Positions 1 through 64,000 of a DNA stretch of 64,000 bases are shown one piece after another; positions within the stretch are counted from its first letter, which is position 1, and every line of letters begins with the position of its first letter. The position numbers and the translations under genes are program-made. Source of the stretch: Clostridia bacterium (GTDB lineage: Bacteria > Bacillota > Clostridia > Christensenellales > Aristaeellaceae); NCBI GenBank assembly GCA_017431005.1, contig JAFRLY010000016.1, positions 52,675-116,674 of the forward strand, in the 5' to 3' direction. A model generated the notes under the pieces. That model had not been told where the DNA came from. It saw nothing but the letters and a program-made list of their open reading frames with translations, and did no database searches.

Positions 1-243
1 GCCGTACCAGTCCACCAGATTATAGCCATGGATCAGGTAACGTACGTCGATATCGCTGGTGGCGTTACCGTACATCTCAGAGAAAATGTTGCCGGTCATC
101 CGGGTCATGCTGGCCACCGTCAGATGCTCCAGGCTGTGAGCGGCCTCAACGGTGTTCTCCTGTTCCGGGGCCGTCTCGGCAGCGGCAAAGCTGAAGAGCA
201 TGATTGCTGCCAGGATCCAGGCGATTCCATTCCGAATTTTCAT
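1..243 (-). CDS. Peptide/oligopeptide-type ABC substrate-binding protein, N-terminal fragment
   Basis: The gene is cut by the left window edge, so only the first 81 codons are visible. The start is the ATG at 243-241, preceded by a GAGGG ribosome site. A signal peptide (about residues 1-22, ending in FAAAET) is followed by a stretch running from LTVASMTRMTG to DVRYLIHGYN. This resembles the first beta-strand region of family 5 (DppA/OppA-like) solute-binding proteins. There is no lipobox Cys in the visible part. The assignment rests on this N-terminal pattern alone. The start codon sits only about 20 nt after a terminator-like hairpin that follows the sortase gene, so readthrough or an unseen promoter must supply transcription. 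Confidence 0.6.
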   Translation of the reverse strand, partial: MKIRNGIAWILAAIMLFSFAAAETAPEQENTVEAAHSLEHLTVASMTRMTGNIFSEMYGNATSDIDVRYLIHGYNLVDWYG

Positions 244-262
244 CTTCGTTCTTCCCTCTTTC

Positions 263-352
263 AAAAAACTCTGCTGCAGCTCCGCCGAATGTTTCTGAGC
301 CTGCCGGTGCCCGGCGGGGCTGTGAAGGATATCGAGAGAGACTACAGCAGAG
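263..352 (-). terminator. Long-loop hairpin with U-run after the sortase gene
   Basis: On the minus strand an 11-bp stem (arms 342-352 and 269-279, one G-U pair) closes a loop of about 60 nt that holds a second GC-rich hairpin. A run of six T follows (268-263). It fits an intrinsic terminator for the pilus operon, or an attenuator for the substrate-binding gene that starts 20 nt later. Confidence 0.5.
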
Positions 353-368
353 TCCATCCGTTCAGTAA

Positions 369-1775
369 TTATTCGTAGCAATCGCCCAGCACGACGTAGG
401 CGCCGTTCAGACCCAAAGGCGTGTTGTAATCGTCAATGATGTTCCAGTTGGTGCCTCTCGCTCCGGCCCTGCCCGTGTTGATAGTCAGCTTGCCGTTGAC
501 GAAGGTGACAATGTAATTGCCCTGGAGCGCGTCACCCATGACGTAGATCGTGTAGGTGCCGCGGGTTTCGCCGGCTTCACGTACCAGCTTGTAGTTCACG
601 TAGTCGTTGCCGATCAGGCCGTTCACGATCGCGGTAAGCTCAGGATCCTTAGCGCCGGTCATCTTCTGCAGGTCTCTGGCTGTCACGGTGACAGGCTTCG
701 GATTTACCTTCAGGATGATTTCCTTTTCAACTGTACCGTTCGTTTCTGTCTCCGCCCGGACGATAACTTTGATCTCGCCGACATTCTTGATCGTGGGAAT
801 CTTATCCGTCCAGGTCTTTCCGCCGTCGATACTGTAGGTGATCTTTGCGTCCGGAATGCTGCACTCAATATGCGGCTCGTGATCTTTTCCGTCATAGACG
901 CCTTCGTAACCGGTTGTGCCTTCCAGGGTAACCAGGCTGCGCTTGGTCATCTTACCGAAGACGACCAGACGGCCGTTGGTTTCAGCGCTGGCGCAGGTGG
1001 AAAGTGCCAGGATCTTATCTGCGGTAGCCGCCAGTTCAGGATCATAGTGCAGCACCACCGTGCCAACGCCAACACCATCCAGGCCGCCGCTGGCCAGGAA
1101 AGCTTTCACTTCTGCCGCGCGGTCTCCCACGTTATAAATGTTGTTTTCGTAAGCATCCGTTGTGGCCACAGCAAAGAATTTCACGTCATACGCGCCGGTC
1201 TTTGTGACCACAATGGCATCCCGGTGCGCGTTGTAGTAGGTCACATCCCGGAAGCTGTCCAGCCGGCCGAACATCGCGCCGTTATCCATATGATGGCCGT
1301 AGATCAGGTTATAGCTGTCAGAGAAGTCTCCGCTGTTCTCTGCCGCCAGATAGATTGCGCCGGTCAGGGAGCTTTGCTTATAGATGTCATGCCAGGCATA
1401 GTAGAGGTCATCCGGACCCTGCAGCACCGGATAGTCGATGCTGGTATCATAGACCGTCAGCCAGGCTCTGTAGTCCTCATTGATGCCGCTCAGGCCGTCC
1501 GCATTCAGCGGTGTTTCGTAATCTTCAATGAGTTCCGGTTTGTACTGCAGCAGATCCCAGGCGCTGGTATAGGCCTTATACTCTGTATTGAAGGTATCCG
1601 CAATTACGTAGCCGGAATAGATCACCAGCACAGCCGCCAGCAGACCGGAAGCCAGGGAAACCACGCTGTTACCGGCTGCCAGTACTGTCTTCAGCACGGC
1701 TTCCACCACGGTTTTTTTCGCGGCCTCATGCGCCACCGGATTCATAAGCTCGTCCGGTAAAATTCTTTTTGCCAT
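369..1775 (-). CDS. Class B sortase with C-terminal MBG-type beta domains
   Basis: A transpeptidase of the SrtB type, expected to join the PTG-signal pilins encoded just upstream. Residues 1-60 hold a cytoplasmic start and one membrane segment (about 37-59). The catalytic domain (about 95-280) carries His161 in YGHHM, Cys261 in LSTCAS and Arg269 in the GRLVVFGK context. About residues 290-450 form an added module with VNPKPVTVTARD and NYIVTFVNGKLTI motifs, typical of bacterial MBG (mucin-binding/Ig-like) repeats. Ordinary SrtB proteins are about 250 residues and end after the catalytic Arg, so the extension is unusual. The gene follows the SipA-like gene by 12 nt and is the last of the pilus cluster. 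Confidence 0.88.
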   Translation of the reverse strand: MAKRILPDELMNPVAHEAAKKTVVEAVLKTVLAAGNSVVSLASGLLAAVLVIYSGYVIADTFNTEYKAYTSAWDLLQYKPELIEDYETPLNADGLSGINEDYRAWLTVYDTSIDYPVLQGPDDLYYAWHDIYKQSSLTGAIYLAAENSGDFSDSYNLIYGHHMDNGAMFGRLDSFRDVTYYNAHRDAIVVTKTGAYDVKFFAVATTDAYENNIYNVGDRAAEVKAFLASGGLDGVGVGTVVLHYDPELAATADKILALSTCASAETNGRLVVFGKMTKRSLVTLEGTTGYEGVYDGKDHEPHIECSIPDAKITYSIDGGKTWTDKIPTIKNVGEIKVIVRAETETNGTVEKEIILKVNPKPVTVTARDLQKMTGAKDPELTAIVNGLIGNDYVNYKLVREAGETRGTYTIYVMGDALQGNYIVTFVNGKLTINTGRAGARGTNWNIIDDYNTPLGLNGAYVVLGDCYE

Positions 1776-1787
1776 CTGTCTTACTCC

Positions 1788-2801
1788 TTACAGATTGTTC
1801 CTTCGGGCAATTGTGATGACCGTGCCCAGAATTTCCTCCTGCTTCACCGGGCCGAAGAACCGGCTGTCAGCGCCGCCGTTTCTGTGATCCGCCAGTACGA
1901 AGCATTCTCCGGCCTTCAGCGTCAGAGGATATTCAGTAAAGCCTACGTACATCGTCGTTGGGGAGAAAATGTTGCTTTCAATCATCGAGTTTCCGTTAAT
2001 GATGAGAGAACCGTTTTCTGTTATTTCAACGGTATCACCGGCCGTTGCAACAACCCGGCATACAAAGGTCTGAGTGCCGGCCTTGCCTCTCAGGCCAAGC
2101 TTTACAGATGCATTGTAGAGGAGGCGGAAAAACTTTTCCTTCAGCCCTTCTCCCTCAACCGCCTGAGCCGGTGGAATATCCGGAACCTTCTGCTCATTTG
2201 ATACCGCAGAGACTGAAGTGTTTATTTCGCCGTCTTCATTCATCTGCGCTGCTTGTTCCTCTGCCTGTTCAGCGTCATATTCCTGTAACGAAATTGCCTC
2301 TCTTTGCAGCACGATGATGTCCTGAGCCCGGACGTCTTTATCCAGCCTGTAGAAAACCAACAGGTCGCCGCTGTCAATCCGGGGATACATATCGTCGTTC
2401 GGCATGTTCATGACACCGATGATCTGATAGAACAGGATGTATACCACAGCGATCAGGAGCAGCGTACGGATCAGCAGGTTTCGGAACCCCCGAAGCAGTC
2501 TTTTTTTCTTCCTGGCTTTCAGTGCGGCTTCCTTCGCTGCTGCTTCCTTGCTTGCCTCCCGCCGCTGGCGTTCTTCCTCTGCAAGCTTCTGTTTTTCCGC
2601 TTCCCTGCGCCGATTCTCTTCCTCCTGTCGTTGGGCTTCTGTCAGCTGCGGCTGCAGCAGCTCCGCGATCTGTTTTGCGAACTGCTGCACCTGCTCCGGT
2701 GATTGGCCGGTCGAGGTGTTATTTACGGATACTTCAGCATCAGGTATGCTTTGCTCTGTCTGTGCGGAGACCTTCTGCTGCATATTGTTGTCTTCTGTCA
2801 T
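1788..2801 (-). CDS. SipA-like pseudo signal peptidase, pilus assembly
   Basis: A type I signal peptidase fold protein that lacks both catalytic residues. The ATG at 2801 has an AAAGGA site six bases upstream; an upstream ATG at 2840 lacks one. Residues 1-100 are Gln/Glu-rich and probably coiled, followed by a membrane segment (about 106-130). The box that should read S-M-x-P reads D-D-M-Y-P, with Asp137 in the Ser position. The box with the catalytic Lys before RV reads FVCRVV, with Cys248 in the Lys position. Box E (ADHRNGGADSRFFGPV) is intact. SipA of Streptococcus pyogenes FCT pilus loci is known for the same kind of Ser/Lys loss and is needed for pilus polymerisation. Its position between pilins and a class B sortase supports that role. 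There is a low-complexity insert at about 168-240. Confidence 0.82.
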   Translation of the reverse strand: MTEDNNMQQKVSAQTEQSIPDAEVSVNNTSTGQSPEQVQQFAKQIAELLQPQLTEAQRQEEENRRREAEKQKLAEEERQRREASKEAAAKEAALKARKKKRLLRGFRNLLIRTLLLIAVVYILFYQIIGVMNMPNDDMYPRIDSGDLLVFYRLDKDVRAQDIIVLQREAISLQEYDAEQAEEQAAQMNEDGEINTSVSAVSNEQKVPDIPPAQAVEGEGLKEKFFRLLYNASVKLGLRGKAGTQTFVCRVVATAGDTVEITENGSLIINGNSMIESNIFSPTTMYVGFTEYPLTLKAGECFVLADHRNGGADSRFFGPVKQEEILGTVITIARRNNL

Positions 2802-2957
2802 ATCTTGTCCTTTCTTAGGGACTTCAGGATGGCTTTTCATTTATCTGCACACCTTCAGGCAAACTGCCTTCAGGTCGTTGATCACGATTTTGGTGGGTCC
2901 GTCTGACAGACCAGTATTTGTGAGATACAATAATATTAGTAGTTGTTTTTTCTGATG

Positions 2958-2992
2958 TTCCCCGGTTGCGGCTGTGACACCGCAACCGGGAA
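2958..2992 (-). promoter_or_regulatory. Intergenic hairpin between second pilin and sipA-like gene
   Basis: Perfect 11-bp arms CCCGGTTGCGG (2961-2971) and CCGCAACCGGG (2980-2990). On the minus strand no U-run follows, so it looks more like a processing, mRNA-stability or partial-attenuation element than a full terminator. Confidence 0.5.
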
Positions 2993-3052
2993 AAGTATTT
3001 TATGAATCAGTCAGATTCATACAGGGATTCGGGTTTTACACTTGAGTGTGAA

Positions 3053-4435
3053 TTATTCTTCTTCCTTCTTGCTGCGCTTGGTAGCCAGAATGATGAACAG
3101 GACGCAGCCGGCCGCGAACATCGCGAAGTAAGGAGCGAACCGCAGAACAACACCGGTGGGAGAAATCTGCTCTAGGTTGTTCGTCCACTTGAGGCCGACG
3201 TTCGTGTCTTTAGTAGTATAGGCAATTGTTCCGCCAATACCGGTTTCATCGATCTTCTTATTGGCCGTGGCAGCCTGAGCGGTAGCAAGCGTTTGTCCCG
3301 CTGCTTCAGTTACTTCACTGCTTACTGTGTAGCCGAGGCTTTCTTCAACCATTTCCTTTACTTTGACATACACATTGTTCGGAACAGTGATCTTAACCTG
3401 ACCGCCGTTCGGAATGGTGATAGCTCCAGTATAGGTTGTTGATGCAGCATCAGATGCAAAAATCTTCCAACCATCTGTAGGGGCAGTAACCACAGCGCCA
3501 GTAGTGCCGACTACTTCAACCTTAAATGCAGTGCCTGCAAGTGTCGTAGCACTGTCATTTCCCTCTCCAGTCGGTTCCGTATAGAACACAGTTAGATCAA
3601 AGGGGAACTGATAAGTAACATCACCCATGCTACCGGTGACTTCCTTGGTTACGATAATCACGTTGGTTGTATTATCATCTTTGTGAGGATCCTCAGGATC
3701 TTTTACATCTTCACCAAATGTATTGGTAAAGTTGTCTGTTTTGCCACTGTAGGAAATAAGATTATTGCTGTTAACAGTCAAAACAGAAGTCAGACTGTTG
3801 TTAACAACAGCGTTGGTTACCTTATATACGGGAGTCTCGCCGGTGGCCGCTGTATTTGCAACATAAATATCGATGTACTTAATAACAGCATCTTTACCGT
3901 TTGTCGCTTCACTCTGGAAGCCAACAGTAGACTGTTCAGCAGTGAGAGCAGCCTGGGTCAGTGTATAACGGTAGATACCTGCATGAGGCCAGGTAACGGC
4001 ACTCACATCAACTTTAATCTCTTTAGTTGTGTCCTCAGTTCCGGCATCAAATGCCACCGTCAGTTCTGAACCAAGCGCAACATTAGTCGTACCATAGATC
4101 AGCTTTGCTCCAGTAGGACCTTCAAAAACAGGAACTTTATTTCCGTCCGATGCATCACTTGCAGAAATAGCCGTACCAGCTGCAAGCGTATACTTGAAAG
4201 AAGTTGCAGCAAAACCGGCAAGATCTGCATTCATGTCAACGATGGTTTTCACAACAAACTGATCAAAGTATGTTTTTGTTGTTGCGTCAGCTGCATCAGT
4301 ATAATGTTCATAAACGTTGGTCGTATTATCTGCTGTACCTTCGTTATATCCACCGGTCGGAGGTTCAGTAGCAAAAGCACTTGTTATTGTCAGTAACATA
4401 ACTGCAGCAAGTGCAATAGCAAGAATTTTCTTCAT
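3053..4435 (-). CDS. FctA/Spy0128-like pilin with PTG sorting signal
   Basis: A 460-residue secreted pilin. The signal peptide is MKKILAIALAAVMLL through SAFA. Two beta domains follow. The first (about 40-240) has a Lys in FVVKTIV and ends with Asn in NFTNTF. The second (about 258-422) starts with VTKEVTGSMGD and ends with Asn in KWTNNLE. These Lys and Asn positions match those used for intramolecular isopeptide bonds in Spy0128-type pilins. The C-terminus is a cell-wall sorting signal: SPTGVV at about 425-430, a hydrophobic span, then KRSKKEEE. PTG-type signals are substrates for class B pilin sortases, in agreement with the sortase downstream. The base composition is clearly more AT-rich than that of the flanking housekeeping genes. 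Confidence 0.85.
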   Translation of the reverse strand: MKKILAIALAAVMLLTITSAFATEPPTGGYNEGTADNTTNVYEHYTDAADATTKTYFDQFVVKTIVDMNADLAGFAATSFKYTLAAGTAISASDASDGNKVPVFEGPTGAKLIYGTTNVALGSELTVAFDAGTEDTTKEIKVDVSAVTWPHAGIYRYTLTQAALTAEQSTVGFQSEATNGKDAVIKYIDIYVANTAATGETPVYKVTNAVVNNSLTSVLTVNSNNLISYSGKTDNFTNTFGEDVKDPEDPHKDDNTTNVIIVTKEVTGSMGDVTYQFPFDLTVFYTEPTGEGNDSATTLAGTAFKVEVVGTTGAVVTAPTDGWKIFASDAASTTYTGAITIPNGGQVKITVPNNVYVKVKEMVEESLGYTVSSEVTEAAGQTLATAQAATANKKIDETGIGGTIAYTTKDTNVGLKWTNNLEQISPTGVVLRFAPYFAMFAAGCVLFIILATKRSKKEEE

Positions 4436-4495
4436 GTCACAGGCTCCTTTTTCTTAGCAAGATATTTATCTCAGCTAAATATTCATTTCTTTTTG

Positions 4496-4539
4496 ATCCG
4501 CATTCCCTGTATCCTTTTATAGATGCAGGGAATGCGGAT
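4496..4539 (-). promoter_or_regulatory. Intergenic hairpin between the two pilin genes
   Basis: A 14-bp perfect stem (4496-4509 with 4526-4539, core GCATTCCCTG) closes a 16-nt loop. On the minus strand no strong U-run follows. It may set pilin stoichiometry by stabilising or partly terminating the transcript. Confidence 0.5.
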
Positions 4540-4561
4540 TACATCTTCCTAATCTCCTGGA

Positions 4562-5989
4562 TTATTCTTCCTCTTCCTTGCGGCGGCGAGTGAAGAACAC
4601 GATCAGCAGGGCAATACCGCCAACCATCATTGCGAAGTACGGAGCAAACCGCAGAACAACACCCGTGGGAGAGATATTGTCCAGTTTGTTCGTAACAGTA
4701 AAGGTTGTATTCGCTGTATCATCCTTGAAGGAAGCAGCAGTCGTACCGGTAGTAGCAGTTTCCTTATTCACAGGCGTATCAGCAGCGATACCAAAGTTCG
4801 TGGCAGTAACCTTGTACTGGTTCTCAGTGTTGTTGAATTCGTTCGCGAGAATGCTTACATTATCAGTAGTGGAGATGACGGAAGGAACACCGATCAGGTT
4901 GATCTTGCCTTCGTGCTTGATGGCGAATCCATCAGCAACAGTCGCGGTCGCAGAACCCAGGGTCTTCGTTCCAGCAGTAGCAATCAGCTGAGCTTTCGTT
5001 TCGGCCACATTCTTGCTTCCGTTATTCGTCACACTGTAGGTAAACGCAGCGCCGGGAATAGAGTTGGAAATATCCGTCTGGAAGGGGAAGTAGTTCGCCT
5101 TGTCACCCATATCACCGGTAACTTCCTTGGCAACGGTCACGTTGTATGTGGTATACAGATCATAGTAATTCGGCAATTCGCTGGGAGTCGTGAACTTTGT
5201 CTTCTGGGTGTCAGGATCATCCTCATCCCCGGCGGGCTTGGTCGGATCATCAGGAGTTACGTCAGCAGGATCCTCTTCTTCGAAATCATCGTCACCTTCA
5301 GGATCTCCGAAACCGGTAGTCTTGCCTTCCTTATCGTCCTTGTTGTCCTCGCTGCCGTCACTATTCGGGTCGCCGCTGTTGTCTACATCAGGATTATCGT
5401 CAGTGTTAGGATCCAGAATTACAGCGCCAGGAACTTCGCCGGTATTCTTTACATAAACATCAAGCACCAGGGTCTTATCCTGAGTTCCTACTTCAGTCAC
5501 ACCAACATTGTTCTTCTGAGTAGTTGAGGTAGTCTGAGTGATGATATAACGATAGACACCGGCAACAACGATGTCATCAGCAGACAGAATCTTGCTGCCA
5601 TCAAAGGACACGGTAACCTTCTTGGTCACAGCAGCTTTACCGTCAGCCGCAGCCTGAACCAGCTTGTGGTCAGAGCTGAAGTTAATACCGAAATCAACGG
5701 AACCAGTTGCAGTAGTCAGTCCGAAGCCGCGCATATCGCCGGCTTTTACGGTAACCTGGTTGCCGGCATGGTCCTTCACAGTAGCTCCGGCCTCTCCGGG
5801 CGTAATAGTATATGTGTAATACAGGTTGGGCTCATATACCTTGGAGGCCTCAACATTTTTGAAATACAGGGTCTGGGTAATCGGTACGTCAAATGTTGTG
5901 TCTACAGTTGCCGGATCAGCTAATGCAGATACGGTTCCCAGCACCATCATGGCAGCCAGGAGCAGGGCCAGAAGCTTTTTCACATTCAT
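4562..5989 (-). CDS. FctA/Spy0128-like pilin with acidic linker and PTG sorting signal
   Basis: A 475-residue pilin. I place the start at the ATG at 5989, which has a perfect AGGAGG site; an in-frame ATG 20 codons upstream has none. A signal peptide ends near LGTVSALA. Domain 1 (about 28-190) contains Lys in TLYFKNV and the VYRYIITQ strand. Residues about 195-280 are a Asp/Glu/Pro-rich linker. Domain 2 (about 285-435) starts with VTVAKEVTGDMGD and ends in VTNKLD, the Lys/Asn pattern of isopeptide pilins. The sorting signal SPTGVVLRFAPYFAM is nearly identical to that of the next gene, so both are probably handled by the same sortase. The position first among the pilins and the strong ribosome site fit a major subunit. 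Confidence 0.85.
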   Translation of the reverse strand: MNVKKLLALLLAAMMVLGTVSALADPATVDTTFDVPITQTLYFKNVEASKVYEPNLYYTYTITPGEAGATVKDHAGNQVTVKAGDMRGFGLTTATGSVDFGINFSSDHKLVQAAADGKAAVTKKVTVSFDGSKILSADDIVVAGVYRYIITQTTSTTQKNNVGVTEVGTQDKTLVLDVYVKNTGEVPGAVILDPNTDDNPDVDNSGDPNSDGSEDNKDDKEGKTTGFGDPEGDDDFEEEDPADVTPDDPTKPAGDEDDPDTQKTKFTTPSELPNYYDLYTTYNVTVAKEVTGDMGDKANYFPFQTDISNSIPGAAFTYSVTNNGSKNVAETKAQLIATAGTKTLGSATATVADGFAIKHEGKINLIGVPSVISTTDNVSILANEFNNTENQYKVTATNFGIAADTPVNKETATTGTTAASFKDDTANTTFTVTNKLDNISPTGVVLRFAPYFAMMVGGIALLIVFFTRRRKEEEE

Positions 5990-6054
5990 AGTTTTCTTTC
6001 CTCCTAAAAATTTTTGAGAATCTGATTTTTGACTGCCAAACCATTCCATTCAGT

Positions 6055-6117
6055 TCAGCAAATGTATATGTTGTCGGCCGGGGGTCTGTCCCTCGCCGTT
6101 CCAACCTTCCGTCGCAT
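6055..6117 (-). CDS. Possible 20-codon leader peptide
   Basis: A short reading frame beginning MRRKVGTARD, with an AAAGGAG ribosome site seven bases upstream, ending in TGA. It lies in the 198-nt gap upstream of the first pilin gene. There is no coding evidence beyond the ribosome site, and it may be fortuitous. Confidence 0.2.
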   Translation of the reverse strand: MRRKVGTARDRPPADNIYIC

Positions 6118-6187
6118 TGACGATCTCTCCTTTCATTTGGTTCGCTCGTCTGGGTACCTATATATCGTTTAGTACTTTGCGACTGAT

Positions 6188-6982
6188 TCAGGCCTGGTTC
6201 TTCTCTTCCAGCCTTTCCGGACTTCTGCTCCAGTTCGGAACCTCGACCATCAGTCTCCCGTTGGTCCTGGTCACCCGGAAGCGGAAGGGATGTTCCTTCG
6301 CCCATTGTTCGTTTCCTTCGGCCAGCTCCTGCCATCTGCTCCATTGGGAAATAAAGTTTTCATGCAGCAGCTCTTCGGCTTCAAGACGAACTTCCTTTGC
6401 CCGTTCAAAGTCCGTGTACTCGCCCAGGTAATAGCGCTGGCCCTGAAGGCCGATGCTTACCCGGTACTTGTTTCCGGAGCGGGAAATCCCGCGGAAGCCG
6501 CTGGTGTTGTCGGACCGGCTTTTCCGGTACTTCAGCCATTCCACGCACGTACCGTCCACAAAGTGGAGCAGATTGTTCACATGGGTGTTCAGCTCCTGCC
6601 TCCGGCAGCCACAGCTGGTGGTGTTTCCGGATACCAGGCTGTCCTGGGGAATCTCCACTGTGTTACCGCATTCGCAGCGGCACAGCCAGTATGCGGAGCC
6701 TTTCCTGTCCCGCCGTTCCGTTACCCGGACGGCTGTCAGGCGTCCGAATTGCTGTCCGGTCAGATCCTTCAGGGTGGTGTGTCCGTGGCGGGTTTTGCAT
6801 CCGCAGCTCCAGATCCGGTCTCCCTTCAGATCCGAGGATCTGACGATCCGTTCATTTCCGCAGTCACACCGGCAGAGCCAGGCGCTGCGTCCGTGAACCT
6901 TCTCAGCGGGTTCCACCGCCGTCAGCATACCGAAGCGCTGGCCGGCGATGACAGGATTCGTTTCTGTGCGCATCTGCGTCAC
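6188..6982 (-). CDS. AP2-domain protein with two zinc-ribbon repeats
   Basis: A 264-residue protein of unknown cellular role. Two copies of a module of about 50 residues (about 12-62 and 73-125) share GQxFGxLTAV, WLCRCDCGN or WLCRCECGN, and a closing SCGC, which resembles a four-Cys zinc ribbon. An AP2-type DNA-binding domain follows (about 157-205: SGFRGISRSGNKYRV, YYLGEY, AKEVR). AP2 plus zinc-ribbon proteins are known from phage and homing-endonuclease-like contexts and as presumed DNA binders. The start is either the GTG at 6982, which overlaps the stop of the upstream gene by four bases, or the ATG at 6973. The overlap suggests translational coupling. Being cytoplasmic and DNA-binding inside a surface operon, it may be a local regulator or a hitch-hiking gene; I cannot decide. 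Confidence 0.75.
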   Translation of the reverse strand: MTQMRTETNPVIAGQRFGMLTAVEPAEKVHGRSAWLCRCDCGNERIVRSSDLKGDRIWSCGCKTRHGHTTLKDLTGQQFGRLTAVRVTERRDRKGSAYWLCRCECGNTVEIPQDSLVSGNTTSCGCRRQELNTHVNNLLHFVDGTCVEWLKYRKSRSDNTSGFRGISRSGNKYRVSIGLQGQRYYLGEYTDFERAKEVRLEAEELLHENFISQWSRWQELAEGNEQWAKEHPFRFRVTRTNGRLMVEVPNWSRSPERLEEKNQA

Positions 6983-8829
6983 ACTCCAACGGACTTAAAG
7001 CTGATCTTCTCTTCCCCGTCGGTCGTTTCCGCGCGGCCTGTGGTTTCCATCGGCTTGGGCTCGTCGTTCACGTAGCGGAAGGTATGCACCTCATGATCCG
7101 CGTCGGTTTCCGGCTCGTCCACGAGGATTTCCACTTCGTAGGCGCCGCTTCCGGCGTAATCCACGCCGTCAGCGATGATGGACAGCTGTACCATGTAGAA
7201 GCTGTGGATCTCCTGGTTTTCTTCCAGGTCCAGGCTCTCCACCGTGTTCTCCAGATACTGCTCGTAGGACGCACCGCCGGTGGTCAGGGAAGCGGTCACT
7301 TCAGCGTTGACCGGAATGCCGGCATCCGGTGCGAAGCGGACGATCAGCTTCAGACCCTGGGCAGCCAACGACACGGTCTTTTCAACCTTGCCGTTCACCA
7401 GCTCAACGGGCAGCTCTTCCGGCACTTCCTCAGCGAGTTCCTCTTCGGTTTCCTCACCGGGGATTTCTTCCTCGGAGGTTTCTTCCTCGTCCGTTCCCTC
7501 GTCGGAAACTTCTTCGTCAGTCACCTCTCCGTCCGGTCCCTCTTCGGTGGCTTCCCCGTCGGTCAGCTCTTCCTCCGCAGGTTCTCCATCGGTTTCTTCT
7601 TCAGCGTTTTCCCCTTCAGGCAGTTCAGCTTCGCCGTCCTGTCCTTCGGTCTCTTCCGCTTCGGTTTCTTCCCCGTCAGTTTCTCCTGCTTCGGCTTCTT
7701 CGGTCATAGCCTCTTCTTCGGCTGCGTCCCCATCGGTCTGCTCCGCGGATTCCTCATCGGTGTTTTCGTCCGCCGGAGTTTCTTCCCCGTCCGGGGTTTC
7801 GGTTTCTTCGCCCGTTGCGGGTTCTTCTTCGCTCAGGATTTCCTCATCCGCCGCGGGTTCGGTCGCTTCCGGTTCCTCTTCCTCAGCGGCAGGCGTTTCT
7901 TCCTCCGCTGCAGGAATCTCAGTTCCGGGTTCCGTCGTTACGGTTTCTTCTTCGGTAACCTCCGGCACGGGCGTTGCCGCCTCAACTTTGGTCAGCTTCA
8001 GGCTGAAGTTTCCGAGCGTGTTTGCTTCGGCGCTGTACACATACAGGAACCAGGTTCCCTCCAGGACCTTCCAGTTCAGATCCAGCGGCTGTTTCAGACC
8101 CTGGTTTGTTTCCGGCTCAAAATGCCTTGTCCGGCTGCCGTCCTGCAGCTCCGCGTCCATGCTGACCGCCAGGCCGTTGGTTTCCAGATGCAGCTCCATG
8201 TTCCACGGGACATCCACCCGGATAATCCACTGATCTTTGGTCTCAGTGAAGTTTCCGCTCACCGTTCCGCCGATCTTCAGCACGGCGTCCGCCTGGATCT
8301 CCTTGGGAGCCTGTGTGGGCTGTTCCGTCGGAGCGGCGGTCGGGGCTGCCGTCGGAGCCTGTGTAGGTGCGGGAGTCGCTGTCGGTTCCGGAGTCGGAGC
8401 TGCTGTCGGCACTTCCGTCGGCGCTGCCGTAGGTTCCGGTGTCGTCGTAGGTTCCGGTGTCGGCGGCGCAGTCGGTTCCGGTGTGGCCGTGGGTTCCGGT
8501 GTGGCCGTGGGTTCCGGTGTCGGTGCCGGCGTGGGAGCCGGTGTTGCCGTCGGAGCCGGGGTGGGCGCCGGTGTCGCCGTAGGAGCCGGAGTCGGAGGTG
8601 TTGTCGGATCCGGCGCCTTGGGTTCCTCGACAGTCTGCACCGTCGCCACCACAATGACGTCCTCGGGCTGGCTTACCTCCTGTTGATTCTGAACTGCGAT
8701 AATCTCCGCATATTCGTCAGAAGGTGGAGCCACTTCTTCTGCCATACCAACCGGGAACGGCGGCAGCAACGCGAAGCAAACCGCAAGGCCTGCCGACAGC
8801 GTCCTGACGCCATTCCATCCTTTTTTCAT
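6979..8829 (-). CDS. Secreted Pro/Thr- and Glu-rich surface protein
   Basis: A 616-residue secreted protein, first gene of the pilus operon. It has a signal peptide (cleavage near VGMAEE), a long Pro-Thr-Ala-Pro repeat stalk (about 72-178), and a beta domain (about 183-285) that resembles pre-peptidase C-terminal domains. A very acidic Glu/Thr-rich stretch (about 290-475) and a C-terminal beta-rich region follow. No sorting signal or C-terminal membrane anchor is present, so it is either released or held non-covalently. The ribosome site AGGAGG lies eight bases before ATG. The left inverted repeat of the invertible segment ends only 31 nt upstream of the start codon, so its promoter must come from inside that segment. 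Confidence 0.75.
   Translation of the reverse strand: MKKGWNGVRTLSAGLAVCFALLPPFPVGMAEEVAPPSDEYAEIIAVQNQQEVSQPEDVIVVATVQTVEEPKAPDPTTPPTPAPTATPAPTPAPTATPAPTPAPTPEPTATPEPTATPEPTAPPTPEPTTTPEPTAAPTEVPTAAPTPEPTATPAPTQAPTAAPTAAPTEQPTQAPKEIQADAVLKIGGTVSGNFTETKDQWIIRVDVPWNMELHLETNGLAVSMDAELQDGSRTRHFEPETNQGLKQPLDLNWKVLEGTWFLYVYSAEANTLGNFSLKLTKVEAATPVPEVTEEETVTTEPGTEIPAAEEETPAAEEEEPEATEPAADEEILSEEEPATGEETETPDGEETPADENTDEESAEQTDGDAAEEEAMTEEAEAGETDGEETEAEETEGQDGEAELPEGENAEEETDGEPAEEELTDGEATEEGPDGEVTDEEVSDEGTDEEETSEEEIPGEETEEELAEEVPEELPVELVNGKVEKTVSLAAQGLKLIVRFAPDAGIPVNAEVTASLTTGGASYEQYLENTVESLDLEENQEIHSFYMVQLSIIADGVDYAGSGAYEVEILVDEPETDADHEVHTFRYVNDEPKPMETTGRAETTDGEEKISFKSVGV
8310..8605 (-). repeat. Pro-Thr codon minisatellite in surface protein
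   Basis: Tandem degenerate repeats encode PTPAPTATPAP, PTPEPTATPEP and similar units. Such tracts can vary in copy number by slippage or recombination. Confidence 0.6.
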
Positions 8830-8860
8830 CCCTAAGCTCCTCCTTTTTTCGTTTGTTTTG

Positions 8861-8884
8861 TCGCAGAATATCTACTTCTGCGAC
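8861..8884 (+). repeat. Inverted repeat, left end of invertible segment (recombination site)
   Basis: A 24-bp sequence identical to the reverse complement of 10338-10361. It has inner arms TCGCAG and CTGCGA around an 11-bp asymmetric spacer (AATATCTACTT), the form of a tyrosine-recombinase core site. It lies between the pilus operon start codon and a terminator hairpin. Confidence 0.85.
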
Positions 8885-8890
8885 AGTCAG

Positions 8891-8928
8891 AAAAAGGGCC
8901 TCTCCGCTGCATCGGAGAGGCCCTTTTG
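8891..8928 (-). terminator. Strong hairpin terminator between recombinase and pilus operon
   Basis: Arms GGGCCTCTCCG and CGGAGAGGCCC surround a short loop, with T-runs on both strands (CCCTTTTT leftward, CCCTTTTG rightward). It ends the recombinase transcript and, in this orientation, shields the pilus operon from it. Confidence 0.85.
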
Positions 8929-8943
8929 ACGGCTTTTGACGGT

Positions 8944-10050
8944 TTATACGAATTGCTCTGCCAGAAGGTCTATCGCTTTCCGTTTTGTTTCCATCTGACT
9001 GTGGGCATAGATTTCAATTGTGGTTTTTACGGAACTGTGCCCGAGAATGGCGCTGACGGTTTTTACATCCGTGCCGAGCTCCAGCATCCGCGTCGTAAAG
9101 GTATGTCTGAGATTATGGAACCGGATCGGCGGAAGCTCCGCCCGCTGCAGCAGACGCTGAAACCGACGCTGGATGGTCCTGGGATCCGCCGGCTTATCCT
9201 TTTTGCCGAAGATAAAATCCTCCGGCTTGAACAGATCGTTTCTGATCATCAGCAGCTTTTCGATCAGCTGGTCCGGAAGCGGAATCGTACGGAAGGAAGA
9301 AGCTGTTTTAGGCGCGTTAATTACCAAAGCAGTTTTATGATCCTCTTCCTTCACATTCAACCGCAATACGGTCCGCCTGATGGTCATTGTCTGATGATAC
9401 TCATCAATATCCTGCCACTGCAGCCCGCAGACTTCCCCGATCCGCAGGCCTGTATAGAGGCAGAGCTGCACCGCCAGATCCTTTTCCTCAGCGCAGTGCA
9501 TCAGCTTATTCTCTTCATTCTGGGACAGCACCAAGATTTCATATTCCGGCGCAGGCGGAAGGAGGAATTTCATTTCCGGAACCTGGCGCAGCAAATCGTG
9601 ATCTGCCGCCTTCCTCAGCAGCTCCCGCATCAGCTGAAGAATATTCTGAATGCTTTTATCTGCCAGCCCTTTCTCCTTCAGCCAGTCTACAAAATCCAGC
9701 AGCATCTGCCGGTCTATCCTGCCGATTTCTATCATGCCGAAATACGGCAGGATATGCTGATTCAGCATCTGATCATATTTCTGCAGCGTGGATGGCTTCA
9801 GTTTGCGGGAGCATGTATCTCCCCGCCATTCCTTTGCCCAGACACGCATCCGCGGCGTCTGCGGAACAGGATCCCGGAGAAAATCCTGATATTGCATCCG
9901 CTTCTCTGTCAGCTGCTTCTTCACTTCTGCATATTTGGATCCGTAGATGTATCCGTAAATTGCCTTGCCATCGGGTTTTCGGCCGCGAATATAACGGCCT
10001 TCATATCTGCCATCCGCCCGTTTGTAGATGTTCTCTCCATGTTTACTCAC
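8944..10050 (-). CDS. Tyrosine recombinase (site-specific invertase/integrase)
   Basis: A 368-residue tyrosine recombinase. The start is the GTG at 10050, with AAGGGGAAGG immediately upstream; an in-frame TTG at 10068 lacks a ribosome site. The N-terminus (GENIYKRADGRYEGRYIRG and on) matches AP2-like arm-type DNA-binding domains of integrases. A core-binding domain follows at about 60-165. The catalytic domain has Arg in YTGLRIGEV, the HNLRH box, a downstream LGHSS, and the Tyr in IEIYAH. No excisionase or phage genes accompany it. Because the gene sits between two inverted copies of a core-type site, I infer that it inverts the segment that encodes it. Confidence 0.9.
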   Translation of the reverse strand: MSKHGENIYKRADGRYEGRYIRGRKPDGKAIYGYIYGSKYAEVKKQLTEKRMQYQDFLRDPVPQTPRMRVWAKEWRGDTCSRKLKPSTLQKYDQMLNQHILPYFGMIEIGRIDRQMLLDFVDWLKEKGLADKSIQNILQLMRELLRKAADHDLLRQVPEMKFLLPPAPEYEILVLSQNEENKLMHCAEEKDLAVQLCLYTGLRIGEVCGLQWQDIDEYHQTMTIRRTVLRLNVKEEDHKTALVINAPKTASSFRTIPLPDQLIEKLLMIRNDLFKPEDFIFGKKDKPADPRTIQRRFQRLLQRAELPPIRFHNLRHTFTTRMLELGTDVKTVSAILGHSSVKTTIEIYAHSQMETKRKAIDLLAEQFV

Positions 10051-10120
10051 AGTGCCTTCCCCTTTCAATGTTCGTTATCAGCCGTGTGACGGCGTAAGTG
10101 ACGGTAACGTAAAAAGCGAA

Positions 10121-10149
10121 AATATAGCAAAAAACCGAACGTCAATCAA
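10121..10149 (-). promoter_or_regulatory. Candidate recombinase promoter
   Basis: On the minus strand TTGATT (10149-10144), a 17-bp spacer and TATATT (10126-10121) lie about 75 nt upstream of the GTG start. The neighbouring GTTACAAA repeat at 10154 suggests possible autoregulation by the recombinase. Confidence 0.5.
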
Positions 10150-10153
10150 GATA

Positions 10154-10257
10154 GTTACAAATAAGTTCGGGATATCTGCCATGTCTGAAACGTGAAACCC
10201 GAAAAGTGTTACAAAGCCTTAAGTAACCGCTATGTAAGAAATATCAAAAGTTACAAA
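10154..10257 (+). repeat. Three GTTACAAA direct repeats, possible arm-type sites
   Basis: Identical 8-mers at 10154-10161, 10208-10215 and 10250-10257, all in the same orientation, lie in the AT-rich DNA between the recombinase gene and the right inverted repeat. Recombinases with an AP2-like N-terminal domain bind such arm sites. The binding is inferred. Confidence 0.45.
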
Positions 10258-10285
10258 AAAACCCTAAAAAACATGTTTTAATGTA

Positions 10286-10314
10286 TTGACAACAACTTTG
10301 AAAAACAATAAAAT
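10286..10314 (+). promoter_or_regulatory. Outward promoter inside the invertible segment (pilus switch promoter)
   Basis: TTGACA (10286-10291), exactly 17 bp, TAAAAT (10309-10314); expected transcription start near 10321. The same boxes and spacing occur in front of tRNA-Gly/tuf and the fructan operon in this window. It now points rightward into DNA with no forward gene. After inversion it would drive the pilus operon. Confidence 0.75.
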
Positions 10315-10337
10315 CAGTTACGGTAGACAGTGAACAC

Positions 10338-10361
10338 GTCGCAGAAGTAGATATTCTGCGA
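10338..10361 (-). repeat. Inverted repeat, right end of invertible segment (recombination site)
   Basis: A perfect 24-bp inverted copy of 8861-8884 (GTCGCAG, 11-bp spacer AAGTAGATATT, CTGCGA). Identity stops immediately outside these 24 bases on both sides. Confidence 0.85.
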
Positions 10362-10698
10362 TATTTTTTTCAATATTATTGTAAACCTTTGCGTGTAATC
10401 TGGCAATGTATTTTCTGGCTTTTTGATAAAACATATTTACATGTTTATCTTCCTATTATATACATATCTTTATTACAGCACATTTTTTCCGGTAAATTGG
10501 TTTCGCTTTCTGACGGCATGCTGCATTTCCGGGCGTATGTGCGATGAAATGAGTATGCTGCCATAAAACACGCAGAGAGTCTCATTTCAGAGGCTCCCTG
10601 CGCTAACACTTTTCAGTTTATCCCGGTTTTCCGCCTGCGAAGCAGCAGGCTCGCCGCAGAACAGAAAAGCCATATAACAGGCTGATCCGTGCCGGAGA
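10362..10698. other. AT-rich intergenic region beyond the inverted repeat
   Basis: No forward gene is present. In the current orientation the switch promoter transcribes into this stretch. The only structure I see is the hairpin at 10571-10602. Confidence 0.5.
10571..10602 (-). terminator. Hairpin terminator after small secreted protein gene
   Basis: A 12-bp stem with one mismatch (GCAGAGAGTCTC with GAGGCTCCCTGC). On the minus strand it is followed by GTGTTTTAT. It could also stop rightward transcripts from the switch promoter. Confidence 0.5.
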
Positions 10699-11211
10699 TT
10701 ATTCCGCGGCCTGGATGGAAGCCAGGATGATGCTGGCGCCGGTCTTGTCGCCGTCATCGTTCAGAGGTCCGACAGTAACCTCCAGGATATAACCCTGTTC
10801 GGTCGTGAAGGAGCAGCTCATGTTGCCTTCAGATTCATAGGAGATGCAGGGCAGGCCGTTCACCGTACCGGTTTCGATCTCCGTTGCGCCGGCTTCCGCA
10901 ACCTGCGCAGCATACTCTTCAAGGGTCATTCCCTGCATGTTCACATACTGCACGGCAATGGCGTCGCCTTCTTCCGCGACATAATAGCCGATATAGCCGT
11001 TCTCACGGTCTTCATCCGACAGTTCCGCGGCGTTCATGCCTTCCGGAATAAAGATCTTCACGGCAATTTCATCAAAGGTGACAAACTCACCTTTAACGCC
11101 GGCTGCTTCCATCATGGGAGCGATCTGTTCCCAGGTGATGTCACTGTCCGCCAGGGCAGTGCATCCCAGCATCAGACACAGGGTCAGCAACAGAGCAACG
11201 ATTTTCTTCAT
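10699..11211 (-). CDS. Small secreted protein of unknown function
   Basis: A 170-residue protein with signal peptide MKKIVALLLTLCLMLGCTALA. Cleavage is likely at ALA-D; a lipoprotein reading at LGC is possible but less likely. The mature part (ITWEQIAPMM, FVTFDEIAVKIFIPEGM, a central acidic helix, then beta strands to the C-terminus) shows no motif I recognise. The ATG has an AGAGG ribosome site. It stands alone, with a hairpin downstream. Its 3' end faces the OFF-orientation switch promoter, so antisense transcription from the invertible segment may reach it. Confidence 0.6.
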   Translation of the reverse strand: MKKIVALLLTLCLMLGCTALADSDITWEQIAPMMEAAGVKGEFVTFDEIAVKIFIPEGMNAAELSDEDRENGYIGYYVAEEGDAIAVQYVNMQGMTLEEYAAQVAEAGATEIETGTVNGLPCISYESEGNMSCSFTTEQGYILEVTVGPLNDDGDKTGASIILASIQAAE

Positions 11212-11375
11212 GGTACCAGCCTCTTTTCCCCGGGGTTCTTCCCCGGTTACTTTTTTTGGTTGCTGCGTTCAGGCAGCTAAGCCAAAGCGTTTATTATATG
11301 GATCATTGAAAGAAATGCAAGCGAAAGTTACGGCATGTAAAAGGAATCCGCCGTCAGAAAAGCCCGCAGAGATTG

Positions 11376-11406
11376 AAAATGCTGCGGTCCCGGGACGAGA
11401 CCGCAG
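11376..11406 (-). terminator. Terminator of the 11492-13246 gene
   Basis: GCTGCGGTC (11381-11389) pairs with GACCGCAGC (11398-11406). On the minus strand ATTTTC follows. It lies in the 280-nt gap between two secreted-protein genes. Confidence 0.6.
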
Positions 11407-11491
11407 CTGTTCTTTGTTTGTGTGTTTATCGGGAGACAGGGGGTATCCTCTGTGTAATGTAACCATTTTTATGATCCATGATGGTCTGTGC

Positions 11492-13246
11492 TCAGCCGTT
11501 GCCGTTCAGCCCGGCGTCATAGATCAGGTCTTCAATCTGTCCGTTTTCTGCGTTGATCAGCACCTCATACATGCCGTCATGCTCGGTCCAGGCAGGATAA
11601 GGCTCCTGCATCAGGTTCATCCAGGCCTGGTAAATCAGCCGGCCGTCCTTTTCCATGAAATGGTATTCCGGATAATCGTCCTCGGCCCAGAGCATGTCCT
11701 TCTGCGCGTCGGTCAGGCCGAAGGTCAGGGTCACCGTCTGCCTGCCGATCTCCGCCAGCTCCTCCAGGGTGTAACGGCATCTGCTCCGGATGATCTCCGG
11801 GTTCAGGTTCTCCTCAACGTACTCGCAGAGGGAATCAAAGGGCATCTCATAGTTGGAATCCGATTCCCGGGCGATCCGGACCGCTTCAGTGTAGAAGGAG
11901 GTCACCTCATGATCCCGCTTGGTGATTTCCAGCATCTTTTCCAGCTGCGCGATCCCCCATACCGGAGCGGTAAAGGCGTCGGAATCCGCTTTCTCCCCGT
12001 CGTGGGACCAGGCGGTTTTCACGCCGTCCGCGGTCACCTCCGCCGTGTATGTACCCAGCGCCACGCAGAAATCGTTCATCCCGGTCAGGGACAGGGTCAG
12101 GCTGCCGTCTTCTTCCGTGACCTTCCGGGAGAAGAAGGTCAGCATCTCGGGGCGGATGCCGTATCTGTCAAGCAGGGCCTGCTCCGCCTGCCGGATTTTC
12201 AGCCAGCGGGCGGAAAAGGCGGATTCATCGACGGGCAGGGATACCGCTGAATCGTCGCGCGGCGCGGGCTCCCAGTCCCTGAACAGCGTGGAGACAAATT
12301 CCTCGTATTCAAAGGTTTCACCCTGGTATTCCGTATCAACGGGAATATAGATGTCCCCGGGGCCTTCTGCGTATTCGGTGACGCCGTAAGCCGCAGGATC
12401 AAAGCTCTCCACCTTGCTGGCGCCGTATTCCCCGGCTTCCCCGCTGAAGGTAAAGGCCAGGGTGTGCGTTCCGTCGTTATAGGTTTCAAAATCCGCCTTT
12501 ACGGTGCCGGCCGCTTCCGCGATCCGCCCCTTGTCGTCCAGGCGGACCTTCAGCTGTGCCTCCTGCAGGGTGAAGCGGACCGTGGAGCCCAGGATGGCCT
12601 GGGTCACGGTGGTGAAGTCCGCCATATGGGTATGCTCATAGCCGCTCATCCGGTCGTAATCGATCTGGAAGAGGCGGCGGATCATCAGCTGAGCGCCCAG
12701 GTTCATCAGACTGTTCAGGGATTCCGGAACATCCGCCTTTGTCAGCTGAAGCGATACCGTGCCGTCCTCCCCGGTCTGAAGCTTCCCGCTCAGGGTTTTT
12801 TCCCATTCCGGAGCGATGAATCCGGCAAGATCCATCAGCTGGGTCAGGAAGGGAGATTTCCGCAGCAGGGTGTTCTGGGGTTCATCGTCTCCCATGCGGT
12901 AGACGCCGGGATGAAAGTCCTCCATGGCATAGATTTTCCGGTCATTCGCGATGACGGTGAAGCCTGTCAGGCGCTCCCCTTCCGGCCAGGGTGTCAGCAG
13001 TTTCAGCCGCCAGTAAGAGAAGGTTCCGTCCTGTACATATTCCGCTTCCGCCTTCTTGAAGGGATCCTCCCCGTCCAGCGTGAAGGAGGCCTCCCCCTTC
13101 AGGGTCACATTGTCCGTCTGAAACAGCAGGGCTTCCCCGGCCTTTATAATTTCCGTCAGGCGGCTGCCGTCCTCCGCCTGTGCTCCCAGGCAGCAGGACA
13201 GGGTAAGCGTCAGCAGCAGAATCCAGCAGATCAGTTTGTTTCTCAT
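11492..13246 (-). CDS. Secreted protein of unknown function
   Basis: A 584-residue secreted protein. The start ATG at 13246 has AGGAGG seven bases upstream and is preferred over one seven codons earlier. The signal peptide ends near CCLGAQAED. The remainder alternates amphipathic beta strands (TLKGEASFTLDG, VSLQLTKADVP, LTLSLTGMNDF) with a helical C-terminal half. The last 60 residues (EVLINAENGQIEDLIYDAG) resemble the PepSY-like or propeptide-like ends of secreted Clostridia proteins, but I do not assign a family. No sorting signal or C-terminal anchor is present. It is a single-gene unit with a terminator downstream. Confidence 0.6.
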   Translation of the reverse strand: MRNKLICWILLLTLTLSCCLGAQAEDGSRLTEIIKAGEALLFQTDNVTLKGEASFTLDGEDPFKKAEAEYVQDGTFSYWRLKLLTPWPEGERLTGFTVIANDRKIYAMEDFHPGVYRMGDDEPQNTLLRKSPFLTQLMDLAGFIAPEWEKTLSGKLQTGEDGTVSLQLTKADVPESLNSLMNLGAQLMIRRLFQIDYDRMSGYEHTHMADFTTVTQAILGSTVRFTLQEAQLKVRLDDKGRIAEAAGTVKADFETYNDGTHTLAFTFSGEAGEYGASKVESFDPAAYGVTEYAEGPGDIYIPVDTEYQGETFEYEEFVSTLFRDWEPAPRDDSAVSLPVDESAFSARWLKIRQAEQALLDRYGIRPEMLTFFSRKVTEEDGSLTLSLTGMNDFCVALGTYTAEVTADGVKTAWSHDGEKADSDAFTAPVWGIAQLEKMLEITKRDHEVTSFYTEAVRIARESDSNYEMPFDSLCEYVEENLNPEIIRSRCRYTLEELAEIGRQTVTLTFGLTDAQKDMLWAEDDYPEYHFMEKDGRLIYQAWMNLMQEPYPAWTEHDGMYEVLINAENGQIEDLIYDAGLNGNG

Positions 13247-13380
13247 GTCATATCCTCCTCGTTCCAAAGGGTTCGGTTTTATTTTACCATAGATACAGAC
13301 GGAACAGAAGAGCGGAAGCTTCCTGACTGTGAGCTTTTCCCGGCTATCATTTGCATCTGCGAAAGCAATTTGCGGACGAG

Positions 13381-13446
13381 TTTTGCACTTTGCTTCTTTC
13401 TGAAAGTGCTAATTTTGCACTTTCTGCAGTTTTGCAAGTGCAATTC
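13381..13446. repeat. Cluster of TTTTGCACTTT-type repeats
   Basis: TTTTGCACTTT at 13381-13391 and again at about 13414-13424, an inverted AAAGTGC at 13403-13409, and a related TTTTGCAAGTGCA at about 13430-13442. It lies in the 232-nt gap upstream of the 11492-13246 gene and may be an operator cluster. Confidence 0.35.
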
Positions 13447-13478
13447 TGCGGCACATTCGATTAAAAAGCCAATTATCG

Positions 13479-15002
13479 TTACTGGACGGAGTACTTATCA
13501 GCTTCGAGTGTATCCGCTGCGGCTATATTCCAGGTTATTGCCTGTTCATCCCATTTCAGAGCGAGGCCGCTTTCGTTCAGGCACCAGGTCAATCCATCCG
13601 GGAGAGAGGCGGCGGAACCGTCAGAACCCTGCGTTGTTTTCTGCGCTGTCTCCGATTCGGTTTCTGCGACTGTCGTTTCTGTCAGATTCATCCTGTAAAC
13701 CTGATCTCCGAAGGTAAAGGACAGGGATGTAATTCCGCATTCCTTCAGGGTTTCCACACTGGAGACCTCCGCCTGCCATTCGACGGCTTCCTCCGCCGGG
13801 ATCAGATTCAGGGCATTCCCCTCCGTCAGGAAGGCGGAGAAGAGGCCTTCTCCCTCATTCAGCAGGATATTCAGGGCCTCCCCGCCGGCAGTCAGGCGGG
13901 AGACCGGGGAATCCGGAAGCGTATCCAGTGTCAGGAGCTGATCCTTTTCTGTTTCTGCTGCGGTTTCGGCGCTTGTTTTCTTCGCTGCTGAAGCAGTTTT
14001 CTTTGCCGCTGTGCGCCTGGCAGCAGCAGCCTTTTTTGTGCCGGCTGATCTGGTTTTCTTCGCTGCTGCGGCGGGGACGGTATTTGTTGCTTCAGCAGCC
14101 TCCTTCTCTTCTGTCATTGCTGTTTCCTCAGTCAGGTCTGATGAATCCGCAGAAGCGGTTTCGGCATCAGATAATGTTTCTTCCGCTTCCGGTTCTGTTG
14201 TTTCCGGTTCGGCGAGTATGGGACCAGGTTCTGTTTCGGTCTGTTCTTCGGAAGCAATAATCCGGAAAAGCAGGGAATCTTCTGCAAGCGTTATGCCGTC
14301 GCAGCTTTCTTCCAGATACATGGAATAGATTTCTCCGGCTGTCCATTCGGAAGCTTCCGTCTCCCAGCGCGGAACTGTGACTGTTTCCTCTTTTTGAGTT
14401 TCTTCTGTCGAATCCAGGATCCGGATCCGGTATTGGCTGGCCTGAACATCTTCCCAGATAAAGGAGATGATCTCTGTTTCATCCGATATGCTGATTAGCC
14501 AGATTCCGTCTTCCTGCCCGGCCTGGCCCTCCGGGCGCAGGTTCAGAAGCAATACTGCCTGGTTTTCCGCTGCGGGCGTCTCTTCTGCTGAAGGCGCTTC
14601 CGTTTGTGTTTCTTCTGTCGGTGTTCCCTCTGCCGGAGTTTCCTCTAGCGGTATTTCTTCAGTCTGAGTGTTTTCTTCCGGATTGTCTTCAGGAAGCGTT
14701 TCCTCTGTCTCCGGCGTTTCCGTCAGTGATCTTTCGTCCGCCGGAACCGTTTCGGAACCTGTCGGTTCTGTGCCCTCATTCACCGGTTCCTCCGCGGTTT
14801 CAACGGATTCTGTTTCAGCTGGTGCCGGAATGCTTTCCTCCTGCATCTGCTCTTCCGTTGTCTCTTCCGGGCTCTGTCCCTCCGCCGGTTCTGTTTCCGG
14901 AATGATCACGGTTTCCTCAGCTGTTTCCTCTCCTTTTACCGTGCAAAGGCACGCACCGCAGAGCAGCATGACAGCCAGTATACAGGCAAAAATGCGTTTC
15001 AT
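13479..15002 (-). CDS. Secreted Glu/Thr-rich protein with Lys/Ala histone-like segment
   Basis: A 507-residue protein of unknown function. It starts with signal peptide MKRIFACILAVMLLCGACLC, where LCGAC could act as a lipobox. About residues 25-150 are Glu/Thr/Pro-rich and disordered. A beta domain (about 150-255) resembles a fibronectin-like fold (ISFIWEDVQASQYRIRILD). A second acidic stretch follows, then a short highly basic Lys/Ala/Thr segment (about 312-345: KKTRSAGTKKAAAARR and AAKKTASAAKK) like histone H1 tails. A C-terminal beta region (about 350-507) completes it. There is no anchor at the C-terminus. The ATG is preceded by GAGGAGG. Confidence 0.6.
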   Translation of the reverse strand: MKRIFACILAVMLLCGACLCTVKGEETAEETVIIPETEPAEGQSPEETTEEQMQEESIPAPAETESVETAEEPVNEGTEPTGSETVPADERSLTETPETEETLPEDNPEENTQTEEIPLEETPAEGTPTEETQTEAPSAEETPAAENQAVLLLNLRPEGQAGQEDGIWLISISDETEIISFIWEDVQASQYRIRILDSTEETQKEETVTVPRWETEASEWTAGEIYSMYLEESCDGITLAEDSLLFRIIASEEQTETEPGPILAEPETTEPEAEETLSDAETASADSSDLTEETAMTEEKEAAEATNTVPAAAAKKTRSAGTKKAAAARRTAAKKTASAAKKTSAETAAETEKDQLLTLDTLPDSPVSRLTAGGEALNILLNEGEGLFSAFLTEGNALNLIPAEEAVEWQAEVSSVETLKECGITSLSFTFGDQVYRMNLTETTVAETESETAQKTTQGSDGSAASLPDGLTWCLNESGLALKWDEQAITWNIAAADTLEADKYSVQ

Positions 15003-15130
15003 TCTTCAGTCCTCCTCTTTGGATGTCTCCGGGGTTTCTGGAGTGCATCGTCATTATCTCCCTCCCTTCTAAAATGAAGCTAAAAGCCCGGGCTGTATGA
15101 ATCATGGTCAGGATACAGTTTGTAATACCT

Positions 15131-15175
15131 GATTCTGATCATTCTGATCATTCGCGTCAACTGATGATCAGAATC
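15131..15175. promoter_or_regulatory. 12-bp perfect inverted repeat, possible operator
   Basis: GATTCTGATCAT (15131-15142) is mirrored by ATGATCAGAATC (15164-15175). It lies between the divergent secreted-protein and ECF-transporter genes, upstream of the latter's promoter. Confidence 0.45.
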
Positions 15176-15226
15176 AATTCTGAATCAACGTTCCGCCAAA
15201 ATACATTCGAAAAACATTTTCACCTA

Positions 15227-15256
15227 TTGACATCCACGGGTGTCATCCTCTATACT
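15227..15256 (+). promoter_or_regulatory. Promoter of the T-box/ECF operon
   Basis: TTGACA (15227-15232), 18 bp, TATACT (15251-15256), about 10 nt upstream of the start of the folded leader. Confidence 0.65.
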
Positions 15257-15269
15257 CCGCACATCATAT

Positions 15270-15530
15270 TTAAACCGTTGAGGCGAAAGTCAAACCAAAA
15301 GGAACGCCCACAGAGAGCGGGGGCAGCTGAAAACCCGCGGAAGGTTCGTTGGCAAGTGGTTCGCTGAGGGAAAGGGGAAAGGGCTTTGCCTGAGTATCCG
15401 GACCGTGTGCCCGCGTTAAGGGCAGGAAATGTGTTGGCATTTCCGGCAGAGTGAATCGGTCACGGTTCATAAAGGTGGTACCATGGGTTTGTTTATCAGG
15501 CTCGTCCTTTACGGGACGGGCCTTTTCTGA
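15270..15530 (+). promoter_or_regulatory. T-box leader (tRNA-sensing), probably tryptophan
   Basis: The T-box sequence AAAGGTGGTACCATGG is at 15471-15486, followed by the terminator 15499-15526 with which it would compete as antiterminator. Stem I appears to be closed by GAGGCGAAAG (about 15280-15289) and a complementary GGCTTTGCCTG near 15383-15393, and it contains an AGAG motif at 15312-15316. Two TGG triplets (15350-15352, 15357-15359) lie in the 3' side of stem I where the specifier codon is expected, which suits a TrpP-like transporter. The exact specifier is inferred. Confidence 0.8.
15499..15526 (+). terminator. T-box leader terminator
   Basis: GGCTCGTCC pairs with GGACGGGCC, followed by TTTT. 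It is the regulated terminator of the T-box leader. Confidence 0.8.
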
Positions 15531-15624
15531 TCCTTCCCTCTGCACGAAGCCGGCCGGCAACCGGCGGACCAACAGAAATCATTTTTGTGAGCCTCGCAAC
15601 CAGAGGCAGAAAGGAAGGATTCCC

Positions 15625-16170
15625 ATGGCAGAAAAAAGAAACGTCACCGTTGATTCCCGGAATGAAAAAGGACTCTCCATCCAGGACCTGATCGTTATCG
15701 CCGTGCTGCTCGCGGCAGGCGCCGTGCTCAAGCTCTTTGTCGGCAGCGTCGTCAATTTCTTCGGCATGAAGCCGAACTTCATCATCGCCTCCTACTGCCT
15801 GGCCATTCTGCTGGTGCGGCCGAAGCTGCTGGAATGCGCAATCATCGGCCTGCTGGCCGGCGCCATCTGCCAGTTCCTGCCCGGAACCCCGTGGCTGAAT
15901 TTCATCTCCGAGCTGCTGGGCGCCGTGGCCATGTACTTCATGATCAAGGTTCCGTTCAGGTTCGGAAAGATGGACGCCAATCCCCTGCTGGCCACCTTCG
16001 TCTCCACCGTCGTTTCCGGCGGCAGCTTCGTTGTCTGCCTGTTCGTGTTCATGCATATGGAGACCAGCGGCCTGGTCGCCTATATCCCGATCGTTCTCGG
16101 CACCGCGCTGATCGGCAGCATTCTGGTGCAGCTGCTGTACCTCCCCCTGAAGAAGGTACTGAAGAAGTAA
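15625..16170 (+). CDS. ECF transporter substrate-binding (S) component, TrpP-like
   Basis: A 181-residue integral membrane protein with about six hydrophobic spans. It starts at the ATG at 15625 after AAGGAAGG; frames extending upstream enter the T-box leader and are ignored. The segment GMKPNFIIASYCLAILL and the LPGTPWLN loop resemble TrpP-type S components (B. subtilis YhaG). The following genes encode a complete energising module (two ATPases and EcfT), so this is a dedicated group I ECF transporter. Tryptophan is inferred from family resemblance and the T-box leader. Confidence 0.75.
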   Translation: MAEKRNVTVDSRNEKGLSIQDLIVIAVLLAAGAVLKLFVGSVVNFFGMKPNFIIASYCLAILLVRPKLLECAIIGLLAGAICQFLPGTPWLNFISELLGAVAMYFMIKVPFRFGKMDANPLLATFVSTVVSGGSFVVCLFVFMHMETSGLVAYIPIVLGTALIGSILVQLLYLPLKKVLKK

Positions 16171-16210
16171 TATCTTTCCGTCCGCATTATTCCGAAAGGA
16201 TCTGACAGCC

Positions 16211-17053
16211 ATGATCAGGATTGAGTCGTTCTCCTTCACCTATGAGGGAGAGAAGGCCCCCGCCCTGGAGGATATCACGCTCAGGGTTGAAGAGGGCGGT
16301 TTCGCGGGAATCATCGGCCCGGCCGGCGCGGGAAAAACCACGCTGGCCCGGGCGGTCTCGGGGATTATCCCCCATCACTATCCCGGGGACTATTACGGCA
16401 GGATCCTGGTCGGCGGTCTGGATCCTGTCGATACCTCGCTCACGGACCTGAGCCGGATCGTCGGCATGGTTTTCCAGGACGTGGAAAGTCAGATCGTATC
16501 CTCCGTGGTGGAGGATGAGCTGCTGTACGGCCTGGAGAACTTCGGCGTGCCCCATGAGGAAATCCCGGAGCGCCTGGAAACCGCGCTGCGCCAGGCAGGC
16601 ATTGAGAACCTGCGGGAGCGGAGCATCGCCTCCCTCTCCGGCGGACAGCGCCAGAAGGTGGCCATTGCCTCCATCATTGCCCTCCGGCCCCGGGTGCTGA
16701 TTCTCGACGAGCCCACCGGCGAGCTGGACCCCGTCAGCAGCCGTCAGATCTTCGCGATGCTGAAAACGCTGAACGAAGCCTACGGCATCACGGTCATCGT
16801 GATCGAGCAGAAGATCATGCTGCTGAGCGAGTTCGCGCGTCAGCTGATCGTGCTCAGCCGCGGAAAAATCGCCTATCAGGGGCCTGCCCGGGAGGTGCTT
16901 TCCCATGCGGATGAGCTGCTGCAGCTGGGCGTCAACTGCCCCCGGGTGGCTCGGCTCAGCATGCTGCTGAGTGAAAGGCTCGGAAAGCCGCTGCCGGTCT
17001 GCGTGAATCTGGACGAATCGGAAGCCCAGGTGAGGGGGTGCCTGCATGATTGA
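16211..17053 (+). CDS. ecfA1: ECF transporter ATPase, EcfA type
   Basis: A 280-residue ABC ATPase that powers the S component through EcfT. Walker A is GPAGAGKTT (about 36-44), the Q-loop is in GMVFQDVESQI, the signature is LSGGQRQK (about 144), and Walker B is VLILDEPTGELD. After the second beta strand the usual H-loop His is replaced: the sequence reads VIVIEQK. It lies 40 nt after the S gene and overlaps the next ATPase gene by eight bases, indicating translational coupling. The C-terminal 60 residues contact the T subunit in this family. Confidence 0.88.
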   Translation: MIRIESFSFTYEGEKAPALEDITLRVEEGGFAGIIGPAGAGKTTLARAVSGIIPHHYPGDYYGRILVGGLDPVDTSLTDLSRIVGMVFQDVESQIVSSVVEDELLYGLENFGVPHEEIPERLETALRQAGIENLRERSIASLSGGQRQKVAIASIIALRPRVLILDEPTGELDPVSSRQIFAMLKTLNEAYGITVIVIEQKIMLLSEFARQLIVLSRGKIAYQGPAREVLSHADELLQLGVNCPRVARLSMLLSERLGKPLPVCVNLDESEAQVRGCLHD

Positions 17054-17870
17054 ACTGAAAAATGCCAGCTTCTCCTACGGCGCCGGCTCCACCGTCCGGG
17101 ATCTGTCCTTTACCATCGATGCCGGTGAGTTCGTTGCCATCCTCGGCGCGAACGGCGCCGGAAAAACCACCACTGTCAAGCTGATCGACGGGCTGCTGAA
17201 GCCAACCTCCGGCAGCGTCCTGATCAACGGAAAGGATACGGCTGTCACCCGCGTCAGCGAGCGGGCCCGGCAGGTGGGTTTCCTGTTCCAGAACCCGGAT
17301 CAGCAGATCTGCCGGAACACCGTGCGGGAGGAGATCGCCTTCGGTCTCACCGCGGTCCGGGGAGACCTGGGTGAGGACGGCATCCGCGCCCGGACGGACG
17401 AAATGCTGCGGGAGTTCGGCTTCACCGGGGAGGAGGAGCCCTTCTCGCTTTCCCGCGGCCAGCGGCAGCTGGTCGCCCTGGCCTCCGTGCTGGCAGTACA
17501 GCCGGAGGTCATCATCCTGGATGAACCGACAACCGGCCTGGACTACCTGGAATGCGCCCATATTATGGATATGATCAGCCGGATGAACCGGGAACAGCAG
17601 ATGACCGTCATCATGGTGTGCCATGACATGGAGGTCGTGCTGGATTATGCCCGGCGGGCGCTCATCATCTCCGGCGGACAGCTCATCGCCGACGGCCCTG
17701 TGGAGCAGGTTTTCAGGGATGAGGCCCTGCTGGCCCGCTCCTCCATTCTCCCGCCGCAGATCATCGGGCTTTCCCTCCGGTTGGGGGCAGGCTTTGAGCA
17801 GGTGACCACCGCGGAGGAGGCGGCGGAAGCCGTGCTCCGGCTGCGGACCGGAAAGGAGGCGGCGGAATGA
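17046..17870 (+). CDS. ecfA2: ECF transporter ATPase, second subunit
   Basis: A 274-residue ABC ATPase, partner of the preceding subunit. Walker A is GANGAGKTT (about 35-43), the Q-loop is in FLFQNPDQQI, the signature is LSRGQRQL, Walker B is VIILDEPTTGLD, and the H-loop His is in VCHDMEV. Since the partner lacks the H-loop His, the ATPase pair may be asymmetric. It overlaps ecfT by four bases. Confidence 0.88.
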   Translation: MIELKNASFSYGAGSTVRDLSFTIDAGEFVAILGANGAGKTTTVKLIDGLLKPTSGSVLINGKDTAVTRVSERARQVGFLFQNPDQQICRNTVREEIAFGLTAVRGDLGEDGIRARTDEMLREFGFTGEEEPFSLSRGQRQLVALASVLAVQPEVIILDEPTTGLDYLECAHIMDMISRMNREQQMTVIMVCHDMEVVLDYARRALIISGGQLIADGPVEQVFRDEALLARSSILPPQIIGLSLRLGAGFEQVTTAEEAAEAVLRLRTGKEAAE

Positions 17871-18613
17871 GGGATCTGTTTCAGTATGTTCCGGGGAATT
17901 CCCTGATTCACCGGCTGAATCCCGTCACAAAGATTTTCCTGACGGTCGTCATCTGTGTCGCCGCGTTTATCACCGACCGCATTCCTTACCTGCTTTTCCT
18001 GCTCTGCGTGGATCTGGGCATCGGCTTCGCCGCGGGCGTGCCGCGGAAGGCGCTGGGCATCCTGAAGGGGCTGCTCCGGATCGCCGTCTTCCTCTTTGTG
18101 CTCCAGGCGCTGGTCGTGCGCCGGGGAACGCCTGTTTTCTGGATTTTCACGGATACCGGCCTCGTAACCGCCAGCAAGGTCGTGCTGCGCCTGATCGTGG
18201 TCTGCATGCCGCTGGCCATGGTGCTGGCCGTGACCCGGATTTCCGATCTCGCCAACGCCCTGGTGCAGGTGCTGCACCTGCCCTACAAATATGCTTTCAC
18301 CCTGACCACCGCCATCCGGTTCATTCCCCAGTTTCTGGAGGAAATGGGCGGCATCATGGAAGCCCAGACGGCCCGGGGCGTGGAGTTTGACACGAAGAAC
18401 GCCTTCCGGAAGCTGGGGCTGATGCTGCCGTTGTGCGCCCCACTGCTGATCTCCTCCGTGCGCCGCTCCGAGGCCACGGCGGTCGCGGCCGAGGTCCGGG
18501 GCTTCAGGCTGCGCACCCGCGCCTCCGGCTACAAGCAGTATCCCTTTGCCCCGGCGGATCTGGCCGTTCTCCTGTTCAGCGTGCTGCTGATCGCAGGCGC
18601 GGTGCTGATCTGA
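17867..18613 (+). CDS. ecfT: ECF transporter transmembrane coupling protein
   Basis: A 248-residue membrane protein (about five spans) of the EcfT/CbiQ family. MRDLFQYVPGNSLIHRLNPVTKI is the usual beginning. The coupling helices contain the ARG motifs expected: EAQTARGVEF (about 166) and VAAEVRGFRLR (about 208), where the canonical A-R-G is changed to V-R-G in the second. It connects the ATPases to the S component. It is the last gene of the operon. Confidence 0.87.
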   Translation: MRDLFQYVPGNSLIHRLNPVTKIFLTVVICVAAFITDRIPYLLFLLCVDLGIGFAAGVPRKALGILKGLLRIAVFLFVLQALVVRRGTPVFWIFTDTGLVTASKVVLRLIVVCMPLAMVLAVTRISDLANALVQVLHLPYKYAFTLTTAIRFIPQFLEEMGGIMEAQTARGVEFDTKNAFRKLGLMLPLCAPLLISSVRRSEATAVAAEVRGFRLRTRASGYKQYPFAPADLAVLLFSVLLIAGAVLI

Positions 18614-18702
18614 GGAAGACCCCCGGCTCCGGGCTCCGGCTTTGTGACCCCCGACAGGGCGGATTCAGCGAAGATTTATCGGCTGATGTTACGTTAAACC
18701 GA

Positions 18703-18731
18703 TTGACAGGCTCCCGCCTTTCCGTTACACT
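18703..18731 (+). promoter_or_regulatory. Promoter of diguanylate cyclase gene
   Basis: TTGACA (18703-18708), 17 bp, TACACT (18726-18731), about 50 nt before the ATG. Confidence 0.65.
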
Positions 18732-18787
18732 GTATACAAGAAGGTTACAAGTCGTTTTTTCCCGTCTTTGGCCGCAGGAGGCAGGGA

Positions 18788-19966
18788 ATGTTTGCGTATT
18801 ATACGGTGATCACTGTCCTGACCTGGATGAGCCTGGGCGTACTCTGCATTCTTGTGCAGGAGAACGGGCGCATCAGCCGGGAAACAAAAAGTCTTTTCAT
18901 CCTGACAAATCTGCTGATCGCAGCTTCCGCCCTGGCGGAGTGGCTGGGCGTTTTTCTGGACGGCCGGACCGATCTGCCCAGATGGCCGCTGATGGCGGCC
19001 AAGTGCTGCGATTATATTCTGACGCCCATCGCGGGCGGCACCCTGCTTTCCCAGATGAAGCTCCGGCCCCGTCTGCGGAATATGCTGTTTGTCCTTCTGG
19101 CAGCCAATACCGTTTTCCAGATTGTCAGCTGCTTCTTCGGATGGATGTTCACCATTGACAGCGCGCAGCATTATTCCCACGGCCCGCTCTACTTTATTTA
19201 CGTCTATGTCTACGTGAGCATTGTCCTGCTGGTGATCATCGGCTTCGTGTCCTACGGCAAGTCCTTCAGCAAGCAGAACAGAACCTCCCTGTACGCCATC
19301 CTGCTGCTGATCCTCGGCGGCGTCGCCATGCAGGAGCTGATGGACCGGGATATCCGGACCGCCTATATCACGCTGACGCTGAGCGCAGCCCTGCTGTTCA
19401 TTCATTACACGGAGTTTTCCCAGCAGGCGTCGGATGAGCATATCCGGGAGCAGCAGATCCTCATCACGACGGACGCGCTGACCGGGGTTTACAGCCGCTT
19501 TGCCTACACACAGGCACTGGAGCAGTACGGCGCCATGGATCCGCGCCCGGAGGACCTGGCGGTTTTCGCCGTGGACCTGAACAACCTGAAGCCCGCCAAT
19601 GACCTGAAGGGACACGCCGCCGGGGATGAGCTGATCTGTGCCGCGGCCCGGTGCATCGAGAAGGTTTTTGAGGGCATCGGCAAATGTTACCGCACCGGCG
19701 GGGATGAGTTTGTGGTGATCGCCCGCCTGACGCACAGCACGCCGGATGAGCTCCTGGCCCGGCTGAAGGCTGAGGCCGCCGCCTGGCGGGGAAAGCTGGT
19801 GGATGAGCTGAGCATCTCCGCCGGCTACGCTTACGCGGCTGATTTTTCCGGAAAACCCCTGGAGGAGGTTGTCCGGGAAGCCGACCTGGTCATGTACGCC
19901 GACAAGTCCGAATATTACCGCCGCACCGGCAAGGACCGCCGCCGCGCGCCGGCTCCGGAACAATAG
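18788..19966 (+). CDS. Membrane diguanylate cyclase (GGDEF)
   Basis: A 392-residue protein that makes cyclic di-GMP at the inner face of the membrane. Six or seven hydrophobic spans (about 5-215) form an N-terminal sensor. The GGDEF domain follows (about 225-380), with TDALTGVYSR at its start and the active-site motif GGDEF intact in YRTGGDEFVV. The residues before the motif do not form a clear RxxD inhibitory site. It starts at the ATG at 18788 after AGGAGG. It is a single gene with its own promoter and terminator. Confidence 0.9.
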   Translation: MFAYYTVITVLTWMSLGVLCILVQENGRISRETKSLFILTNLLIAASALAEWLGVFLDGRTDLPRWPLMAAKCCDYILTPIAGGTLLSQMKLRPRLRNMLFVLLAANTVFQIVSCFFGWMFTIDSAQHYSHGPLYFIYVYVYVSIVLLVIIGFVSYGKSFSKQNRTSLYAILLLILGGVAMQELMDRDIRTAYITLTLSAALLFIHYTEFSQQASDEHIREQQILITTDALTGVYSRFAYTQALEQYGAMDPRPEDLAVFAVDLNNLKPANDLKGHAAGDELICAAARCIEKVFEGIGKCYRTGGDEFVVIARLTHSTPDELLARLKAEAAAWRGKLVDELSISAGYAYAADFSGKPLEEVVREADLVMYADKSEYYRRTGKDRRRAPAPEQ

Positions 19967-19983
19967 CTCCAAAAAAGAAATAC

Positions 19984-20013
19984 CCGCTGCGCTTCCGCGC
20001 AGCGGTTTTTTTT
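19984..20013. terminator. Bidirectional terminator
   Basis: CCGCTGCGC pairs with GCGCAGCGG, followed by eight T. It separates the convergent cyclase and phosphodiesterase genes. Confidence 0.85.
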
Positions 20014-20017
20014 GCAT

Positions 20018-20560
20018 TTATGCTTTGAGGGTATGATAGATCTCTCCGCTCAGCGTTTTCCACTCAAACAAGCCGTTTTCCAGCGTCATGTAGCCCCGGC
20101 AGGAATCCGCCTTCGGGATGGACACGGAGCCGGGATTCAGATACAGGAAATCCCCGTGATCCTCCCAGGCCGGCACATGGGTGTGGCCGTGCAGCAGGAT
20201 CTCGCCCTTCCGGAGGGGCGGCAGAGTCTCTGTGTTGAAAACATGCCCGTGGGTGGCCAGGATCCGGATGCTGCCCTCCGCGATATAGGCATGCTGCGTC
20301 AGGATCGGAAACTCCAGCACCATCTGGTCAATATCCGCGTCGCAGTTTCCGCGGACGCACAGGATAACGTCCTTCCTTTCATTCAGCAGCCGGGCAACCT
20401 CCGCCGGGTTATACTCCTCCGGCAGCGCGTTCCGGGGGCCGTGGTACAGGATATCCCCAAGCAGCAGAAGCCTTTCCGCTCCCTCCCGGTCAAAGGCGGC
20501 CAGCAGCTCCCGGCACCAGGCGGCGGAGCCGTGTATATCCGAAGCGATCATCCATTTCAT
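20018..20560 (-). CDS. yfcE: YfcE-like metallophosphoesterase
   Basis: A 180-residue cytoplasmic phosphodiesterase of the YfcE/MJ0936 class. The start ATG at 20560 has GGGAGG upstream; an earlier ATG lacks one. Metal-binding motifs are complete: DIHG near residue 9, GDILYHG (about 38), RGNCD (about 72), THGH (about 103) and GHTHVP (about 127). It ends with the NPGS motif. The physiological substrate is not known from sequence. Confidence 0.85.
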   Translation of the reverse strand: MKWMIASDIHGSAAWCRELLAAFDREGAERLLLLGDILYHGPRNALPEEYNPAEVARLLNERKDVILCVRGNCDADIDQMVLEFPILTQHAYIAEGSIRILATHGHVFNTETLPPLRKGEILLHGHTHVPAWEDHGDFLYLNPGSVSIPKADSCRGYMTLENGLFEWKTLSGEIYHTLKA

Positions 20561-20711
20561 GGGTGCGTTCCTCCCGTTCACAAATCTTGTTTCTTCTGAT
20601 TATATCGGAAAGCGGCTGTTTCTTCAACTGCAATCCGCCGCGCGTGGACAGCCCGGAAAAGCTGTGGTATGATGCGTAACGGACAAATATGGAAAAAGGA
20701 GAGATCCGGAT

Positions 20712-22424
20712 ATGATCATTGTCGCCAGGGACGGAAGCGGAGATTACACCAGCCTGCAGGCTGCCATTGACGCCGCGCCGGAGGGTGTTCGGGCTCCGAC
20801 GCTGATTCTGGTGCGTCCCGGGCTTTATGAGGAGCGGGTTGTGGTGCATAAGGACAATCTGCGGATTGTCGGCGCGGATGCCGCGTCCACAGTCATCACG
20901 GGCCGCGCCTGCGCGAAGGATCTTCGCGCCGACGGCACGGAGAAGACAACCTTCCTCTCCGCCACCCTGCTGACCTCCGGCCGGAATATTGAGGTGGAGA
21001 ACCTCACCGTCCGGAATGACGCCGGGGACGGGCGGGAGGTCGGCCAGGCCGTCGCCGTGTATGCCGCCGGGGACCGGGGTGTCTGGCGCAACTGCCGGTT
21101 CATCGCCCATCAGGACACACTGTACTGCGGGCCTCTGCGGGTGCCGGACGTGGTGGAGGATATCGCTCCCCGGGACGGCTCGGCCGAGCGCTGCCCCCGG
21201 GTGCAGGACGGGCCGCTGACCCGCAGCCGGCAGTATTTTGATTCCTGCTGGATTCAGGGGGATGTGGATTTCATTTTCGGCGCATACCGCTGCTGGTTTG
21301 AGAACTGCACGCTCTTCATGAATGAACGCGGCGGCTACTACACCGCCGCCAACACCCATCCGGATCAGCCCCACGGCTTTGTTTTCAGCCGCTGCCGGCT
21401 GACGGGCGCCTGTGCAGCCGGAGCGGGATATCTGGGGCGTCCCTGGCGGCGCGGCGCTGCCACCGTATTCCTGGCCTGCGAAATGGATGAGCATGTCGCT
21501 CCCTCCGGTTTTGCGGACTGGGACGCCGGCCGTCCGGTCACGGAGCGCTGCGGCGAATGGCATACGTCCGGCGCGCAGGCGGATTCCTCCGCCCGCCATC
21601 CCGCCCAGAAGCGCCTTTCCGACGAGGAAGCGGCGCAGCTGACCCCGGCGGAGGTGCTCAGCGGCTTTGACGGCTGGGAGCCGGAGCGTCGGATCCCGAC
21701 CTGGTTCATGTGCGGAGATTCCACCATGGCGGACTATCCGGAGGAAAGCGCGCCGATGACCGGCTGGGGCCAGGCCCTGCAGTCCCTGCTCCCCGCCGGC
21801 GTGTTCGTGCAGAACGAGGCGATGAACGGCCGTTCCTCCAAAAGCTTTATTGACGAGCGCCGGCTGGAGAACATCGACGCCTGCCTCCGCCCCGGAGACA
21901 AGCTGATCGTCTCCTTCAGCCATAACGATGAGAAGGCAGATCCTCTGCGCCATACCTCCCCGGAGGAAACCTTCCCCGCGTATCTGATGCGGTATATTCA
22001 GACCGCCCGGAACCACGGCGCGGAGCCCGTTCTGGCCACGCCCATCTGCCGCCGGAATTTCAGCCCGGAGGGACACCTTATCCTCACCCACGGCGCCTAT
22101 CCCCAGGCGATCCGGGATCTGGCGGAGCGGGAGAACATCCGCATGGTGGATCTGGAGAAGGCCACAGCGGCCCTGCTGCGGCGGGAGGGACCGGAGGGCA
22201 CAACCCGGTTCTTCTGCCATGTGCCGGCCGGATCCCGCAATTATCCGGAGGGGCTGAAGGACAACAGCCATCAGCAGCTGGCCGGGGCGGTGCGGATTGC
22301 CCAGTTCTTCCTCCAGGGGCTCCGGGGTCTCGCGGACTGGGAGGACGAGCCGGTCACGGAGGACGCCGGGACCAGGGCCTTTGATTCCCTGATCAGCCGG
22401 GAGGACAGCGTGGTTAAAAAGTAA
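20712..22424 (+). CDS. Cytoplasmic pectin methylesterase (CE8)-rhamnogalacturonan acetylesterase (CE12) fusion
   Basis: A 570-residue bifunctional carbohydrate esterase. Residues 1-300 form a CE8 pectinesterase beta-helix with GLYEERV, QAVAVY, HQDTLY, GDVDFIFG (catalytic Asp) and YLGRPW. Residues about 335-560 form an SGNH/CE12 domain with GDSTMAD (Ser nucleophile), NGRSSKSF, SFSHNDEK and DNSHQQLAGA (catalytic Asp-x-x-His block). No signal peptide is present, so it should act on imported oligomers, demethylating and deacetylating them for the kdgK/GH4 type catabolism encoded at 36688-39352. A TATGAT-like -10 element lies upstream at about 20667. Confidence 0.88.
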   Translation: MIIVARDGSGDYTSLQAAIDAAPEGVRAPTLILVRPGLYEERVVVHKDNLRIVGADAASTVITGRACAKDLRADGTEKTTFLSATLLTSGRNIEVENLTVRNDAGDGREVGQAVAVYAAGDRGVWRNCRFIAHQDTLYCGPLRVPDVVEDIAPRDGSAERCPRVQDGPLTRSRQYFDSCWIQGDVDFIFGAYRCWFENCTLFMNERGGYYTAANTHPDQPHGFVFSRCRLTGACAAGAGYLGRPWRRGAATVFLACEMDEHVAPSGFADWDAGRPVTERCGEWHTSGAQADSSARHPAQKRLSDEEAAQLTPAEVLSGFDGWEPERRIPTWFMCGDSTMADYPEESAPMTGWGQALQSLLPAGVFVQNEAMNGRSSKSFIDERRLENIDACLRPGDKLIVSFSHNDEKADPLRHTSPEETFPAYLMRYIQTARNHGAEPVLATPICRRNFSPEGHLILTHGAYPQAIRDLAERENIRMVDLEKATAALLRREGPEGTTRFFCHVPAGSRNYPEGLKDNSHQQLAGAVRIAQFFLQGLRGLADWEDEPVTEDAGTRAFDSLISREDSVVKK

Positions 22425-22430
22425 GACAAC

Positions 22431-22466
22431 AAAAACGGAGGCGGGGTTTTTCCCCGTCTCCGTTTT
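22431..22466. terminator. Bidirectional terminator
   Basis: A 15-bp imperfect stem (AAAACGGAGGCGGGG with CCCCGTCTCCGTTTT) serves the esterase fusion and, leftward, the convergent met transporter operon. Confidence 0.8.
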
Positions 22467-22478
22467 CATATGCCGTTT

Positions 22479-23195
22479 TCAGGTATTCTTCAGCCGCTTG
22501 TCGCTCTTGCGGGCCAGCCAGGTGCCGACGCTCTGGAACACCTGCACCAGAATCACCAGCACGATCAGGGCGGCCAGCAGCACTGCCTGATTGAACCGCT
22601 GCTGTCCCTGGGTGATGGCCAGGTTGCCCAGGCCGCCGCCGCCCACCGCGCCGCTCATGGCCGTGTAGCCGAGGATGGTCGTGATGGCCGTGGTGAAGCT
22701 TGTGATCAGGGAGGGTACGCTTTCCGGCAGCATGACGTGGGTCACCGTCTGCCAGGTGGAAGCTCCCATGGACAGGGACATTTCAATAATATTGGGGTTC
22801 ACCTCGCGCAGCGAGCCCTCCACGAGCCGCGCCACGAACGGGAAGGCCGCGATAATCAGCGGCACAATGACCGCCGCGTTGCCGACAGCCGTGCCGATAA
22901 TCGCCCGGGTGATCGGCATCAGCACAACGATCAGGATGATGAACGGTGCGGAGCGCAGCAGGTTGATCAGCCCGTTCAGGAAAGCCATCAGAGGTTTGGG
23001 AAGCGGCCGGATGCCCTTGCTGTCCCCGGTCACCAGGATCACGCCCAGCGGCAGGCCGATGATGATCGCGAACAGCGTCGCCATCAGGGTGATGTACAGG
23101 GTCACGCCGGTTTCCCGGAGGAAATCCCGCTCAATCACGACCCAGGCCTTCGCCAGTTTTTCCGGATTGTAATAGGTCGCTATGTAATCGTTCAC
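22479..23195 (-). CDS. metI: Methionine ABC transporter permease
   Basis: A 238-residue permease with five or six spans and the binding-protein-dependent transport signature (about 145-165: EMSLSMGASTWQTV and on). It begins at GTG 23195 and overlaps the metN stop by four bases. With MetN and the permuted MetQ it forms a methionine-type importer. Confidence 0.88.
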   Translation of the reverse strand: MNDYIATYYNPEKLAKAWVVIERDFLRETGVTLYITLMATLFAIIIGLPLGVILVTGDSKGIRPLPKPLMAFLNGLINLLRSAPFIILIVVLMPITRAIIGTAVGNAAVIVPLIIAAFPFVARLVEGSLREVNPNIIEMSLSMGASTWQTVTHVMLPESVPSLITSFTTAITTILGYTAMSGAVGGGGLGNLAITQGQQRFNQAVLLAALIVLVILVQVFQSVGTWLARKSDKRLKNT

Positions 23196-24241
23196 CGGAC
23201 GTCACCTTCCTTCTCCGCCGGCTGCCCGGCGCTGTATTCCACGTCCACCTGCACCGTCACGTCCGGCGTGGCGCTCAGGTATTTCACCGCTGTCGCCAGC
23301 TCATCCGGCCCGCCGGGAATATTCAGCAGCATGTTTCCGTAAACCTTTCCGCCCAGGGTCCGGGTGGTCGCCGACAGGATGTTCGCCGCGATGCCCCGGT
23401 CAATCGCCATCTGGGCAATCAGGGGCGTTGCCGCCGCCTCGGCTCCCTGGAAGACCAGCCGCACCATCTGCTGATGGGCGGTGCCGAAGGAGTCGATACC
23501 CTCCGCCATGTCGGGATAAACCAGGGCCTTGGTGGCCGCGGACCGCGGGTTGCTGAACACCTGGCTGACATCGCCTTCCTCCGCCACGCTGCCGTTTTCC
23601 AGGATCGCCACCCGGTTGCATATCTCCTGCACGACGCTCATCTGGTGGGTGATCACGATCACGGTGATCTTCATTTTTTCATTGATCTCCCGGATCAGCT
23701 CCAGGATCGCGTGGGTCGTTTTGGGGTCCAGGGCGCTGGTGGCCTCGTCGCACAGCAGCACCTTGGGATCCGTCGCCAGGGCGCGGGCGATCGCGATGCG
23801 CTGCTGCTGGCCGCCGGACAGCTGGGCCGGATAGGCGTTGGCCTTGTCCGGCAGCCCCACGGTCTCCAGCAGCTCCAGGGCCCGGGCCTTCGCCTCCGCC
23901 CGGGGCGTATGGATCAGCTTCAGCGGCAGCATGATGTTCTCCAGGCAGGTCCGCTGCATCAGCAGGTTGAAGCTCTGGAAAATCATCGTGATCTGATGGC
24001 GCACCTGCTGAATTTCCTTCTTGCTCAGCGTTCCCAGGTCCACCCCGTCCCAGACCACGGAGCCCTCTGTCGGCCGCTCGAGCATGTTGATGCAGCGCAC
24101 CAGGGTGCTCTTCCCTGCGCCGCTCATGCCGATGATGCCATAGATATCCCCGTCGTTGATCGTCAGGCTGACATGCTTGAGCGCGTCCACCGGGCCGTCC
24201 CCGGTCAGGAAGCTTTTGCTCAGGTTCCGCAGTTCAATCAT
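23192..24241 (-). CDS. metN: Methionine ABC transporter ATPase with NIL domain
   Basis: A 349-residue ATPase. The start ATG at 24241 has GGAGAG upstream; the longer reading frame lacks a site. Walker A is GMSGAGKST, the signature is LSGGQQQR, Walker B is VLLCDEATSALD, and the H-loop is ITHQMSV. Residues about 270-345 form the regulatory NIL domain that senses substrate in MetN proteins. It is the second gene of the leftward operon. Confidence 0.9.
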   Translation of the reverse strand: MIELRNLSKSFLTGDGPVDALKHVSLTINDGDIYGIIGMSGAGKSTLVRCINMLERPTEGSVVWDGVDLGTLSKKEIQQVRHQITMIFQSFNLLMQRTCLENIMLPLKLIHTPRAEAKARALELLETVGLPDKANAYPAQLSGGQQQRIAIARALATDPKVLLCDEATSALDPKTTHAILELIREINEKMKITVIVITHQMSVVQEICNRVAILENGSVAEEGDVSQVFSNPRSAATKALVYPDMAEGIDSFGTAHQQMVRLVFQGAEAAATPLIAQMAIDRGIAANILSATTRTLGGKVYGNMLLNIPGGPDELATAVKYLSATPDVTVQVDVEYSAGQPAEKEGDVR

Positions 24242-24303
24242 CTGTATCTCTCCGAATCCGCTTCGACCCCGCCTTGCAGCCGGGATTCCCGCAAACATGA
24301 AAG

Positions 24304-24331
24304 CACACCGGCGGCACAGGCTGCCGGTGTG
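24304..24331 (-). promoter_or_regulatory. Hairpin between metQ-like and metN genes
   Basis: CACACCGGC (24304-24312) pairs with GCCGGTGTG (24323-24331). On the minus strand it is followed by GCTTTCATG. It probably lowers metNI expression relative to the binding protein. Confidence 0.5.
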
Positions 24332-24380
24332 GCTGTTGATGCATTTATTCTAATGGAATCGGTTTTCGCTGTCAATGCGG

Positions 24381-25226
24381 TTATTTGCCCAGCGCGCTCA
24401 GATCCGCCTGCTTGCCCGCGTAGAGACCCATGGGCTCGACGTGCACGCCCGCGATCGTGACCAGGTGGGTGCCGTTCTCTTCATTGAAGGAATCCTGATA
24501 GGGCTGATGCGCGAAATAGTTCGCGAACACGTCGCCGCTTTCCACCATGGTGTTGGGCGTCACATAGTCGGTGACTTCCTTCACGTCCAGGGTGATGCCT
24601 TTCGCTGCCAGGATCGGGGCGACAACGTCCTTCAGGATCTCCTCATGCGGCACCGGCGTGGCGGCAACGGTGATCGTCTGGCCGTTCAGCGCGTCATAAT
24701 CGACATCCGCGTCATATCCGTCCGTAACGTTCTCAACAGCGATCACGACGACGCCGCTGTACTTCTCGTTGATATAGTCCAGCACCTGCTGGCTCGTGGC
24801 GGCAGCCGCCAGCGCTTTGGCCAGACCGGAATCCTGATTGCCGTCCTTCACGCTGATGACGTTGATATAGGGGTTGTCAATCGCCGCTTCGGTCAGAAGT
24901 GCTCCGCGGGGATCGATGCCGGCGTCCAGCGCGTAGTTGCCGTTGATAATCGCGTAGTCCACGTCGGTCACAACGCTGGGAACAACGTCCGCCGCGACCT
25001 CGTAGAACGAAATCTCAGCCGTCAGGAACTCCGCGATGTCCTCCTTGGTGGCTTTGATGCCTGCGTCTTCCTTCAGCTTGATGATACCGTTGTCCTGCAG
25101 AATATTCAGGGCGCGTCCCTCATTGGTGGGATCGTTCGGAACAGCGATGGTGATCGTATCCGCAAAAGCCGCGGTCAGGCTCAGGGTCAGTGCCAGAGCA
25201 AGCAGTAACGCAATAATTTTCTTCAT
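24381..25226 (-). CDS. MetQ/NlpA-family substrate-binding protein, circularly permuted
   Basis: A 281-residue secreted binding protein. After a signal peptide (1-22, ending in AAFA with no lipobox Cys), residues 23-165 correspond to the second half of canonical MetQ: TITIAVPNDPTNEGRAL (24-40), VDYAIINGNYAL (89-100), DNPYINVISVKDG and the closing EKYSGVV. Residues about 184-281 correspond to the first half: TITVAATPVPHEEIL (184-198), TDYVTPN, ANYFAHQPY and VHVEPMGLYAGK (261-272). The C-terminal end would join naturally to the N-terminal part of the mature protein, as in normal MetQ. It is first in the operon with metN and metI. How the non-lipidated form stays at the cell is unclear. Confidence 0.88.
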   Translation of the reverse strand: MKKIIALLLALALTLSLTAAFADTITIAVPNDPTNEGRALNILQDNGIIKLKEDAGIKATKEDIAEFLTAEISFYEVAADVVPSVVTDVDYAIINGNYALDAGIDPRGALLTEAAIDNPYINVISVKDGNQDSGLAKALAAAATSQQVLDYINEKYSGVVVIAVENVTDGYDADVDYDALNGQTITVAATPVPHEEILKDVVAPILAAKGITLDVKEVTDYVTPNTMVESGDVFANYFAHQPYQDSFNEENGTHLVTIAGVHVEPMGLYAGKQADLSALGK

Positions 25227-25268
25227 GGTTTTGTTTCCTTCCTTTCACATCTTTCAGGGGATGAACGG

Positions 25269-25298
25269 ATTATACCGGCCTCCATCTCATTTGTCCAA
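25269..25298 (-). promoter_or_regulatory. Promoter of the met transporter operon
   Basis: On the minus strand TTGGAC (25298-25293), 18 bp, TATAAT (25274-25269), about 43 nt from the start codon to the -10 element. Confidence 0.65.
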
Positions 25299-25320
25299 TA
25301 TATGAATCTGATATCGTTCC

Positions 25321-25335
25321 ATAGACTAAATCTAT
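25321..25335. promoter_or_regulatory. Dyad upstream of met promoter, possible operator
   Basis: ATAGACTAAATCTAT: 5-bp arms ATAGA/TCTAT around a 5-bp centre, located just upstream of the -35 box and between divergent operons. No SAM riboswitch or T-box is visible here, so a protein regulator is likely. Confidence 0.35.
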
Positions 25336-25459
25336 AGGATTATTTTCCTGGCATTTCCCTTTTGCTTCAAAGTATGATATGATAAGGAGTGCGCGGTTCC
25401 GGGCCGGCTGCCTGCGCCGCGCGGTGAAATCAACTTTTCAGAAAGAGCGGGAACTGTCC

Positions 25460-26206
25460 ATGCTTGAACTCAGAAATCTTTCCTTTAATGTCTCCGACGA
25501 GAGCGATAATAAGGAAATCATCCGGGACGTATCCCTGGTGATTCCGGACCGCCGGCTCATCGTCATCACCGGCCCCAACGGCGGCGGCAAGTCCACCCTG
25601 GCCCGGCTCATCGCTGGCATTGAGAAGCCCACCTCCGGCGCCATCATCTATCAGGGGGAGGACATCACGGAGATGTCCGTGACCGACCGGGCCCGCCGCG
25701 GCATCGCCTTTGCCTTTCAGCAGCCCGTGCGGTTCAAGGGCATCCGGGTGCTGGACCTGATCCGGATTGCTTCGGGGAAAACCCTTTCGGTTGCCGATGC
25801 CTGCGAATATCTGTCATCCGTGGGCCTGTGCGCCCGGGATTATATTGACCGGGAGGTGAACAGCAGCCTCTCCGGCGGCGAGCTCAAGCGGATCGAGATC
25901 GCCACCGTGCTGGCGAGGAACGCCCGGCTGGCCGTGTTTGACGAGCCGGAGGCCGGCATCGACCTCTGGAGCTTCCAGAACCTGGTGGAGGTCTTCCAGC
26001 ATATGCAGCGCCGGATTGAGAACGGCTCCATTCTGATCATTTCCCATCAGGAGCGGATTCTGAACATCGCCGATGAGATCGTCGTGCTGCGCAGCGGCCG
26101 GGTGGCGGCCCACGGGCCCCGGGAGGAAATTCTTCCCACCCTGATCGGCACCGCCTCGGCGGTCAATCCCTGCCGGAAGCTTGAGGAAGGAGGGGCTGCC
26201 CAATGA
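25460..26206 (+). CDS. sufC: SufC/SmsC-type Fe-S cluster assembly ATPase
   Basis: A 248-residue soluble ABC ATPase. I use the ATG at 25460; the longer frame enters the divergent promoter region. Walker A is GPNGGGKST, the signature is LSGGELKR (typical of SufC rather than of transporters), and Walker B is LAVFDEPEAGID. It overlaps the next gene by four bases. With only a short SufB/D partner and no SufS, SufU or SufD nearby, this is the two-gene SmsCB arrangement considered an ancestral minimal system. Confidence 0.85.
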   Translation: MLELRNLSFNVSDESDNKEIIRDVSLVIPDRRLIVITGPNGGGKSTLARLIAGIEKPTSGAIIYQGEDITEMSVTDRARRGIAFAFQQPVRFKGIRVLDLIRIASGKTLSVADACEYLSSVGLCARDYIDREVNSSLSGGELKRIEIATVLARNARLAVFDEPEAGIDLWSFQNLVEVFQHMQRRIENGSILIISHQERILNIADEIVVLRSGRVAAHGPREEILPTLIGTASAVNPCRKLEEGGAAQ

Positions 26207-27129
26207 TTCAGCTGGATGAGATTCAGAAGCGCCTCCTGCGCGAGGTGGCGGATCTGCACAAGGTGCCGGAAGGCGCGTACAATATCCGTTCCAACAGCCA
26301 GTCCGCCGGCCGGCAGTCCACGGCCAACATAGAGATTACCTCCAAGACGGACGTCAGCGGTCTGGATATCCGGATCAAACCCGGCACGAAGAATGAGAGC
26401 GTGCATATTCCGGTCGTGATGACCCAGAGCGGGCTGAAGGAGCTGGTCTACAACGATTTTTACATCGGCGAGGGCGCGGACGTGGTCATCGTGGCCGGCT
26501 GCGGCATCGACAACTGCGGCCCGCAGGATTCCGAGCATGACGGCATTCACCGCTTTTATGTGGGTAAGAATGCCCATGTCCGCTATGTGGAGAAGCATTA
26601 CGGCTCCGGCAGCGGCAGGGGCAAACGCATCCTGAATCCCGGCACCGAGGTGTATCAGGAGGAAGGCAGCTCCGTGGAGATGGAGATGGTCCAGATCAAG
26701 GGCGTGGACGACACCGAGCGCATGACCACGGCCGAGCTGGCCGCCGGCGCCCGCCTGGTGGTGCGGGAGCGGCTGATGACCCACGGGGAGCAGCGGGCCG
26801 TTTCCACCTATGTGGTCACCCTGAACGGCGAAGGCGCCAGTGCGGATGTGGTATCCCGCTCCGTCGCCCGGGATCTGTCCTTCCAGAAGTTTGACGCGAA
26901 AATCATCGGCAACGCCGCCTGCCACGGCCACACCGAGTGCGATTCCATCATCATGGATCAGGGCCGGATCCTCGCGGTTCCGGGCCTGGAGGCCAACAAT
27001 GTGGACGCCGCGCTGGTGCATGAGGCCGCGATCGGCAAGATCGCCGGGGACCAGATCATCAAGCTGATGACCCTGGGGCTCACGGAGGCGGAAGCGGAGG
27101 AGCAGATCATCAACGGTTTCCTGAGATGA
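26203..27129 (+). CDS. Short SufB/SufD-family Fe-S scaffold (SmsB type)
   Basis: A 308-residue scaffold protein, much shorter than SufB (about 470). It keeps the beta-helix core (VYNDFYIGEGADVVIVAGCGI, GKNAHVRYVEKHYGSG) and the conserved C-terminal block with CHGHTECD, IPGLEANNVDA-like sequence (VPGLEANNVDAALVHEAAIGKI) and EAEEQIINGFL. Cys and His residues at CGIDNCG and CHGHTEC are candidate cluster ligands. Coupled to the SufC-type ATPase by a four-base overlap. Confidence 0.83.
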   Translation: MIQLDEIQKRLLREVADLHKVPEGAYNIRSNSQSAGRQSTANIEITSKTDVSGLDIRIKPGTKNESVHIPVVMTQSGLKELVYNDFYIGEGADVVIVAGCGIDNCGPQDSEHDGIHRFYVGKNAHVRYVEKHYGSGSGRGKRILNPGTEVYQEEGSSVEMEMVQIKGVDDTERMTTAELAAGARLVVRERLMTHGEQRAVSTYVVTLNGEGASADVVSRSVARDLSFQKFDAKIIGNAACHGHTECDSIIMDQGRILAVPGLEANNVDAALVHEAAIGKIAGDQIIKLMTLGLTEAEAEEQIINGFLR

Positions 27130-27140
27130 GAAGGAAAAGA

Positions 27141-27176
27141 AAAGGCACGAAGGATTCAATCCTTCGTGCCTTTTTT
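27141..27176. terminator. Bidirectional terminator overlapping a gene end
   Basis: AAAGGCACGAAGGATT pairs with AATCCTTCGTGCCTTTT. The right arm contains the last codons of the convergent permease-like gene. Confidence 0.85.
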
Positions 27177-28265
27177 ATTCCACGCCTGCAGCAGCGCGCC
27201 TGTCAGAGCCAGCACCGTGCCGCCCCGGACCAGGCCTCCCCACAGGCGGATCTCCGCCAGCTCCGGCGTCCGCAGCGCCACAGGGGACGCCGCCTCGCCC
27301 GTCAGGCTCCAGAACCGCTCGCCCCATTTGGCAAAATCACCCAGCGCCTCCGGAATCCATTCCGGAAACACATAGGCCGGACTGACCGCGAAAACCGCCA
27401 GGCCGTAGCCCGCGGCAACGGCCGCCGCTGTCAGCAGCACCGCCGGCGCCAGCTGCGCGGCTGCATAGGGAATCAGGCGTCCGGCATAGGTCATCCGGCT
27501 CTCCTCACGGATCCGCTCCGTCCGCTCCTGCCAGAACCGGGCCAGCCGGGCGATGCCCCGCTTCAGCAGCCAGACCGCCAGAATCAGCACGCACCAGCGA
27601 AGCAGCATGCCGCCGCGCATCCGTTCCTTTTTCAGGCTGATCAGCGTGCCGCTGCCGAAGGCTTCCTCCGCCGCGTTCCGGAACAGGCTGTTCATGCTTC
27701 CCCCGGCGGAATCCACCGCGGTCAGCACCATCAGGTCGCAGTCCTCCGCGGTGCCCAGCGGCACCCAGGCCGCGTACGCGCTCTTCTCCCCGGTCCGGCG
27801 GCTTTGCTCCGCCACTCCGATGACCTCCAGCTTCGTTTCGCCCAGGCTCACCGTCTTTCCGACCGCCTCCTGCTCGCCGAAGAACCGGAAGGCTGTATCG
27901 GCGTCCAGCACAATGACCGGCTTCCCGGCGTCCGCGCCGGCAACCGGCCGCCCGCTCCGGTAAACCCGGGGATATACGTCGTTCCATCCCGGTCCCGTCA
28001 GATACAGGCATACGTCGTTTCTCGACCGTTCTCCTCCCGTCAGGGTAACGCCGTTTTTCACGCCGTGCAGCGTCAGTCTGGGAAAGGCCTCCGACAGCGC
28101 GGTTCCGGCGGCTGTGAAGCCTTCCAGGAGCTCCGCCGGTTTGGCCTGCCCGGGCAGGAAGGCGTACTGGACCAGCTCCGGTCCCGTCAGCAGTCCCGCC
28201 AGACCGATCCCCAGCAGCAGGATGCCCGCCAGCAGCACCAGGGAAATCCGTTTCTTCTGTTTCAT
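27156..28265 (-). CDS. MacB/FtsX-like ABC exporter membrane protein
   Basis: A 369-residue membrane protein. A first span (about 8-28) is followed by an extracytoplasmic domain (about 30-215) that looks like the MacB periplasmic core domain: AGKPVIVLDADTAFRFFG, VGKTVSLGETKLEVIGVAE, AAWVPLGTAEDCDLMVL. Three more hydrophobic segments follow (about 222-238, 270-300, 345-365), which gives the four-span layout of MacB-type permeases. No ATPase is encoded in the operon. It is the last gene, seven bases after an HlyD-like adaptor gene, which suggests a MacA-MacB-like pair that uses an ATPase from elsewhere or works as a mechanical relay. Confidence 0.7.
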   Translation of the reverse strand: MKQKKRISLVLLAGILLLGIGLAGLLTGPELVQYAFLPGQAKPAELLEGFTAAGTALSEAFPRLTLHGVKNGVTLTGGERSRNDVCLYLTGPGWNDVYPRVYRSGRPVAGADAGKPVIVLDADTAFRFFGEQEAVGKTVSLGETKLEVIGVAEQSRRTGEKSAYAAWVPLGTAEDCDLMVLTAVDSAGGSMNSLFRNAAEEAFGSGTLISLKKERMRGGMLLRWCVLILAVWLLKRGIARLARFWQERTERIREESRMTYAGRLIPYAAAQLAPAVLLTAAAVAAGYGLAVFAVSPAYVFPEWIPEALGDFAKWGERFWSLTGEAASPVALRTPELAEIRLWGGLVRGGTVLALTGALLQAWNKKGTKD

Positions 28266-28272
28266 TCCCCTC

Positions 28273-29610
28273 TTACTCCTCGTACAGCATGACCGTTCCG
28301 CCTTCGGAAATCACCCGGTCCTCCATATACAGCACCTTGCTGTAGCTGAGATCCTCCGCCACGGATACCGTGGAGGCGGATTCCGCCAGCACTGTCACGT
28401 CATATTTGCGCACCGCAATCCGGCTGCCGGCAAAGGCGGAGCTCTCCTGCTCGCCGACGTACACATAGCGGCCGTTGCCGCTGCCCCGCACCGCGGAGGC
28501 GGGCAGCAGGCAGGTGGCCTCCTCCGCCCGGGTGGTCAGCCGCAGCTTGATATCCTCCTTCATGATGGCGCTCACAGCGCCCATGCTCCAGGTCACGTCC
28601 TCCGTGATTTCCGCGTCCGCGTAGGGATGACCGTTCTCGTCCAGCCCGGTGTTCACCACCCGGGTGTCCACCCGGCCCCAGGAATCCACGGGAATGGAGA
28701 TGGCGGTACCCTTGGCCACGGTCTGCTTCACGTCGGAGATATCCGTCCGGATCACCGGCACAACGTCCTCCGGCGTCAGGATGATCAGGGGATCATCCCC
28801 GGAAACCGTTCCGCCCTTGACAACCGGCGTCTCGACGATATATCCCTCGTGCGGCGCCGTGACAGCCGACGCTTTCCGGTTCAGCAGCCGGATCGCCATG
28901 ATCTGGTTCTCCGCGGCGTCCCGCTTCTGCTCCGCTTCCTGCTTCTGCTGCAGCAGTGTCCATACGTCCTCGGCAATGGCGTAACGGTCCATGCCCGCCA
29001 GCGTCCTCCGGCTCGCGGCAGCCTTTTCCTGCGCCGCTTTCCAGGCGTCCCAGGCCGCAGCGGTTTCCTCTCCGGCGTTCTCCGGCAGGGCGTCCGGCAG
29101 CTCGCTGACGCCGGCCTCCTCCAGCAGGGTCATCAGCTCCAGCCGGGCTTCCCGTTCCGCCCGCTCATCCTCCCGGACCTGCTCATAGGTTTCCATCCAG
29201 AGCGTCTCGTTCCGGCTCAGGCGGATGCTGCCGTTCTTGCGTTCCCAGGCGTCCAGCGTGTTCTGGGCGCTGTCATATTCCTGCTGCAGGGTCGCAAGCG
29301 TCTTCTCCGCATCCGTTACCGCGGCAGCCAGCAGCTTTTCGCCCTTCTTCACCTTCTGCCCCGGGCTGACCAGCAGCTTCGTCACGGTCAGGCTGGTGCC
29401 GTCCGGAATCTCCAGGGTCAGCTCCTCCTTCCCCGGAAATGTCACCTTGCCCGTCAGCTCGGTCACGCTCTCAAACTTTCCCCGCTTCACCGGCGCATAG
29501 CGCACCTTCGGCGTGGTCAGTGTCCGGATTGTGCCGGAAAACAGCACGCACAGCGCGACGGCCGCCGCCAGGATGATCATGCCCCGCAGGGCGAACTTCT
29601 TCATTTTCAT
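28273..29610 (-). CDS. HlyD/MacA-like membrane fusion protein
   Basis: A 445-residue adaptor with one N-terminal membrane span (about 8-27). It has a split biotinyl-lipoyl-like domain (TKLLVSPGQKVKKGEKLL at about 75-92, and VTAPHEGYIVETPVVKGGTVSGDDPLIIL at about 250-278), a long helical hairpin (about 98-245, coiled coil) and a C-terminal beta-barrel and membrane-proximal domain. In single-membrane bacteria such proteins work with MacB-type permeases. It lies seven bases before the MacB-like gene. Confidence 0.8.
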   Translation of the reverse strand: MKMKKFALRGMIILAAAVALCVLFSGTIRTLTTPKVRYAPVKRGKFESVTELTGKVTFPGKEELTLEIPDGTSLTVTKLLVSPGQKVKKGEKLLAAAVTDAEKTLATLQQEYDSAQNTLDAWERKNGSIRLSRNETLWMETYEQVREDERAEREARLELMTLLEEAGVSELPDALPENAGEETAAAWDAWKAAQEKAAASRRTLAGMDRYAIAEDVWTLLQQKQEAEQKRDAAENQIMAIRLLNRKASAVTAPHEGYIVETPVVKGGTVSGDDPLIILTPEDVVPVIRTDISDVKQTVAKGTAISIPVDSWGRVDTRVVNTGLDENGHPYADAEITEDVTWSMGAVSAIMKEDIKLRLTTRAEEATCLLPASAVRGSGNGRYVYVGEQESSAFAGSRIAVRKYDVTVLAESASTVSVAEDLSYSKVLYMEDRVISEGGTVMLYEE

Positions 29611-29632
29611 GCCAAACCCTTTCCGGTTCTCT

Positions 29633-30493
29633 TTATTTCATTTCCGTCAGCTGAATCCCGCTGAGAATATCCTCCTGGAAGAACAGATAAACCAGCAGCG
29701 CCGGCAGAATATACAGCGCGGCTCCCGCAAACTCGAACCCCGTATTCTCTCCCGCCAGCTGGTTGAAAACCGTTGACAGGGGCATCAGCTCCGGCCTGCT
29801 GCTCAGGTAGGTCAGGGGCTGCTCCACCAGGTTCCAGTTCTCCGCGAAGGACAGCGCGGCCGCGGCGCCCAGCACGGGCCGGCACACCGGCAGCACAATC
29901 CGCAGGAAGCTGCGGAACGGCCCGGCCCCGTCCATGGAGGCCGCCTCCAGCAGCTCATCCGGCAGGGCGATCATATACTGCCGCAGCAGGAAGATATAGA
30001 ACGGCGCGAACCACATCGGCAGCACCACCGCCCAGGGCGTGTTCAGCATACCCAGGAACCGCAGCGTCAGCACGTTGGGGACCATTGTCACCTGGAAGGG
30101 CAGCAGCATCAGGATCAGGATCAGGAAGAAAATCACCTCGCGGCCCCTGAACCTGAACTTGCTGAGGCCGAAGGCCAGCGCCGGAATGATCAGCGCCTGC
30201 CCGAACAGGATGGCTGCGGCATAGCCCACGGAATTGATAAAGTATCCCAGTACCGTGTGATCCTTGATCAGGATCTGCTCATACTGTCCCAGGGAGAGGA
30301 TATGGGGCGACAGATGGGCTTCCATCCAGGCCGCCTCATCCCGGCTGCCCCGCGTCTTCATGAAAGCCTTCATCTCCGGAATGGAGGAGAAGGAGTACAG
30401 GAAGGTCTGCACCATGGGCAGCAGCATCAGGATCGCCAGCAGCGCCAGAAGCGCGCGGGCCAGACGGAGCTGAAACCGTTTTCCCGTTCTCAT
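29633..30493 (-). CDS. Carbohydrate ABC transporter permease, MalG type
   Basis: A 286-residue permease with six spans. The EAA-type loop is EAASMDGAGPFRSFLRIVLP (about 188-207). The C-terminal LVYLFFQEDILSGIQLTEMK matches the usual end of MalG family proteins (FxQ..f..G...g.vK). It is coupled to the upstream permease gene: its ribosome site lies in the last codons of that gene. Confidence 0.85.
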   Translation of the reverse strand: MRTGKRFQLRLARALLALLAILMLLPMVQTFLYSFSSIPEMKAFMKTRGSRDEAAWMEAHLSPHILSLGQYEQILIKDHTVLGYFINSVGYAAAILFGQALIIPALAFGLSKFRFRGREVIFFLILILMLLPFQVTMVPNVLTLRFLGMLNTPWAVVLPMWFAPFYIFLLRQYMIALPDELLEAASMDGAGPFRSFLRIVLPVCRPVLGAAAALSFAENWNLVEQPLTYLSSRPELMPLSTVFNQLAGENTGFEFAGAALYILPALLVYLFFQEDILSGIQLTEMK

Positions 30494-30497
30494 CGTT

Positions 30498-31361
30498 TCA
30501 GTCCCCCCCGTTCAGCCGCCGCAGCGCCTGCCGCTGGCTCAGAAAGAGCACGCCGAACAGCACGAACACCATGCCGGCAAATATGTAGGCCGCCGTGGTC
30601 ACATTCTGATAATTCAGCTTGCCGTACATGTTGTTCATGTAATTCTGCAGTGTGTACAGCGGCTCCTCAGGATAGGCGCCGCCGATGAAAAAGACCTCTT
30701 TGAAAATCCGGAATGCGGAAACAAAGCTCAGGATCAGCACCAGGAAGGCCGAAGGCACCACCAGCGGCAGCGTGATCGCGAAGGTCTGCTTCCGGAACCC
30801 GGCGCCCTCCAGCGTCGCGTATTCGTACAGTACATCCGGAATCGCCTGCAGGGCCGACAGGAATACGATCACGCAGAATCCCAGGTTTTTCCACAGGAAG
30901 AGCAGGATGACCGGCAGCCGGAGCTCCGCGCCCATCAGCCAGTCCACCCGCTGCCCGCCCAGGACCGTCAGCAGCCGGTTCACAGGCCCGCCGTAGTCGA
31001 ACCACAGCAGCCAGATGATCAGCACGGCTGAGGACGGCATCAGATAGGGCATCAGCACGCTCGAGCGGAAGAAGGCGCCGGCCGGGCGGATTCTGTGAAG
31101 CACCGCCGCCAGCAGAAAGGACAGCAGGAACAGCGCCGGCGCGCAGATCAGGCTCAGTTCCATCGTGTTTCTCAGTCCGAGCTGGAACATCTGATTCTGC
31201 CACACCGTCGTGTAATTCTGCAGGCCTACGAATTTATTCTCAAAGCTGCCGTCAGTCAGGCTGTACCACACGCCTCCCACAAAGGGGATGAAGTAGAACA
31301 GCAGCAGGCCGGCCAGCCCCGGCAGCAGAAACGGCCAGGCCTGCCTGAATTTTTTATACAA
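30498..31361 (-). CDS. Carbohydrate ABC transporter permease, MalF type
   Basis: A 287-residue permease with six spans (LLPGLAGLLLFYFIPFV at the start). The EAA loop is YATLEGAGFRKQTFAITLPLV (about 181-201). The start is a TTG at 31361. It partners the following MalG-type permease. No dedicated ATPase is found, as is common where a shared MsmX-type ATPase is used. Confidence 0.85.
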   Translation of the reverse strand: MYKKFRQAWPFLLPGLAGLLLFYFIPFVGGVWYSLTDGSFENKFVGLQNYTTVWQNQMFQLGLRNTMELSLICAPALFLLSFLLAAVLHRIRPAGAFFRSSVLMPYLMPSSAVLIIWLLWFDYGGPVNRLLTVLGGQRVDWLMGAELRLPVILLFLWKNLGFCVIVFLSALQAIPDVLYEYATLEGAGFRKQTFAITLPLVVPSAFLVLILSFVSAFRIFKEVFFIGGAYPEEPLYTLQNYMNNMYGKLNYQNVTTAAYIFAGMVFVLFGVLFLSQRQALRRLNGGD

Positions 31362-31367
31362 CCGGAA

Positions 31368-33695
31368 TCAGTTCCCTTCCAGGCGCATCATCTGTACCTT
31401 TTTGTCAATACCGCTCAGCAGCTCCTGTGCGGAAACCTGCTGCTGGGCATAGCCCCAGACCATGGTGTAGTAGTCGCCTCCGCCGTTGTCGGCGCTCGTC
31501 ATCGCGCCGGCGAAATCATAGGACAGGATCTTCAGCCAGCGCGTCCGCTCCTCATAAGCCTCAATGGCCTCCGGCCTGATCATCCAGCTGTTTTTTTCGT
31601 TATCGGCGATGTTCTCCTCGTACATCCGGATGTTCTCTTCCCACATGGCGCGGTTGTCCTCATCCTTTTCCAGCTGGGCTTTTGCTTCCTCCAGCCACTG
31701 CGTCAGCTGCTTCTGGTTTTCCGCAAAGTAGGGATCCCGCACCGGCTCCTTCTGATCCGTGTACAGGCTGTACACAACGTTTTTCCGGAGGTTTTTCATG
31801 GATAGGGCCAGATATTCAGCCGCCGCCTCCGCGTGTTCGGAATACGGATTCACAAACGCCACGCTCAGCCGGACCGGCAGAATCGGCTCCCTGCCTTCCT
31901 CCAGGCTCAGCAGCAGGGGCTGCGCAGCGCCGCTCCAGGTTTCCAGCGTCACGTCCGTATAGATGTCCAGCAGCGGCTCCCTGTAGGTCTCTCCGTCATA
32001 GCTGATCATGCCGCCGTCCTCTTCGTAGTGCGGCTCAGCCAGCTTCAGCGCGTCGTAATCCAGGCTGTCCAGGCGCTCCAGCAGGCCGCGCAGCAGCGGC
32101 GTGTTGAAGGCATAGTCCATCTCGCCCTCGTTCAGCAGGCTCTGGTACTGGTTCAGCAGGATATTCAGCATGTTGCTCCGGAAGCTTTCCCGGTCCATCC
32201 AGGTATCAAAGACCCCGTATTCCGTTCCGTCAACCTTTTCCGGCAGGGTGCCCAGCCAGTCAAGGAACTGATCCCAGGTCCGGGGCAGCTCCTCCTCTGT
32301 TCCGCCCAGCTTCTTCCAGACGTCATGATGGATGCCGATCGCGCTGCCGCTCAGGCCTGTGGGGACGGCCGTCAGCTTTCCGTCCTGCTTCAGGGCGTCC
32401 TGCAGGAAGGGATACATCCGGTCCGCCGCGGCGCTCAGCGCCGCGTTTCCGCTCAGATCCGCCAGGAAGCCGCGTTTCCGCAGCGCGTCAAACTCGCTGC
32501 TGTCATATAACAGGGTGTAGATATCCGTTTCCGCGTCCCGGTTCATCATCGCCTGCAGGATGCCGGAGGTCAGGCCGCCCCGCTTCAGCACCACCGTGGC
32601 GTCTCCGCGCGCGTCCGTGAAATCGTACACGGCGTCCGACAGGTTTTCGGAATACACCATATCCTGGACCGTCAGCGTGAAGGTTTCTCCCCTGGCGGCG
32701 GGATCGGGATTCCGGATCACGGCCGCGTTCTGATTCCACAGCAGGATCCGTCCGTCCTCCAGCAGCAGCATGTTCGCGTCATAGGAGAGCGGGCAGTCGG
32801 TAACCGCCTCCGTGTTCTCCAGATCCATATTTCTCGCCGCCCGGATCTCACCGTTCATCGCCATGTACAGCGTGTTGTTCTTCTCGTCGAGGCATATGCC
32901 CTGGACCTGCCCGTCAGTAAGCTGGACAGATCCCAGTATCTCCTCGCTCTGGGCGGCCAGGTCATAGCGGATAATGTATTCAATCGGGTTCTCCGACCAC
33001 TCATAGCGGGTCATCAGCAGCGTACCTTCCGTCCCGGGGAAAATGCTGTCCATGTCCTGCATGGGAATTTCCTCAGCCCTGCCGGTACTGAGATCAAAGA
33101 CCTCCAGCACGTTTGAGCCGCTGTTGTCCCAGGAAGAGCCCACCAGCATGCCGCCGGTGACCGTCATCCTGTTCAAACCCCGGCTGGACTGCTGCCCTGG
33201 GCCCCACTCCTCGATCATATAGGTCCAGTCCAGCTGCGGGATATCACAATCCTCCAGCTTCACCCTGCCGTCCTCCAGCCGGGCCTTTTTCACAAAGCCG
33301 CCCTCTACCGTGGTGTTTTCCCCTTCAGAGGTGCTCCTGTACTGAACCGCATACATGTTTCCCTGCCAGGTGAACCAGCCCAGGGTCTGCGTATAGGAGG
33401 AAATAAATGAGCCTTCTTCCCCGTCCTCGTCCGGAACGTTGGTGATCTCATCCTCCTCCATCAGATACTCGGCAGGCTCTTCGCCCTCCCTGTACACAAC
33501 TAATTTGGATTCCATCCCGTTCATGTAAACGGCAACGCCGTCCTCTGTCAGAAACACATTGCTGATATAGGCATTCATATAGCCGTCAACCGTGCTCAGA
33601 TGCACCAGCGTCCGGTCTCCGGCCGCCGCCAGGGCAGACGCGCAGGCCGTCAGGCAAAGAGCCGCCGTCAGGATCCACAGAATCAGTTTTTTCAT
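31368..33695 (-). CDS. Beta-propeller-like domain fused to ABC solute-binding protein
   Basis: A 775-residue exported protein. The signal peptide has LTAC at 15-18 as a possible lipobox. Residues about 25-330 show repeated propeller-like strands (VFDLSTGRAEEIPM, GICLDEKNNTLYMAMNGEIRAA, LLLEDGRILLWNQNAAV). Residues about 345-775 look like a family 1 solute-binding protein: ATVVLKRGG, TDIYTLLYDSSEFDALRKRGFLADLSG, PRTWDQFLDWLGTLP, and NPYSEHAEAAAEYLALSM. The two parts are normally separate proteins. It overlaps the upstream adaptor gene by four bases and feeds the MalF/MalG permeases downstream. Confidence 0.75.
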   Translation of the reverse strand: MKKLILWILTAALCLTACASALAAAGDRTLVHLSTVDGYMNAYISNVFLTEDGVAVYMNGMESKLVVYREGEEPAEYLMEEDEITNVPDEDGEEGSFISSYTQTLGWFTWQGNMYAVQYRSTSEGENTTVEGGFVKKARLEDGRVKLEDCDIPQLDWTYMIEEWGPGQQSSRGLNRMTVTGGMLVGSSWDNSGSNVLEVFDLSTGRAEEIPMQDMDSIFPGTEGTLLMTRYEWSENPIEYIIRYDLAAQSEEILGSVQLTDGQVQGICLDEKNNTLYMAMNGEIRAARNMDLENTEAVTDCPLSYDANMLLLEDGRILLWNQNAAVIRNPDPAARGETFTLTVQDMVYSENLSDAVYDFTDARGDATVVLKRGGLTSGILQAMMNRDAETDIYTLLYDSSEFDALRKRGFLADLSGNAALSAAADRMYPFLQDALKQDGKLTAVPTGLSGSAIGIHHDVWKKLGGTEEELPRTWDQFLDWLGTLPEKVDGTEYGVFDTWMDRESFRSNMLNILLNQYQSLLNEGEMDYAFNTPLLRGLLERLDSLDYDALKLAEPHYEEDGGMISYDGETYREPLLDIYTDVTLETWSGAAQPLLLSLEEGREPILPVRLSVAFVNPYSEHAEAAAEYLALSMKNLRKNVVYSLYTDQKEPVRDPYFAENQKQLTQWLEEAKAQLEKDEDNRAMWEENIRMYEENIADNEKNSWMIRPEAIEAYEERTRWLKILSYDFAGAMTSADNGGGDYYTMVWGYAQQQVSAQELLSGIDKKVQMMRLEGN

Positions 33696-34798
33696 TCTCC
33701 GTCCTCCTCAGTCTTTTCCGGCGCCGCGCCGGGATAAATGATCATCGTCATCCCCAGCCGGACCCGCTCGTCCGGCTCAAAGGAGATATAGGCTTTATAG
33801 ACCTTCCGGTCCGTCGCTTCCTTCTGCTCGTCGCTCATGTGGGAAATCGCGGTGATCACGCCGGCATAGGTGCCGCCGGATTCGTTGTCCCAGTAAAGCT
33901 CCATGGTCACCGGCTGCCCCTCCCGCAGGATGAACAGATCCGCCTCCGGCACGCTGAACTGCACCTGGAAGCTGTCCGCCGGAATCACCTTCATCAGCGC
34001 GTCTCCCTTGGCGGCGGAATCTCCCGTGTTCTTTTCCACGCTGCTGACCACGCCGGTCACAGGGCTGACCACCTTGTTGTCCGGAGCGTACAGGCCGTCC
34101 AGCACGCCTTCCACGGTTTCAAACAGCAGCTCGCCGCGCTCCACAAAGTCGCCGTTCTGCACATGCAGCTTCAGAATGCTGCCGGTTCCCTTGACGGCCA
34201 CCGGCTTTGCCCGGCTCACGGTGCCGCGGCCGATCCGGCTCTCCTTCGCCCAGTCGCTGCTGCGGAAGATGTCCACCTTCTCGTTCAGGTAGAATTCCCC
34301 GCCGGTCACCTCAATGTTGTATCCGGAATCCGTCAGCCCGGAAACGATTCCCGTTCCCTTGTGGCTGCCGTCGGAGGAGCAGGTCAGGTAAACCCGCTCG
34401 CCCAGATGGATGAAATAGTTCTCACTGCTGTTGAAGGCCTTCTCGCTGGTGGCGGCCATTGTGTACTTATGCGTCGGCTCAATGTACAGCACAGCGCCGT
34501 ACCGCTCGGTCACGGATTCGGTGCCGTCCCCGGGCGCCGCGTACAGGCCGGTGATCGTTCCCTCCACCGGCGCGTAGTTCAGCGTGGTCTGAATCTCCGC
34601 CAGGATTTCTCCGCCTTCCGTCCACTCCCCGGCCCGCTTCGTCACGCCGCTGACGCGGCCGCCGAACGGCACGGTGACCGGCACGGTTTCCCCGGCAATC
34701 ACGGTTCCTTCATAGGAAAGCTCCGTCTCCCCCAGCGCCGCAGCGCCGGTTCCAAGCAGCAGGGTCAGAGCAAGCAGCCATGCCATCGCTTTTTTCAT
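33692..34798 (-). CDS. HlyD-like adaptor with repeated lipoyl-type domains
   Basis: A 368-residue exported adaptor with a signal peptide (MKKAMAWLLALTLLLG to AAALGE). Biotinyl-lipoyl-like half motifs occur twice: RVSGVTKRAGEWTEGGEILAEI (about 49-70) with TITGLYAAPGDG, and SILKLHVQNGDFVERGELLFET (about 207-228) with GVVSSVEKNTGDSAAKGDALMKV. There is no long coiled-coil hairpin, which distinguishes it from the adaptor at 28273-29610. The start has AAGGAGG upstream. Role within the operon is unknown. Confidence 0.7.
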   Translation of the reverse strand: MKKAMAWLLALTLLLGTGAAALGETELSYEGTVIAGETVPVTVPFGGRVSGVTKRAGEWTEGGEILAEIQTTLNYAPVEGTITGLYAAPGDGTESVTERYGAVLYIEPTHKYTMAATSEKAFNSSENYFIHLGERVYLTCSSDGSHKGTGIVSGLTDSGYNIEVTGGEFYLNEKVDIFRSSDWAKESRIGRGTVSRAKPVAVKGTGSILKLHVQNGDFVERGELLFETVEGVLDGLYAPDNKVVSPVTGVVSSVEKNTGDSAAKGDALMKVIPADSFQVQFSVPEADLFILREGQPVTMELYWDNESGGTYAGVITAISHMSDEQKEATDRKVYKAYISFEPDERVRLGMTMIIYPGAAPEKTEEDGE

Positions 34799-34816
34799 GG
34801 AAGAGTCCTCCTTTTC

Positions 34817-36400
34817 TCAGTCCGCCTTCAGATCGTCGTACAACGCTTCATAAGGATGATCCAGCGCCTCCGCCGGACCCTGGTAAACATGGGTCAGATA
34901 GATTTCCGCGCGGTCGTCCTCCGTCAGCTCAAAGGCTTCATCCTCAACGGTGACCCGCCACTGCGCAGGGAGATCCTCCCGCATTTCGATCTCGTATTCA
35001 AACCGCCGGTTTGCCGTTCCGCGGCTCTTCAGCTCATCATACCTGCGGCCGGCCAGGAACCCCTCCGTCTCCAGCACGGCAATCCGATCCCCGGCCCGCA
35101 GCACCAGATGAAGGATGCCGCTCCGGTCCATCCGCCGCAGCACCGCGCCGTTCAGGCGCCAGGTGCCGCCGGTTTCCTCCGCGCTGAGCACCAGCGTGTC
35201 CGGCGGAAGCTCCGGATGGTCCGCTCCCGCCTCCCAGTTCATGGAAGAAACCGTAAAGCCTGTTTCCTCCTCATTTTCCCGGTGCAGCGCCAGCTCCAGC
35301 TCCTCGCCGCCGAGGATCAGCCGGGTCATGGCCGCCGTCGCTTCCTCAGAAAGCCCGTCCAGGGATATATGGTCATATTCCGGCGCCTCGGCAAGGGTGT
35401 TCCGCGCATGCCCGTGAATCGTTCCGGACCAGTAGCCGCCTCCGCCCCAGGGCATCGGGGCCGGCATGTCCGTCGGTTCTTCGGAGGGCTCCTCTGTGGG
35501 CTCCTCTTCCGGCTCGTCTTCGGGTTTCTCCGTCGCCTCCGGGGTCGGGGCGGGCGTCGGTGCCGGCGTGGGGGACGGCGTGACTGTCGGCACGGCTGTC
35601 GGTTCGGGCGGATCAATGCCGTCAAAGGCATCTCCCGCCACCTGTACCCCCTCCGGCACAAAGCCGGTATTCAGTTTTTTGCAGTTCAGGAAGGCCTGGC
35701 TGCCGATCTCCTTCAGCTTTGATTCGGTGGACAGCACGACCTCCCGCAGCTTCTCACATTCCGCGAAGGCCCGGGCGCCGATTTTCTCCACCGTGTCCGG
35801 CAGTACAACCGCTTCCAGGGTTTTCAGTTCCTTAAAGGCATTCGGCCCGATTTCCCTTATCCCGTCCGGCACGGTGACCAGCGCAGCCTTGCTGCGGCAG
35901 GCGATCAGCACGTCCCCCTGGATTTCCCATTCCGGCAGGGGCACATCCGTCGGGCCAGGCACCGGGGTCGGCGTCGGGGTTGTCTCCTCCGACGGCACAG
36001 GCGTGGGCGTCGGAGTCGTTTCCTCCGACGGCACCGGCGTCGGGGTTGGCGTCGTTTCGTCCGACGGCACCGGCGTGGGGGTCGGGGTCGTTTCCTCCGA
36101 CGGCACCGGCGTGGGCGTCGGGGTCGGATCGTCCGCCGGCACCGGCGTGGGCGTCGGAGTCGGATCATCCGCCGGCGTCGGCGTAGGTGTAGGCGTAGGG
36201 GTCGGGGTCGGCGTGGGTGTCGGTGTTGTCTCCTCTGTCGGCACCGGCGTCGGGGTCGGTGTGGGCTCCTCCGTTGTCACCGTTTCAGGCTCTCCCGCCG
36301 TAGGATCTGTCAGCTCCTCTCCCAGGGCCATGCCCGCCAGAATGGTTATGATCAGCCCGATCAGCAGCAGCCTCCGGGCTTTGTTCAGCTTCCGGTTCAT
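34817..36400 (-). CDS. Secreted (PT)n-repeat protein with BspA-type leucine-rich repeats
   Basis: A 527-residue secreted protein, first gene of the seven-gene operon. The ATG at 36400 has GGAGGAGGG upstream. The signal peptide is followed by a TPTPTPVPSEET-type repeat stalk (about 35-155). A short BspA-type (LRR_5) region (about 165-265: VTVPDGIREIGPNAFKEL, AVVLPDTVEKIGARAFAECEKL, IGSQAFLNCKKL) comes next, then a second Pro/Glu-rich linker and a C-terminal beta-rich region. No anchor or sorting motif is visible. Its link to the transporter-like genes that follow is not understood. Confidence 0.7.
   Translation of the reverse strand: MNRKLNKARRLLLIGLIITILAGMALGEELTDPTAGEPETVTTEEPTPTPTPVPTEETTPTPTPTPTPTPTPTPTPADDPTPTPTPVPADDPTPTPTPVPSEETTPTPTPVPSDETTPTPTPVPSEETTPTPTPVPSEETTPTPTPVPGPTDVPLPEWEIQGDVLIACRSKAALVTVPDGIREIGPNAFKELKTLEAVVLPDTVEKIGARAFAECEKLREVVLSTESKLKEIGSQAFLNCKKLNTGFVPEGVQVAGDAFDGIDPPEPTAVPTVTPSPTPAPTPAPTPEATEKPEDEPEEEPTEEPSEEPTDMPAPMPWGGGGYWSGTIHGHARNTLAEAPEYDHISLDGLSEEATAAMTRLILGGEELELALHRENEEETGFTVSSMNWEAGADHPELPPDTLVLSAEETGGTWRLNGAVLRRMDRSGILHLVLRAGDRIAVLETEGFLAGRRYDELKSRGTANRRFEYEIEMREDLPAQWRVTVEDEAFELTEDDRAEIYLTHVYQGPAEALDHPYEALYDDLKAD
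35955..36235 (-). repeat. 36-bp tandem minisatellite
   Basis: Near-identical 36-bp units encode TPTPTPVPSEET (variants SDET and ADDP). Copy number could change by recombination, altering stalk length. Confidence 0.65.
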
Positions 36401-36645
36401 TCGTTCCCTCCTCCGGGGGTTGAAAATCACATGCCCTTTTTATATACGTGTCAGAATGCCGTTTTGTTCCGTTTTTCGGAATTTTTTACGCTTTTAACCG
36501 CATTCTCCCTTCCTGTCCGGTTTTCTGCGGGATATTTAAGACCCCATAAAAAACCATTATAATTGTATGACAATTCTCCTCAGGATACAATACCCTTCCG
36601 GTCCTGCCGCTGCCCTTCCCCTGTTCTTTTCGGGCGCGGAAAAAC

Positions 36646-36671
36646 GGGCGCGGCACCGGTGTGCCGCGCCC
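36646..36671 (-). terminator. Terminator of kdgK
   Basis: GGGCGCGGCA and TGCCGCGCCC arms; on the minus strand a GTTTTT run follows. Confidence 0.8.
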
Positions 36672-36687
36672 TTCAGGCAGTAGAAAA

Positions 36688-37815
36688 TTAACGCTTGATA
36701 TCGTAGTTCATGTTCATCAGGTTCCGGATGGTCTGGGCATCGTCGGTGATGTTGGCGTCTCCGTGAATCGTATGCTTGATCACGGAGGAGGCCACCGCGA
36801 AGTTCAGCATGTCCATGGCTTTGTAGTCGTGGAGCATCGCGTAGATCAGGCCGGAAGCGAAGGCGTCCCCGCCGCCGACGCGGTCAAGAATCGTAAAGGT
36901 GAACTGCTTGCTCTCAAAGGTATGCCCTTCGTACCACATGAAGGCCTTCAGGCTGTTCTCCGAACCGGAGTGGACGAAACGCACATGCCGGGCAATGCAT
37001 TTCAGGTTCGGCCATTTTTCCACAAAGTGCTGGAAAACCTCATCCTGCTGCTCGTAGGAGGGCTGCAGCGGCACGCCGTCCTTCCAGTCGCCCAGCGCGT
37101 GGTTGTTCTCGTCCTTCCACAGATGGTAGGGCTCGATGCCCATCAGCACATCCACATAGGGCAGGCATTCCGTGCAGAAATCCCTGGCCTGCTCCCAGGT
37201 CCACAGCGTGGAGCGGAAGTTGCCGTCAAAGGATACGGTCAGCCCGAGGCGCTTCGCCGTGCGCAGCATGTTCATGATCAGCTCCGCGCAGTTGGGCCCC
37301 AGGGCCGGCGTGATGCCGGACAGATGCAGCCAGTCATACTCCTTCAGCAGGTCCTCCAGGTCATAGTCCGAGAAATCGTATTCCGTCAGTGCGGAATGCT
37401 TCCGGTCGTAGATCACCTTGCTGGCCCGGATCCCGAAGCCGGTTTCCAGGTAGTATGTGCCCAGCCGGTGAGTGGGCGTTTCCTCCGGCGTTGAGAGGAT
37501 GACCGGCGTGCAGTGCACGTCGCTGGAGCGCAGCGCGCGGATCGCGCTCTTTCCCAGGGAGTTATTCGGCACGACGGTGAAGAAGGTGGAATCCACCCCC
37601 AGGCTCGCCAGCGCCAGGGCGATATTGGCCTCGCTCCCGCCGTAGGAAGCCTCAAAGGAGGAGGTCATCCGGATCTTTTCATAGTTCGGAGGGGTCAGCC
37701 GAAGCATAATCTCCCCCATCGTGATAAACTTTTTGCCGGGCTCCTGGCCCCTCAGCAGCGGATTTCCGTGAATCACAGGCAATCCTCCTCCATTTCCTTT
37801 TATTTTTATTGTCAT
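36688..37815 (-). CDS. kdgK: 2-keto-3-deoxygluconate kinase (PfkB family)
   Basis: A 375-residue sugar kinase that phosphorylates 2-keto-3-deoxygluconate, the product of galacturonate breakdown. PfkB motifs: GEIMLRL at the start, YGGSEANIALALASLG (about 58-73), and the catalytic DRVGGGDAFASG (about 299-310) with the Asp base. The KDG kinase assignment is inferred from the overall pattern and from the divergent GH4 gene and nearby pectin esterase. It is divergent from GH4 with promoters in the 139-nt gap (minus-strand TATAAT near 37836). Confidence 0.8.
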   Translation of the reverse strand: MTIKIKGNGGGLPVIHGNPLLRGQEPGKKFITMGEIMLRLTPPNYEKIRMTSSFEASYGGSEANIALALASLGVDSTFFTVVPNNSLGKSAIRALRSSDVHCTPVILSTPEETPTHRLGTYYLETGFGIRASKVIYDRKHSALTEYDFSDYDLEDLLKEYDWLHLSGITPALGPNCAELIMNMLRTAKRLGLTVSFDGNFRSTLWTWEQARDFCTECLPYVDVLMGIEPYHLWKDENNHALGDWKDGVPLQPSYEQQDEVFQHFVEKWPNLKCIARHVRFVHSGSENSLKAFMWYEGHTFESKQFTFTILDRVGGGDAFASGLIYAMLHDYKAMDMLNFAVASSVIKHTIHGDANITDDAQTIRNLMNMNYDIKR

Positions 37816-37879
37816 GCTCCCTGATATGATTATAACTGATTTCCCAACGGATTGCCAGTGAAAAAGCCGTGAAAATCCG

Positions 37880-37908
37880 TTGTTTTCAGCCCCTCAAAAT
37901 GATAAAAT
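37880..37908 (+). promoter_or_regulatory. Promoter of the GH4 gene
   Basis: TTGTTT (37880-37885), 17 bp, TAAAAT (37903-37908), 46 nt before the ATG. Confidence 0.6.
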
Positions 37909-37954
37909 GACGCCGGTTTTCCGATTATTCCATATATGTACAGGAGGCAGCAGA

Positions 37955-39352
37955 ATGGAACAGGCAGCCGTATCCAAAGCAAAAAACCTGAAGATCGCCT
38001 ATATCGGCGGAGGGTCCCGGGGCTGGGCCTGGGGCTTCATGACGGATCTGGCTATGGACGCCGATATGTGCGGCACCGTCCGTCTTTACGATATCGACCG
38101 CGCCGCGGCGGAACGCAACAAGATCATCGGCGGCAGAATCAGCGCCCATCCGGACGCGGTTTCCCGCTGGGAGTATGAGGTCAGCGACAGTCTGGAGAGC
38201 GCGCTGACCGGGGCGGATTTCGTCGTCATCTCCATCCTGCCCGCCACCTTTGAGGAAATGAAATCCGACGTGCACCTGCCCGAGCGGGTCGGCGTCTGGC
38301 AGCCCGTGGGCGACACGGTCGGTGCCGGCGGCTTCATGCGCGCCATGCGCACGATTCCCATGTACGTCACGATCGGCCGGGCCATCCGGGATTACGCGCC
38401 GGATGCCTGGGTCATCAACTACACCAACCCGATGTCTCTCTGCGTCCGCACCCTTTACGAGGTTTTTCCGGAAATCAAGGCCTTCGGCTGCTGCCACGAG
38501 GTATTCGGCACCCAGAAGCTCCTCTGCTCCATGCTGAAAACCGAGCTGGGTATCGACGGCGTTAAGCGCCAGGATCTGTATACCACCGTCACGGGCATCA
38601 ACCATTTCACCTGGCTGACCCGCGCGTCGTACAGGGATATCGACCTGATGCCCCATTACGCGGCCTTCGCCGATAAGTACTTCGAGTCCGGCTACTCCGA
38701 GGGCGGGGATGACAACTGGATGAATTCCAGCTTCAACTGCGCCCAGCGGGTCAAGTTTGATCTTTTCCGCCGCTACGGCGCCATCGCCGCCGCCGGTGAC
38801 CGGCATCTGGCGGAGTTCACCGCTCCCTGGTACACAAAGGATCCGGAAACCGTGCGCTCCTGGAAGTTCGGCCTCACCACCGTGGACTGGCGGATGGACG
38901 ATCTGAAGCGCCGGCTGCAGCGCTCCGACGACCTGATCAGCGGGAAGGAGGAGATGAAGCTGAAGCCCTCCGGCGAGGAAGGTCACCTGCTGCTGAAGGC
39001 TGTGCTCGGCCTCGGAGATCTGGTCTCCAATGTCAACATTCCCAACCGGGGCCAGATTCCGAACCTGCCCCTGGGCGCTGTGGTGGAAACCAACGCCTTC
39101 TTCGGTCTGAACCGGATCGAGCCCGTTTATGCCGGCCCGGTTCCCGCACCGGTGCTGCCGCTGGTGGCCCGCCATGTCTATAATCAGGAGAACACCCTGA
39201 CCGCCGCGCTGACCTGCGACCGGAAGCTGGGCTACGCCACGTTCATGAATGATCCCCAGCTGGCCTCCGTCACCCTGTCCGACGGCCTCAGCCTCTTCAA
39301 CGACATGCTGGAGAATCAGAGAGCCTACCTGCCGGCAGCCTGGTTCAGATAA
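37955..39352 (+). CDS. Glycoside hydrolase family 4, probable alpha-galacturonidase
   Basis: A 465-residue NAD- and metal-dependent glycosidase of family GH4. The ATG at 37955 follows AGGAGG. The NAD site is IAYIGGGSRGWAWGF. Further GH4 motifs: GDTVGAGGFMRAMRTIP, NYTNPMSLC, FGCCHEVFG (metal Cys and His), GINHFTWL, and NIPNRGQIPNLPLGAVVE. The W-rich N-terminus and the pairing with kdgK and pectin esterase genes favour the LplD-like alpha-galacturonidase subfamily over alpha-glucosidases. Intracellular, as there is no signal peptide. Confidence 0.82.
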   Translation: MEQAAVSKAKNLKIAYIGGGSRGWAWGFMTDLAMDADMCGTVRLYDIDRAAAERNKIIGGRISAHPDAVSRWEYEVSDSLESALTGADFVVISILPATFEEMKSDVHLPERVGVWQPVGDTVGAGGFMRAMRTIPMYVTIGRAIRDYAPDAWVINYTNPMSLCVRTLYEVFPEIKAFGCCHEVFGTQKLLCSMLKTELGIDGVKRQDLYTTVTGINHFTWLTRASYRDIDLMPHYAAFADKYFESGYSEGGDDNWMNSSFNCAQRVKFDLFRRYGAIAAAGDRHLAEFTAPWYTKDPETVRSWKFGLTTVDWRMDDLKRRLQRSDDLISGKEEMKLKPSGEEGHLLLKAVLGLGDLVSNVNIPNRGQIPNLPLGAVVETNAFFGLNRIEPVYAGPVPAPVLPLVARHVYNQENTLTAALTCDRKLGYATFMNDPQLASVTLSDGLSLFNDMLENQRAYLPAAWFR

Positions 39353-39444
39353 CGCCCTGCTCCGGCTGTCCAAATTCCCCCTTGCGCCTTTCACGCGCCA
39401 TGGGCTATAATAAGGTAAACTCTCGAGAAAGAAGGCATGAAATC

Positions 39445-40017
39445 ATGAATCAGATTCTGGTAGAAACCTCCGCCCGTCATGTACATGTTACCCAGCAGGA
39501 TCTGGAGACCCTGTTCGGCGCAGGATATGAACTGCATGTAAAGAAAATGCTGAGCCAGCCCGGCCAGTTCGCCAGCGAGGAGCGGGTGGATGTCGTCGGC
39601 CCCAAGAACACCCTGAAGAAGGTCAGCATCCTCGGGCCCGTCCGCAAGGCGACCCAGATCGAGCTTTCCCTGACGGACGCCCGTTCCATCGGCGTCACCG
39701 CTCCCATCCGTGAGTCCGGCGACATCGAAGGCTCCGGTGCCTGCACGCTGGTCGGCCCTGCCGGCTCCGTGACCGTGGAGCAGGGCGTGATCGCCGCCAA
39801 GCGTCACATCCATATGACCCCTGCCGATGCCGCTGAATTCGGCGTGAAGGACAAGGACATCGTCTCCGTCAAGGTGAACACCGAAGGCCGCGGCCTGACC
39901 TTTGACGACGTGGTGGTCCGCGTCAGCGACAATTTCTCCCTGGCCATGCACATCGACACCGATGAGAGCAACGCCGCCTGCGCCGCTCCCGGAACCATGG
40001 GCGATCTGATCAAATAA
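39445..40017 (+). CDS. pduL: Phosphate acyltransferase, PduL type
   Basis: A 190-residue phosphotransacylase that interconverts acyl-CoA and acyl-phosphate. The Zn-binding His motifs are ARHVHVT (about 10-16) and AKRHIHMT (about 118-125). The ATG at 39445 follows GAAAGAAGG. No encapsulation peptide of microcompartment type is evident at the N-terminus and no microcompartment genes are nearby, so a role in acetate formation is likelier. Confidence 0.85.
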   Translation: MNQILVETSARHVHVTQQDLETLFGAGYELHVKKMLSQPGQFASEERVDVVGPKNTLKKVSILGPVRKATQIELSLTDARSIGVTAPIRESGDIEGSGACTLVGPAGSVTVEQGVIAAKRHIHMTPADAAEFGVKDKDIVSVKVNTEGRGLTFDDVVVRVSDNFSLAMHIDTDESNAACAAPGTMGDLIK

Positions 40018-40036
40018 ACTTTTTGGCAATTGCATA

Positions 40037-40065
40037 TTGACAAGCGGAGAGCATTCGGATATGAT
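40037..40065 (+). promoter_or_regulatory. Promoter of metK leader
   Basis: TTGACA (40037-40042), 17 bp, TATGAT (40060-40065), just upstream of the SAM riboswitch. Confidence 0.7.
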
Positions 40066-40080
40066 GCTCTCCGCAAACCT

Positions 40081-40206
40081 TATCACGAGTGACCGAGGGA
40101 CGGGCCCGATGACGTCACGGCAACCGGCCGGCAATCCGGCAAGGTGCCAAATCCCGCAGCGTGCACACCCCGGTCCGGGAACGCTGGCAGATAAGGACGA
40201 TCCCTC
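40081..40206 (+). promoter_or_regulatory. SAM-I (S-box) riboswitch
   Basis: Conserved S-box blocks in order: TATCACGAG, GAGGGA (pairing with TCCCTC at 40201-40206), GGCCCGATGA, CGGCAACC, AAGGTGCCAAATCC, GCAG and AGATAAGGA. It would turn off metK when S-adenosylmethionine is plentiful. Confidence 0.93.
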
Positions 40207-40217
40207 AGGATTGTTTC

Positions 40218-40252
40218 CCGTCTGGCTTGTGTGCGAGCCAGGCGGTTTTTTT
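40218..40252 (+). terminator. Riboswitch-controlled terminator
   Basis: CCGTCTGGCT pairs with AGCCAGGCGG (one G-U pair), followed by seven T. Expression platform of the S-box. Confidence 0.85.
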
Positions 40253-40296
40253 GCGGCTCCCGTTTCCTTTTCCGTTATTTTAAAAAGGAGAGTATC

Positions 40297-41469
40297 ATGC
40301 GCAAACTTTTTACCTCTGAATCCGTTACTGAAGGCCATCCGGACAAGCTGTGCGACCAGGTCAGCGATGCTGTGCTGGACGCGATCCTGGTGCAGGATCC
40401 AATGGCCCGGGTTGCCTGCGAAACCTGCACCGCGCCGGGTATGGTGATGGTCATGGGCGAGGTGACCACCTCCGCCTATGTGGACATTCCCGCCGTCGTG
40501 CGCAAAACCGTGCTGGAGATCGGCTACGACTCCGCCGACAAGTATTTTGACGGCAACACCTGCGCCGTTCTGACCAGCATCCATGAGCAGAGCGCGGACA
40601 TCGCCATGGGCGTGGATGACGCCCTGGAATCCCGCAGCGCGGAGGATGCGGATACCGGAGCCGGCGACCAGGGCATGATGTTCGGCTACGCCTGCGATGA
40701 AACGCCCGAGAAAATGCCCATGCCGATCGCCCTCGCCCACCGGCTGACCCGCCGTCTGGCCGAGGTGCGCAAAGCCGGTCTGCTGCCCTGGGTCTATCCC
40801 GACGGAAAATCCCAGGTCACCGTCGCCTACGAGAACGACCGTCCGGTCGCCGTGGATACCGTAGTCATTTCCACGCAGCATGCCGCGTCCGTTACCCATG
40901 AGGAAATTGAAGCCGGTGTGCTGGAGCATGTGATCCGTCCCGTGATTCCCGCGGAGCTGATGACGCCTGAAACCCGCATCCTCATCAACCCCACCGGCCG
41001 CTTCGTCATCGGCGGACCCGTGGGCGACACCGGTCTCTCCGGCAGCAAGATCATCGTCGATACCTACGGCGGCTATGCGCCGCACGGCGGCGGATGCTTC
41101 TCCGGCAAGGATCCCACGAAGGTGGACCGCAGCGCTGCCTATGCCGCGCGGCATGCGGCAAAGAATGTGGTGGCCGCAGGCCTGGCCCGCCGCTGCCAGA
41201 TTCAGCTGGCCTACGCCATCGGTGTGGCCCGGCCGGTCAGCATCCTGGTGGATACCTTCGGCACCGGCGCCGTGTCCGATGAGCGCCTGATGGAGGCTGT
41301 CTCCGCGGTCTTTGATTTCCGGCCGGCCGCCATCATCCGCCGGCTGGAGCTCCGCCGGCCCATCTACCGGCAGACGGCCGCCTACGGTCATTTCGGCCGC
41401 ACGGATGTGGATCTGCCCTGGGAGCGGGAGGACTGCACTGAAGCCCTGAAGGCTTTCCTGGCCCGTTGA
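40297..41469 (+). CDS. metK: S-adenosylmethionine synthetase
   Basis: A 390-residue enzyme that makes S-adenosylmethionine from methionine and ATP. Motifs include [19 protein letters not shown] at the start, [12 protein letters not shown] (about 125), the P-loop-like [19 protein letters not shown], and the C-terminal [11 protein letters not shown]. The ATG at 40297 follows AAAAGGAG; frames from upstream pass through the riboswitch and are ignored. Confidence 0.95.
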
Positions 41470-41481
41470 AAAAGCACGCAA

Positions 41482-41510
41482 AAAACCGGAGTCCGCGGAC
41501 TCCGGTTTTT
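41482..41510. terminator. Bidirectional terminator
   Basis: AAAACCGGAGTCC pairs with GGACTCCGGTTTT between convergent metK and mscL. Confidence 0.85.
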
Positions 41511-41524
41511 GCATGCCTGAACGC

Positions 41525-41917
41525 TTATTTCAGCTCGCTGGTGCAGTGCGGGCAGCGGGTCGCCTTGATCGGCACATCGCTGAGGCAGAAGGGGCACTGC
41601 TTCGTGGTGGGAGCTTCTTCCTTGGCGGGCTTTTTCTTGATGTTCTTCGCCGCGTTCATCACCTTGATGATCGCGAAGAGCACCAGCGCCGTCAGAAGGA
41701 ACTCAACCAGCACCGCGCAGAAGGAAATCAGGCTGCCGGCAAAGCCGGTGCCGCCGTTTTCCATCTTCGGCAGAGCTTCCAGAATCGGATTCAGGAAAAT
41801 CTCAATCAGGGCGGTGACCACTTTGCCGAAAGCAGCGCCGATCACGACGCCGACGGCCATGTCCACCACGTTGCCGCGCATGGCAAACGCTTTAAACTCT
41901 TCCAGTAATTTCTTCAT
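41525..41917 (-). CDS. mscL: Large-conductance mechanosensitive channel with C-terminal zinc ribbon
   Basis: A 130-residue membrane channel that opens on hypo-osmotic shock. The N-terminal MKKLLEEFKAFAMRGNVVDMAVGVVIGAAFG is diagnostic; two membrane segments lie at about 15-45 and 65-88. The C-terminal tail (about 100-130) replaces the usual helical bundle with a CPFC...CPHC double-Cys zinc ribbon. AGGAGG precedes the ATG. Confidence 0.92.
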   Translation of the reverse strand: MKKLLEEFKAFAMRGNVVDMAVGVVIGAAFGKVVTALIEIFLNPILEALPKMENGGTGFAGSLISFCAVLVEFLLTALVLFAIIKVMNAAKNIKKKPAKEEAPTTKQCPFCLSDVPIKATRCPHCTSELK

Positions 41918-42016
41918 AAAACATTCCTCCTTTTGTTATTCCGGGCATATTTTAACACACCGGCCCCGCTCTTTCAGGAGCCGGCTGAAAAAACCTGGTC
42001 TGTTTTGACGCGCCGC

Positions 42017-44047
42017 TTACTTCTTCTTGCCGCCGAGCAGGTCGCTGACCGCTTTGGTCAGGCCCTTGGTCAGGGAAGAAACAACCTGGCGGGTTGCGGT
42101 GCTGATGGCTGTATTCTTGACGCGGCCGGCCACGGAGTCATTCCGGCGGGCTCTTTCCGCCGCTTCCTCGCGCAGGGCGTCTGTCCGGGCCCGGCGCTCC
42201 GCCGCTTCCTGCTCCCGGGCTTCCCGCGCGGCATCCCTTGCGGCCTTTTCAGCAGCCTTCTGCTGCTCCGCCAGCACCTTGGGATCCGTAACGACCTGGG
42301 GCTGCTGCTGTACCGGCACATAGTTTCCGGTGGCCGGATCCAGCTGCATCATCATCATTTTCTGCACATACTGGCCGGTTACGGGATCCAGCACCATCAC
42401 CGGCATCTGCTGCACCTGGGGCTGCACCTGGATGGTGGGCACCGTCTGGGAGGGCTGCACGATGCCCTGCAGCGGCTGCTGGACGACGGGCTGCTGCATG
42501 ACAGGCTGCTGCATCACGGGCTGCTGCATCACGGGCTGCTGCATCACAGGCTGCTGCATCACAGGCTGCGCCGCGGGAATTTCAGGCTCCGCCTGAACGG
42601 CAGGTGCCGGCTGCTCCACCGGCGTCATGTTCGGGTTTTCCTGGGCCACGTACTGGCCGGTTGCGGGGTCATACACTTTAAACTGTTGTGCCATGTTCAT
42701 CTGTACGGTGCTCACCTGCGCCGCAAAAGGGGTCATGAGGGGAAGGAAGGGCTGCGCTGAAGCCGGATTCAGCTTCTCATACGCGCCGATCCCGTTGACA
42801 ACTTCATCATACCTGGCCCGCAGGGGGCTTTCGCTGATGATCCGGCCGCGCTCCTCCTGGGAGATCGCGCCCATATAGCTTTGCGGGGGTAACACGGTGG
42901 CCCGCTCCACCACGCCCGGCGCTCCGTGCTCATCCAGGCAGGAAATCAGCGCTTCGCCTGTCTTCAGCAGCGTAATCGCCTCTTCTGTATCAAAGGACGG
43001 ATTCGTCCGGAACGTCTGTGCCGCCACCTTCACCGCTTTCTGATCCAGCGGCGTGTAGGCCCGCAGGGCATGCTGAATGCGGTTTCCCAGCTGGCCCAGG
43101 ATGGTCATGGGAATGTCCGCCGGGCTCTGGGTGATGAAATAAACACCCACGCCCTTGGAACGGATCAGCCTCACTACCTGCTCAATCTTGTCCAGCAGTG
43201 CCTTGCCGCAGTTGTTGAACAGGAGATGCGCCTCATCAAAGAAGAATACAATCCTCGGCTTATCCGAATCCCCCCGCTCCGGCAGGAGGTCATAAAGCTT
43301 CGTCAGCATCCACAGCAGGAAGGTGGAATACATGGCCGGATTGTTGAACAGCCGGTCCGCCGCGAGAATGTTGATGCAGCCCCGGTCCGTCCCTTCCTCC
43401 AGCGCCATCCAGTCCGCGATGTTCAGGGCAGGTTTGCCGAAGAAGGTGTCTCCGCCCTGATCCTCCAGCACCGCCACGGCCCGCTGGATCGCGCCGATGC
43501 TGTTCATGGAAACGTTGCCGTAGTTCAGCGTATATTCCCGGGCATGCTCGCCGATATAGACAAGCATGGCCTTCAGATCCTTCAGGTCATCCAGGGCAAG
43601 CCCCTGGTCCCGGGCCACCCGGAACAGAATATTCATCACGCCGGACTGGGTCTCATTCAGCCCCAGCATCCGGCTCATCAGCAGGGAGCCCATATCCTCC
43701 ACCGTTGCGCGGATGGGAAGGCCCTGCTCCCCGTATACATCCCAGAACATCGTCGGGAAGGCATGATAGTCAAACGTTTCAGGGGAAACGCCGCAGGCAG
43801 TCAGCCGCTTATCCAGCGCGTCGGACCGGGAGCCGGGATTGATCATCCCGCTCAGATCGCCCTTGATATCGCTGAGAAAAACCGGTACGCCCAGCTCAGA
43901 GAAGCCCTCCGCCAGCACCTTCAGGGAAACGGTTTTCCCCGTGCCCGTCGCCCCGGCAATCAGGCCGTGCCGGTTCGCCATGTGCGGCAGCAGGAACACC
44001 GGGCCGTTCTCTCCGGTACCCACCTGGATTTTGCCATCATACAGCAT
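42017..44047 (-). CDS. HerA-like ATPase (DUF853 family) with Q-rich repeats
   Basis: A 676-residue P-loop ATPase. Walker A is GATGTGKTVSL (about 32-42), Walker B is IVFFFDEAHLLF (about 268-279), and ITQSPADIP follows as sensor. Residues 1-480 match the DUF853 (HerA-like) family. The C-terminal part adds PVMQQ repeats (about 498-525), repeats of DPVTGQYV or DPATGNYV, and an Ala/Arg/Glu-rich coiled region (about 600-650). Family members are related to translocases of the HerA/FtsK group; its cellular role is unknown. No NurA-like nuclease is adjacent. Confidence 0.82.
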   Translation of the reverse strand: MLYDGKIQVGTGENGPVFLLPHMANRHGLIAGATGTGKTVSLKVLAEGFSELGVPVFLSDIKGDLSGMINPGSRSDALDKRLTACGVSPETFDYHAFPTMFWDVYGEQGLPIRATVEDMGSLLMSRMLGLNETQSGVMNILFRVARDQGLALDDLKDLKAMLVYIGEHAREYTLNYGNVSMNSIGAIQRAVAVLEDQGGDTFFGKPALNIADWMALEEGTDRGCINILAADRLFNNPAMYSTFLLWMLTKLYDLLPERGDSDKPRIVFFFDEAHLLFNNCGKALLDKIEQVVRLIRSKGVGVYFITQSPADIPMTILGQLGNRIQHALRAYTPLDQKAVKVAAQTFRTNPSFDTEEAITLLKTGEALISCLDEHGAPGVVERATVLPPQSYMGAISQEERGRIISESPLRARYDEVVNGIGAYEKLNPASAQPFLPLMTPFAAQVSTVQMNMAQQFKVYDPATGQYVAQENPNMTPVEQPAPAVQAEPEIPAAQPVMQQPVMQQPVMQQPVMQQPVMQQPVVQQPLQGIVQPSQTVPTIQVQPQVQQMPVMVLDPVTGQYVQKMMMMQLDPATGNYVPVQQQPQVVTDPKVLAEQQKAAEKAARDAAREAREQEAAERRARTDALREEAAERARRNDSVAGRVKNTAISTATRQVVSSLTKGLTKAVSDLLGGKKK
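42490..42568 (-). repeat. 15-bp tandem repeat encoding PVMQQ
   Basis: Five near-identical 15-bp units inside the HerA-like ATPase gene. Confidence 0.7.
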
Positions 44048-44104
44048 ATAGATTCCTCCGGGAACTCTTTCAACAATATATTCTACACTTTCCGTTTCGT
44101 ATCG

Positions 44105-45448
44105 TCAATCGGCTTTCGTGTCTTTTAGCCGTTTTTCAAGCAGTTTTCTCATGGCCTCGCAGGCTCTGGCCCGGTGGCTGACGCTGTTCTTCTCCTCCCC
44201 GTTCAGCTCCGCGAAGGTCTTGTTCAGCGGCTCATACAGGAAAAGCGGATCATATCCGAAGCCGCCGGTTCCCTGCCGGGCGTACAGCAGCCGTCCCGGG
44301 CAGTGTCCTTCGGCGATGACCGCGTCCTCTCCGGGGAATTTCAGCGCCAGCGCGCACTCAAAGCTGGCCTCCCGGTCGCTGATTCCGGCCATGCGTTCCA
44401 GCAGCAGGTCGTTGTTTGCCTCGTCGTTGCCATGCTCCCCCGCATACCGGGCGGAGCGGACCCCGGGTTCCCCGTGCAGCGCCTTCACCGCCAGACCGCT
44501 GTCGTCCGCCAGCGCCGGATATCCGGTCGCCCTGCAGACCGCCTCCGCCTTGATGACCGCGTTGCCGGCAAAGGTGTCGGCATTCTCCTCGATCTCATCG
44601 GTAAACCCTGCGTCCGCCATGGAGCGGATGGTGAAAAAATCCCGGAAGATGGTCTGCAGCTCCTGCAGCTTATGGGCATTGCCGGTAGCGGCCAGCACCA
44701 GCGGCTTCGGGGCAATGGCCGCCGCTCGCTCTCCCAGCGCTTCCCGCTGCAGGGCCATCAGCTCCCGGATGCCCTTCTCCCCGTAGGACATAAGCACGTT
44801 CAGCTCCTCCCGGGAGAAGGCCCGGCCCTCGCCCGTGCCCTGAAGCTCAATGAACTGTCCGTTCTCATTCATCACCAGGTTCATATCCACCTGAGCGCGG
44901 CTGTCCTCGCGGTAGCAGAGATCCAGGCAGGGCACGTCATCCACGACACCGCAGCTGATCGCGGCCACCTGATGCACGACCGGGCTGATCAGCAGCTTTC
45001 CTTCCCGCACCAGCCGGTCCGCCGCGCAGGTCAGTGCCACCATAGCGCCGGTGATGGACGCCGTGCGGGTGCCTCCGTCCGCTTCCAGCACGTCGCAGTC
45101 CAGCGTGACGGTCCGCTCGCCCAGCGCCTTCAGGTCCACCGCCTGCCGCAGGGCCCGGCCGATCAGCCGCTGGATTTCCACGCTGCGCCCGTCCTTCTTC
45201 ACGCCGTCCCGCTTTTTGCGTTCCGCGGTGGAGGCCGGCAGCATCGCATATTCCGCGGTCACCCAGCCCTGGCCCTTGCCCTTCAGGAAGGGCGGAACCC
45301 CCTCCTCCACGCTGGCGGTGCAGATCACCCGGGTGCCTCCGGTGGTGATCAGGCAGCTGCCGTACGCCGTGCGGACAAAGTCCGTCTCAATCCGCGCCGG
45401 CCGTTTCTCGTCCGGCTGTCTTCCGTCCGCTCTCATCGTTTCACTCAT
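44105..45448 (-). CDS. rph: RNase PH fused to RdgB/HAM1 nucleotide pyrophosphatase
   Basis: A 447-residue two-domain protein. Residues 1-240 are RNase PH, which trims tRNA 3' ends by phosphorolysis: [60 protein letters not shown]. Residues about 250-447 are RdgB, which removes [49 protein letters not shown]. The start is the ATG at 45448, with AAAGGAG further upstream; longer in-frame starts lack evidence. The fusion occurs in some Bacillota where these genes are otherwise adjacent. Confidence 0.92.
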
Positions 45449-45592
45449 CGTCCTGTACGGTCTCCTTTCAAAAAAAGGGTTTTTCCCTTCGATGTCGAAT
45501 AAAAATAAGGTTAATGGTTTCATATCCTGGAACCTCCGGCCGCTGCCGCAGGGCGGTGCCGGTGACTGCCGTCATGAAGGAAGCTGAATCGC

Positions 45593-46192
45593 GTGCTGAA
45601 GAAGGAAGCTGAAAAGGTCTTTGCCCATGTCTGGACCGTGCCCAACGTGCTGACGATTTTCCGTCTGCTGCTGGTGCCGGTCTTCGTCATTGTTTTTGTC
45701 TCCGGTCATCCCAAGGCTGCCCTCGCCGTGTTTGTCGCTGCCAGTCTGACGGATCTGCTGGACGGCTTTCTTGCGCGGAAGCTGAATCAGATCACTGACT
45801 TCGGCAAGCTTTTTGACCCGCTGGCGGATAAGCTGATGGTGCTGACTGCCCTGGCCTGCCAGGGCTTCTCCGGTGTGCTGCCCTGGGCGGCCATCCTGGT
45901 CGTTGCCGCCAAGGAAATCTATATGGTCATCGGCGGTCTGATCATGCTGCATCATGACATCGTCGTTTACAGCAACCTGTTGGGCAAATCCGCCCAGGTC
46001 TTCTTCATTGCTTCCCTGATCCTGTCCTTCTTCCATGAGGAGCTGGCCGTCTGGGGCGTCCGGCTGGATCTGATCCTGCTGTGGATCAGCGTGGCCCTGG
46101 CGCTGTCGGCCATGACCGTTTACACCGTCGCCGCCGTCCGGGATTATCACGCGAAGCAGCGCGGCGAAGCCCCGAAAGCCTACCGGCAGTGA
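45593..46192 (+). CDS. pgsA: CDP-diacylglycerol-glycerol-3-phosphate phosphatidyltransferase
   Basis: A 199-residue membrane enzyme of anionic phospholipid synthesis. The CDP-alcohol phosphotransferase motif is complete: DLLDGFLARKLNQITDFGK then LFDPLADK (about 60-86). About five spans are present. The GTG at 45593 follows AAGGAAG. It is divergent from the RNase PH fusion. Confidence 0.9.
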   Translation: MLKKEAEKVFAHVWTVPNVLTIFRLLLVPVFVIVFVSGHPKAALAVFVAASLTDLLDGFLARKLNQITDFGKLFDPLADKLMVLTALACQGFSGVLPWAAILVVAAKEIYMVIGGLIMLHHDIVVYSNLLGKSAQVFFIASLILSFFHEELAVWGVRLDLILLWISVALALSAMTVYTVAAVRDYHAKQRGEAPKAYRQ

Positions 46193-46221
46193 CAGTTCCG
46201 GTTCATAAACACTGAAAAATC

Positions 46222-46273
46222 AGGCTCTTCCTTCTGCGGAACCTCTGCAGACCTTCCGGAAGAGCCTGTTTTT
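46222..46273 (+). terminator. Terminator of pgsA
   Basis: AGGCTCTTCC (46222-46231) pairs with GGAAGAGCCT (46258-46267), followed by GTTTTT. Confidence 0.75.
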
Positions 46274-46327
46274 GTATGCTTTTCTTTCAGTATGTTCCGG
46301 ACAGACTGATTATATCACAGGATATTA

Positions 46328-46363
46328 TAAAAAAAAAGGATGCTCATCCCGCGATGAGCATCC
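46328..46363 (-). terminator. Terminator of the fructan operon
   Basis: GGATGCTCATC pairs with GATGAGCATCC; on the minus strand a long T-run follows. Confidence 0.85.
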
Positions 46364-46411
46364 CCGGACACCTGAAACCGTTCGTACAGACTCCCGGAAA
46401 GAAGACAGGGT

Positions 46412-47380
46412 TCAGGCCTGACCCCGGCTCAGCAGCTGCCGGATCTCCTCTTCTGAAGGCATCACCTTCAGAGCGCCCTTCCGCTGGATAATCAGCGCGG
46501 CCGCGGCGTTGGCGAAGGTCAGCATTTCCTGCAGGTCCCGCTGGGACAGATTGTCCAGGCCGTGCTCCAGCACGTAATCCAGAGCGCAGGCACAGAAGGT
46601 GTCGCCCGCGCCTGTTTTTTCCACGGCGGGAACGCTGAAAACAGGCACCCGGCAGCGCAGGTTTCCGACGTAGGACAGGCTGCCGTTCTCTCCGGCGGTG
46701 ACGTTCAGCATCCGGATCTGCGGGTGGTCCTTCCGGATCTGCGCGGCGCCCTTGTCAAAATCCTCTGTACCGGTCATAAAAGCCAGTTCATTGTCGGAAA
46801 TTTTCAGGATATCACACTGGGAAAGGCCCCAGTCAATCTCCTCCCTGGCATGATCCAGGCTGTCCCACAGGGACTCCCGCAGATTGGGGTCAAAGGAGAT
46901 CAGCGCGCCTGCCTGCTTTGCCCGGCGGACAGCTGTCCGCGTGGCCTCCCGGCAGGGTTCATCCGTCAGGGAAAGGGTGCCGAAATGGAAAATGCGGCAG
47001 GAGGACAGCAGCGTTTCCTCGAGATCCTCAGCGCTCAGGCGCATGTCCGCCCCGGGATTGCGGTAGAAGGAAAAGCTCCTTTCACCTCCGGCCAGGGTAT
47101 GCACAAAAGCCAGGGTCGTGTGCACGCGTTCGTCCCGCTTAAGCCCCAGGGTACTGATGCCTGCTTCCGCAAGCGCGGCCTCCAGCATATCCCCGAAGGC
47201 GTCCTGCCCCACCTTGCCGATAAACGCCGTATGCCTGCCAAGCTTCTGCAGCATGGAAAGCACGTTGCAGGGAGCGCCTCCCGGATTGGCCTCCAGCAGC
47301 CTGTTCCCGCTGGCGCTGGTTCCGCTTTCCGTAAAGTCGATCAGCAGTTCGCCCAGGGCTGCAACATCATATTGTTTCAT
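46412..47380 (-). CDS. Fructokinase (PfkB family)
   Basis: A 322-residue kinase that phosphorylates fructose released by the adjacent GH32 enzymes. Motifs: GELLIDF at the start, NPGGAPCNVLSMLQKLG (about 32-48), and the catalytic EKTGAGDTFCACALD (about 250-264). It overlaps the GH32 gene stop by four bases and is last in the operon. Confidence 0.9.
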   Translation of the reverse strand: MKQYDVAALGELLIDFTESGTSASGNRLLEANPGGAPCNVLSMLQKLGRHTAFIGKVGQDAFGDMLEAALAEAGISTLGLKRDERVHTTLAFVHTLAGGERSFSFYRNPGADMRLSAEDLEETLLSSCRIFHFGTLSLTDEPCREATRTAVRRAKQAGALISFDPNLRESLWDSLDHAREEIDWGLSQCDILKISDNELAFMTGTEDFDKGAAQIRKDHPQIRMLNVTAGENGSLSYVGNLRCRVPVFSVPAVEKTGAGDTFCACALDYVLEHGLDNLSQRDLQEMLTFANAAAALIIQRKGALKVMPSEEEIRQLLSRGQA

Positions 47381-48873
47381 GGCTGTTCCTCCGAAAACAG
47401 GCTGTATTTGGTGATGTCCATCACGGCCTCTCCGTCCGCCTCAAAGGCAATGCCCCGGGCGGAAGGGCTGGTCAGAATCGTCGCGGTCATCACCTGCTCA
47501 CCGTCATTGATAAACACCTCAACACTGAACCGGTCCAGAATCACATGCAGGCGGATTTCGCCGTTGTTCTGCGCCACCAGGCAGCGCCGCTGATGAATAT
47601 AGGCCCGGCGGGATCCTGAGAATTTGCGGTCAATTTTCAGCAGGGATTCATGCGGCCGGAAGCTGAGAATGGAACGGTATGTCTCGTCCTGCGCGAAGCG
47701 CATGGTGAATTTGTGATAGGGCTTTTCGGGGTTCGCCGGGCGGACGCGAATATCCATTTCCACGCTGCGTCCCTCGATGCCGGGAAGCGTCACTTCCCCG
47801 CCGACCGCCACGTTCCGGTATTCCGCCTTATTGTTCCGGTAAAGCGCCAGCTCCCGGATCGGCTGCTGATACAGCCGGCCGTTCCGGATGGAGAGCTCGC
47901 GGGGCAGGCTCATCTGCCCGAACCAGGGTCTTTCCTCGTAGCCGGTCACCTTGCAGGTATCCCAGTTCTGCATCCAGCCGATCATCACCCGGCGGCCGTC
48001 CGGGGTCAGGATGGTCTGCGGGGCGTAGAAATCGATGCCGTAATCGATCGCCTGATGATGCTCAGCCTGGAATTTTCCGGTTTTTTCATCAAAGGCGCCG
48101 ATCTGGCAGACCGTACCGTTGCCGTTGTGATACTCAAAGCCTTCAGGAAGCATGTCCTGCGGGCTGACAAACAGCACGTCCTTCCCTTCCAGCCGGAAGA
48201 AGTCCGGGCATTCCCACATCAGGCCGAAGCGCCCGTCATTTTCCGCCAGCACGCTTTCAAACTCCCAGCGGAAGGCATCCCGGCTGCGGTAAAGCAGCAG
48301 CACGCCCCGCTTGTCCGGGCGGCGGGCGCCGACAACACAGCGGTAGCCGCCGTCCTGCGTGCGCCACACCTTCGGATCGCGGAAGTCATGAGGGCTGAGC
48401 CCCTCCGGCAGATCCCCGATATCGAGCACAGGATTGCCGTCATACTTCTGATAGTTCAGCCCGTCGCCCACGGCAAGGCACTGCGTCTGCAGGTCCTTGC
48501 TCTTTTCTCCGCCTTCCTTGCGCACGCCGGTATACATCAGCAGCTGTTTTCCGTCCGGCAGCTCGACAGCGCTTCCGGAGAAGCAGCCGAAGGAATCGTA
48601 GGGCTCATCCGGTGCCAGTGCAGCGGGCAGATATGTCCAGTGCAGCAGGTCATGGCTTACGGCATGACCCCAGTGCATGGAATTCCACTCGGTATCATAA
48701 GGATAATACTGGTAAAACAAATGATACTGCCCGTGGTAGTAGGAAAAACCGTTGGGATCATTCATCCATCCCGTCCAGGGTGTCAGATGGAAAAGAGGAC
48801 GGGAGGAAGCGGGAATCTTCCCGCCCTCCTCTTTTTCATAGGCTCTGGCAAAGATCAGGCTGTGGTTCTTCAT
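47377..48873 (-). CDS. Intracellular GH32 sucrase/beta-fructosidase
   Basis: A 498-residue GH32 hydrolase. Motifs: WTGWMNDPNGFSY (nucleophile Asp), FSGSAVEL, FRDPKVW (transition-state Asp), and MWECPDFF (acid/base Glu), followed by a beta-sandwich domain to the end. The ATG at 48873 has AAAAGG at good spacing; an ATG three codons earlier is too close. No signal peptide: it should split imported sucrose or fructo-oligosaccharides, with fructose passed to the coupled fructokinase. Confidence 0.9.
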   Translation of the reverse strand: MKNHSLIFARAYEKEEGGKIPASSRPLFHLTPWTGWMNDPNGFSYYHGQYHLFYQYYPYDTEWNSMHWGHAVSHDLLHWTYLPAALAPDEPYDSFGCFSGSAVELPDGKQLLMYTGVRKEGGEKSKDLQTQCLAVGDGLNYQKYDGNPVLDIGDLPEGLSPHDFRDPKVWRTQDGGYRCVVGARRPDKRGVLLLYRSRDAFRWEFESVLAENDGRFGLMWECPDFFRLEGKDVLFVSPQDMLPEGFEYHNGNGTVCQIGAFDEKTGKFQAEHHQAIDYGIDFYAPQTILTPDGRRVMIGWMQNWDTCKVTGYEERPWFGQMSLPRELSIRNGRLYQQPIRELALYRNNKAEYRNVAVGGEVTLPGIEGRSVEMDIRVRPANPEKPYHKFTMRFAQDETYRSILSFRPHESLLKIDRKFSGSRRAYIHQRRCLVAQNNGEIRLHVILDRFSVEVFINDGEQVMTATILTSPSARGIAFEADGEAVMDITKYSLFSEEQP

Positions 48874-48887
48874 GAAGCTCATCCTTT

Positions 48888-50507
48888 TTATCTCGTATAT
48901 TCCCGCAGATCCGTAAAGGTTATTTTGTTGTTCTCTGTGTACAGCCTGACCGCTTTTCCGCTGACGCCGTACAGGCGCACCGTCAGCGCGGCAATGTTGT
49001 CCACATAGAAAATGCCCACGGAGCCTTCCTGAATGTAGGTAAAGGCATATTCCTTTCCCGCCTCCAGCTTCGCTTCGGTTTCCGTGATCAGTGTGCTGCC
49101 CTCATTGAACTGCAGCTGCAGCAGCTGCGCGGCAGGATCCAGGGTAATCAGCTTGTATTTCTCCGCCTGTCCGTTATAGTCGAACGCCAGGCCGAAGCAT
49201 CCGGTGCCGCTATAGGTGAATTTGCCTTTCAGCATGTAGCTTTCATACGCGGTGAAGGCTTCGGTATAGTTGTACCGTGCGCCGGCCCGCAGCTCAATCG
49301 TGTCGGCCTCCGCCGGGAGCTGCCGGCGTTTGGTGAACTGGCCCGCGATCTGATCAGCCGGCGCCAGCGTCAGATCGCCGTTCTCCTGCTGAACGATCTT
49401 CTGCACAGCCAGATTGCCCGCCCAGCCGGAAACATCCGACAGGGAGGAAGCAGACTCGCTGCGTCTGGCCCAGCCGACCATGTAAGCCCCTTCCGGGCTT
49501 TCCACATGCTTGGCGGCATAGAACAGCTTGCCGTCCGCTCTTCTGGCCTCGCCGTAAGGCCCGTAGGGCGTATCGGACACAGCGTACCACAGGGTATCAT
49601 CCTGGGCTGAATAAGTCAAATAATACTTATCGCCCAGCTTAAAGGTGTCACTGCATTCCAGATTCCAGAAATTGCCCACGGCATTGGTGAAGATGATGCC
49701 GTCATAAGTGACGCTGCTCAGGTCGCTGCTGAGGGTGTATTTCAGAATGCGGGCTGTCCCGCCCTGGGAAGCGGTTACCGTCAGGATAATGGTATCCGTT
49801 TCAGCGTCATAGTATGCCTGCGGATCCCGGAAATCGCGTTTCTGTCCGAGCTCAGAGGGCGGAACAAGCTCCCATCCCTCCGCCTTTTCAAACTGCGTGA
49901 GCGATGTGCCCCTGGCCAGCATGATCTTTTCCATGTACTCGTAGGTTTCGGAGGAAGCGTGGCCGGTATAGAAGAACAGGTATTCATCCTTCACCTTCAC
50001 CACGGATCCGGTTCCCACCCATCCGTCCTGTCCGCCGCCGCGGGAGGATTCCACGATGGGATCATCGTATTCCGTGTAGGTGACAAAGTCCTGCGTGGTT
50101 GCCAGATAGATGGAATGATTGTAGCTGTCTCCGCCCTCCTTGAGGTAATAGATATAATAGGTGCCGTCCTCATAGTAAGGCATGGTGTCGCCCACATAGG
50201 GCTGGTTGATCCCGTCAACGGCGGGCAGGAAGAAGTTTTTGTATTCATATGCCGCTTCCTGGCTGCCGGGGGTGCGCAGCGCCGAGAAGTCCTTGTCATC
50301 TGTCACTTCGGCAAACGATTCGCCCTGATCGGCAGGAGCGGCCTGCTCAGCGGGCTCCGCGGACTCCGCGGGTTCGGCAGGATCGGCGGCTTCGGCAGGC
50401 GCCGCAGACTCCGCGGGGACAGTGTTTTTTTTGTCCTGTCCGCAGCCCGACAGGACCAGACAAAGGACGCACAGCAGGGCGATAATGCCCAGGATTTTTC
50501 TGTTCAT
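48888..50507 (-). CDS. Lipoprotein GH32-like beta-fructosidase
   Basis: A 539-residue lipoprotein (lipobox LSGC, then an Ala/Glu/Pro-rich linker to about residue 65). The catalytic five-bladed propeller lacks the usual WMNDPNG; the corresponding strand reads PYVGDTMPYYEDGTYYIYYL. RDP (in KRDFRDPQAYY) and EC (in NLECSDTF) motifs are kept. A C-terminal beta-sandwich follows at about 390-539. It is likely to cut fructans at the cell surface, but a divergent specificity is possible. Two adjacent ATGs occur; the second is better spaced from AGGAGG. Confidence 0.75.
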   Translation of the reverse strand: MNRKILGIIALLCVLCLVLSGCGQDKKNTVPAESAAPAEAADPAEPAESAEPAEQAAPADQGESFAEVTDDKDFSALRTPGSQEAAYEYKNFFLPAVDGINQPYVGDTMPYYEDGTYYIYYLKEGGDSYNHSIYLATTQDFVTYTEYDDPIVESSRGGGQDGWVGTGSVVKVKDEYLFFYTGHASSETYEYMEKIMLARGTSLTQFEKAEGWELVPPSELGQKRDFRDPQAYYDAETDTIILTVTASQGGTARILKYTLSSDLSSVTYDGIIFTNAVGNFWNLECSDTFKLGDKYYLTYSAQDDTLWYAVSDTPYGPYGEARRADGKLFYAAKHVESPEGAYMVGWARRSESASSLSDVSGWAGNLAVQKIVQQENGDLTLAPADQIAGQFTKRRQLPAEADTIELRAGARYNYTEAFTAYESYMLKGKFTYSGTGCFGLAFDYNGQAEKYKLITLDPAAQLLQLQFNEGSTLITETEAKLEAGKEYAFTYIQEGSVGIFYVDNIAALTVRLYGVSGKAVRLYTENNKITFTDLREYTR

Positions 50508-50573
50508 CATGACCTCCTGATAGAAGGACAGGGAGGATGCCGGAACATCCTCCCTCCCCTTTTTGACCGGTTC

Positions 50574-52397
50574 TTACATGACACTCATCTGATAGATCGT
50601 GACATTGCTGAATTCGATGGTCACGTCGTCCAGCTTGGACAGCGCTTCGGAACCGAACTGGAACAGCAGTTCAAAATCCATATCCATGATGAAGGTGTCA
50701 GTGGTGGTGAAACGGAATGTCTGGAACTCCTCGGTCAGATCCATACCCTCGGATACGCGGGGATCCCAGCCGCCCATGGGGTTCAGGAACACGCCGCAGG
50801 AGACGGGCTTGTCCGCCTTCGCGGTGATCTCAACGGTGTAGTAGCTGTCGGAAGCCAGCGTCAGCGGATTGCCGCCGAAGCCGCAGATCAGCTTGTTGTG
50901 CCAGTCAACCGTGCCGCCGTTGTCGATCCGGTAGAAGAAGCTGCCGTTGTCGGTCCAGATGGTGCCTACGCCGCGGTCGTTGTCTTCATCGGTGCCGTTG
51001 AAGGTCTGCCAGGGATATTCCTTGTTTTCCGCGTTGGCGGTGTTGGGTCCGAAGGGCATGAAGGCTTCGATGGTCTTCTTTGTTTCCTTGTCGCCTTCCA
51101 TTTTTCCGAATTCCACGTTGCTGATGGTGATCACGTTCGCGGAGGCGCCTTCGGGGGCGTTGCCGATCTGCAGGCGGATCACGGGATCATCCACATCGGC
51201 TTCCGCTACGAACACGCTGGATACCACGGTATCCTCGCCGGCAGCGGCATTCAGGCCGTTGAAATTGGCTCTGCATTCCCAGCTGCGTGCAGCGCTCTCC
51301 ACCAGGGCTTCGCCGCCCTGGCCGTTCTGCGCGTTGACGGTGAAGCTGTAATAGTACTTCTGGCCCTTTTCAATCTTCAGATCGCCCAGGCCGATGTTGG
51401 CCTTGACGCTCCATACGCCGCCCTCGGTGGGATAATTTTCAATCGTCACAACCGCCTTGCCATCCTCAAAGGCAGCGCTGGCGTTCGCTCCGTCGCCGGC
51501 TTCCGCTTCCACGCCTTCACCCTTGGTGAAATCGGCGGTGTAAACAGGCACCTGATGCTCCTCGCCGGAGATCTCATACAGCTCGATCTTGTCGATGGTC
51601 ACGGTGAAGTCTGTGGGGGTGGTATCCTCAGCGTTGTCGGGGTTGGGGGTGATTTTGCCCAGGTTGAAGAGCAGCTCGGCGCTGCCTTCACCGGCGGAGG
51701 AGAAGCTCAGCTCCAGGGGAGCCACAGTTTCCTCAATGCGCACGTTGAATGCGCCGCCGAAGGTTTCCCATCCCTCAGCATTCTCGTTCCGGGCCAGGAT
51801 GTGGGCATAGGTGGGCTTGGTGGACTTAGCCCAGATCTTCAGCACATAGTCAGCAGCCTTCAGGGCATAGCCCGCCTTGGCCAGCTGCACATCGCCGTCG
51901 CCGTTTCCGGGATTCTGGATATCAATCACGTAAGCGCCGTTTTTAAGCGCTGCGGCAGCCTGCGCGGCCTCGCCGATTTTGGCTTCCCAGCCATGATTGT
52001 CAGTCACCTCAACGGTGCTGAAGTCAAAGGCTTTGTATACGACTTCGTCGCCGGTCTTCTTGGTCACCGTCAGGGTGGCGTAGTCTTCCGTGGTTGCGCC
52101 GTCGTTGTCGGTCACGGAATATACCAGTTCATAATCGCCGGGGTTTTCGGGCGTTGCTTTGCCGTTTTTGAAGTCCAGCGCCGGAGTGGATTCGATCATG
52201 ATCATATCGGTCAGATCGCCGCCCGCCGCGTCAGCCGCCGTCACGCCGTCCAGGGCGTCAAATTCTGTTCCGGCCATCACGCTCTGGTCACGGACGCCGT
52301 CCAGGGTAGGTTCGCCTTCCGCAAGGGACAGCACCGGCAGCGCCAGCATGCACACAGCCAGCAGCAGGGAAACGATTCCCTTCATCATGTTACGCAT
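50574..52397 (-). CDS. Secreted carbohydrate-binding multidomain protein
   Basis: A 607-residue secreted protein. The ATG at 52397 has AAGGAGG upstream. After the signal peptide, an Ig-like DUF5011-type domain (about 30-110: GVRDQSVMAGTEFDALDGVTAAD, PGDYELVYSVTDNDG) is followed by three CBM4/9-like beta-sandwich domains (about 125-275, 285-430, 445-607), each with a closing IEF or ITISNVEF or IDKIELYEI strand. No catalytic domain or anchor is seen. Its place between binding protein and hydrolase genes suggests fructan binding. Confidence 0.65.
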   Translation of the reverse strand: MRNMMKGIVSLLLAVCMLALPVLSLAEGEPTLDGVRDQSVMAGTEFDALDGVTAADAAGGDLTDMIMIESTPALDFKNGKATPENPGDYELVYSVTDNDGATTEDYATLTVTKKTGDEVVYKAFDFSTVEVTDNHGWEAKIGEAAQAAAALKNGAYVIDIQNPGNGDGDVQLAKAGYALKAADYVLKIWAKSTKPTYAHILARNENAEGWETFGGAFNVRIEETVAPLELSFSSAGEGSAELLFNLGKITPNPDNAEDTTPTDFTVTIDKIELYEISGEEHQVPVYTADFTKGEGVEAEAGDGANASAAFEDGKAVVTIENYPTEGGVWSVKANIGLGDLKIEKGQKYYYSFTVNAQNGQGGEALVESAARSWECRANFNGLNAAAGEDTVVSSVFVAEADVDDPVIRLQIGNAPEGASANVITISNVEFGKMEGDKETKKTIEAFMPFGPNTANAENKEYPWQTFNGTDEDNDRGVGTIWTDNGSFFYRIDNGGTVDWHNKLICGFGGNPLTLASDSYYTVEITAKADKPVSCGVFLNPMGGWDPRVSEGMDLTEEFQTFRFTTTDTFIMDMDFELLFQFGSEALSKLDDVTIEFSNVTIYQMSVM

Positions 52398-52414
52398 GAA
52401 GATTTCCTCCTTCA

Positions 52415-54247
52415 TTATTTCGCGATGTAACGGTCATAGGCATCCTGATAGACCTTCTGGATACCGGCCAGGTTCACCTTGCCGTTCAGGTCGTTCTGGA
52501 AGCTGGTCCAGGCCGCGTCGGACACGCCGCCCTTCATCAGCCAGGCGATCAGGTTGGTGCGGATGTAGTCGTTCAGGTTGGTTTCATAGTTGCTCAGGGT
52601 ATTCAGCTCTTCCAGGGTGAACTGGAGGTTCGGGCAGGGCTTTACGTTCTCAGCTACAAAGGGCTTCGCGCAGAGCTGCAGCCGTTCCAGACGCAGCTGG
52701 GCGCGGGGTTCCATGTGCACCACGTTGTTCCAGGCATATTCGCCCAGGTTGATGATGCCCAGAGGCGCGTTCTGCAGGCGCAGCTCGTCGCTGGTCACGC
52801 CTTCAGGCAGGGGCTTCTGCACCAGCATGCCCTTCTCATCCAGCGCTTCCTCATACACGATGCCGATGGGGCCGTAGTTGATCTGAGCGGAAATCATGGG
52901 ATCATAGTAGCGGTCGAAGTAGGCCAGCAGCACTTCAGGATACTTGCAGCTGGAGAACAGGATCACTTCGCCGGCGCTGATTTCGGGGTTGTTGGAAACG
53001 CAGATCGTCTGATCGCCGTTCGGTCCGATCATGGGGCTGCACACGATGTAGTTTTCAGGATTGGAGACCACGGTTTCGCTCTCCCACCAGTAGAAGGCGC
53101 CGTAGGTTTCCAGGCCCTTGCCGTTGGCAAGGAAGTTATCCTGGCTCTGTTCGAAGGAAACCTTGTCGATCAGGCCGTTGTCGACCCAGCCTGCGATGAA
53201 GTTGGTGGCATCCCTGAAACGGTCGTCCTGTACAGTATAGGTGATCTTGCCGTCCACGACCACCCGGTGCTCCAGGTTGTCGTTCAGGCCGAACATGCCG
53301 TACAGGTCGCACTGGTTGCCCTGCCAGTTGTTGTATACAAAGCTCAGGGGGCGCTCGTCGTCAGTCTTGCCGTTGCCGTTCATATCATGATCGCGGAAGT
53401 AGGTTAGAATCTGCTCCATCTGCGCGGCAGTCAGAGCGAGACCGTCCTTCAGCTGATCGTCGGTCAGGCCTTCCACGGCGCCGGCCGCGATGGCTTCCTT
53501 GGTCCAGCTGATGTTCAGGAACAGCAGGTTCGGGCTCTGGAGCAGGCCCATTTCCTCGATGCGGGGCAGAGAATAGATCTTGCCGTCTTCGATGTTCAGC
53601 AGCTGCGCCTTGATGTCAGGCCGTTCCTCCAGCAGCTTTTTGAAGTTGGGCATGTAGTCCAGGTAATCACTGATGGGCACCAGCACCTTGCGCTTGGCGT
53701 ACTTGATGATTTCGCCCGCGCCCATGCCGGCATGGTAGATGGCGTCAGGACGGTTGTCCTTGTTGCCGAAGATCAGGTTCTTCTGCTGGGAATACACGGA
53801 TTCAGAAACATTCTCCCAGTTCACCTGCACGTTTGTCTGGGCGAACAGATCAGCCATGATCTTCATATCGTTGTAGTCCAGCGCGGAGGCATTCTTGGAA
53901 GAATACACCTGGAAGGACAGCTCCTGGGCGCCCTGCTCATTCAGAATGGGCTTGGTGGTGTCCGCCCACTGGAAGCCGTAGGTCGCGTTCAGCGGATGGT
54001 CGTTTGCCGGTGCCGCTTCCTCAGCCTTTTCTTCCTTGGCTGCTTCCGCGGCGGGTTCCTCAGCCTTTTCCTCTTCCTTGGCCGGTTCCGCAGCGGGCTC
54101 TTCCGCCTTCGTTTCGGTGACAGCGGTTTCCGCGGGCGCGTCCGTCGGGGCCGTCGCGGCAGGTTTACTTTCATTGCTGCTGCAGGCGGTCATGATCACA
54201 GCCGCCAGAACCAGCATCAGAATCATCAGCCAGCTTTTCTTTTTCAC
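52415..54247 (-). CDS. Lipoprotein solute-binding protein, fructan/sucrose ABC importer
   Basis: A 610-residue lipoprotein. The lipobox is MTAC, followed by an Ala/Glu/Lys/Pro linker to about residue 85. The body is the long family 1 type (LipO/LplA-like): LFAQTNVQVNWENVS, RPDAIYHAGMG, LVPISDYLDYMPNFKKLLEERPDI, DMNGNGKTDDERPLSF. It partners the LplB/LplC-type permeases encoded just upstream in the same operon. The substrate is inferred from GH32 and fructokinase genes. Confidence 0.85.
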   Translation of the reverse strand: MKKKSWLMILMLVLAAVIMTACSSNESKPAATAPTDAPAETAVTETKAEEPAAEPAKEEEKAEEPAAEAAKEEKAEEAAPANDHPLNATYGFQWADTTKPILNEQGAQELSFQVYSSKNASALDYNDMKIMADLFAQTNVQVNWENVSESVYSQQKNLIFGNKDNRPDAIYHAGMGAGEIIKYAKRKVLVPISDYLDYMPNFKKLLEERPDIKAQLLNIEDGKIYSLPRIEEMGLLQSPNLLFLNISWTKEAIAAGAVEGLTDDQLKDGLALTAAQMEQILTYFRDHDMNGNGKTDDERPLSFVYNNWQGNQCDLYGMFGLNDNLEHRVVVDGKITYTVQDDRFRDATNFIAGWVDNGLIDKVSFEQSQDNFLANGKGLETYGAFYWWESETVVSNPENYIVCSPMIGPNGDQTICVSNNPEISAGEVILFSSCKYPEVLLAYFDRYYDPMISAQINYGPIGIVYEEALDEKGMLVQKPLPEGVTSDELRLQNAPLGIINLGEYAWNNVVHMEPRAQLRLERLQLCAKPFVAENVKPCPNLQFTLEELNTLSNYETNLNDYIRTNLIAWLMKGGVSDAAWTSFQNDLNGKVNLAGIQKVYQDAYDRYIAK

Positions 54248-54311
54248 AGTGGAAACCTCCTTAAATTGAATCAGAACAATCCTATGTTACACGAGGCTCT
54301 CAGCCGGAGCG

Positions 54312-55232
54312 TCAGCCCTTCAGGGAACCAATCATTACGCCCTGTGCAAAATACTTCTGCACGAACGGGTACAGGCACAGCACCGGCAGGCTGGACACAA
54401 TCACGGAAACGTATTTCAGCTGGTTGGCCAGGCGGTACTGCTGCAGAATGGTTTCGCCGCTGCCGCCGACGGTGCTTTCGGAGGCGATCAGGATTTCCTT
54501 CAGCACCAGCTGCAGCGGATATTTCTTCTCATCCTGCAGGAAAATCATCGCATTGAAGTAGCTGTTCCACTGACCTACGGCGTAGTACAGCGCCATAACG
54601 GCGATGATAGCCTTGGACAGGGGGAGCACGATGGACACAAAGGTGCGGAACTTGCCCGCGCCGTCGATGCGCGCCGCTTCCAGCATGCCTTCCGGAATGG
54701 AGGATTCGAAGAAGGTTTTGGTCATAAACAGGTTCCACACCGACATGATGGCAGGCAGGATCACCGCCCAGGGGGAGTTGATCAGCTTTAGGCTGCTCAT
54801 GACGTTATAGAACGGAATCAGGCCGCCGCCGAAGAACATGGGAATGATGAAGTACAGCATCCAGAACTTCTTGCCGGGGGTGGTCTTGCGGCTCAGCCCC
54901 CAGCCGGCGGGAACAGTGACCAGCAGAGCCAGAATCACTGTGACGACTGTGTACCAGATCGTGTTCCAGTATCCTGTCCAGATGTCCTGGCGCTGGAATA
55001 CCTTTTCATATCCCTCGAACGTGATGTTGACCGGAGCCAGCACCACCTGGCCGCCCAGTACGGCATCGGGATCAGAGAAGGAAGCAATGACGATAAAATA
55101 CAGCGGATACAGGATGATCAGCGCCAGCAGTCCGAGGAAAACGGCGTTGATGACATAAAAGATCTTGTCACCTCTGGTATCCTTCAGCGCATGCCCGCCC
55201 TTGATGCCGGCGGCAGTTTTCTTTTCACTCAT
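54312..55232 (-). CDS. ABC sugar permease, LplC type
   Basis: A 306-residue permease, six spans. The EAA loop is EAARIDGAGKFRTFVSIVLP (about 186-205) and the C-terminus is VQKYFAQGVMIGSLKG. The ATG at 55232 follows AGGAGGGG. Confidence 0.87.
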   Translation of the reverse strand: MSEKKTAAGIKGGHALKDTRGDKIFYVINAVFLGLLALIILYPLYFIVIASFSDPDAVLGGQVVLAPVNITFEGYEKVFQRQDIWTGYWNTIWYTVVTVILALLVTVPAGWGLSRKTTPGKKFWMLYFIIPMFFGGGLIPFYNVMSSLKLINSPWAVILPAIMSVWNLFMTKTFFESSIPEGMLEAARIDGAGKFRTFVSIVLPLSKAIIAVMALYYAVGQWNSYFNAMIFLQDEKKYPLQLVLKEILIASESTVGGSGETILQQYRLANQLKYVSVIVSSLPVLCLYPFVQKYFAQGVMIGSLKG

Positions 55233-55245
55233 TTTCTTCCCCTCC

Positions 55246-56217
55246 TTACCACAGCGAGTTCTCGGAGAAGCGCTTGGAGGTCGTGTTGGCAATGATCAGC
55301 AGCACCACGTTGATCACGGAGTTGAACAGGCCGATAGCGGTGGCGTATGCCTGATCCGGTACGCCAGTCAGACCGCGCTTATACACGTAGGTCGCGATCA
55401 GTTCGCTGACTGCCAGGTTGCCGTCCGTCTGCATCAGCAGGGCCTTTTCATAGCCGACGCCCATCAGACCGCCGATGGACATGATCAGCATCACGCTGAT
55501 CATCGGCATAATCGCGGGGATGTCCACATGGATAACCCGCTGGAAGCGCGTCGCGCCGTCAATCATGGCAGCTTCATGCTGCACCGGATCCACGTTGGAA
55601 AGGGCCGCGATATAAATCACAGCGCTCCAGCCGAAGTCCTGCCAGTTGCTGGACAGGATGTACATGGGCCTGAAGGCTGAGCTTTCCAGAAAGTATGAAA
55701 TACGGTCGCCGCCCAGGCTGGCCGCAAGGTTGTTCACCAGACCGTAGCGTCCGAAGAACAGCTGCAGCATACCGACCAGCACGACCAGAGAGATGAAGTG
55801 CGGGGCCGTATAGATCGTCTGGAATACCTTGCCGGATTTCTTGCTCTTCAGCGCGTTCAGCGCCAGGGATACCAGGATCGGCAGCGGGAAGCCGATGATG
55901 AAGCCGATGATGCACAGCAGGAAGGTGTTCTTCATCAGCGGCCAGAACTGCACGTCATTGAAGAAGCGGGTGAAATTCTCGAAGCCCACCCAGATGGTGT
56001 CAGGGGACAGAATCGGGTCACCGGGCATGAAATCCTGGAATGCGATCAGCACGCCGTAAATCGGCAGATAGTTGAACAGGAATACAACCAGGACCGCGGG
56101 AAGGATCATCACGAGATACGGAAAATTCTCATTGAAGTTCCTCAGCCGTTTCCCCATATCCGGCTTGTCCTTTTTTTGCCGCACCGCTGCGGCAGGGGCT
56201 TTGCTTGCGCCTTGCAT
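55246..56217 (-). CDS. ABC sugar permease, LplB type
   Basis: A 323-residue permease, six spans. Typical LplB features: NFPYLVMILPAVLVVFLFNYLPIYGVLIAFQDF near the start in two parts, and the EAA loop HEAAMIDGATRFQRVIHVDIP. The C-terminus ends SKRFSENSLW. The ATG at 56217 follows AGGAGGG; the frame upstream lies in the leader. First gene of the fructan operon. Confidence 0.87.
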   Translation of the reverse strand: MQGASKAPAAAVRQKKDKPDMGKRLRNFNENFPYLVMILPAVLVVFLFNYLPIYGVLIAFQDFMPGDPILSPDTIWVGFENFTRFFNDVQFWPLMKNTFLLCIIGFIIGFPLPILVSLALNALKSKKSGKVFQTIYTAPHFISLVVLVGMLQLFFGRYGLVNNLAASLGGDRISYFLESSAFRPMYILSSNWQDFGWSAVIYIAALSNVDPVQHEAAMIDGATRFQRVIHVDIPAIMPMISVMLIMSIGGLMGVGYEKALLMQTDGNLAVSELIATYVYKRGLTGVPDQAYATAIGLFNSVINVVLLIIANTTSKRFSENSLW

Positions 56218-56405
56218 GTTTTCCCTCCTTTTTGGAATAATGAAGAAACAGGAAACAGTGGATTCAGTTTTCAGAAAGCCCCCTTTCGTAAAACCGGTCA
56301 GTTCATCCGGATGCACTGCACGAAACGTTCCCGCAGCCCGGTGCAGAATACACAAGGCTGTTTTACAGAAAAGGTTTACAAAACGGTGTTTATATGTCCA
56401 GGCTG

Positions 56406-56434
56406 ATTTTACATTTTATTTTACATATTGTCAA
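56406..56434 (-). promoter_or_regulatory. Promoter of the fructan operon
   Basis: On the minus strand TTGACA (56434-56429), 17 bp, TAAAAT (56411-56406). The leader to the first ATG is about 180 nt. Confidence 0.75.
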
Positions 56435-56522
56435 TATCCAATTGAAATTTTTGTGCAAAACGGAATTTCTACCAAAGAAATACCATAAATATTAACTTAT
56501 AAAACGAATTGATGGCATTAAA

Positions 56523-56541
56523 TGTTTACATTTTGTAAACT
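56523..56541. promoter_or_regulatory. Palindromic operator candidate
   Basis: GTTTACA (56524-56530) and TGTAAAC (56534-56540) around TTT, abutting the -35 box of the LacI-family gene and about 90 bp upstream of the fructan promoter. Confidence 0.6.
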
Positions 56542-56569
56542 TGATTCATATCCTGTACTGTGGTAAATT
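56541..56569 (+). promoter_or_regulatory. Promoter of LacI-family regulator
   Basis: TTGATT (56541-56546), 17 bp, TAAATT (56564-56569), 32 nt before the ATG. Confidence 0.55.
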
Positions 56570-56590
56570 GTATAAAACACACCGGAAAGG

Positions 56591-56600
56591 TTGTATACAA
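56591..56600. promoter_or_regulatory. Perfect palindrome in regulator leader
   Basis: TTGTATACAA, directly before the regulator's start codon. A possible second operator. Confidence 0.4.
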
Positions 56601-56601
56601 C

Positions 56602-57639
56602 ATGGCTGGTAAACGGGTTACCATGCAGGATATCGCCGACGCCTGCAGACTTTCCAGAAACACAGTTTCCAAGGTGTTCAACGGGCGCGGTGCCGTGCCG
56701 CCCGGTACCCGTGCCCTGATTCTGCAGAAAGCAAACGAGCTGGGCTACGGACTTCCGGCGGCGGAAAAAAGCAGAGCTCCGCAGCCTGCCGGCGGCAGCA
56801 TCGCGCTGTTGACCAGCAATATGCCGGTGGACTATCATTTCGGCACTTTTTTCGTAACCACTTTCACTGACCAGATCTGCCGTGCGGGCTACACCCTGAA
56901 GATGTTTGAAATTTCCGCTGACGAGCTGCAGAAAAAGCAGCTGCCGCCCCATTTTGTTCCTGGTCAGACAGCAGGCATCGTGGCGATTGAGCTGTTCGAC
57001 GCAGATTACCTGCAGATGATCTGCGGCCTGGGGCTGCCCACCATCGTAATTGACAGTCCGGCCCATGCCAATATCCATCCGATAGCCTGTGATTTCGTTT
57101 CCATGGAGAACGTGGCCAGCATGATCGCGGTCATCCACAGGCTTCAGTGTCTGGGCGCTAGGCGCATCGGCTTTGTGGGCGACAGGGAGCATTGCGGCAG
57201 CTTTTTTGAGCGCTGGCTCGGCTACCGGATGGGGCTTGAGGAAACGGGGCTTACCCTGGATGAAAGCCTTTGTATTCTGGCGCCGGACGCCTCCCCTTAT
57301 AATGATTCCGTCTGGCTGACCGCGCAGATAGCCCGGATGCCCGGTCTGCCGGACGCCTTCGTCTGTGCCAACGACTTTCTGGCTATTCACCTGATGAACG
57401 CCCTCAAAAAAATGGGCCTGTCCATCCCGGATGACATCATGGTCACCGGCTTTGATGGCACTTCCCAGTCCGCCCTGGTGGAGCCTGCCCTGACGACCGT
57501 GCAGATCCCAAGCATCGAAATCGGCCGCATGTCAGCTGATATTCTTCTGGCACGTATCCGCAATCCGGAGCTGCCGTTCAGCTGGACACATATCCGCACC
57601 AACCCGGTGTGGAGGCAGAGTACCGGACAGAGCCGCTGA
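56602..57639 (+). CDS. LacI-family transcriptional regulator of fructan operon
   Basis: A 345-residue repressor or activator. The helix-turn-helix is VTMQDIADACRLSRNTVSKVFNGRG (about 5-29, given in two parts: VTMQDIADACRLS and RNTVSKVFNGRG), followed by a hinge helix and a periplasmic-binding-like sensor (GIVAIELFDADYL, RRIGFVGD, PDAFVCANDFLAIHLMNAL, VTGFDGT). Divergent from the fructan operon, with palindromes in the shared region. Confidence 0.88.
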   Translation: MAGKRVTMQDIADACRLSRNTVSKVFNGRGAVPPGTRALILQKANELGYGLPAAEKSRAPQPAGGSIALLTSNMPVDYHFGTFFVTTFTDQICRAGYTLKMFEISADELQKKQLPPHFVPGQTAGIVAIELFDADYLQMICGLGLPTIVIDSPAHANIHPIACDFVSMENVASMIAVIHRLQCLGARRIGFVGDREHCGSFFERWLGYRMGLEETGLTLDESLCILAPDASPYNDSVWLTAQIARMPGLPDAFVCANDFLAIHLMNALKKMGLSIPDDIMVTGFDGTSQSALVEPALTTVQIPSIEIGRMSADILLARIRNPELPFSWTHIRTNPVWRQSTGQSR

Positions 57640-57670
57640 GAAGAGCAGGTCCGCAGCAATATTGAATTAT

Positions 57671-57697
57671 AAAGCGCCGCCAGCCTGGCGGCGCTTT
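57671..57697 (+). terminator. Terminator of LacI-family gene
   Basis: AAAGCGCCGCCAG pairs with CTGGCGGCGCTTT; GATAATGTTTTTT follows. Confidence 0.75.
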
Positions 57698-57766
57698 GAT
57701 AATGTTTTTTACTCCTGAGTTCCGCAACCTCAACAGTCGCGGCTCCGCACCGCGGGTCGTGCGTCC

Positions 57767-57838
57767 GCTGTTACCCGCGCTGAAGCGCGGACAGCTTGCG
57801 CATGGGAGCTGTTACCCAAATCTCAGATTTGGACAGCT
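57767..57838. repeat. Two tandem palindromic units with shared outer stem
   Basis: Unit 1 (57767-57796) and unit 2 (57807-57838) each read GCTGTTACCC, an inner palindrome, then GGACAGCT. The inner stems differ (GCGC/GCGC versus AAATC/GATTT). They lie between convergent lacI and glpK. The shared frame with a changing core suggests a REP-like or mobile palindromic unit. Confidence 0.55.
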
Positions 57839-57843
57839 CCTCA

Positions 57844-59334
<1,491 letters not shown>

Positions 59335-59388
59335 TTTCTCCGCTCCTTTCCCTGTCCGCGGTTCCCCGCGCAGGCTCATGATGAATTG

Positions 59389-62376
59389 TTATTCCGAGGC
59401 TTCATTTCCGGACTGAATCCGGATGCCGTAGATCCAGGAGGTGCCCTTGCCGGTGGTTCCGATGACCATCATATCGTTGTACACCGCCGGAGATCCTTCG
59501 ATTTCCCCTTCCACCTCAAGCGTATGAACCACCTTGCCGGTCAGGCCTTCCAGGAGGAGAATCTCTCCGTTCCCCGCCGCCTGGATGACCCAGCCCTGAC
59601 CTTCGGCGTCATATACCGCCACAGGGGAGGATTCCGTCCTGGCCGGGAGCCCGCGGCTCCATGCAACGCGGCCTGTTTTCCGGTCCAGCGCCAGCAGCAC
59701 AGCCTTCGCATCCTCGGGAAGGCGGAGATCGCTCTTCGCATCCTCGGAGATACCGGTCACCGTGAAGTATACCAGTCCGTCCAGCTGGTTCTGCCCCACC
59801 AAAGGAGAGGCTTTTACGCCCGCTTCTTTCTTCGTTTTTGTATCCTTCTTCAGCGGAATCTCCGTTGTCCACTTCTCAGCTCCGCTCAGCGCGTCATAGC
59901 AGCGGATCTGGGCAGCGCCTCTGCTGCGGTTGATCAGCATGTTGCCCGTGAAGAGGTCCAGTCCGCCCTGCTCATTCAGGTTCAGAGCGACGGCCGCCTC
60001 CACCGCGTCGCCGGTTTCCACGGCCCAGACGGTGCTCAGATTGTTGGTGTCCACACAGCGCAGGATTCCGCCCATATCAGCGTAGAACACATAGCGGTCA
60101 TACATCGCCAGGGAGGACTCCACGGCGGTATAGGTATCCTTCTTTTCGGTTCTCGCCTTGGATTTCAGCACCACGCTGGAAGCACCGCTCTGGCGGTAGG
60201 TTCCGGCTTCATAGTCAAAGTCGCTGTTCAGGCTGATCAGGTAAAGCAGCCCGTTGCTGCCGGCCGTGATCAGCGTGTCGCTCGTGCGGTCGATCAGCGC
60301 GGAGGTCTCGAAGGAGCCCAGGGTGGTGAAGCCCCTGTGCAGCTTGCCGTCCATCCCGTCGATCAGGCTCATTTCCTTCTGGGTGTACAGGTTATACTGC
60401 CGCAGGCCGATGTTTCCGGTCCGGACCTTCATTTTCCGCGCGAACTGGCCGACGGTCATGAAGGGGAAACCGCTGGGATGGACGCTGGGCGTTCCCTTCA
60501 TCGGATATCCCAGCTTGATGCTGTTGCGGGTCAGTGAGCCGTCATCCAGATCCAGGAAGTAGATCATACCGTCGATTCCGGCGATGATGACCTCCTTCAG
60601 GCCCGTTTTTTCCATCTTGGCTTCATACAGGTTGCTCTTTTCCCGGACCTCCTTGCTCCATTTCACGATGGCCGGCTGGCCGGTCCATCCGATGCCGTAG
60701 TAGGTCTGGGAAGCGCCGCGGACGCTGCCCGCTTCTGCCTGCCAGGCGACGCTCAGTTTTCCGGCGCCCTGAACGGTGCCGGCTGCCGCGTTCTGCCTGA
60801 AGGCATCGCCCCGGAAGGTCAGAACGCCCATGTTCTTCTTGCTGTACTGTCCGCCCACCGGCATATGGATCAGTTCCTTGGCGGCGCGGCTGTATTCCTT
60901 CTGCTTTTTGCTGCCGCTGTAAACGATCGAGGTGGAGATCAGCTCCGGATCCGCCTCCAGGGCCGCCGATGCTGTCAGAGCCGGTGTGGGCGTGGGTTCC
61001 GGTTCGGGTGTGGGCTCGGGTGTCGGTTCGGGGGTGGGTTCAGCCGTGGGTTCAGGCGTGGAGGCCTCCCCGTCTGTTTCCGCCTCCGCCTCATCCTCCG
61101 GCAGCTCCGCCCATTCCTCTGTCTCTTCCGGGAGTTCCTCCGGTATTTCTTCCGGTGTTTCCTCCGGAATTTCCTCACTTACATCTTCCGCAGCGCCGCT
61201 GCCTTCAGCGGATCCCTCCTGCGGTGTTTTCTCCGTTTCCGCCGGCTGCTGCAGAACGACGCCGACCTCCGTATCCGTCCCGGACGGCGCGGCCGTGGGC
61301 TCCGTATTTTCCTTCACGGGCAGCGAGGATACCTGCACCTCCGCGGAATATGCTGTAGTCCGCCATTCCCCGTTCCCTTCCCGCACCTGCAGGAAGGTTT
61401 CCCCGTCATATCCGTCCTCAATATGCAGCGTCAGGCTCCAGACGCTGTCGTCCGCGTTGTCCCCGTGCACAACGCTGGCTTCCACCGGGAAGCCTTCCGC
61501 GTCCGCCAGCCGGACCTCCGTCACGCTTTTGGCCGTCGTCACGGAATAGGTCACGTCCGCCGGCGCCGACTGATTGTTGTTGCCGCTGACGGCAAAGGCG
61601 TACACGACGTCAGGAACCGGAGAGCTGATCATATCCGTTCCCGTGCCGGGATCCGCGTTCCTGTTCTTCAGCAGCAGAACCCCGGCGGCAGCCAGCGCGC
61701 CTACCAGCAGCACAGCCGTCAGGATCACGGGCCAGCCCGGGCGTTTCTTCTTCCCGCTGTTCCGGGGGGCCGTCCGGTCCGGCTGACTCTGGTAACGGTT
61801 TTCCGGATAATCCTTCACCTTCACCGGTGCTGCGGGTTTTTTCCGGCCTGTTCCGGCTTCGGCCGGATTCCGGGGCGGAATTTCCCGGACTGTCTCCGAT
61901 TCATCCATCCGTCCCGGCGCGTAACCGACGCGCATCGTCATATCCCGGCTCCGGGGAGAAAGGCTGGTGCGCGGATAAGGGCTGCCCTGACTGCGCGCTG
62001 CGCCGGCCGCGGGTTCCCGCGCCGGAGTCTGCGGTCTGGAAGGATTCAGCGCGCGCATACGGCTGGCGCCGCCCGCGGAAACGCTGGAGGGGCGGCTGGC
62101 CAGATCCCGCAGCGGATTCACGATCTCCTGCGGGATGTTTTCCGTCCCGGAGCTCTCAGCGGTTTCCGCTTCCTTCCGGAAAGCTTCCGTTTCCGGAGCG
62201 GGAGTGTGCTCCTGCTCCGCCCGCGTTTCTTCCCCGGAAAGCTGTTCCGTCACAGTTTCCGGATGCTCATACCGTTCAGACCGGCGCCTTCTGCGCACCG
62301 GCTGCGCTGCGTTCTCCTGAACCGTCGTTTCATCTATGATCTGATTGCTGTTTTCCTGCATTGGCTGCTCGTTCAA
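59389..62376 (-). CDS. Membrane-anchored PQQ-like beta-propeller protein
   Basis: A 995-residue type II membrane protein. A long cytoplasmic Arg/Pro/Glu-rich, probably disordered N-terminus (1-215) precedes one membrane span (about 218-240). Outside are a beta-sandwich (about 258-355), a Glu/Pro-rich linker (about 360-470, with EPTPEPTPEP repeats) and a PQQ/BamB-like propeller (about 500-990: VIIAGIDGMIYFLDLDDGS, LITAGSNGLLYLISL, GGILRCVDTNNLSTVWAVETG, IQAAGNGEILLLEGLTGKVV). It starts at TTG 62376 after AAAGGAG. Function unknown; a surface sensor or scaffold is plausible. Confidence 0.75.
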   Translation of the reverse strand: MNEQPMQENSNQIIDETTVQENAAQPVRRRRRSERYEHPETVTEQLSGEETRAEQEHTPAPETEAFRKEAETAESSGTENIPQEIVNPLRDLASRPSSVSAGGASRMRALNPSRPQTPAREPAAGAARSQGSPYPRTSLSPRSRDMTMRVGYAPGRMDESETVREIPPRNPAEAGTGRKKPAAPVKVKDYPENRYQSQPDRTAPRNSGKKKRPGWPVILTAVLLVGALAAAGVLLLKNRNADPGTGTDMISSPVPDVVYAFAVSGNNNQSAPADVTYSVTTAKSVTEVRLADAEGFPVEASVVHGDNADDSVWSLTLHIEDGYDGETFLQVREGNGEWRTTAYSAEVQVSSLPVKENTEPTAAPSGTDTEVGVVLQQPAETEKTPQEGSAEGSGAAEDVSEEIPEETPEEIPEELPEETEEWAELPEDEAEAETDGEASTPEPTAEPTPEPTPEPTPEPEPTPTPALTASAALEADPELISTSIVYSGSKKQKEYSRAAKELIHMPVGGQYSKKNMGVLTFRGDAFRQNAAAGTVQGAGKLSVAWQAEAGSVRGASQTYYGIGWTGQPAIVKWSKEVREKSNLYEAKMEKTGLKEVIIAGIDGMIYFLDLDDGSLTRNSIKLGYPMKGTPSVHPSGFPFMTVGQFARKMKVRTGNIGLRQYNLYTQKEMSLIDGMDGKLHRGFTTLGSFETSALIDRTSDTLITAGSNGLLYLISLNSDFDYEAGTYRQSGASSVVLKSKARTEKKDTYTAVESSLAMYDRYVFYADMGGILRCVDTNNLSTVWAVETGDAVEAAVALNLNEQGGLDLFTGNMLINRSRGAAQIRCYDALSGAEKWTTEIPLKKDTKTKKEAGVKASPLVGQNQLDGLVYFTVTGISEDAKSDLRLPEDAKAVLLALDRKTGRVAWSRGLPARTESSPVAVYDAEGQGWVIQAAGNGEILLLEGLTGKVVHTLEVEGEIEGSPAVYNDMMVIGTTGKGTSWIYGIRIQSGNEASE

Positions 62377-62479
62377 GGGTTTCGTCTCCTTTTTCAGAGG
62401 CTCTGCATGCCTGTTATCCCGCGTCCGCCGGTTTTCCGGGGCCGTGCGGGTTTCTGCAAATATATCTGCCTATCATATT

Positions 62480-62508
62480 ATTATATCCGAAATGCTTTTC
62501 TCTCACAA
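62480..62508 (-). promoter_or_regulatory. Promoter of PQQ-propeller gene
   Basis: On the minus strand TTGTGA (62508-62503), 17 bp, TATAAT (62485-62480). Confidence 0.65.
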
Positions 62509-62513
62509 GCCCC

Positions 62514-62542
62514 TTGCTCCGGCGGCAAAGAGGCTCTATAAT
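62514..62542 (+). promoter_or_regulatory. Promoter of radical SAM gene
   Basis: TTGCTC (62514-62519), 17 bp, TATAAT (62537-62542). Its -35 box lies back to back with that of the divergent gene. Confidence 0.65.
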
Positions 62543-62600
62543 GCGGAGCGTCCGCTCAGGCGGACTCCGTATCAACAGATTTGTCTTCTGAGGTGTGTTC

Positions 62601-63473
62601 ATGATCTGCAGGCTTTGTCCCCGCGGCTGCGGCGCAGACCGTTCCCTTTCCCCCGGCTTCTGCGGGCTCGGCGAAACCATGCGCATCGCCCGGATCGCGC
62701 CGCATTACTGGGAGGAGCCGCCCGTTTCCGGCACCCGGGGCACCGGCGCTGTTTTCTTTTCCGGCTGTACGCTGCGCTGCGCCTACTGCCAGAACGGCGA
62801 TATCTCCCACCGGAATGCCGGGCGTGATTTTTCCGTCCGGGAGCTGTCCGACTCCCTGAAGCGCCTGACTGATCTGGGCGTGCACACCATCAGCTTCATC
62901 ACTGCCACCCCGTTCATTCCGCAGCTGCTCTCCGCCCTGGAACTCTGGCGCCCGCCGGTTCCGCTGGTCTGGAACAGCTCCGGCTATGAAGCAGTCCCCT
63001 CCCTCCGGATGCTGGAGGGCGTGATTGACGTTTACCTGCCGGACCTCAAGCATTATTCCGCCCGGATGGGGCAGCTCTGCGCCAAGGCGCCTGATTATTT
63101 TGAGGCCGCGTCCGCCGCCGTTCAGGAGATGTGCAGGCAGACCGGAACGCCGGTATACTCGCCGGACGGCATTATGCTCCGGGGAACCCTGATCCGTCAT
63201 CTGATCCTGCCGGGACTGACCGGTGAAAGCATGCGCCTTCTGACCTGGGTGCGGGACACGCTGCCCTCCGGCACGCCGGTCAGCCTGATGCGGCAGTATA
63301 TCCCCTGCAACAACGTGGATATTCCCGGGCTGACCCGCCGGGTCACCGACAGGGAATACGAGCGGGTCCGCGCGCATATGGCGGCGCTGGAGCTCCCGGG
63401 TTTCCTGCAGGAGCCGGACTCCGCCGACCGGGATTTTGTGCCCGTTTTCAATCAGCCGGAAAGCTTCGTCTGA
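62601..63473 (+). CDS. PflX-like radical SAM protein
   Basis: A 290-residue Fe-S enzyme of the COG1313/PflX class, related to pyruvate formate-lyase activases. An N-terminal Cys group (CRLCPRGCG, GFCG) is followed by the radical SAM cluster motif CTLRCAYC (about 55-62) in FFSGCTLRCAYCQN, and a TIM-barrel region (GVHTISFITATPF, VDVYLPDLKHY). The ATG at 62601 follows GAGGTG; a GTG two codons earlier is also possible. The target protein is unknown. Confidence 0.82.
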   Translation: MICRLCPRGCGADRSLSPGFCGLGETMRIARIAPHYWEEPPVSGTRGTGAVFFSGCTLRCAYCQNGDISHRNAGRDFSVRELSDSLKRLTDLGVHTISFITATPFIPQLLSALELWRPPVPLVWNSSGYEAVPSLRMLEGVIDVYLPDLKHYSARMGQLCAKAPDYFEAASAAVQEMCRQTGTPVYSPDGIMLRGTLIRHLILPGLTGESMRLLTWVRDTLPSGTPVSLMRQYIPCNNVDIPGLTRRVTDREYERVRAHMAALELPGFLQEPDSADRDFVPVFNQPESFV

Positions 63474-63523
63474 CAGAAAGCACAGGGGGAGGCAGGTTTT
63501 TTCTTTCGCTTGTGGCAAAAGGC

Positions 63524-63552
63524 TTGACAGACATTCTGAAAAACGATAAAAT
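63524..63552 (+). promoter_or_regulatory. Promoter of tRNA-Gly/tuf
   Basis: TTGACA (63524-63529), 17 bp, TAAAAT (63547-63552), about 40 nt before the tRNA. Confidence 0.75.
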
Positions 63553-63591
63553 ACACTTTGTTCGCAAGTCTGCAGGGCTTGATGCGGACAT

Positions 63592-63665
63592 GCGGGTGTA
63601 GCTCAATGGCAGAGCTCCAGCTTCCCAAGCTGGTCACGTGGGTTCGATTCCCATCACCCGCTCCA
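63592..63665 (+). tRNA. tRNA-Gly (anticodon CCC)
   Basis: A full cloverleaf: acceptor GCGGGTG with CACCCGC, D arm GCTC/GAGC, anticodon stem CCAGC/GCTGG with loop TTCCCAA (anticodon CCC), T arm GTGGG with TTCGATT loop, and encoded CCA at 63663-63665. It lies 76 nt upstream of tuf. Confidence 0.95.
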
Positions 63666-63741
63666 ACACCGCATCAATGGCTCGGAAGCAGGAAGAGCAT
63701 TCGCTTTTGAGCGAGACATTATGAAGGAGGGAATCCCCACA

Positions 63742-64000
63742 ATGGCAAAAGAACGTTATGAGCGGAAAAAGCCCCACGTTAACATCGGAACGATCGGACA
63801 CGTCGACCATGGCAAGACCACGCTGACCGCCGCGATCACGATGACGCTGGCTCTGAAGGGCGAAGCCCAGGCCATGCGGTACGACGAAATCGACAAGGCT
63901 CCGGAAGAGAAAGCACGCGGAATCACGATCAACACCGCGCACGTGGAATATGAGACCGCGAAGCGGCACTATGCGCACGTTGACTGCCCCGGCCACGCTG
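63742..64000 (+). CDS. tuf: Elongation factor Tu, N-terminal part
   Basis: The gene runs off the right window edge; 86 codons are visible. [27 protein letters not shown] is the diagnostic start, in two parts: [16 protein letters not shown] and the P-loop GHVDHGKTT. Switch I ([13 protein letters not shown]) and DCPGHA of the G3 motif follow. GGAGG precedes the ATG. Likely co-transcribed with tRNA-Gly. Confidence 0.97.

What the first reader, a model, noticed from the sequence alone, without database searches (positions are those of the whole stretch)
8861..10361. Self-inverting promoter segment upstream of a pilus operon
Seen: perfect 24-bp inverted repeats (8861-8884 and 10338-10361) with core-site architecture (6-7 bp arms, 11-bp asymmetric spacer) flank a tyrosine recombinase gene and an outward promoter. 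Known: tyrosine recombinases acting on inverted sites flip the DNA between them, and phase-variable surface genes often use such promoters. Inferred: this is an ON/OFF switch for pilus expression, with the invertase encoded inside its own invertible DNA.
Basis: partly seen in the sequence, partly recalled or inferred. Interest (0 to 1): 0.93.

Follow-up and report, generated by a model that had tools for sequence, protein, structure and literature searches.

The report
Self-flipping promoter switch for pili
A stretch of bacterial DNA carries both a promoter and the enzyme gene that most likely flips it, so that a neighbouring set of surface-fibre (pilus) genes can be switched on or off; similar self-flipping cassettes sit beside surface genes and other genes in related bacteria.

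Summary
Perfect 24-bp inverted repeats (8861-8884, 10338-10361), the only two copies found in the 3.0-Mb assembly, enclose a tyrosine recombinase gene with its catalytic residues, a strong terminator behind it and, at the other end, an 11/12 sigma-70-type promoter. As assembled the promoter points away from the pilus operon (OFF); reversed in silico it ends about 80 nt before the first gene (ON). The layout is a family trait: in 58 of 71 loci of this recombinase family (window included), and in 9 of 9 plasmid loci fetched (seven Enterococcus), the recombinase sits inside its own inverted repeats, against 0 of 31 other recombinase loci. An outward promoter of at least 11/12 occurs in 29 of 58 loci; shuffles average 0.46. 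Two groups of homologous operons carry the cassette in opposite orientations. No reads were available, so flipping in this species is inferred; strain-level copies in Enterococcus raffinosus all had one orientation. An AP2/zinc-ribbon-type gene accompanies the switch in six loci. It works like Salmonella's Hin segment but with a tyrosine recombinase: a new variant of a known kind.

The parts
8861..8884 (.). left inverted repeat / recombination site: 8-bp arms, 7-bp spacer
10338..10361 (.). right inverted repeat / recombination site, same sequence in opposite orientation
8944..10068 (-). tyrosine recombinase (374 aa from TTG; a start at 10050 in the same frame, 368 aa, is preceded by a purine-rich RBS-like run and is more likely); R203, K248, H312, R315, H338, Y348 in the numbering of the 368-aa form
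   Evidence: RBS-like run read by eye
8892..8927 (-). intrinsic terminator behind the recombinase gene; in the OFF state it lies just upstream of the operon and would insulate it
   Evidence: -31.5 kcal/mol, 0 of 200 shuffles as stable, followed by a run of U
10286..10314 (+). outward sigma-70-type promoter TTGACA-17-TAAAAT, 11 of 12; would drive the pilus operon only after inversion
   Evidence: family-wide statistics
10121..10149 (-). candidate promoter of the recombinase itself (TTGATT-17-TATATT with TG, 9 of 12; sites of this score are near chance level); would be present in both orientations
10338..10370 (+). right repeat plus the T-run outside the segment: a terminator-like hairpin that would stop the outward transcript in the OFF state; the left repeat has no T-run outside it
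6979..8829 (-). first operon gene: 616-aa protein with a signal-peptide-like start, Pro-Thr repeats and an acidic region
   Evidence: no Pfam family at 0.001
6188..6982 (-). AP2/zinc-ribbon-type, DNA-binding-like protein (HNH-endonuclease-like PHROG families; no HNH motif seen by eye); companion of the switch in six loci
4562..6049 (-). pilin-like protein ending in an SPTG-type motif, membrane helix and charged tail (read by eye)
   Evidence: similar to the next protein; no Pfam family
3053..4435 (-). pilin-like protein with DUF7601 and the same kind of C-terminal anchor
1788..2840 (-). signal peptidase I
   Evidence: Peptidase_S26 7.9e-18; TIGR02227, above cut-off
369..1775 (-). class B-like sortase with an MBG domain
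   Evidence: Sortase 1.2e-9; TIGR03064, 143.9 bits, just below the cut-off of 153.75

Best explanation
8861-10361 is a self-contained invertible promoter cassette. The tyrosine recombinase encoded inside it acts on the two inverted 24-bp sites and flips the 1,501-bp segment that carries its own gene. In the assembled (OFF) orientation the strong outward promoter points right, into a repeat-plus-T-run terminator-like hairpin, while the pilus operon on the left faces the recombinase's own terminator. After flipping (ON) the promoter's -10 box ends about 80 nt before the first start codon and would read through the left repeat, which has no T-run, past an RBS into genes for a cell-wall protein, an AP2/zinc-ribbon-type protein, two pilin-like proteins, signal peptidase and sortase. 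The recombinase keeps its candidate promoter in both states, so the switch could flip both ways. Shown: anatomy, conservation across the family, opposite orientations at homologous loci. Inferred: flipping in this species, ON/OFF expression, reversibility.
For: Repeats, recombinase with catalytic residues, promoter, terminator, flipped geometry. In the recombinase family 57 of 69 testable loci have an inverted pair of score at least 14 flanking the gene, against 86 of 4,692 pairs of flanks from different loci and 0 of 31 control recombinase loci. Outward promoter of at least 11/12 in 29 of 58 loci, inward in 2, shuffled mean 0.46; 12/12 in 19, inward 0, shuffled 0. Opposite orientation relative to homologous operons: L137 against L115, L131 and L166; L143 against L142, L150 and L153, where L142, L143 and L150 are in one genome. 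Orientation by flanking genes: 24 OFF, 11 ON, 4 OFF?, 2 ON?, 12 both, 5 undecided of 58. L039, the window's sister in the tree (95/82), has the same layout with a 12/12 promoter.
Against: No read data: neither orientation frequency nor flipping could be seen in this species. All strain-level copies found in Enterococcus raffinosus (4 records for one locus, 3 for another) have one orientation. 13 of 71 family loci lack the repeats. The opposite-orientation loci come from different species or are paralogues, only the target flank matches, and the automatic rule files L142 and L143 as 'both', so their state rests on where the homologous operon lies. The T-run asymmetry is only suggestive (at least 5 T on 16 of 41 non-target against 5 of 41 target sides, Wilcoxon p 0.056). 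No transcript is known.
Confidence: 0.88

Rival explanations
1. The segment is a minimal integrative element (integrase plus att sites) that landed upstream of the operon; the repeats are attachment sites and inversion is not its function.
For: The recombinase resembles phage and Tn916-type integrases (PHROG integrase 7.8e-73; best solved relative is an Int protein, 6emy), and related cassettes lie on plasmids and on contigs labelled viral.
Against: Integrated elements are bounded by direct att repeats (recalled); here the sites are inverted and perfect, and no gene but the recombinase lies between them. Outward promoters are kept far above chance, and cassettes abut outward-reading operons in both orientations.
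Confidence: 0.06
2. A relic: the cassette once inverted but is now locked in one orientation in this species.
For: Only one orientation is seen here; E. raffinosus strains also show only one.
Against: Recombinase frame and catalytic residues are intact, both repeats are identical over 24 bp, the promoter is near consensus: no sign of decay.
Confidence: 0.08
3. The true output of the flip is the AP2/zinc-ribbon-type protein, and pili are secondary.
For: In L039 the switch faces an AP2-type gene with no pilus gene recognised beside it. Of ten signal-peptidase loci fetched from relatives that lack the switch, none has an AP2-type gene, and a whole-genome search found no AP2-type match in nine of those ten genomes.
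Against: In five of the six loci with both, pilus or fibre-type genes lie in the same run; 66 of 72 fetched loci show no AP2-type gene.
Confidence: 0.15

Closest known systems
Salmonella Hin / fljBA flagellar switch
   Same: The invertase gene lies within the invertible segment (stated for Hin in a passage of PMC5903667); that the segment also carries the outward promoter is recalled.
   Different: Hin is a serine recombinase (PMC11868660, passage); here it is a tyrosine recombinase with a terminator behind it, and the target is a sortase pilus operon.
Clostridioides difficile RecV switches (cwpV, flagellar and others)
   Same: Same class, tyrosine recombinase, short inverted repeats (21 bp at cwpV), surface target; cwpV is proposed to use a stem-loop with poly-U at the repeat in the OFF state (PMC2784873, passages; PMC5903667, passages).
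   Different: RecV acts on several sites elsewhere in the genome; at cwpV the repeats are only 195 bp apart and transcription starts outside them. Here the recombinase is inside a 1.5-kb segment and the site is found nowhere else in the assembly.
E. coli fim switch (FimB/FimE)
   Same: Tyrosine recombinase, invertible promoter, pilus operon (PMC9993118, start of abstract in search listing).
   Different: 314-bp segment; recombinase genes outside it (the latter recalled).
Haloarchaeal virus phiCh1/phiH1/ChaoS9 invertible tail-fibre module with Int1
   Same: Tyrosine recombinase located centrally within the invertible region (PMC6471424, passages).
   Different: It exchanges tail-fibre gene sequence; no promoter cassette described in the passages seen; archaeal virus.
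Gut inverton group 139 with invertase group 35 in Clostridia (PMC11892184, sections 7 and 8 and passages)
   Same: Tyrosine-type recombinases linked to invertons, 32 of 33 from Clostridia.
   Different: The two group-139 invertons whose coordinates are in the text span about 255 bp, and the invertase is described as nearby. Whether group 35 is this family could not be tested (supplements not available).

Membership tests
invertible promoter (inverton) with site-specific recombinase | inverted repeats flanking the segment | tested here: met
invertible promoter (inverton) with site-specific recombinase | promoter inside, able to reach the target gene after inversion | tested here: met
   sequence level only:
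invertible promoter (inverton) with site-specific recombinase | both orientations observed | tested here: inconclusive
   not testable in this species (no reads); opposite orientations at homologous loci of relatives; single orientation among E. raffinosus strains
invertible promoter (inverton) with site-specific recombinase | expression depends on orientation | not testable with these tools
   needs RNA or reporter data
tyrosine recombinase | catalytic R, K, H-x-x-R, H, Y (motif recalled) | tested here: met
   alignment A1; Pfam Phage_integrase
Hin-type (serine invertase) switch | serine recombinase | tested here: not met
   searches list only tyrosine recombinase/integrase families and short unknowns
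C. difficile RecV-type switch | recombinase encoded elsewhere, acting on several segments | tested here: not met
   recombinase inside the segment; site found only at this segment in the assembly
integrative element (phage / Tn916 type) | direct att repeats bounding the element with cargo | tested here: not met
   sites are inverted and no other gene lies between them
sortase-dependent pilus operon (target) | sortase, pilins with sorting signal, accessory signal peptidase | tested here: met
   the pilin call and the sorting motif SPTG are read by eye, sortase subclass just below its cut-off

The most novel reading that the evidence does not exclude
A large, unnamed family of autonomous flip cassettes exists in Firmicutes: each carries its own arm-binding tyrosine recombinase, terminator and outward promoter inside private inverted sites, and is placed like a plug-in part upstream of different operons (pili, S-layer and LPXTG proteins, capsule-type genes and others), sometimes between two homologous operons so that it alternates between them. 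In pilus-type loci an AP2/zinc-ribbon-type protein made only in the ON state feeds back on the switch as a directionality or locking factor.
Probability: 0.3. Interest if true: 0.8.

Novelty: new variant of a known kind. Interest (0 to 1): 0.62.

Why it matters
The best-studied switches of this kind in Clostridia are those of C. difficile, where RecV works on several short segments (PMC5903667 and PMC2784873, passages). Here the invertase lies inside its own segment of about 1.2-1.7 kb, and the recombinase family was found in 41 of 391 class genomes at E up to 1e-45, own genome included (not all members have repeats). Such cassettes can be found by homology rather than by reads, they predict which operons are phase-variable in uncultured bacteria, and, with its own site and everything apparently needed in about 1.4 kb, each could serve as a ready-made genetic switch. 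The AP2-type companion gives a concrete hypothesis for how a self-flipping switch might be biased.

Tried and rejected
Reads or junctions: no tool offers reads. Strain-level orientation was sought in plasmid records and found uniform (7 of 7 copies of two E. raffinosus loci, one of them only 79-81% identical).

Close relatives of the recombinase in the window's own genus: none better than 2.8e-37 (29% identity) in 44 congeners. The genome-contig scan gave two remote loci only.

IMG/VR: of 80 loci returned 27 were tested; 6 have a flanking repeat, 21 have none. Seven of these 21 have under 150 bp of DNA on one side; L188 and L189 have the family's N-terminal motif and ample flanks and still no repeat. 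No opposite-orientation pair was found there.

Contig breaks as a hint of mixed orientations: 9 of 58 contigs end within 300 bp of a repeat, 2.06 expected; four of the nine are from one genome (G435), so this is only suggestive.

The repeat-plus-T-run terminator as a family rule: weak, so claimed only for the window. Two control loci, L017 and L026, have 15-nt inverted pairs further out; they fall outside the flanks used. Two of the 31 control loci (L005, L007) are the same gene.

Orientation calls and gene lists rest on a longest-open-frame rule of my own, not on a gene caller.

Considered and rejected: serine invertase, trans-acting recombinase, integrative element, chance repeat. One clean clade of repeat-bearing recombinases: not found; the tree needs 14 gains or losses of the label against 32.8 when shuffled.

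Literature: no paper describing this family was found in the ten searches of open-licence PMC papers; subscription papers and supplements were not searchable. Papers were seen as listings, passages or single sections only; none was read whole.

Full report
What is in the sequence. The window holds a perfect 24-bp inverted repeat at 8861-8884 and 10338-10361; its core is found twice in the 3.0-Mb assembly (85% complete), once per strand, with up to 3 mismatches allowed. Each site is itself a dyad: 8-bp arms TCGCAGAA/TTCTGCGA round a 7-bp asymmetric spacer, the shape of a tyrosine-recombinase core site (recalled). Inside lie a 374-aa tyrosine recombinase on the minus strand (Phage_integrase 2.5e-32) with the catalytic set R, K, HxxR, H, Y, a terminator behind it (-31.5 kcal/mol, none of 200 shuffles as stable) and, at the far end, a + strand promoter TTGACA-17-TAAAAT.

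What it faces. To the left, all on the minus strand, is a six-gene run: a 616-aa Pro-Thr-rich protein with a signal-peptide-like start, a 264-aa AP2/zinc-ribbon-type protein, two pilin-like proteins, signal peptidase I and a class B-like sortase. To the right the next gene reads towards the segment. As assembled, the promoter therefore points away from the operon. A script that reversed the segment put the promoter at 8936-8908, reading left, its -10 box ending about 80 nt before the start codon at 8829, with an RBS GGAGGAG in between; in the assembled state that place is taken by the recombinase's terminator. Going right in the assembled state, the promoter meets the right repeat followed by a T-run, scored as terminator-like (three such sites were found in the region, 2.8 expected from shuffles); the left repeat has no T-run outside. 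This is a coherent ON/OFF design, shown at the level of sequence only.

Is the layout conserved? The best recombinase hit among 100 relatives (38% identity, another genus of the family), which is also the window's sister in the tree (95/82), is enclosed by inverted repeats (28 nt, 93%), has a 12/12 outward promoter and faces an AP2-type gene. Searching 391 genomes of the class, 41 have a relative at E up to 1e-45, own genome included. I fetched 60 of the 62 other hits and later 10 more, chosen as close kin of repeat-bearing loci, which favours positives. Of 71 loci with a complete recombinase frame, window included, 58 have a flanking inverted repeat within 1.75 kb and 13 do not. Repeat sequences differ between most loci. 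Controls: 57 of 69 testable loci score at least 14, against 86 of 4,692 pairs made from the flanks of different loci (some of these are kin that share a repeat) and 0 of 31 control recombinase loci. Outward promoters: at least 11/12 in 29 of 58 loci, 2 inward, 0.46 in shuffles; 12/12 in 19, none inward or in shuffles. Nine of nine plasmid loci fetched, of 43 records with a match, have a flanking repeat: seven are Enterococcus (five E. raffinosus, of which three are one locus in three strains, one E. gilvus, one E. faecalis), with one Ruminococcus albus and one Vescimonas; three of the nine pairs are imperfect.

Does it flip? Orientation relative to the flanking genes varies: 24 OFF, 11 ON, 6 probable (4 OFF, 2 ON), 12 with outward genes on both sides, 5 undecided of 58. 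Two groups of homologous operons carry the cassette in opposite orientation: the fibre/pilus-type operon of L115, L131 and L166 (ON) against L137 (OFF), and the helicase-first operon of L143 (ON) against L142, L150 and L153 (OFF), where L142, L143 and L150 are in one genome. L142 and L143 are filed as 'both' by the automatic rule; their state is read from the side on which the homologous operon lies. Against this, 7 of 7 copies of two E. raffinosus loci are in one orientation, only the target flank matches in the opposite pairs, and no reads were available. Contigs break near repeats more often than expected (9 of 58 against 2.06), but four come from one genome.

What it controls elsewhere. 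Pfam on selected target genes (28 proteins) gives a mixture: LPXTG/SpaA, S-layer-homology, ChW and BspA-like repeat and cohesin/dockerin proteins, signal-peptidase and camelysin-like fibre operons, sugar and glycosyl transferases, but also a chemotaxis receptor, a sigma factor, FtsK-like and helicase proteins, a nuclease, radical-SAM proteins and others. Surface functions are common but not the rule without exception. In L126 homologous operons lie on both sides, so flipping would alternate them.

The AP2-type companion. Homologues of the window's 264-aa protein occur in 8 of 51 genomes searched, all chosen because they hold a family recombinase; in six of them (window, L039, L115, L131, L137, L166) the only copy found at E up to 1e-8 lies on the target side of the switch, reading with the operon; in the other two (G373, G436) the copies lie elsewhere. 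It was seen in 6 of 72 fetched loci. Ten signal-peptidase loci of relatives that lack the switch, nine from the window's genus and one from another genus, have neither AP2-type gene nor recombinase; seven of the ten have a recognised sortase, and one is a short contig end. A whole-genome search agrees for nine of these ten genomes; the tenth (G055) has a weak copy on another contig. The window protein itself has no Pfam AP2 match; the label rests on its kin (L137 protein, AP2 6.5e-7, below the curated cut-off) and on PHROG HNH-endonuclease families. That it acts on the switch is a guess worth testing.

Comparison with the known. It works like Salmonella's Hin segment, with the invertase inside its own invertible promoter, but uses a tyrosine recombinase, so it is not a member of that family. 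It differs from the RecV and fim switches by carrying its recombinase inside. A tyrosine recombinase inside an invertible region is known from haloviruses (PMC6471424, passages), there exchanging tail-fibre genes. Ten paper searches found no description of this family; subscription papers and supplements were out of reach. Hence: new variant of a known kind.

Noticed in passing
L126 (G356:C14) 5368-14678: The cassette is flanked on both sides by homologous polysaccharide-type operons (first genes 57% identical), and the repeats extend for 166 nt; flipping would alternate two operons rather than switch one on and off.
   Followed up: partly
L114 and L147: Homologous genes on both sides of the cassette (L114 pair 53% identical and similar to the chemotaxis-receptor gene of L155; L147 pair 59% identical).
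   Followed up: no
L109 and L112: Loci in genomes of different families share the same repeat sequence and 86-90% identical 5' flanks but have different genes on the 3' side, hinting at transfer or target exchange.
   Followed up: no
L155 9237-10232: The recombinase frame ends early and lacks the C-terminal region with the catalytic tyrosine, while its 20-nt repeats are still perfect: a possible locked switch.
   Followed up: no
L183 (Ruminococcus albus 7 pRUMAL02): The cassette sits among five further recombinase genes, two annotated tyrosine-type and three 'recombinase family protein'.
   Followed up: no
window 20712-22424: One long frame joins what look like a pectin methylesterase and an SGNH-type acetylesterase (labels recalled from the sequence, not searched).
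   Followed up: no
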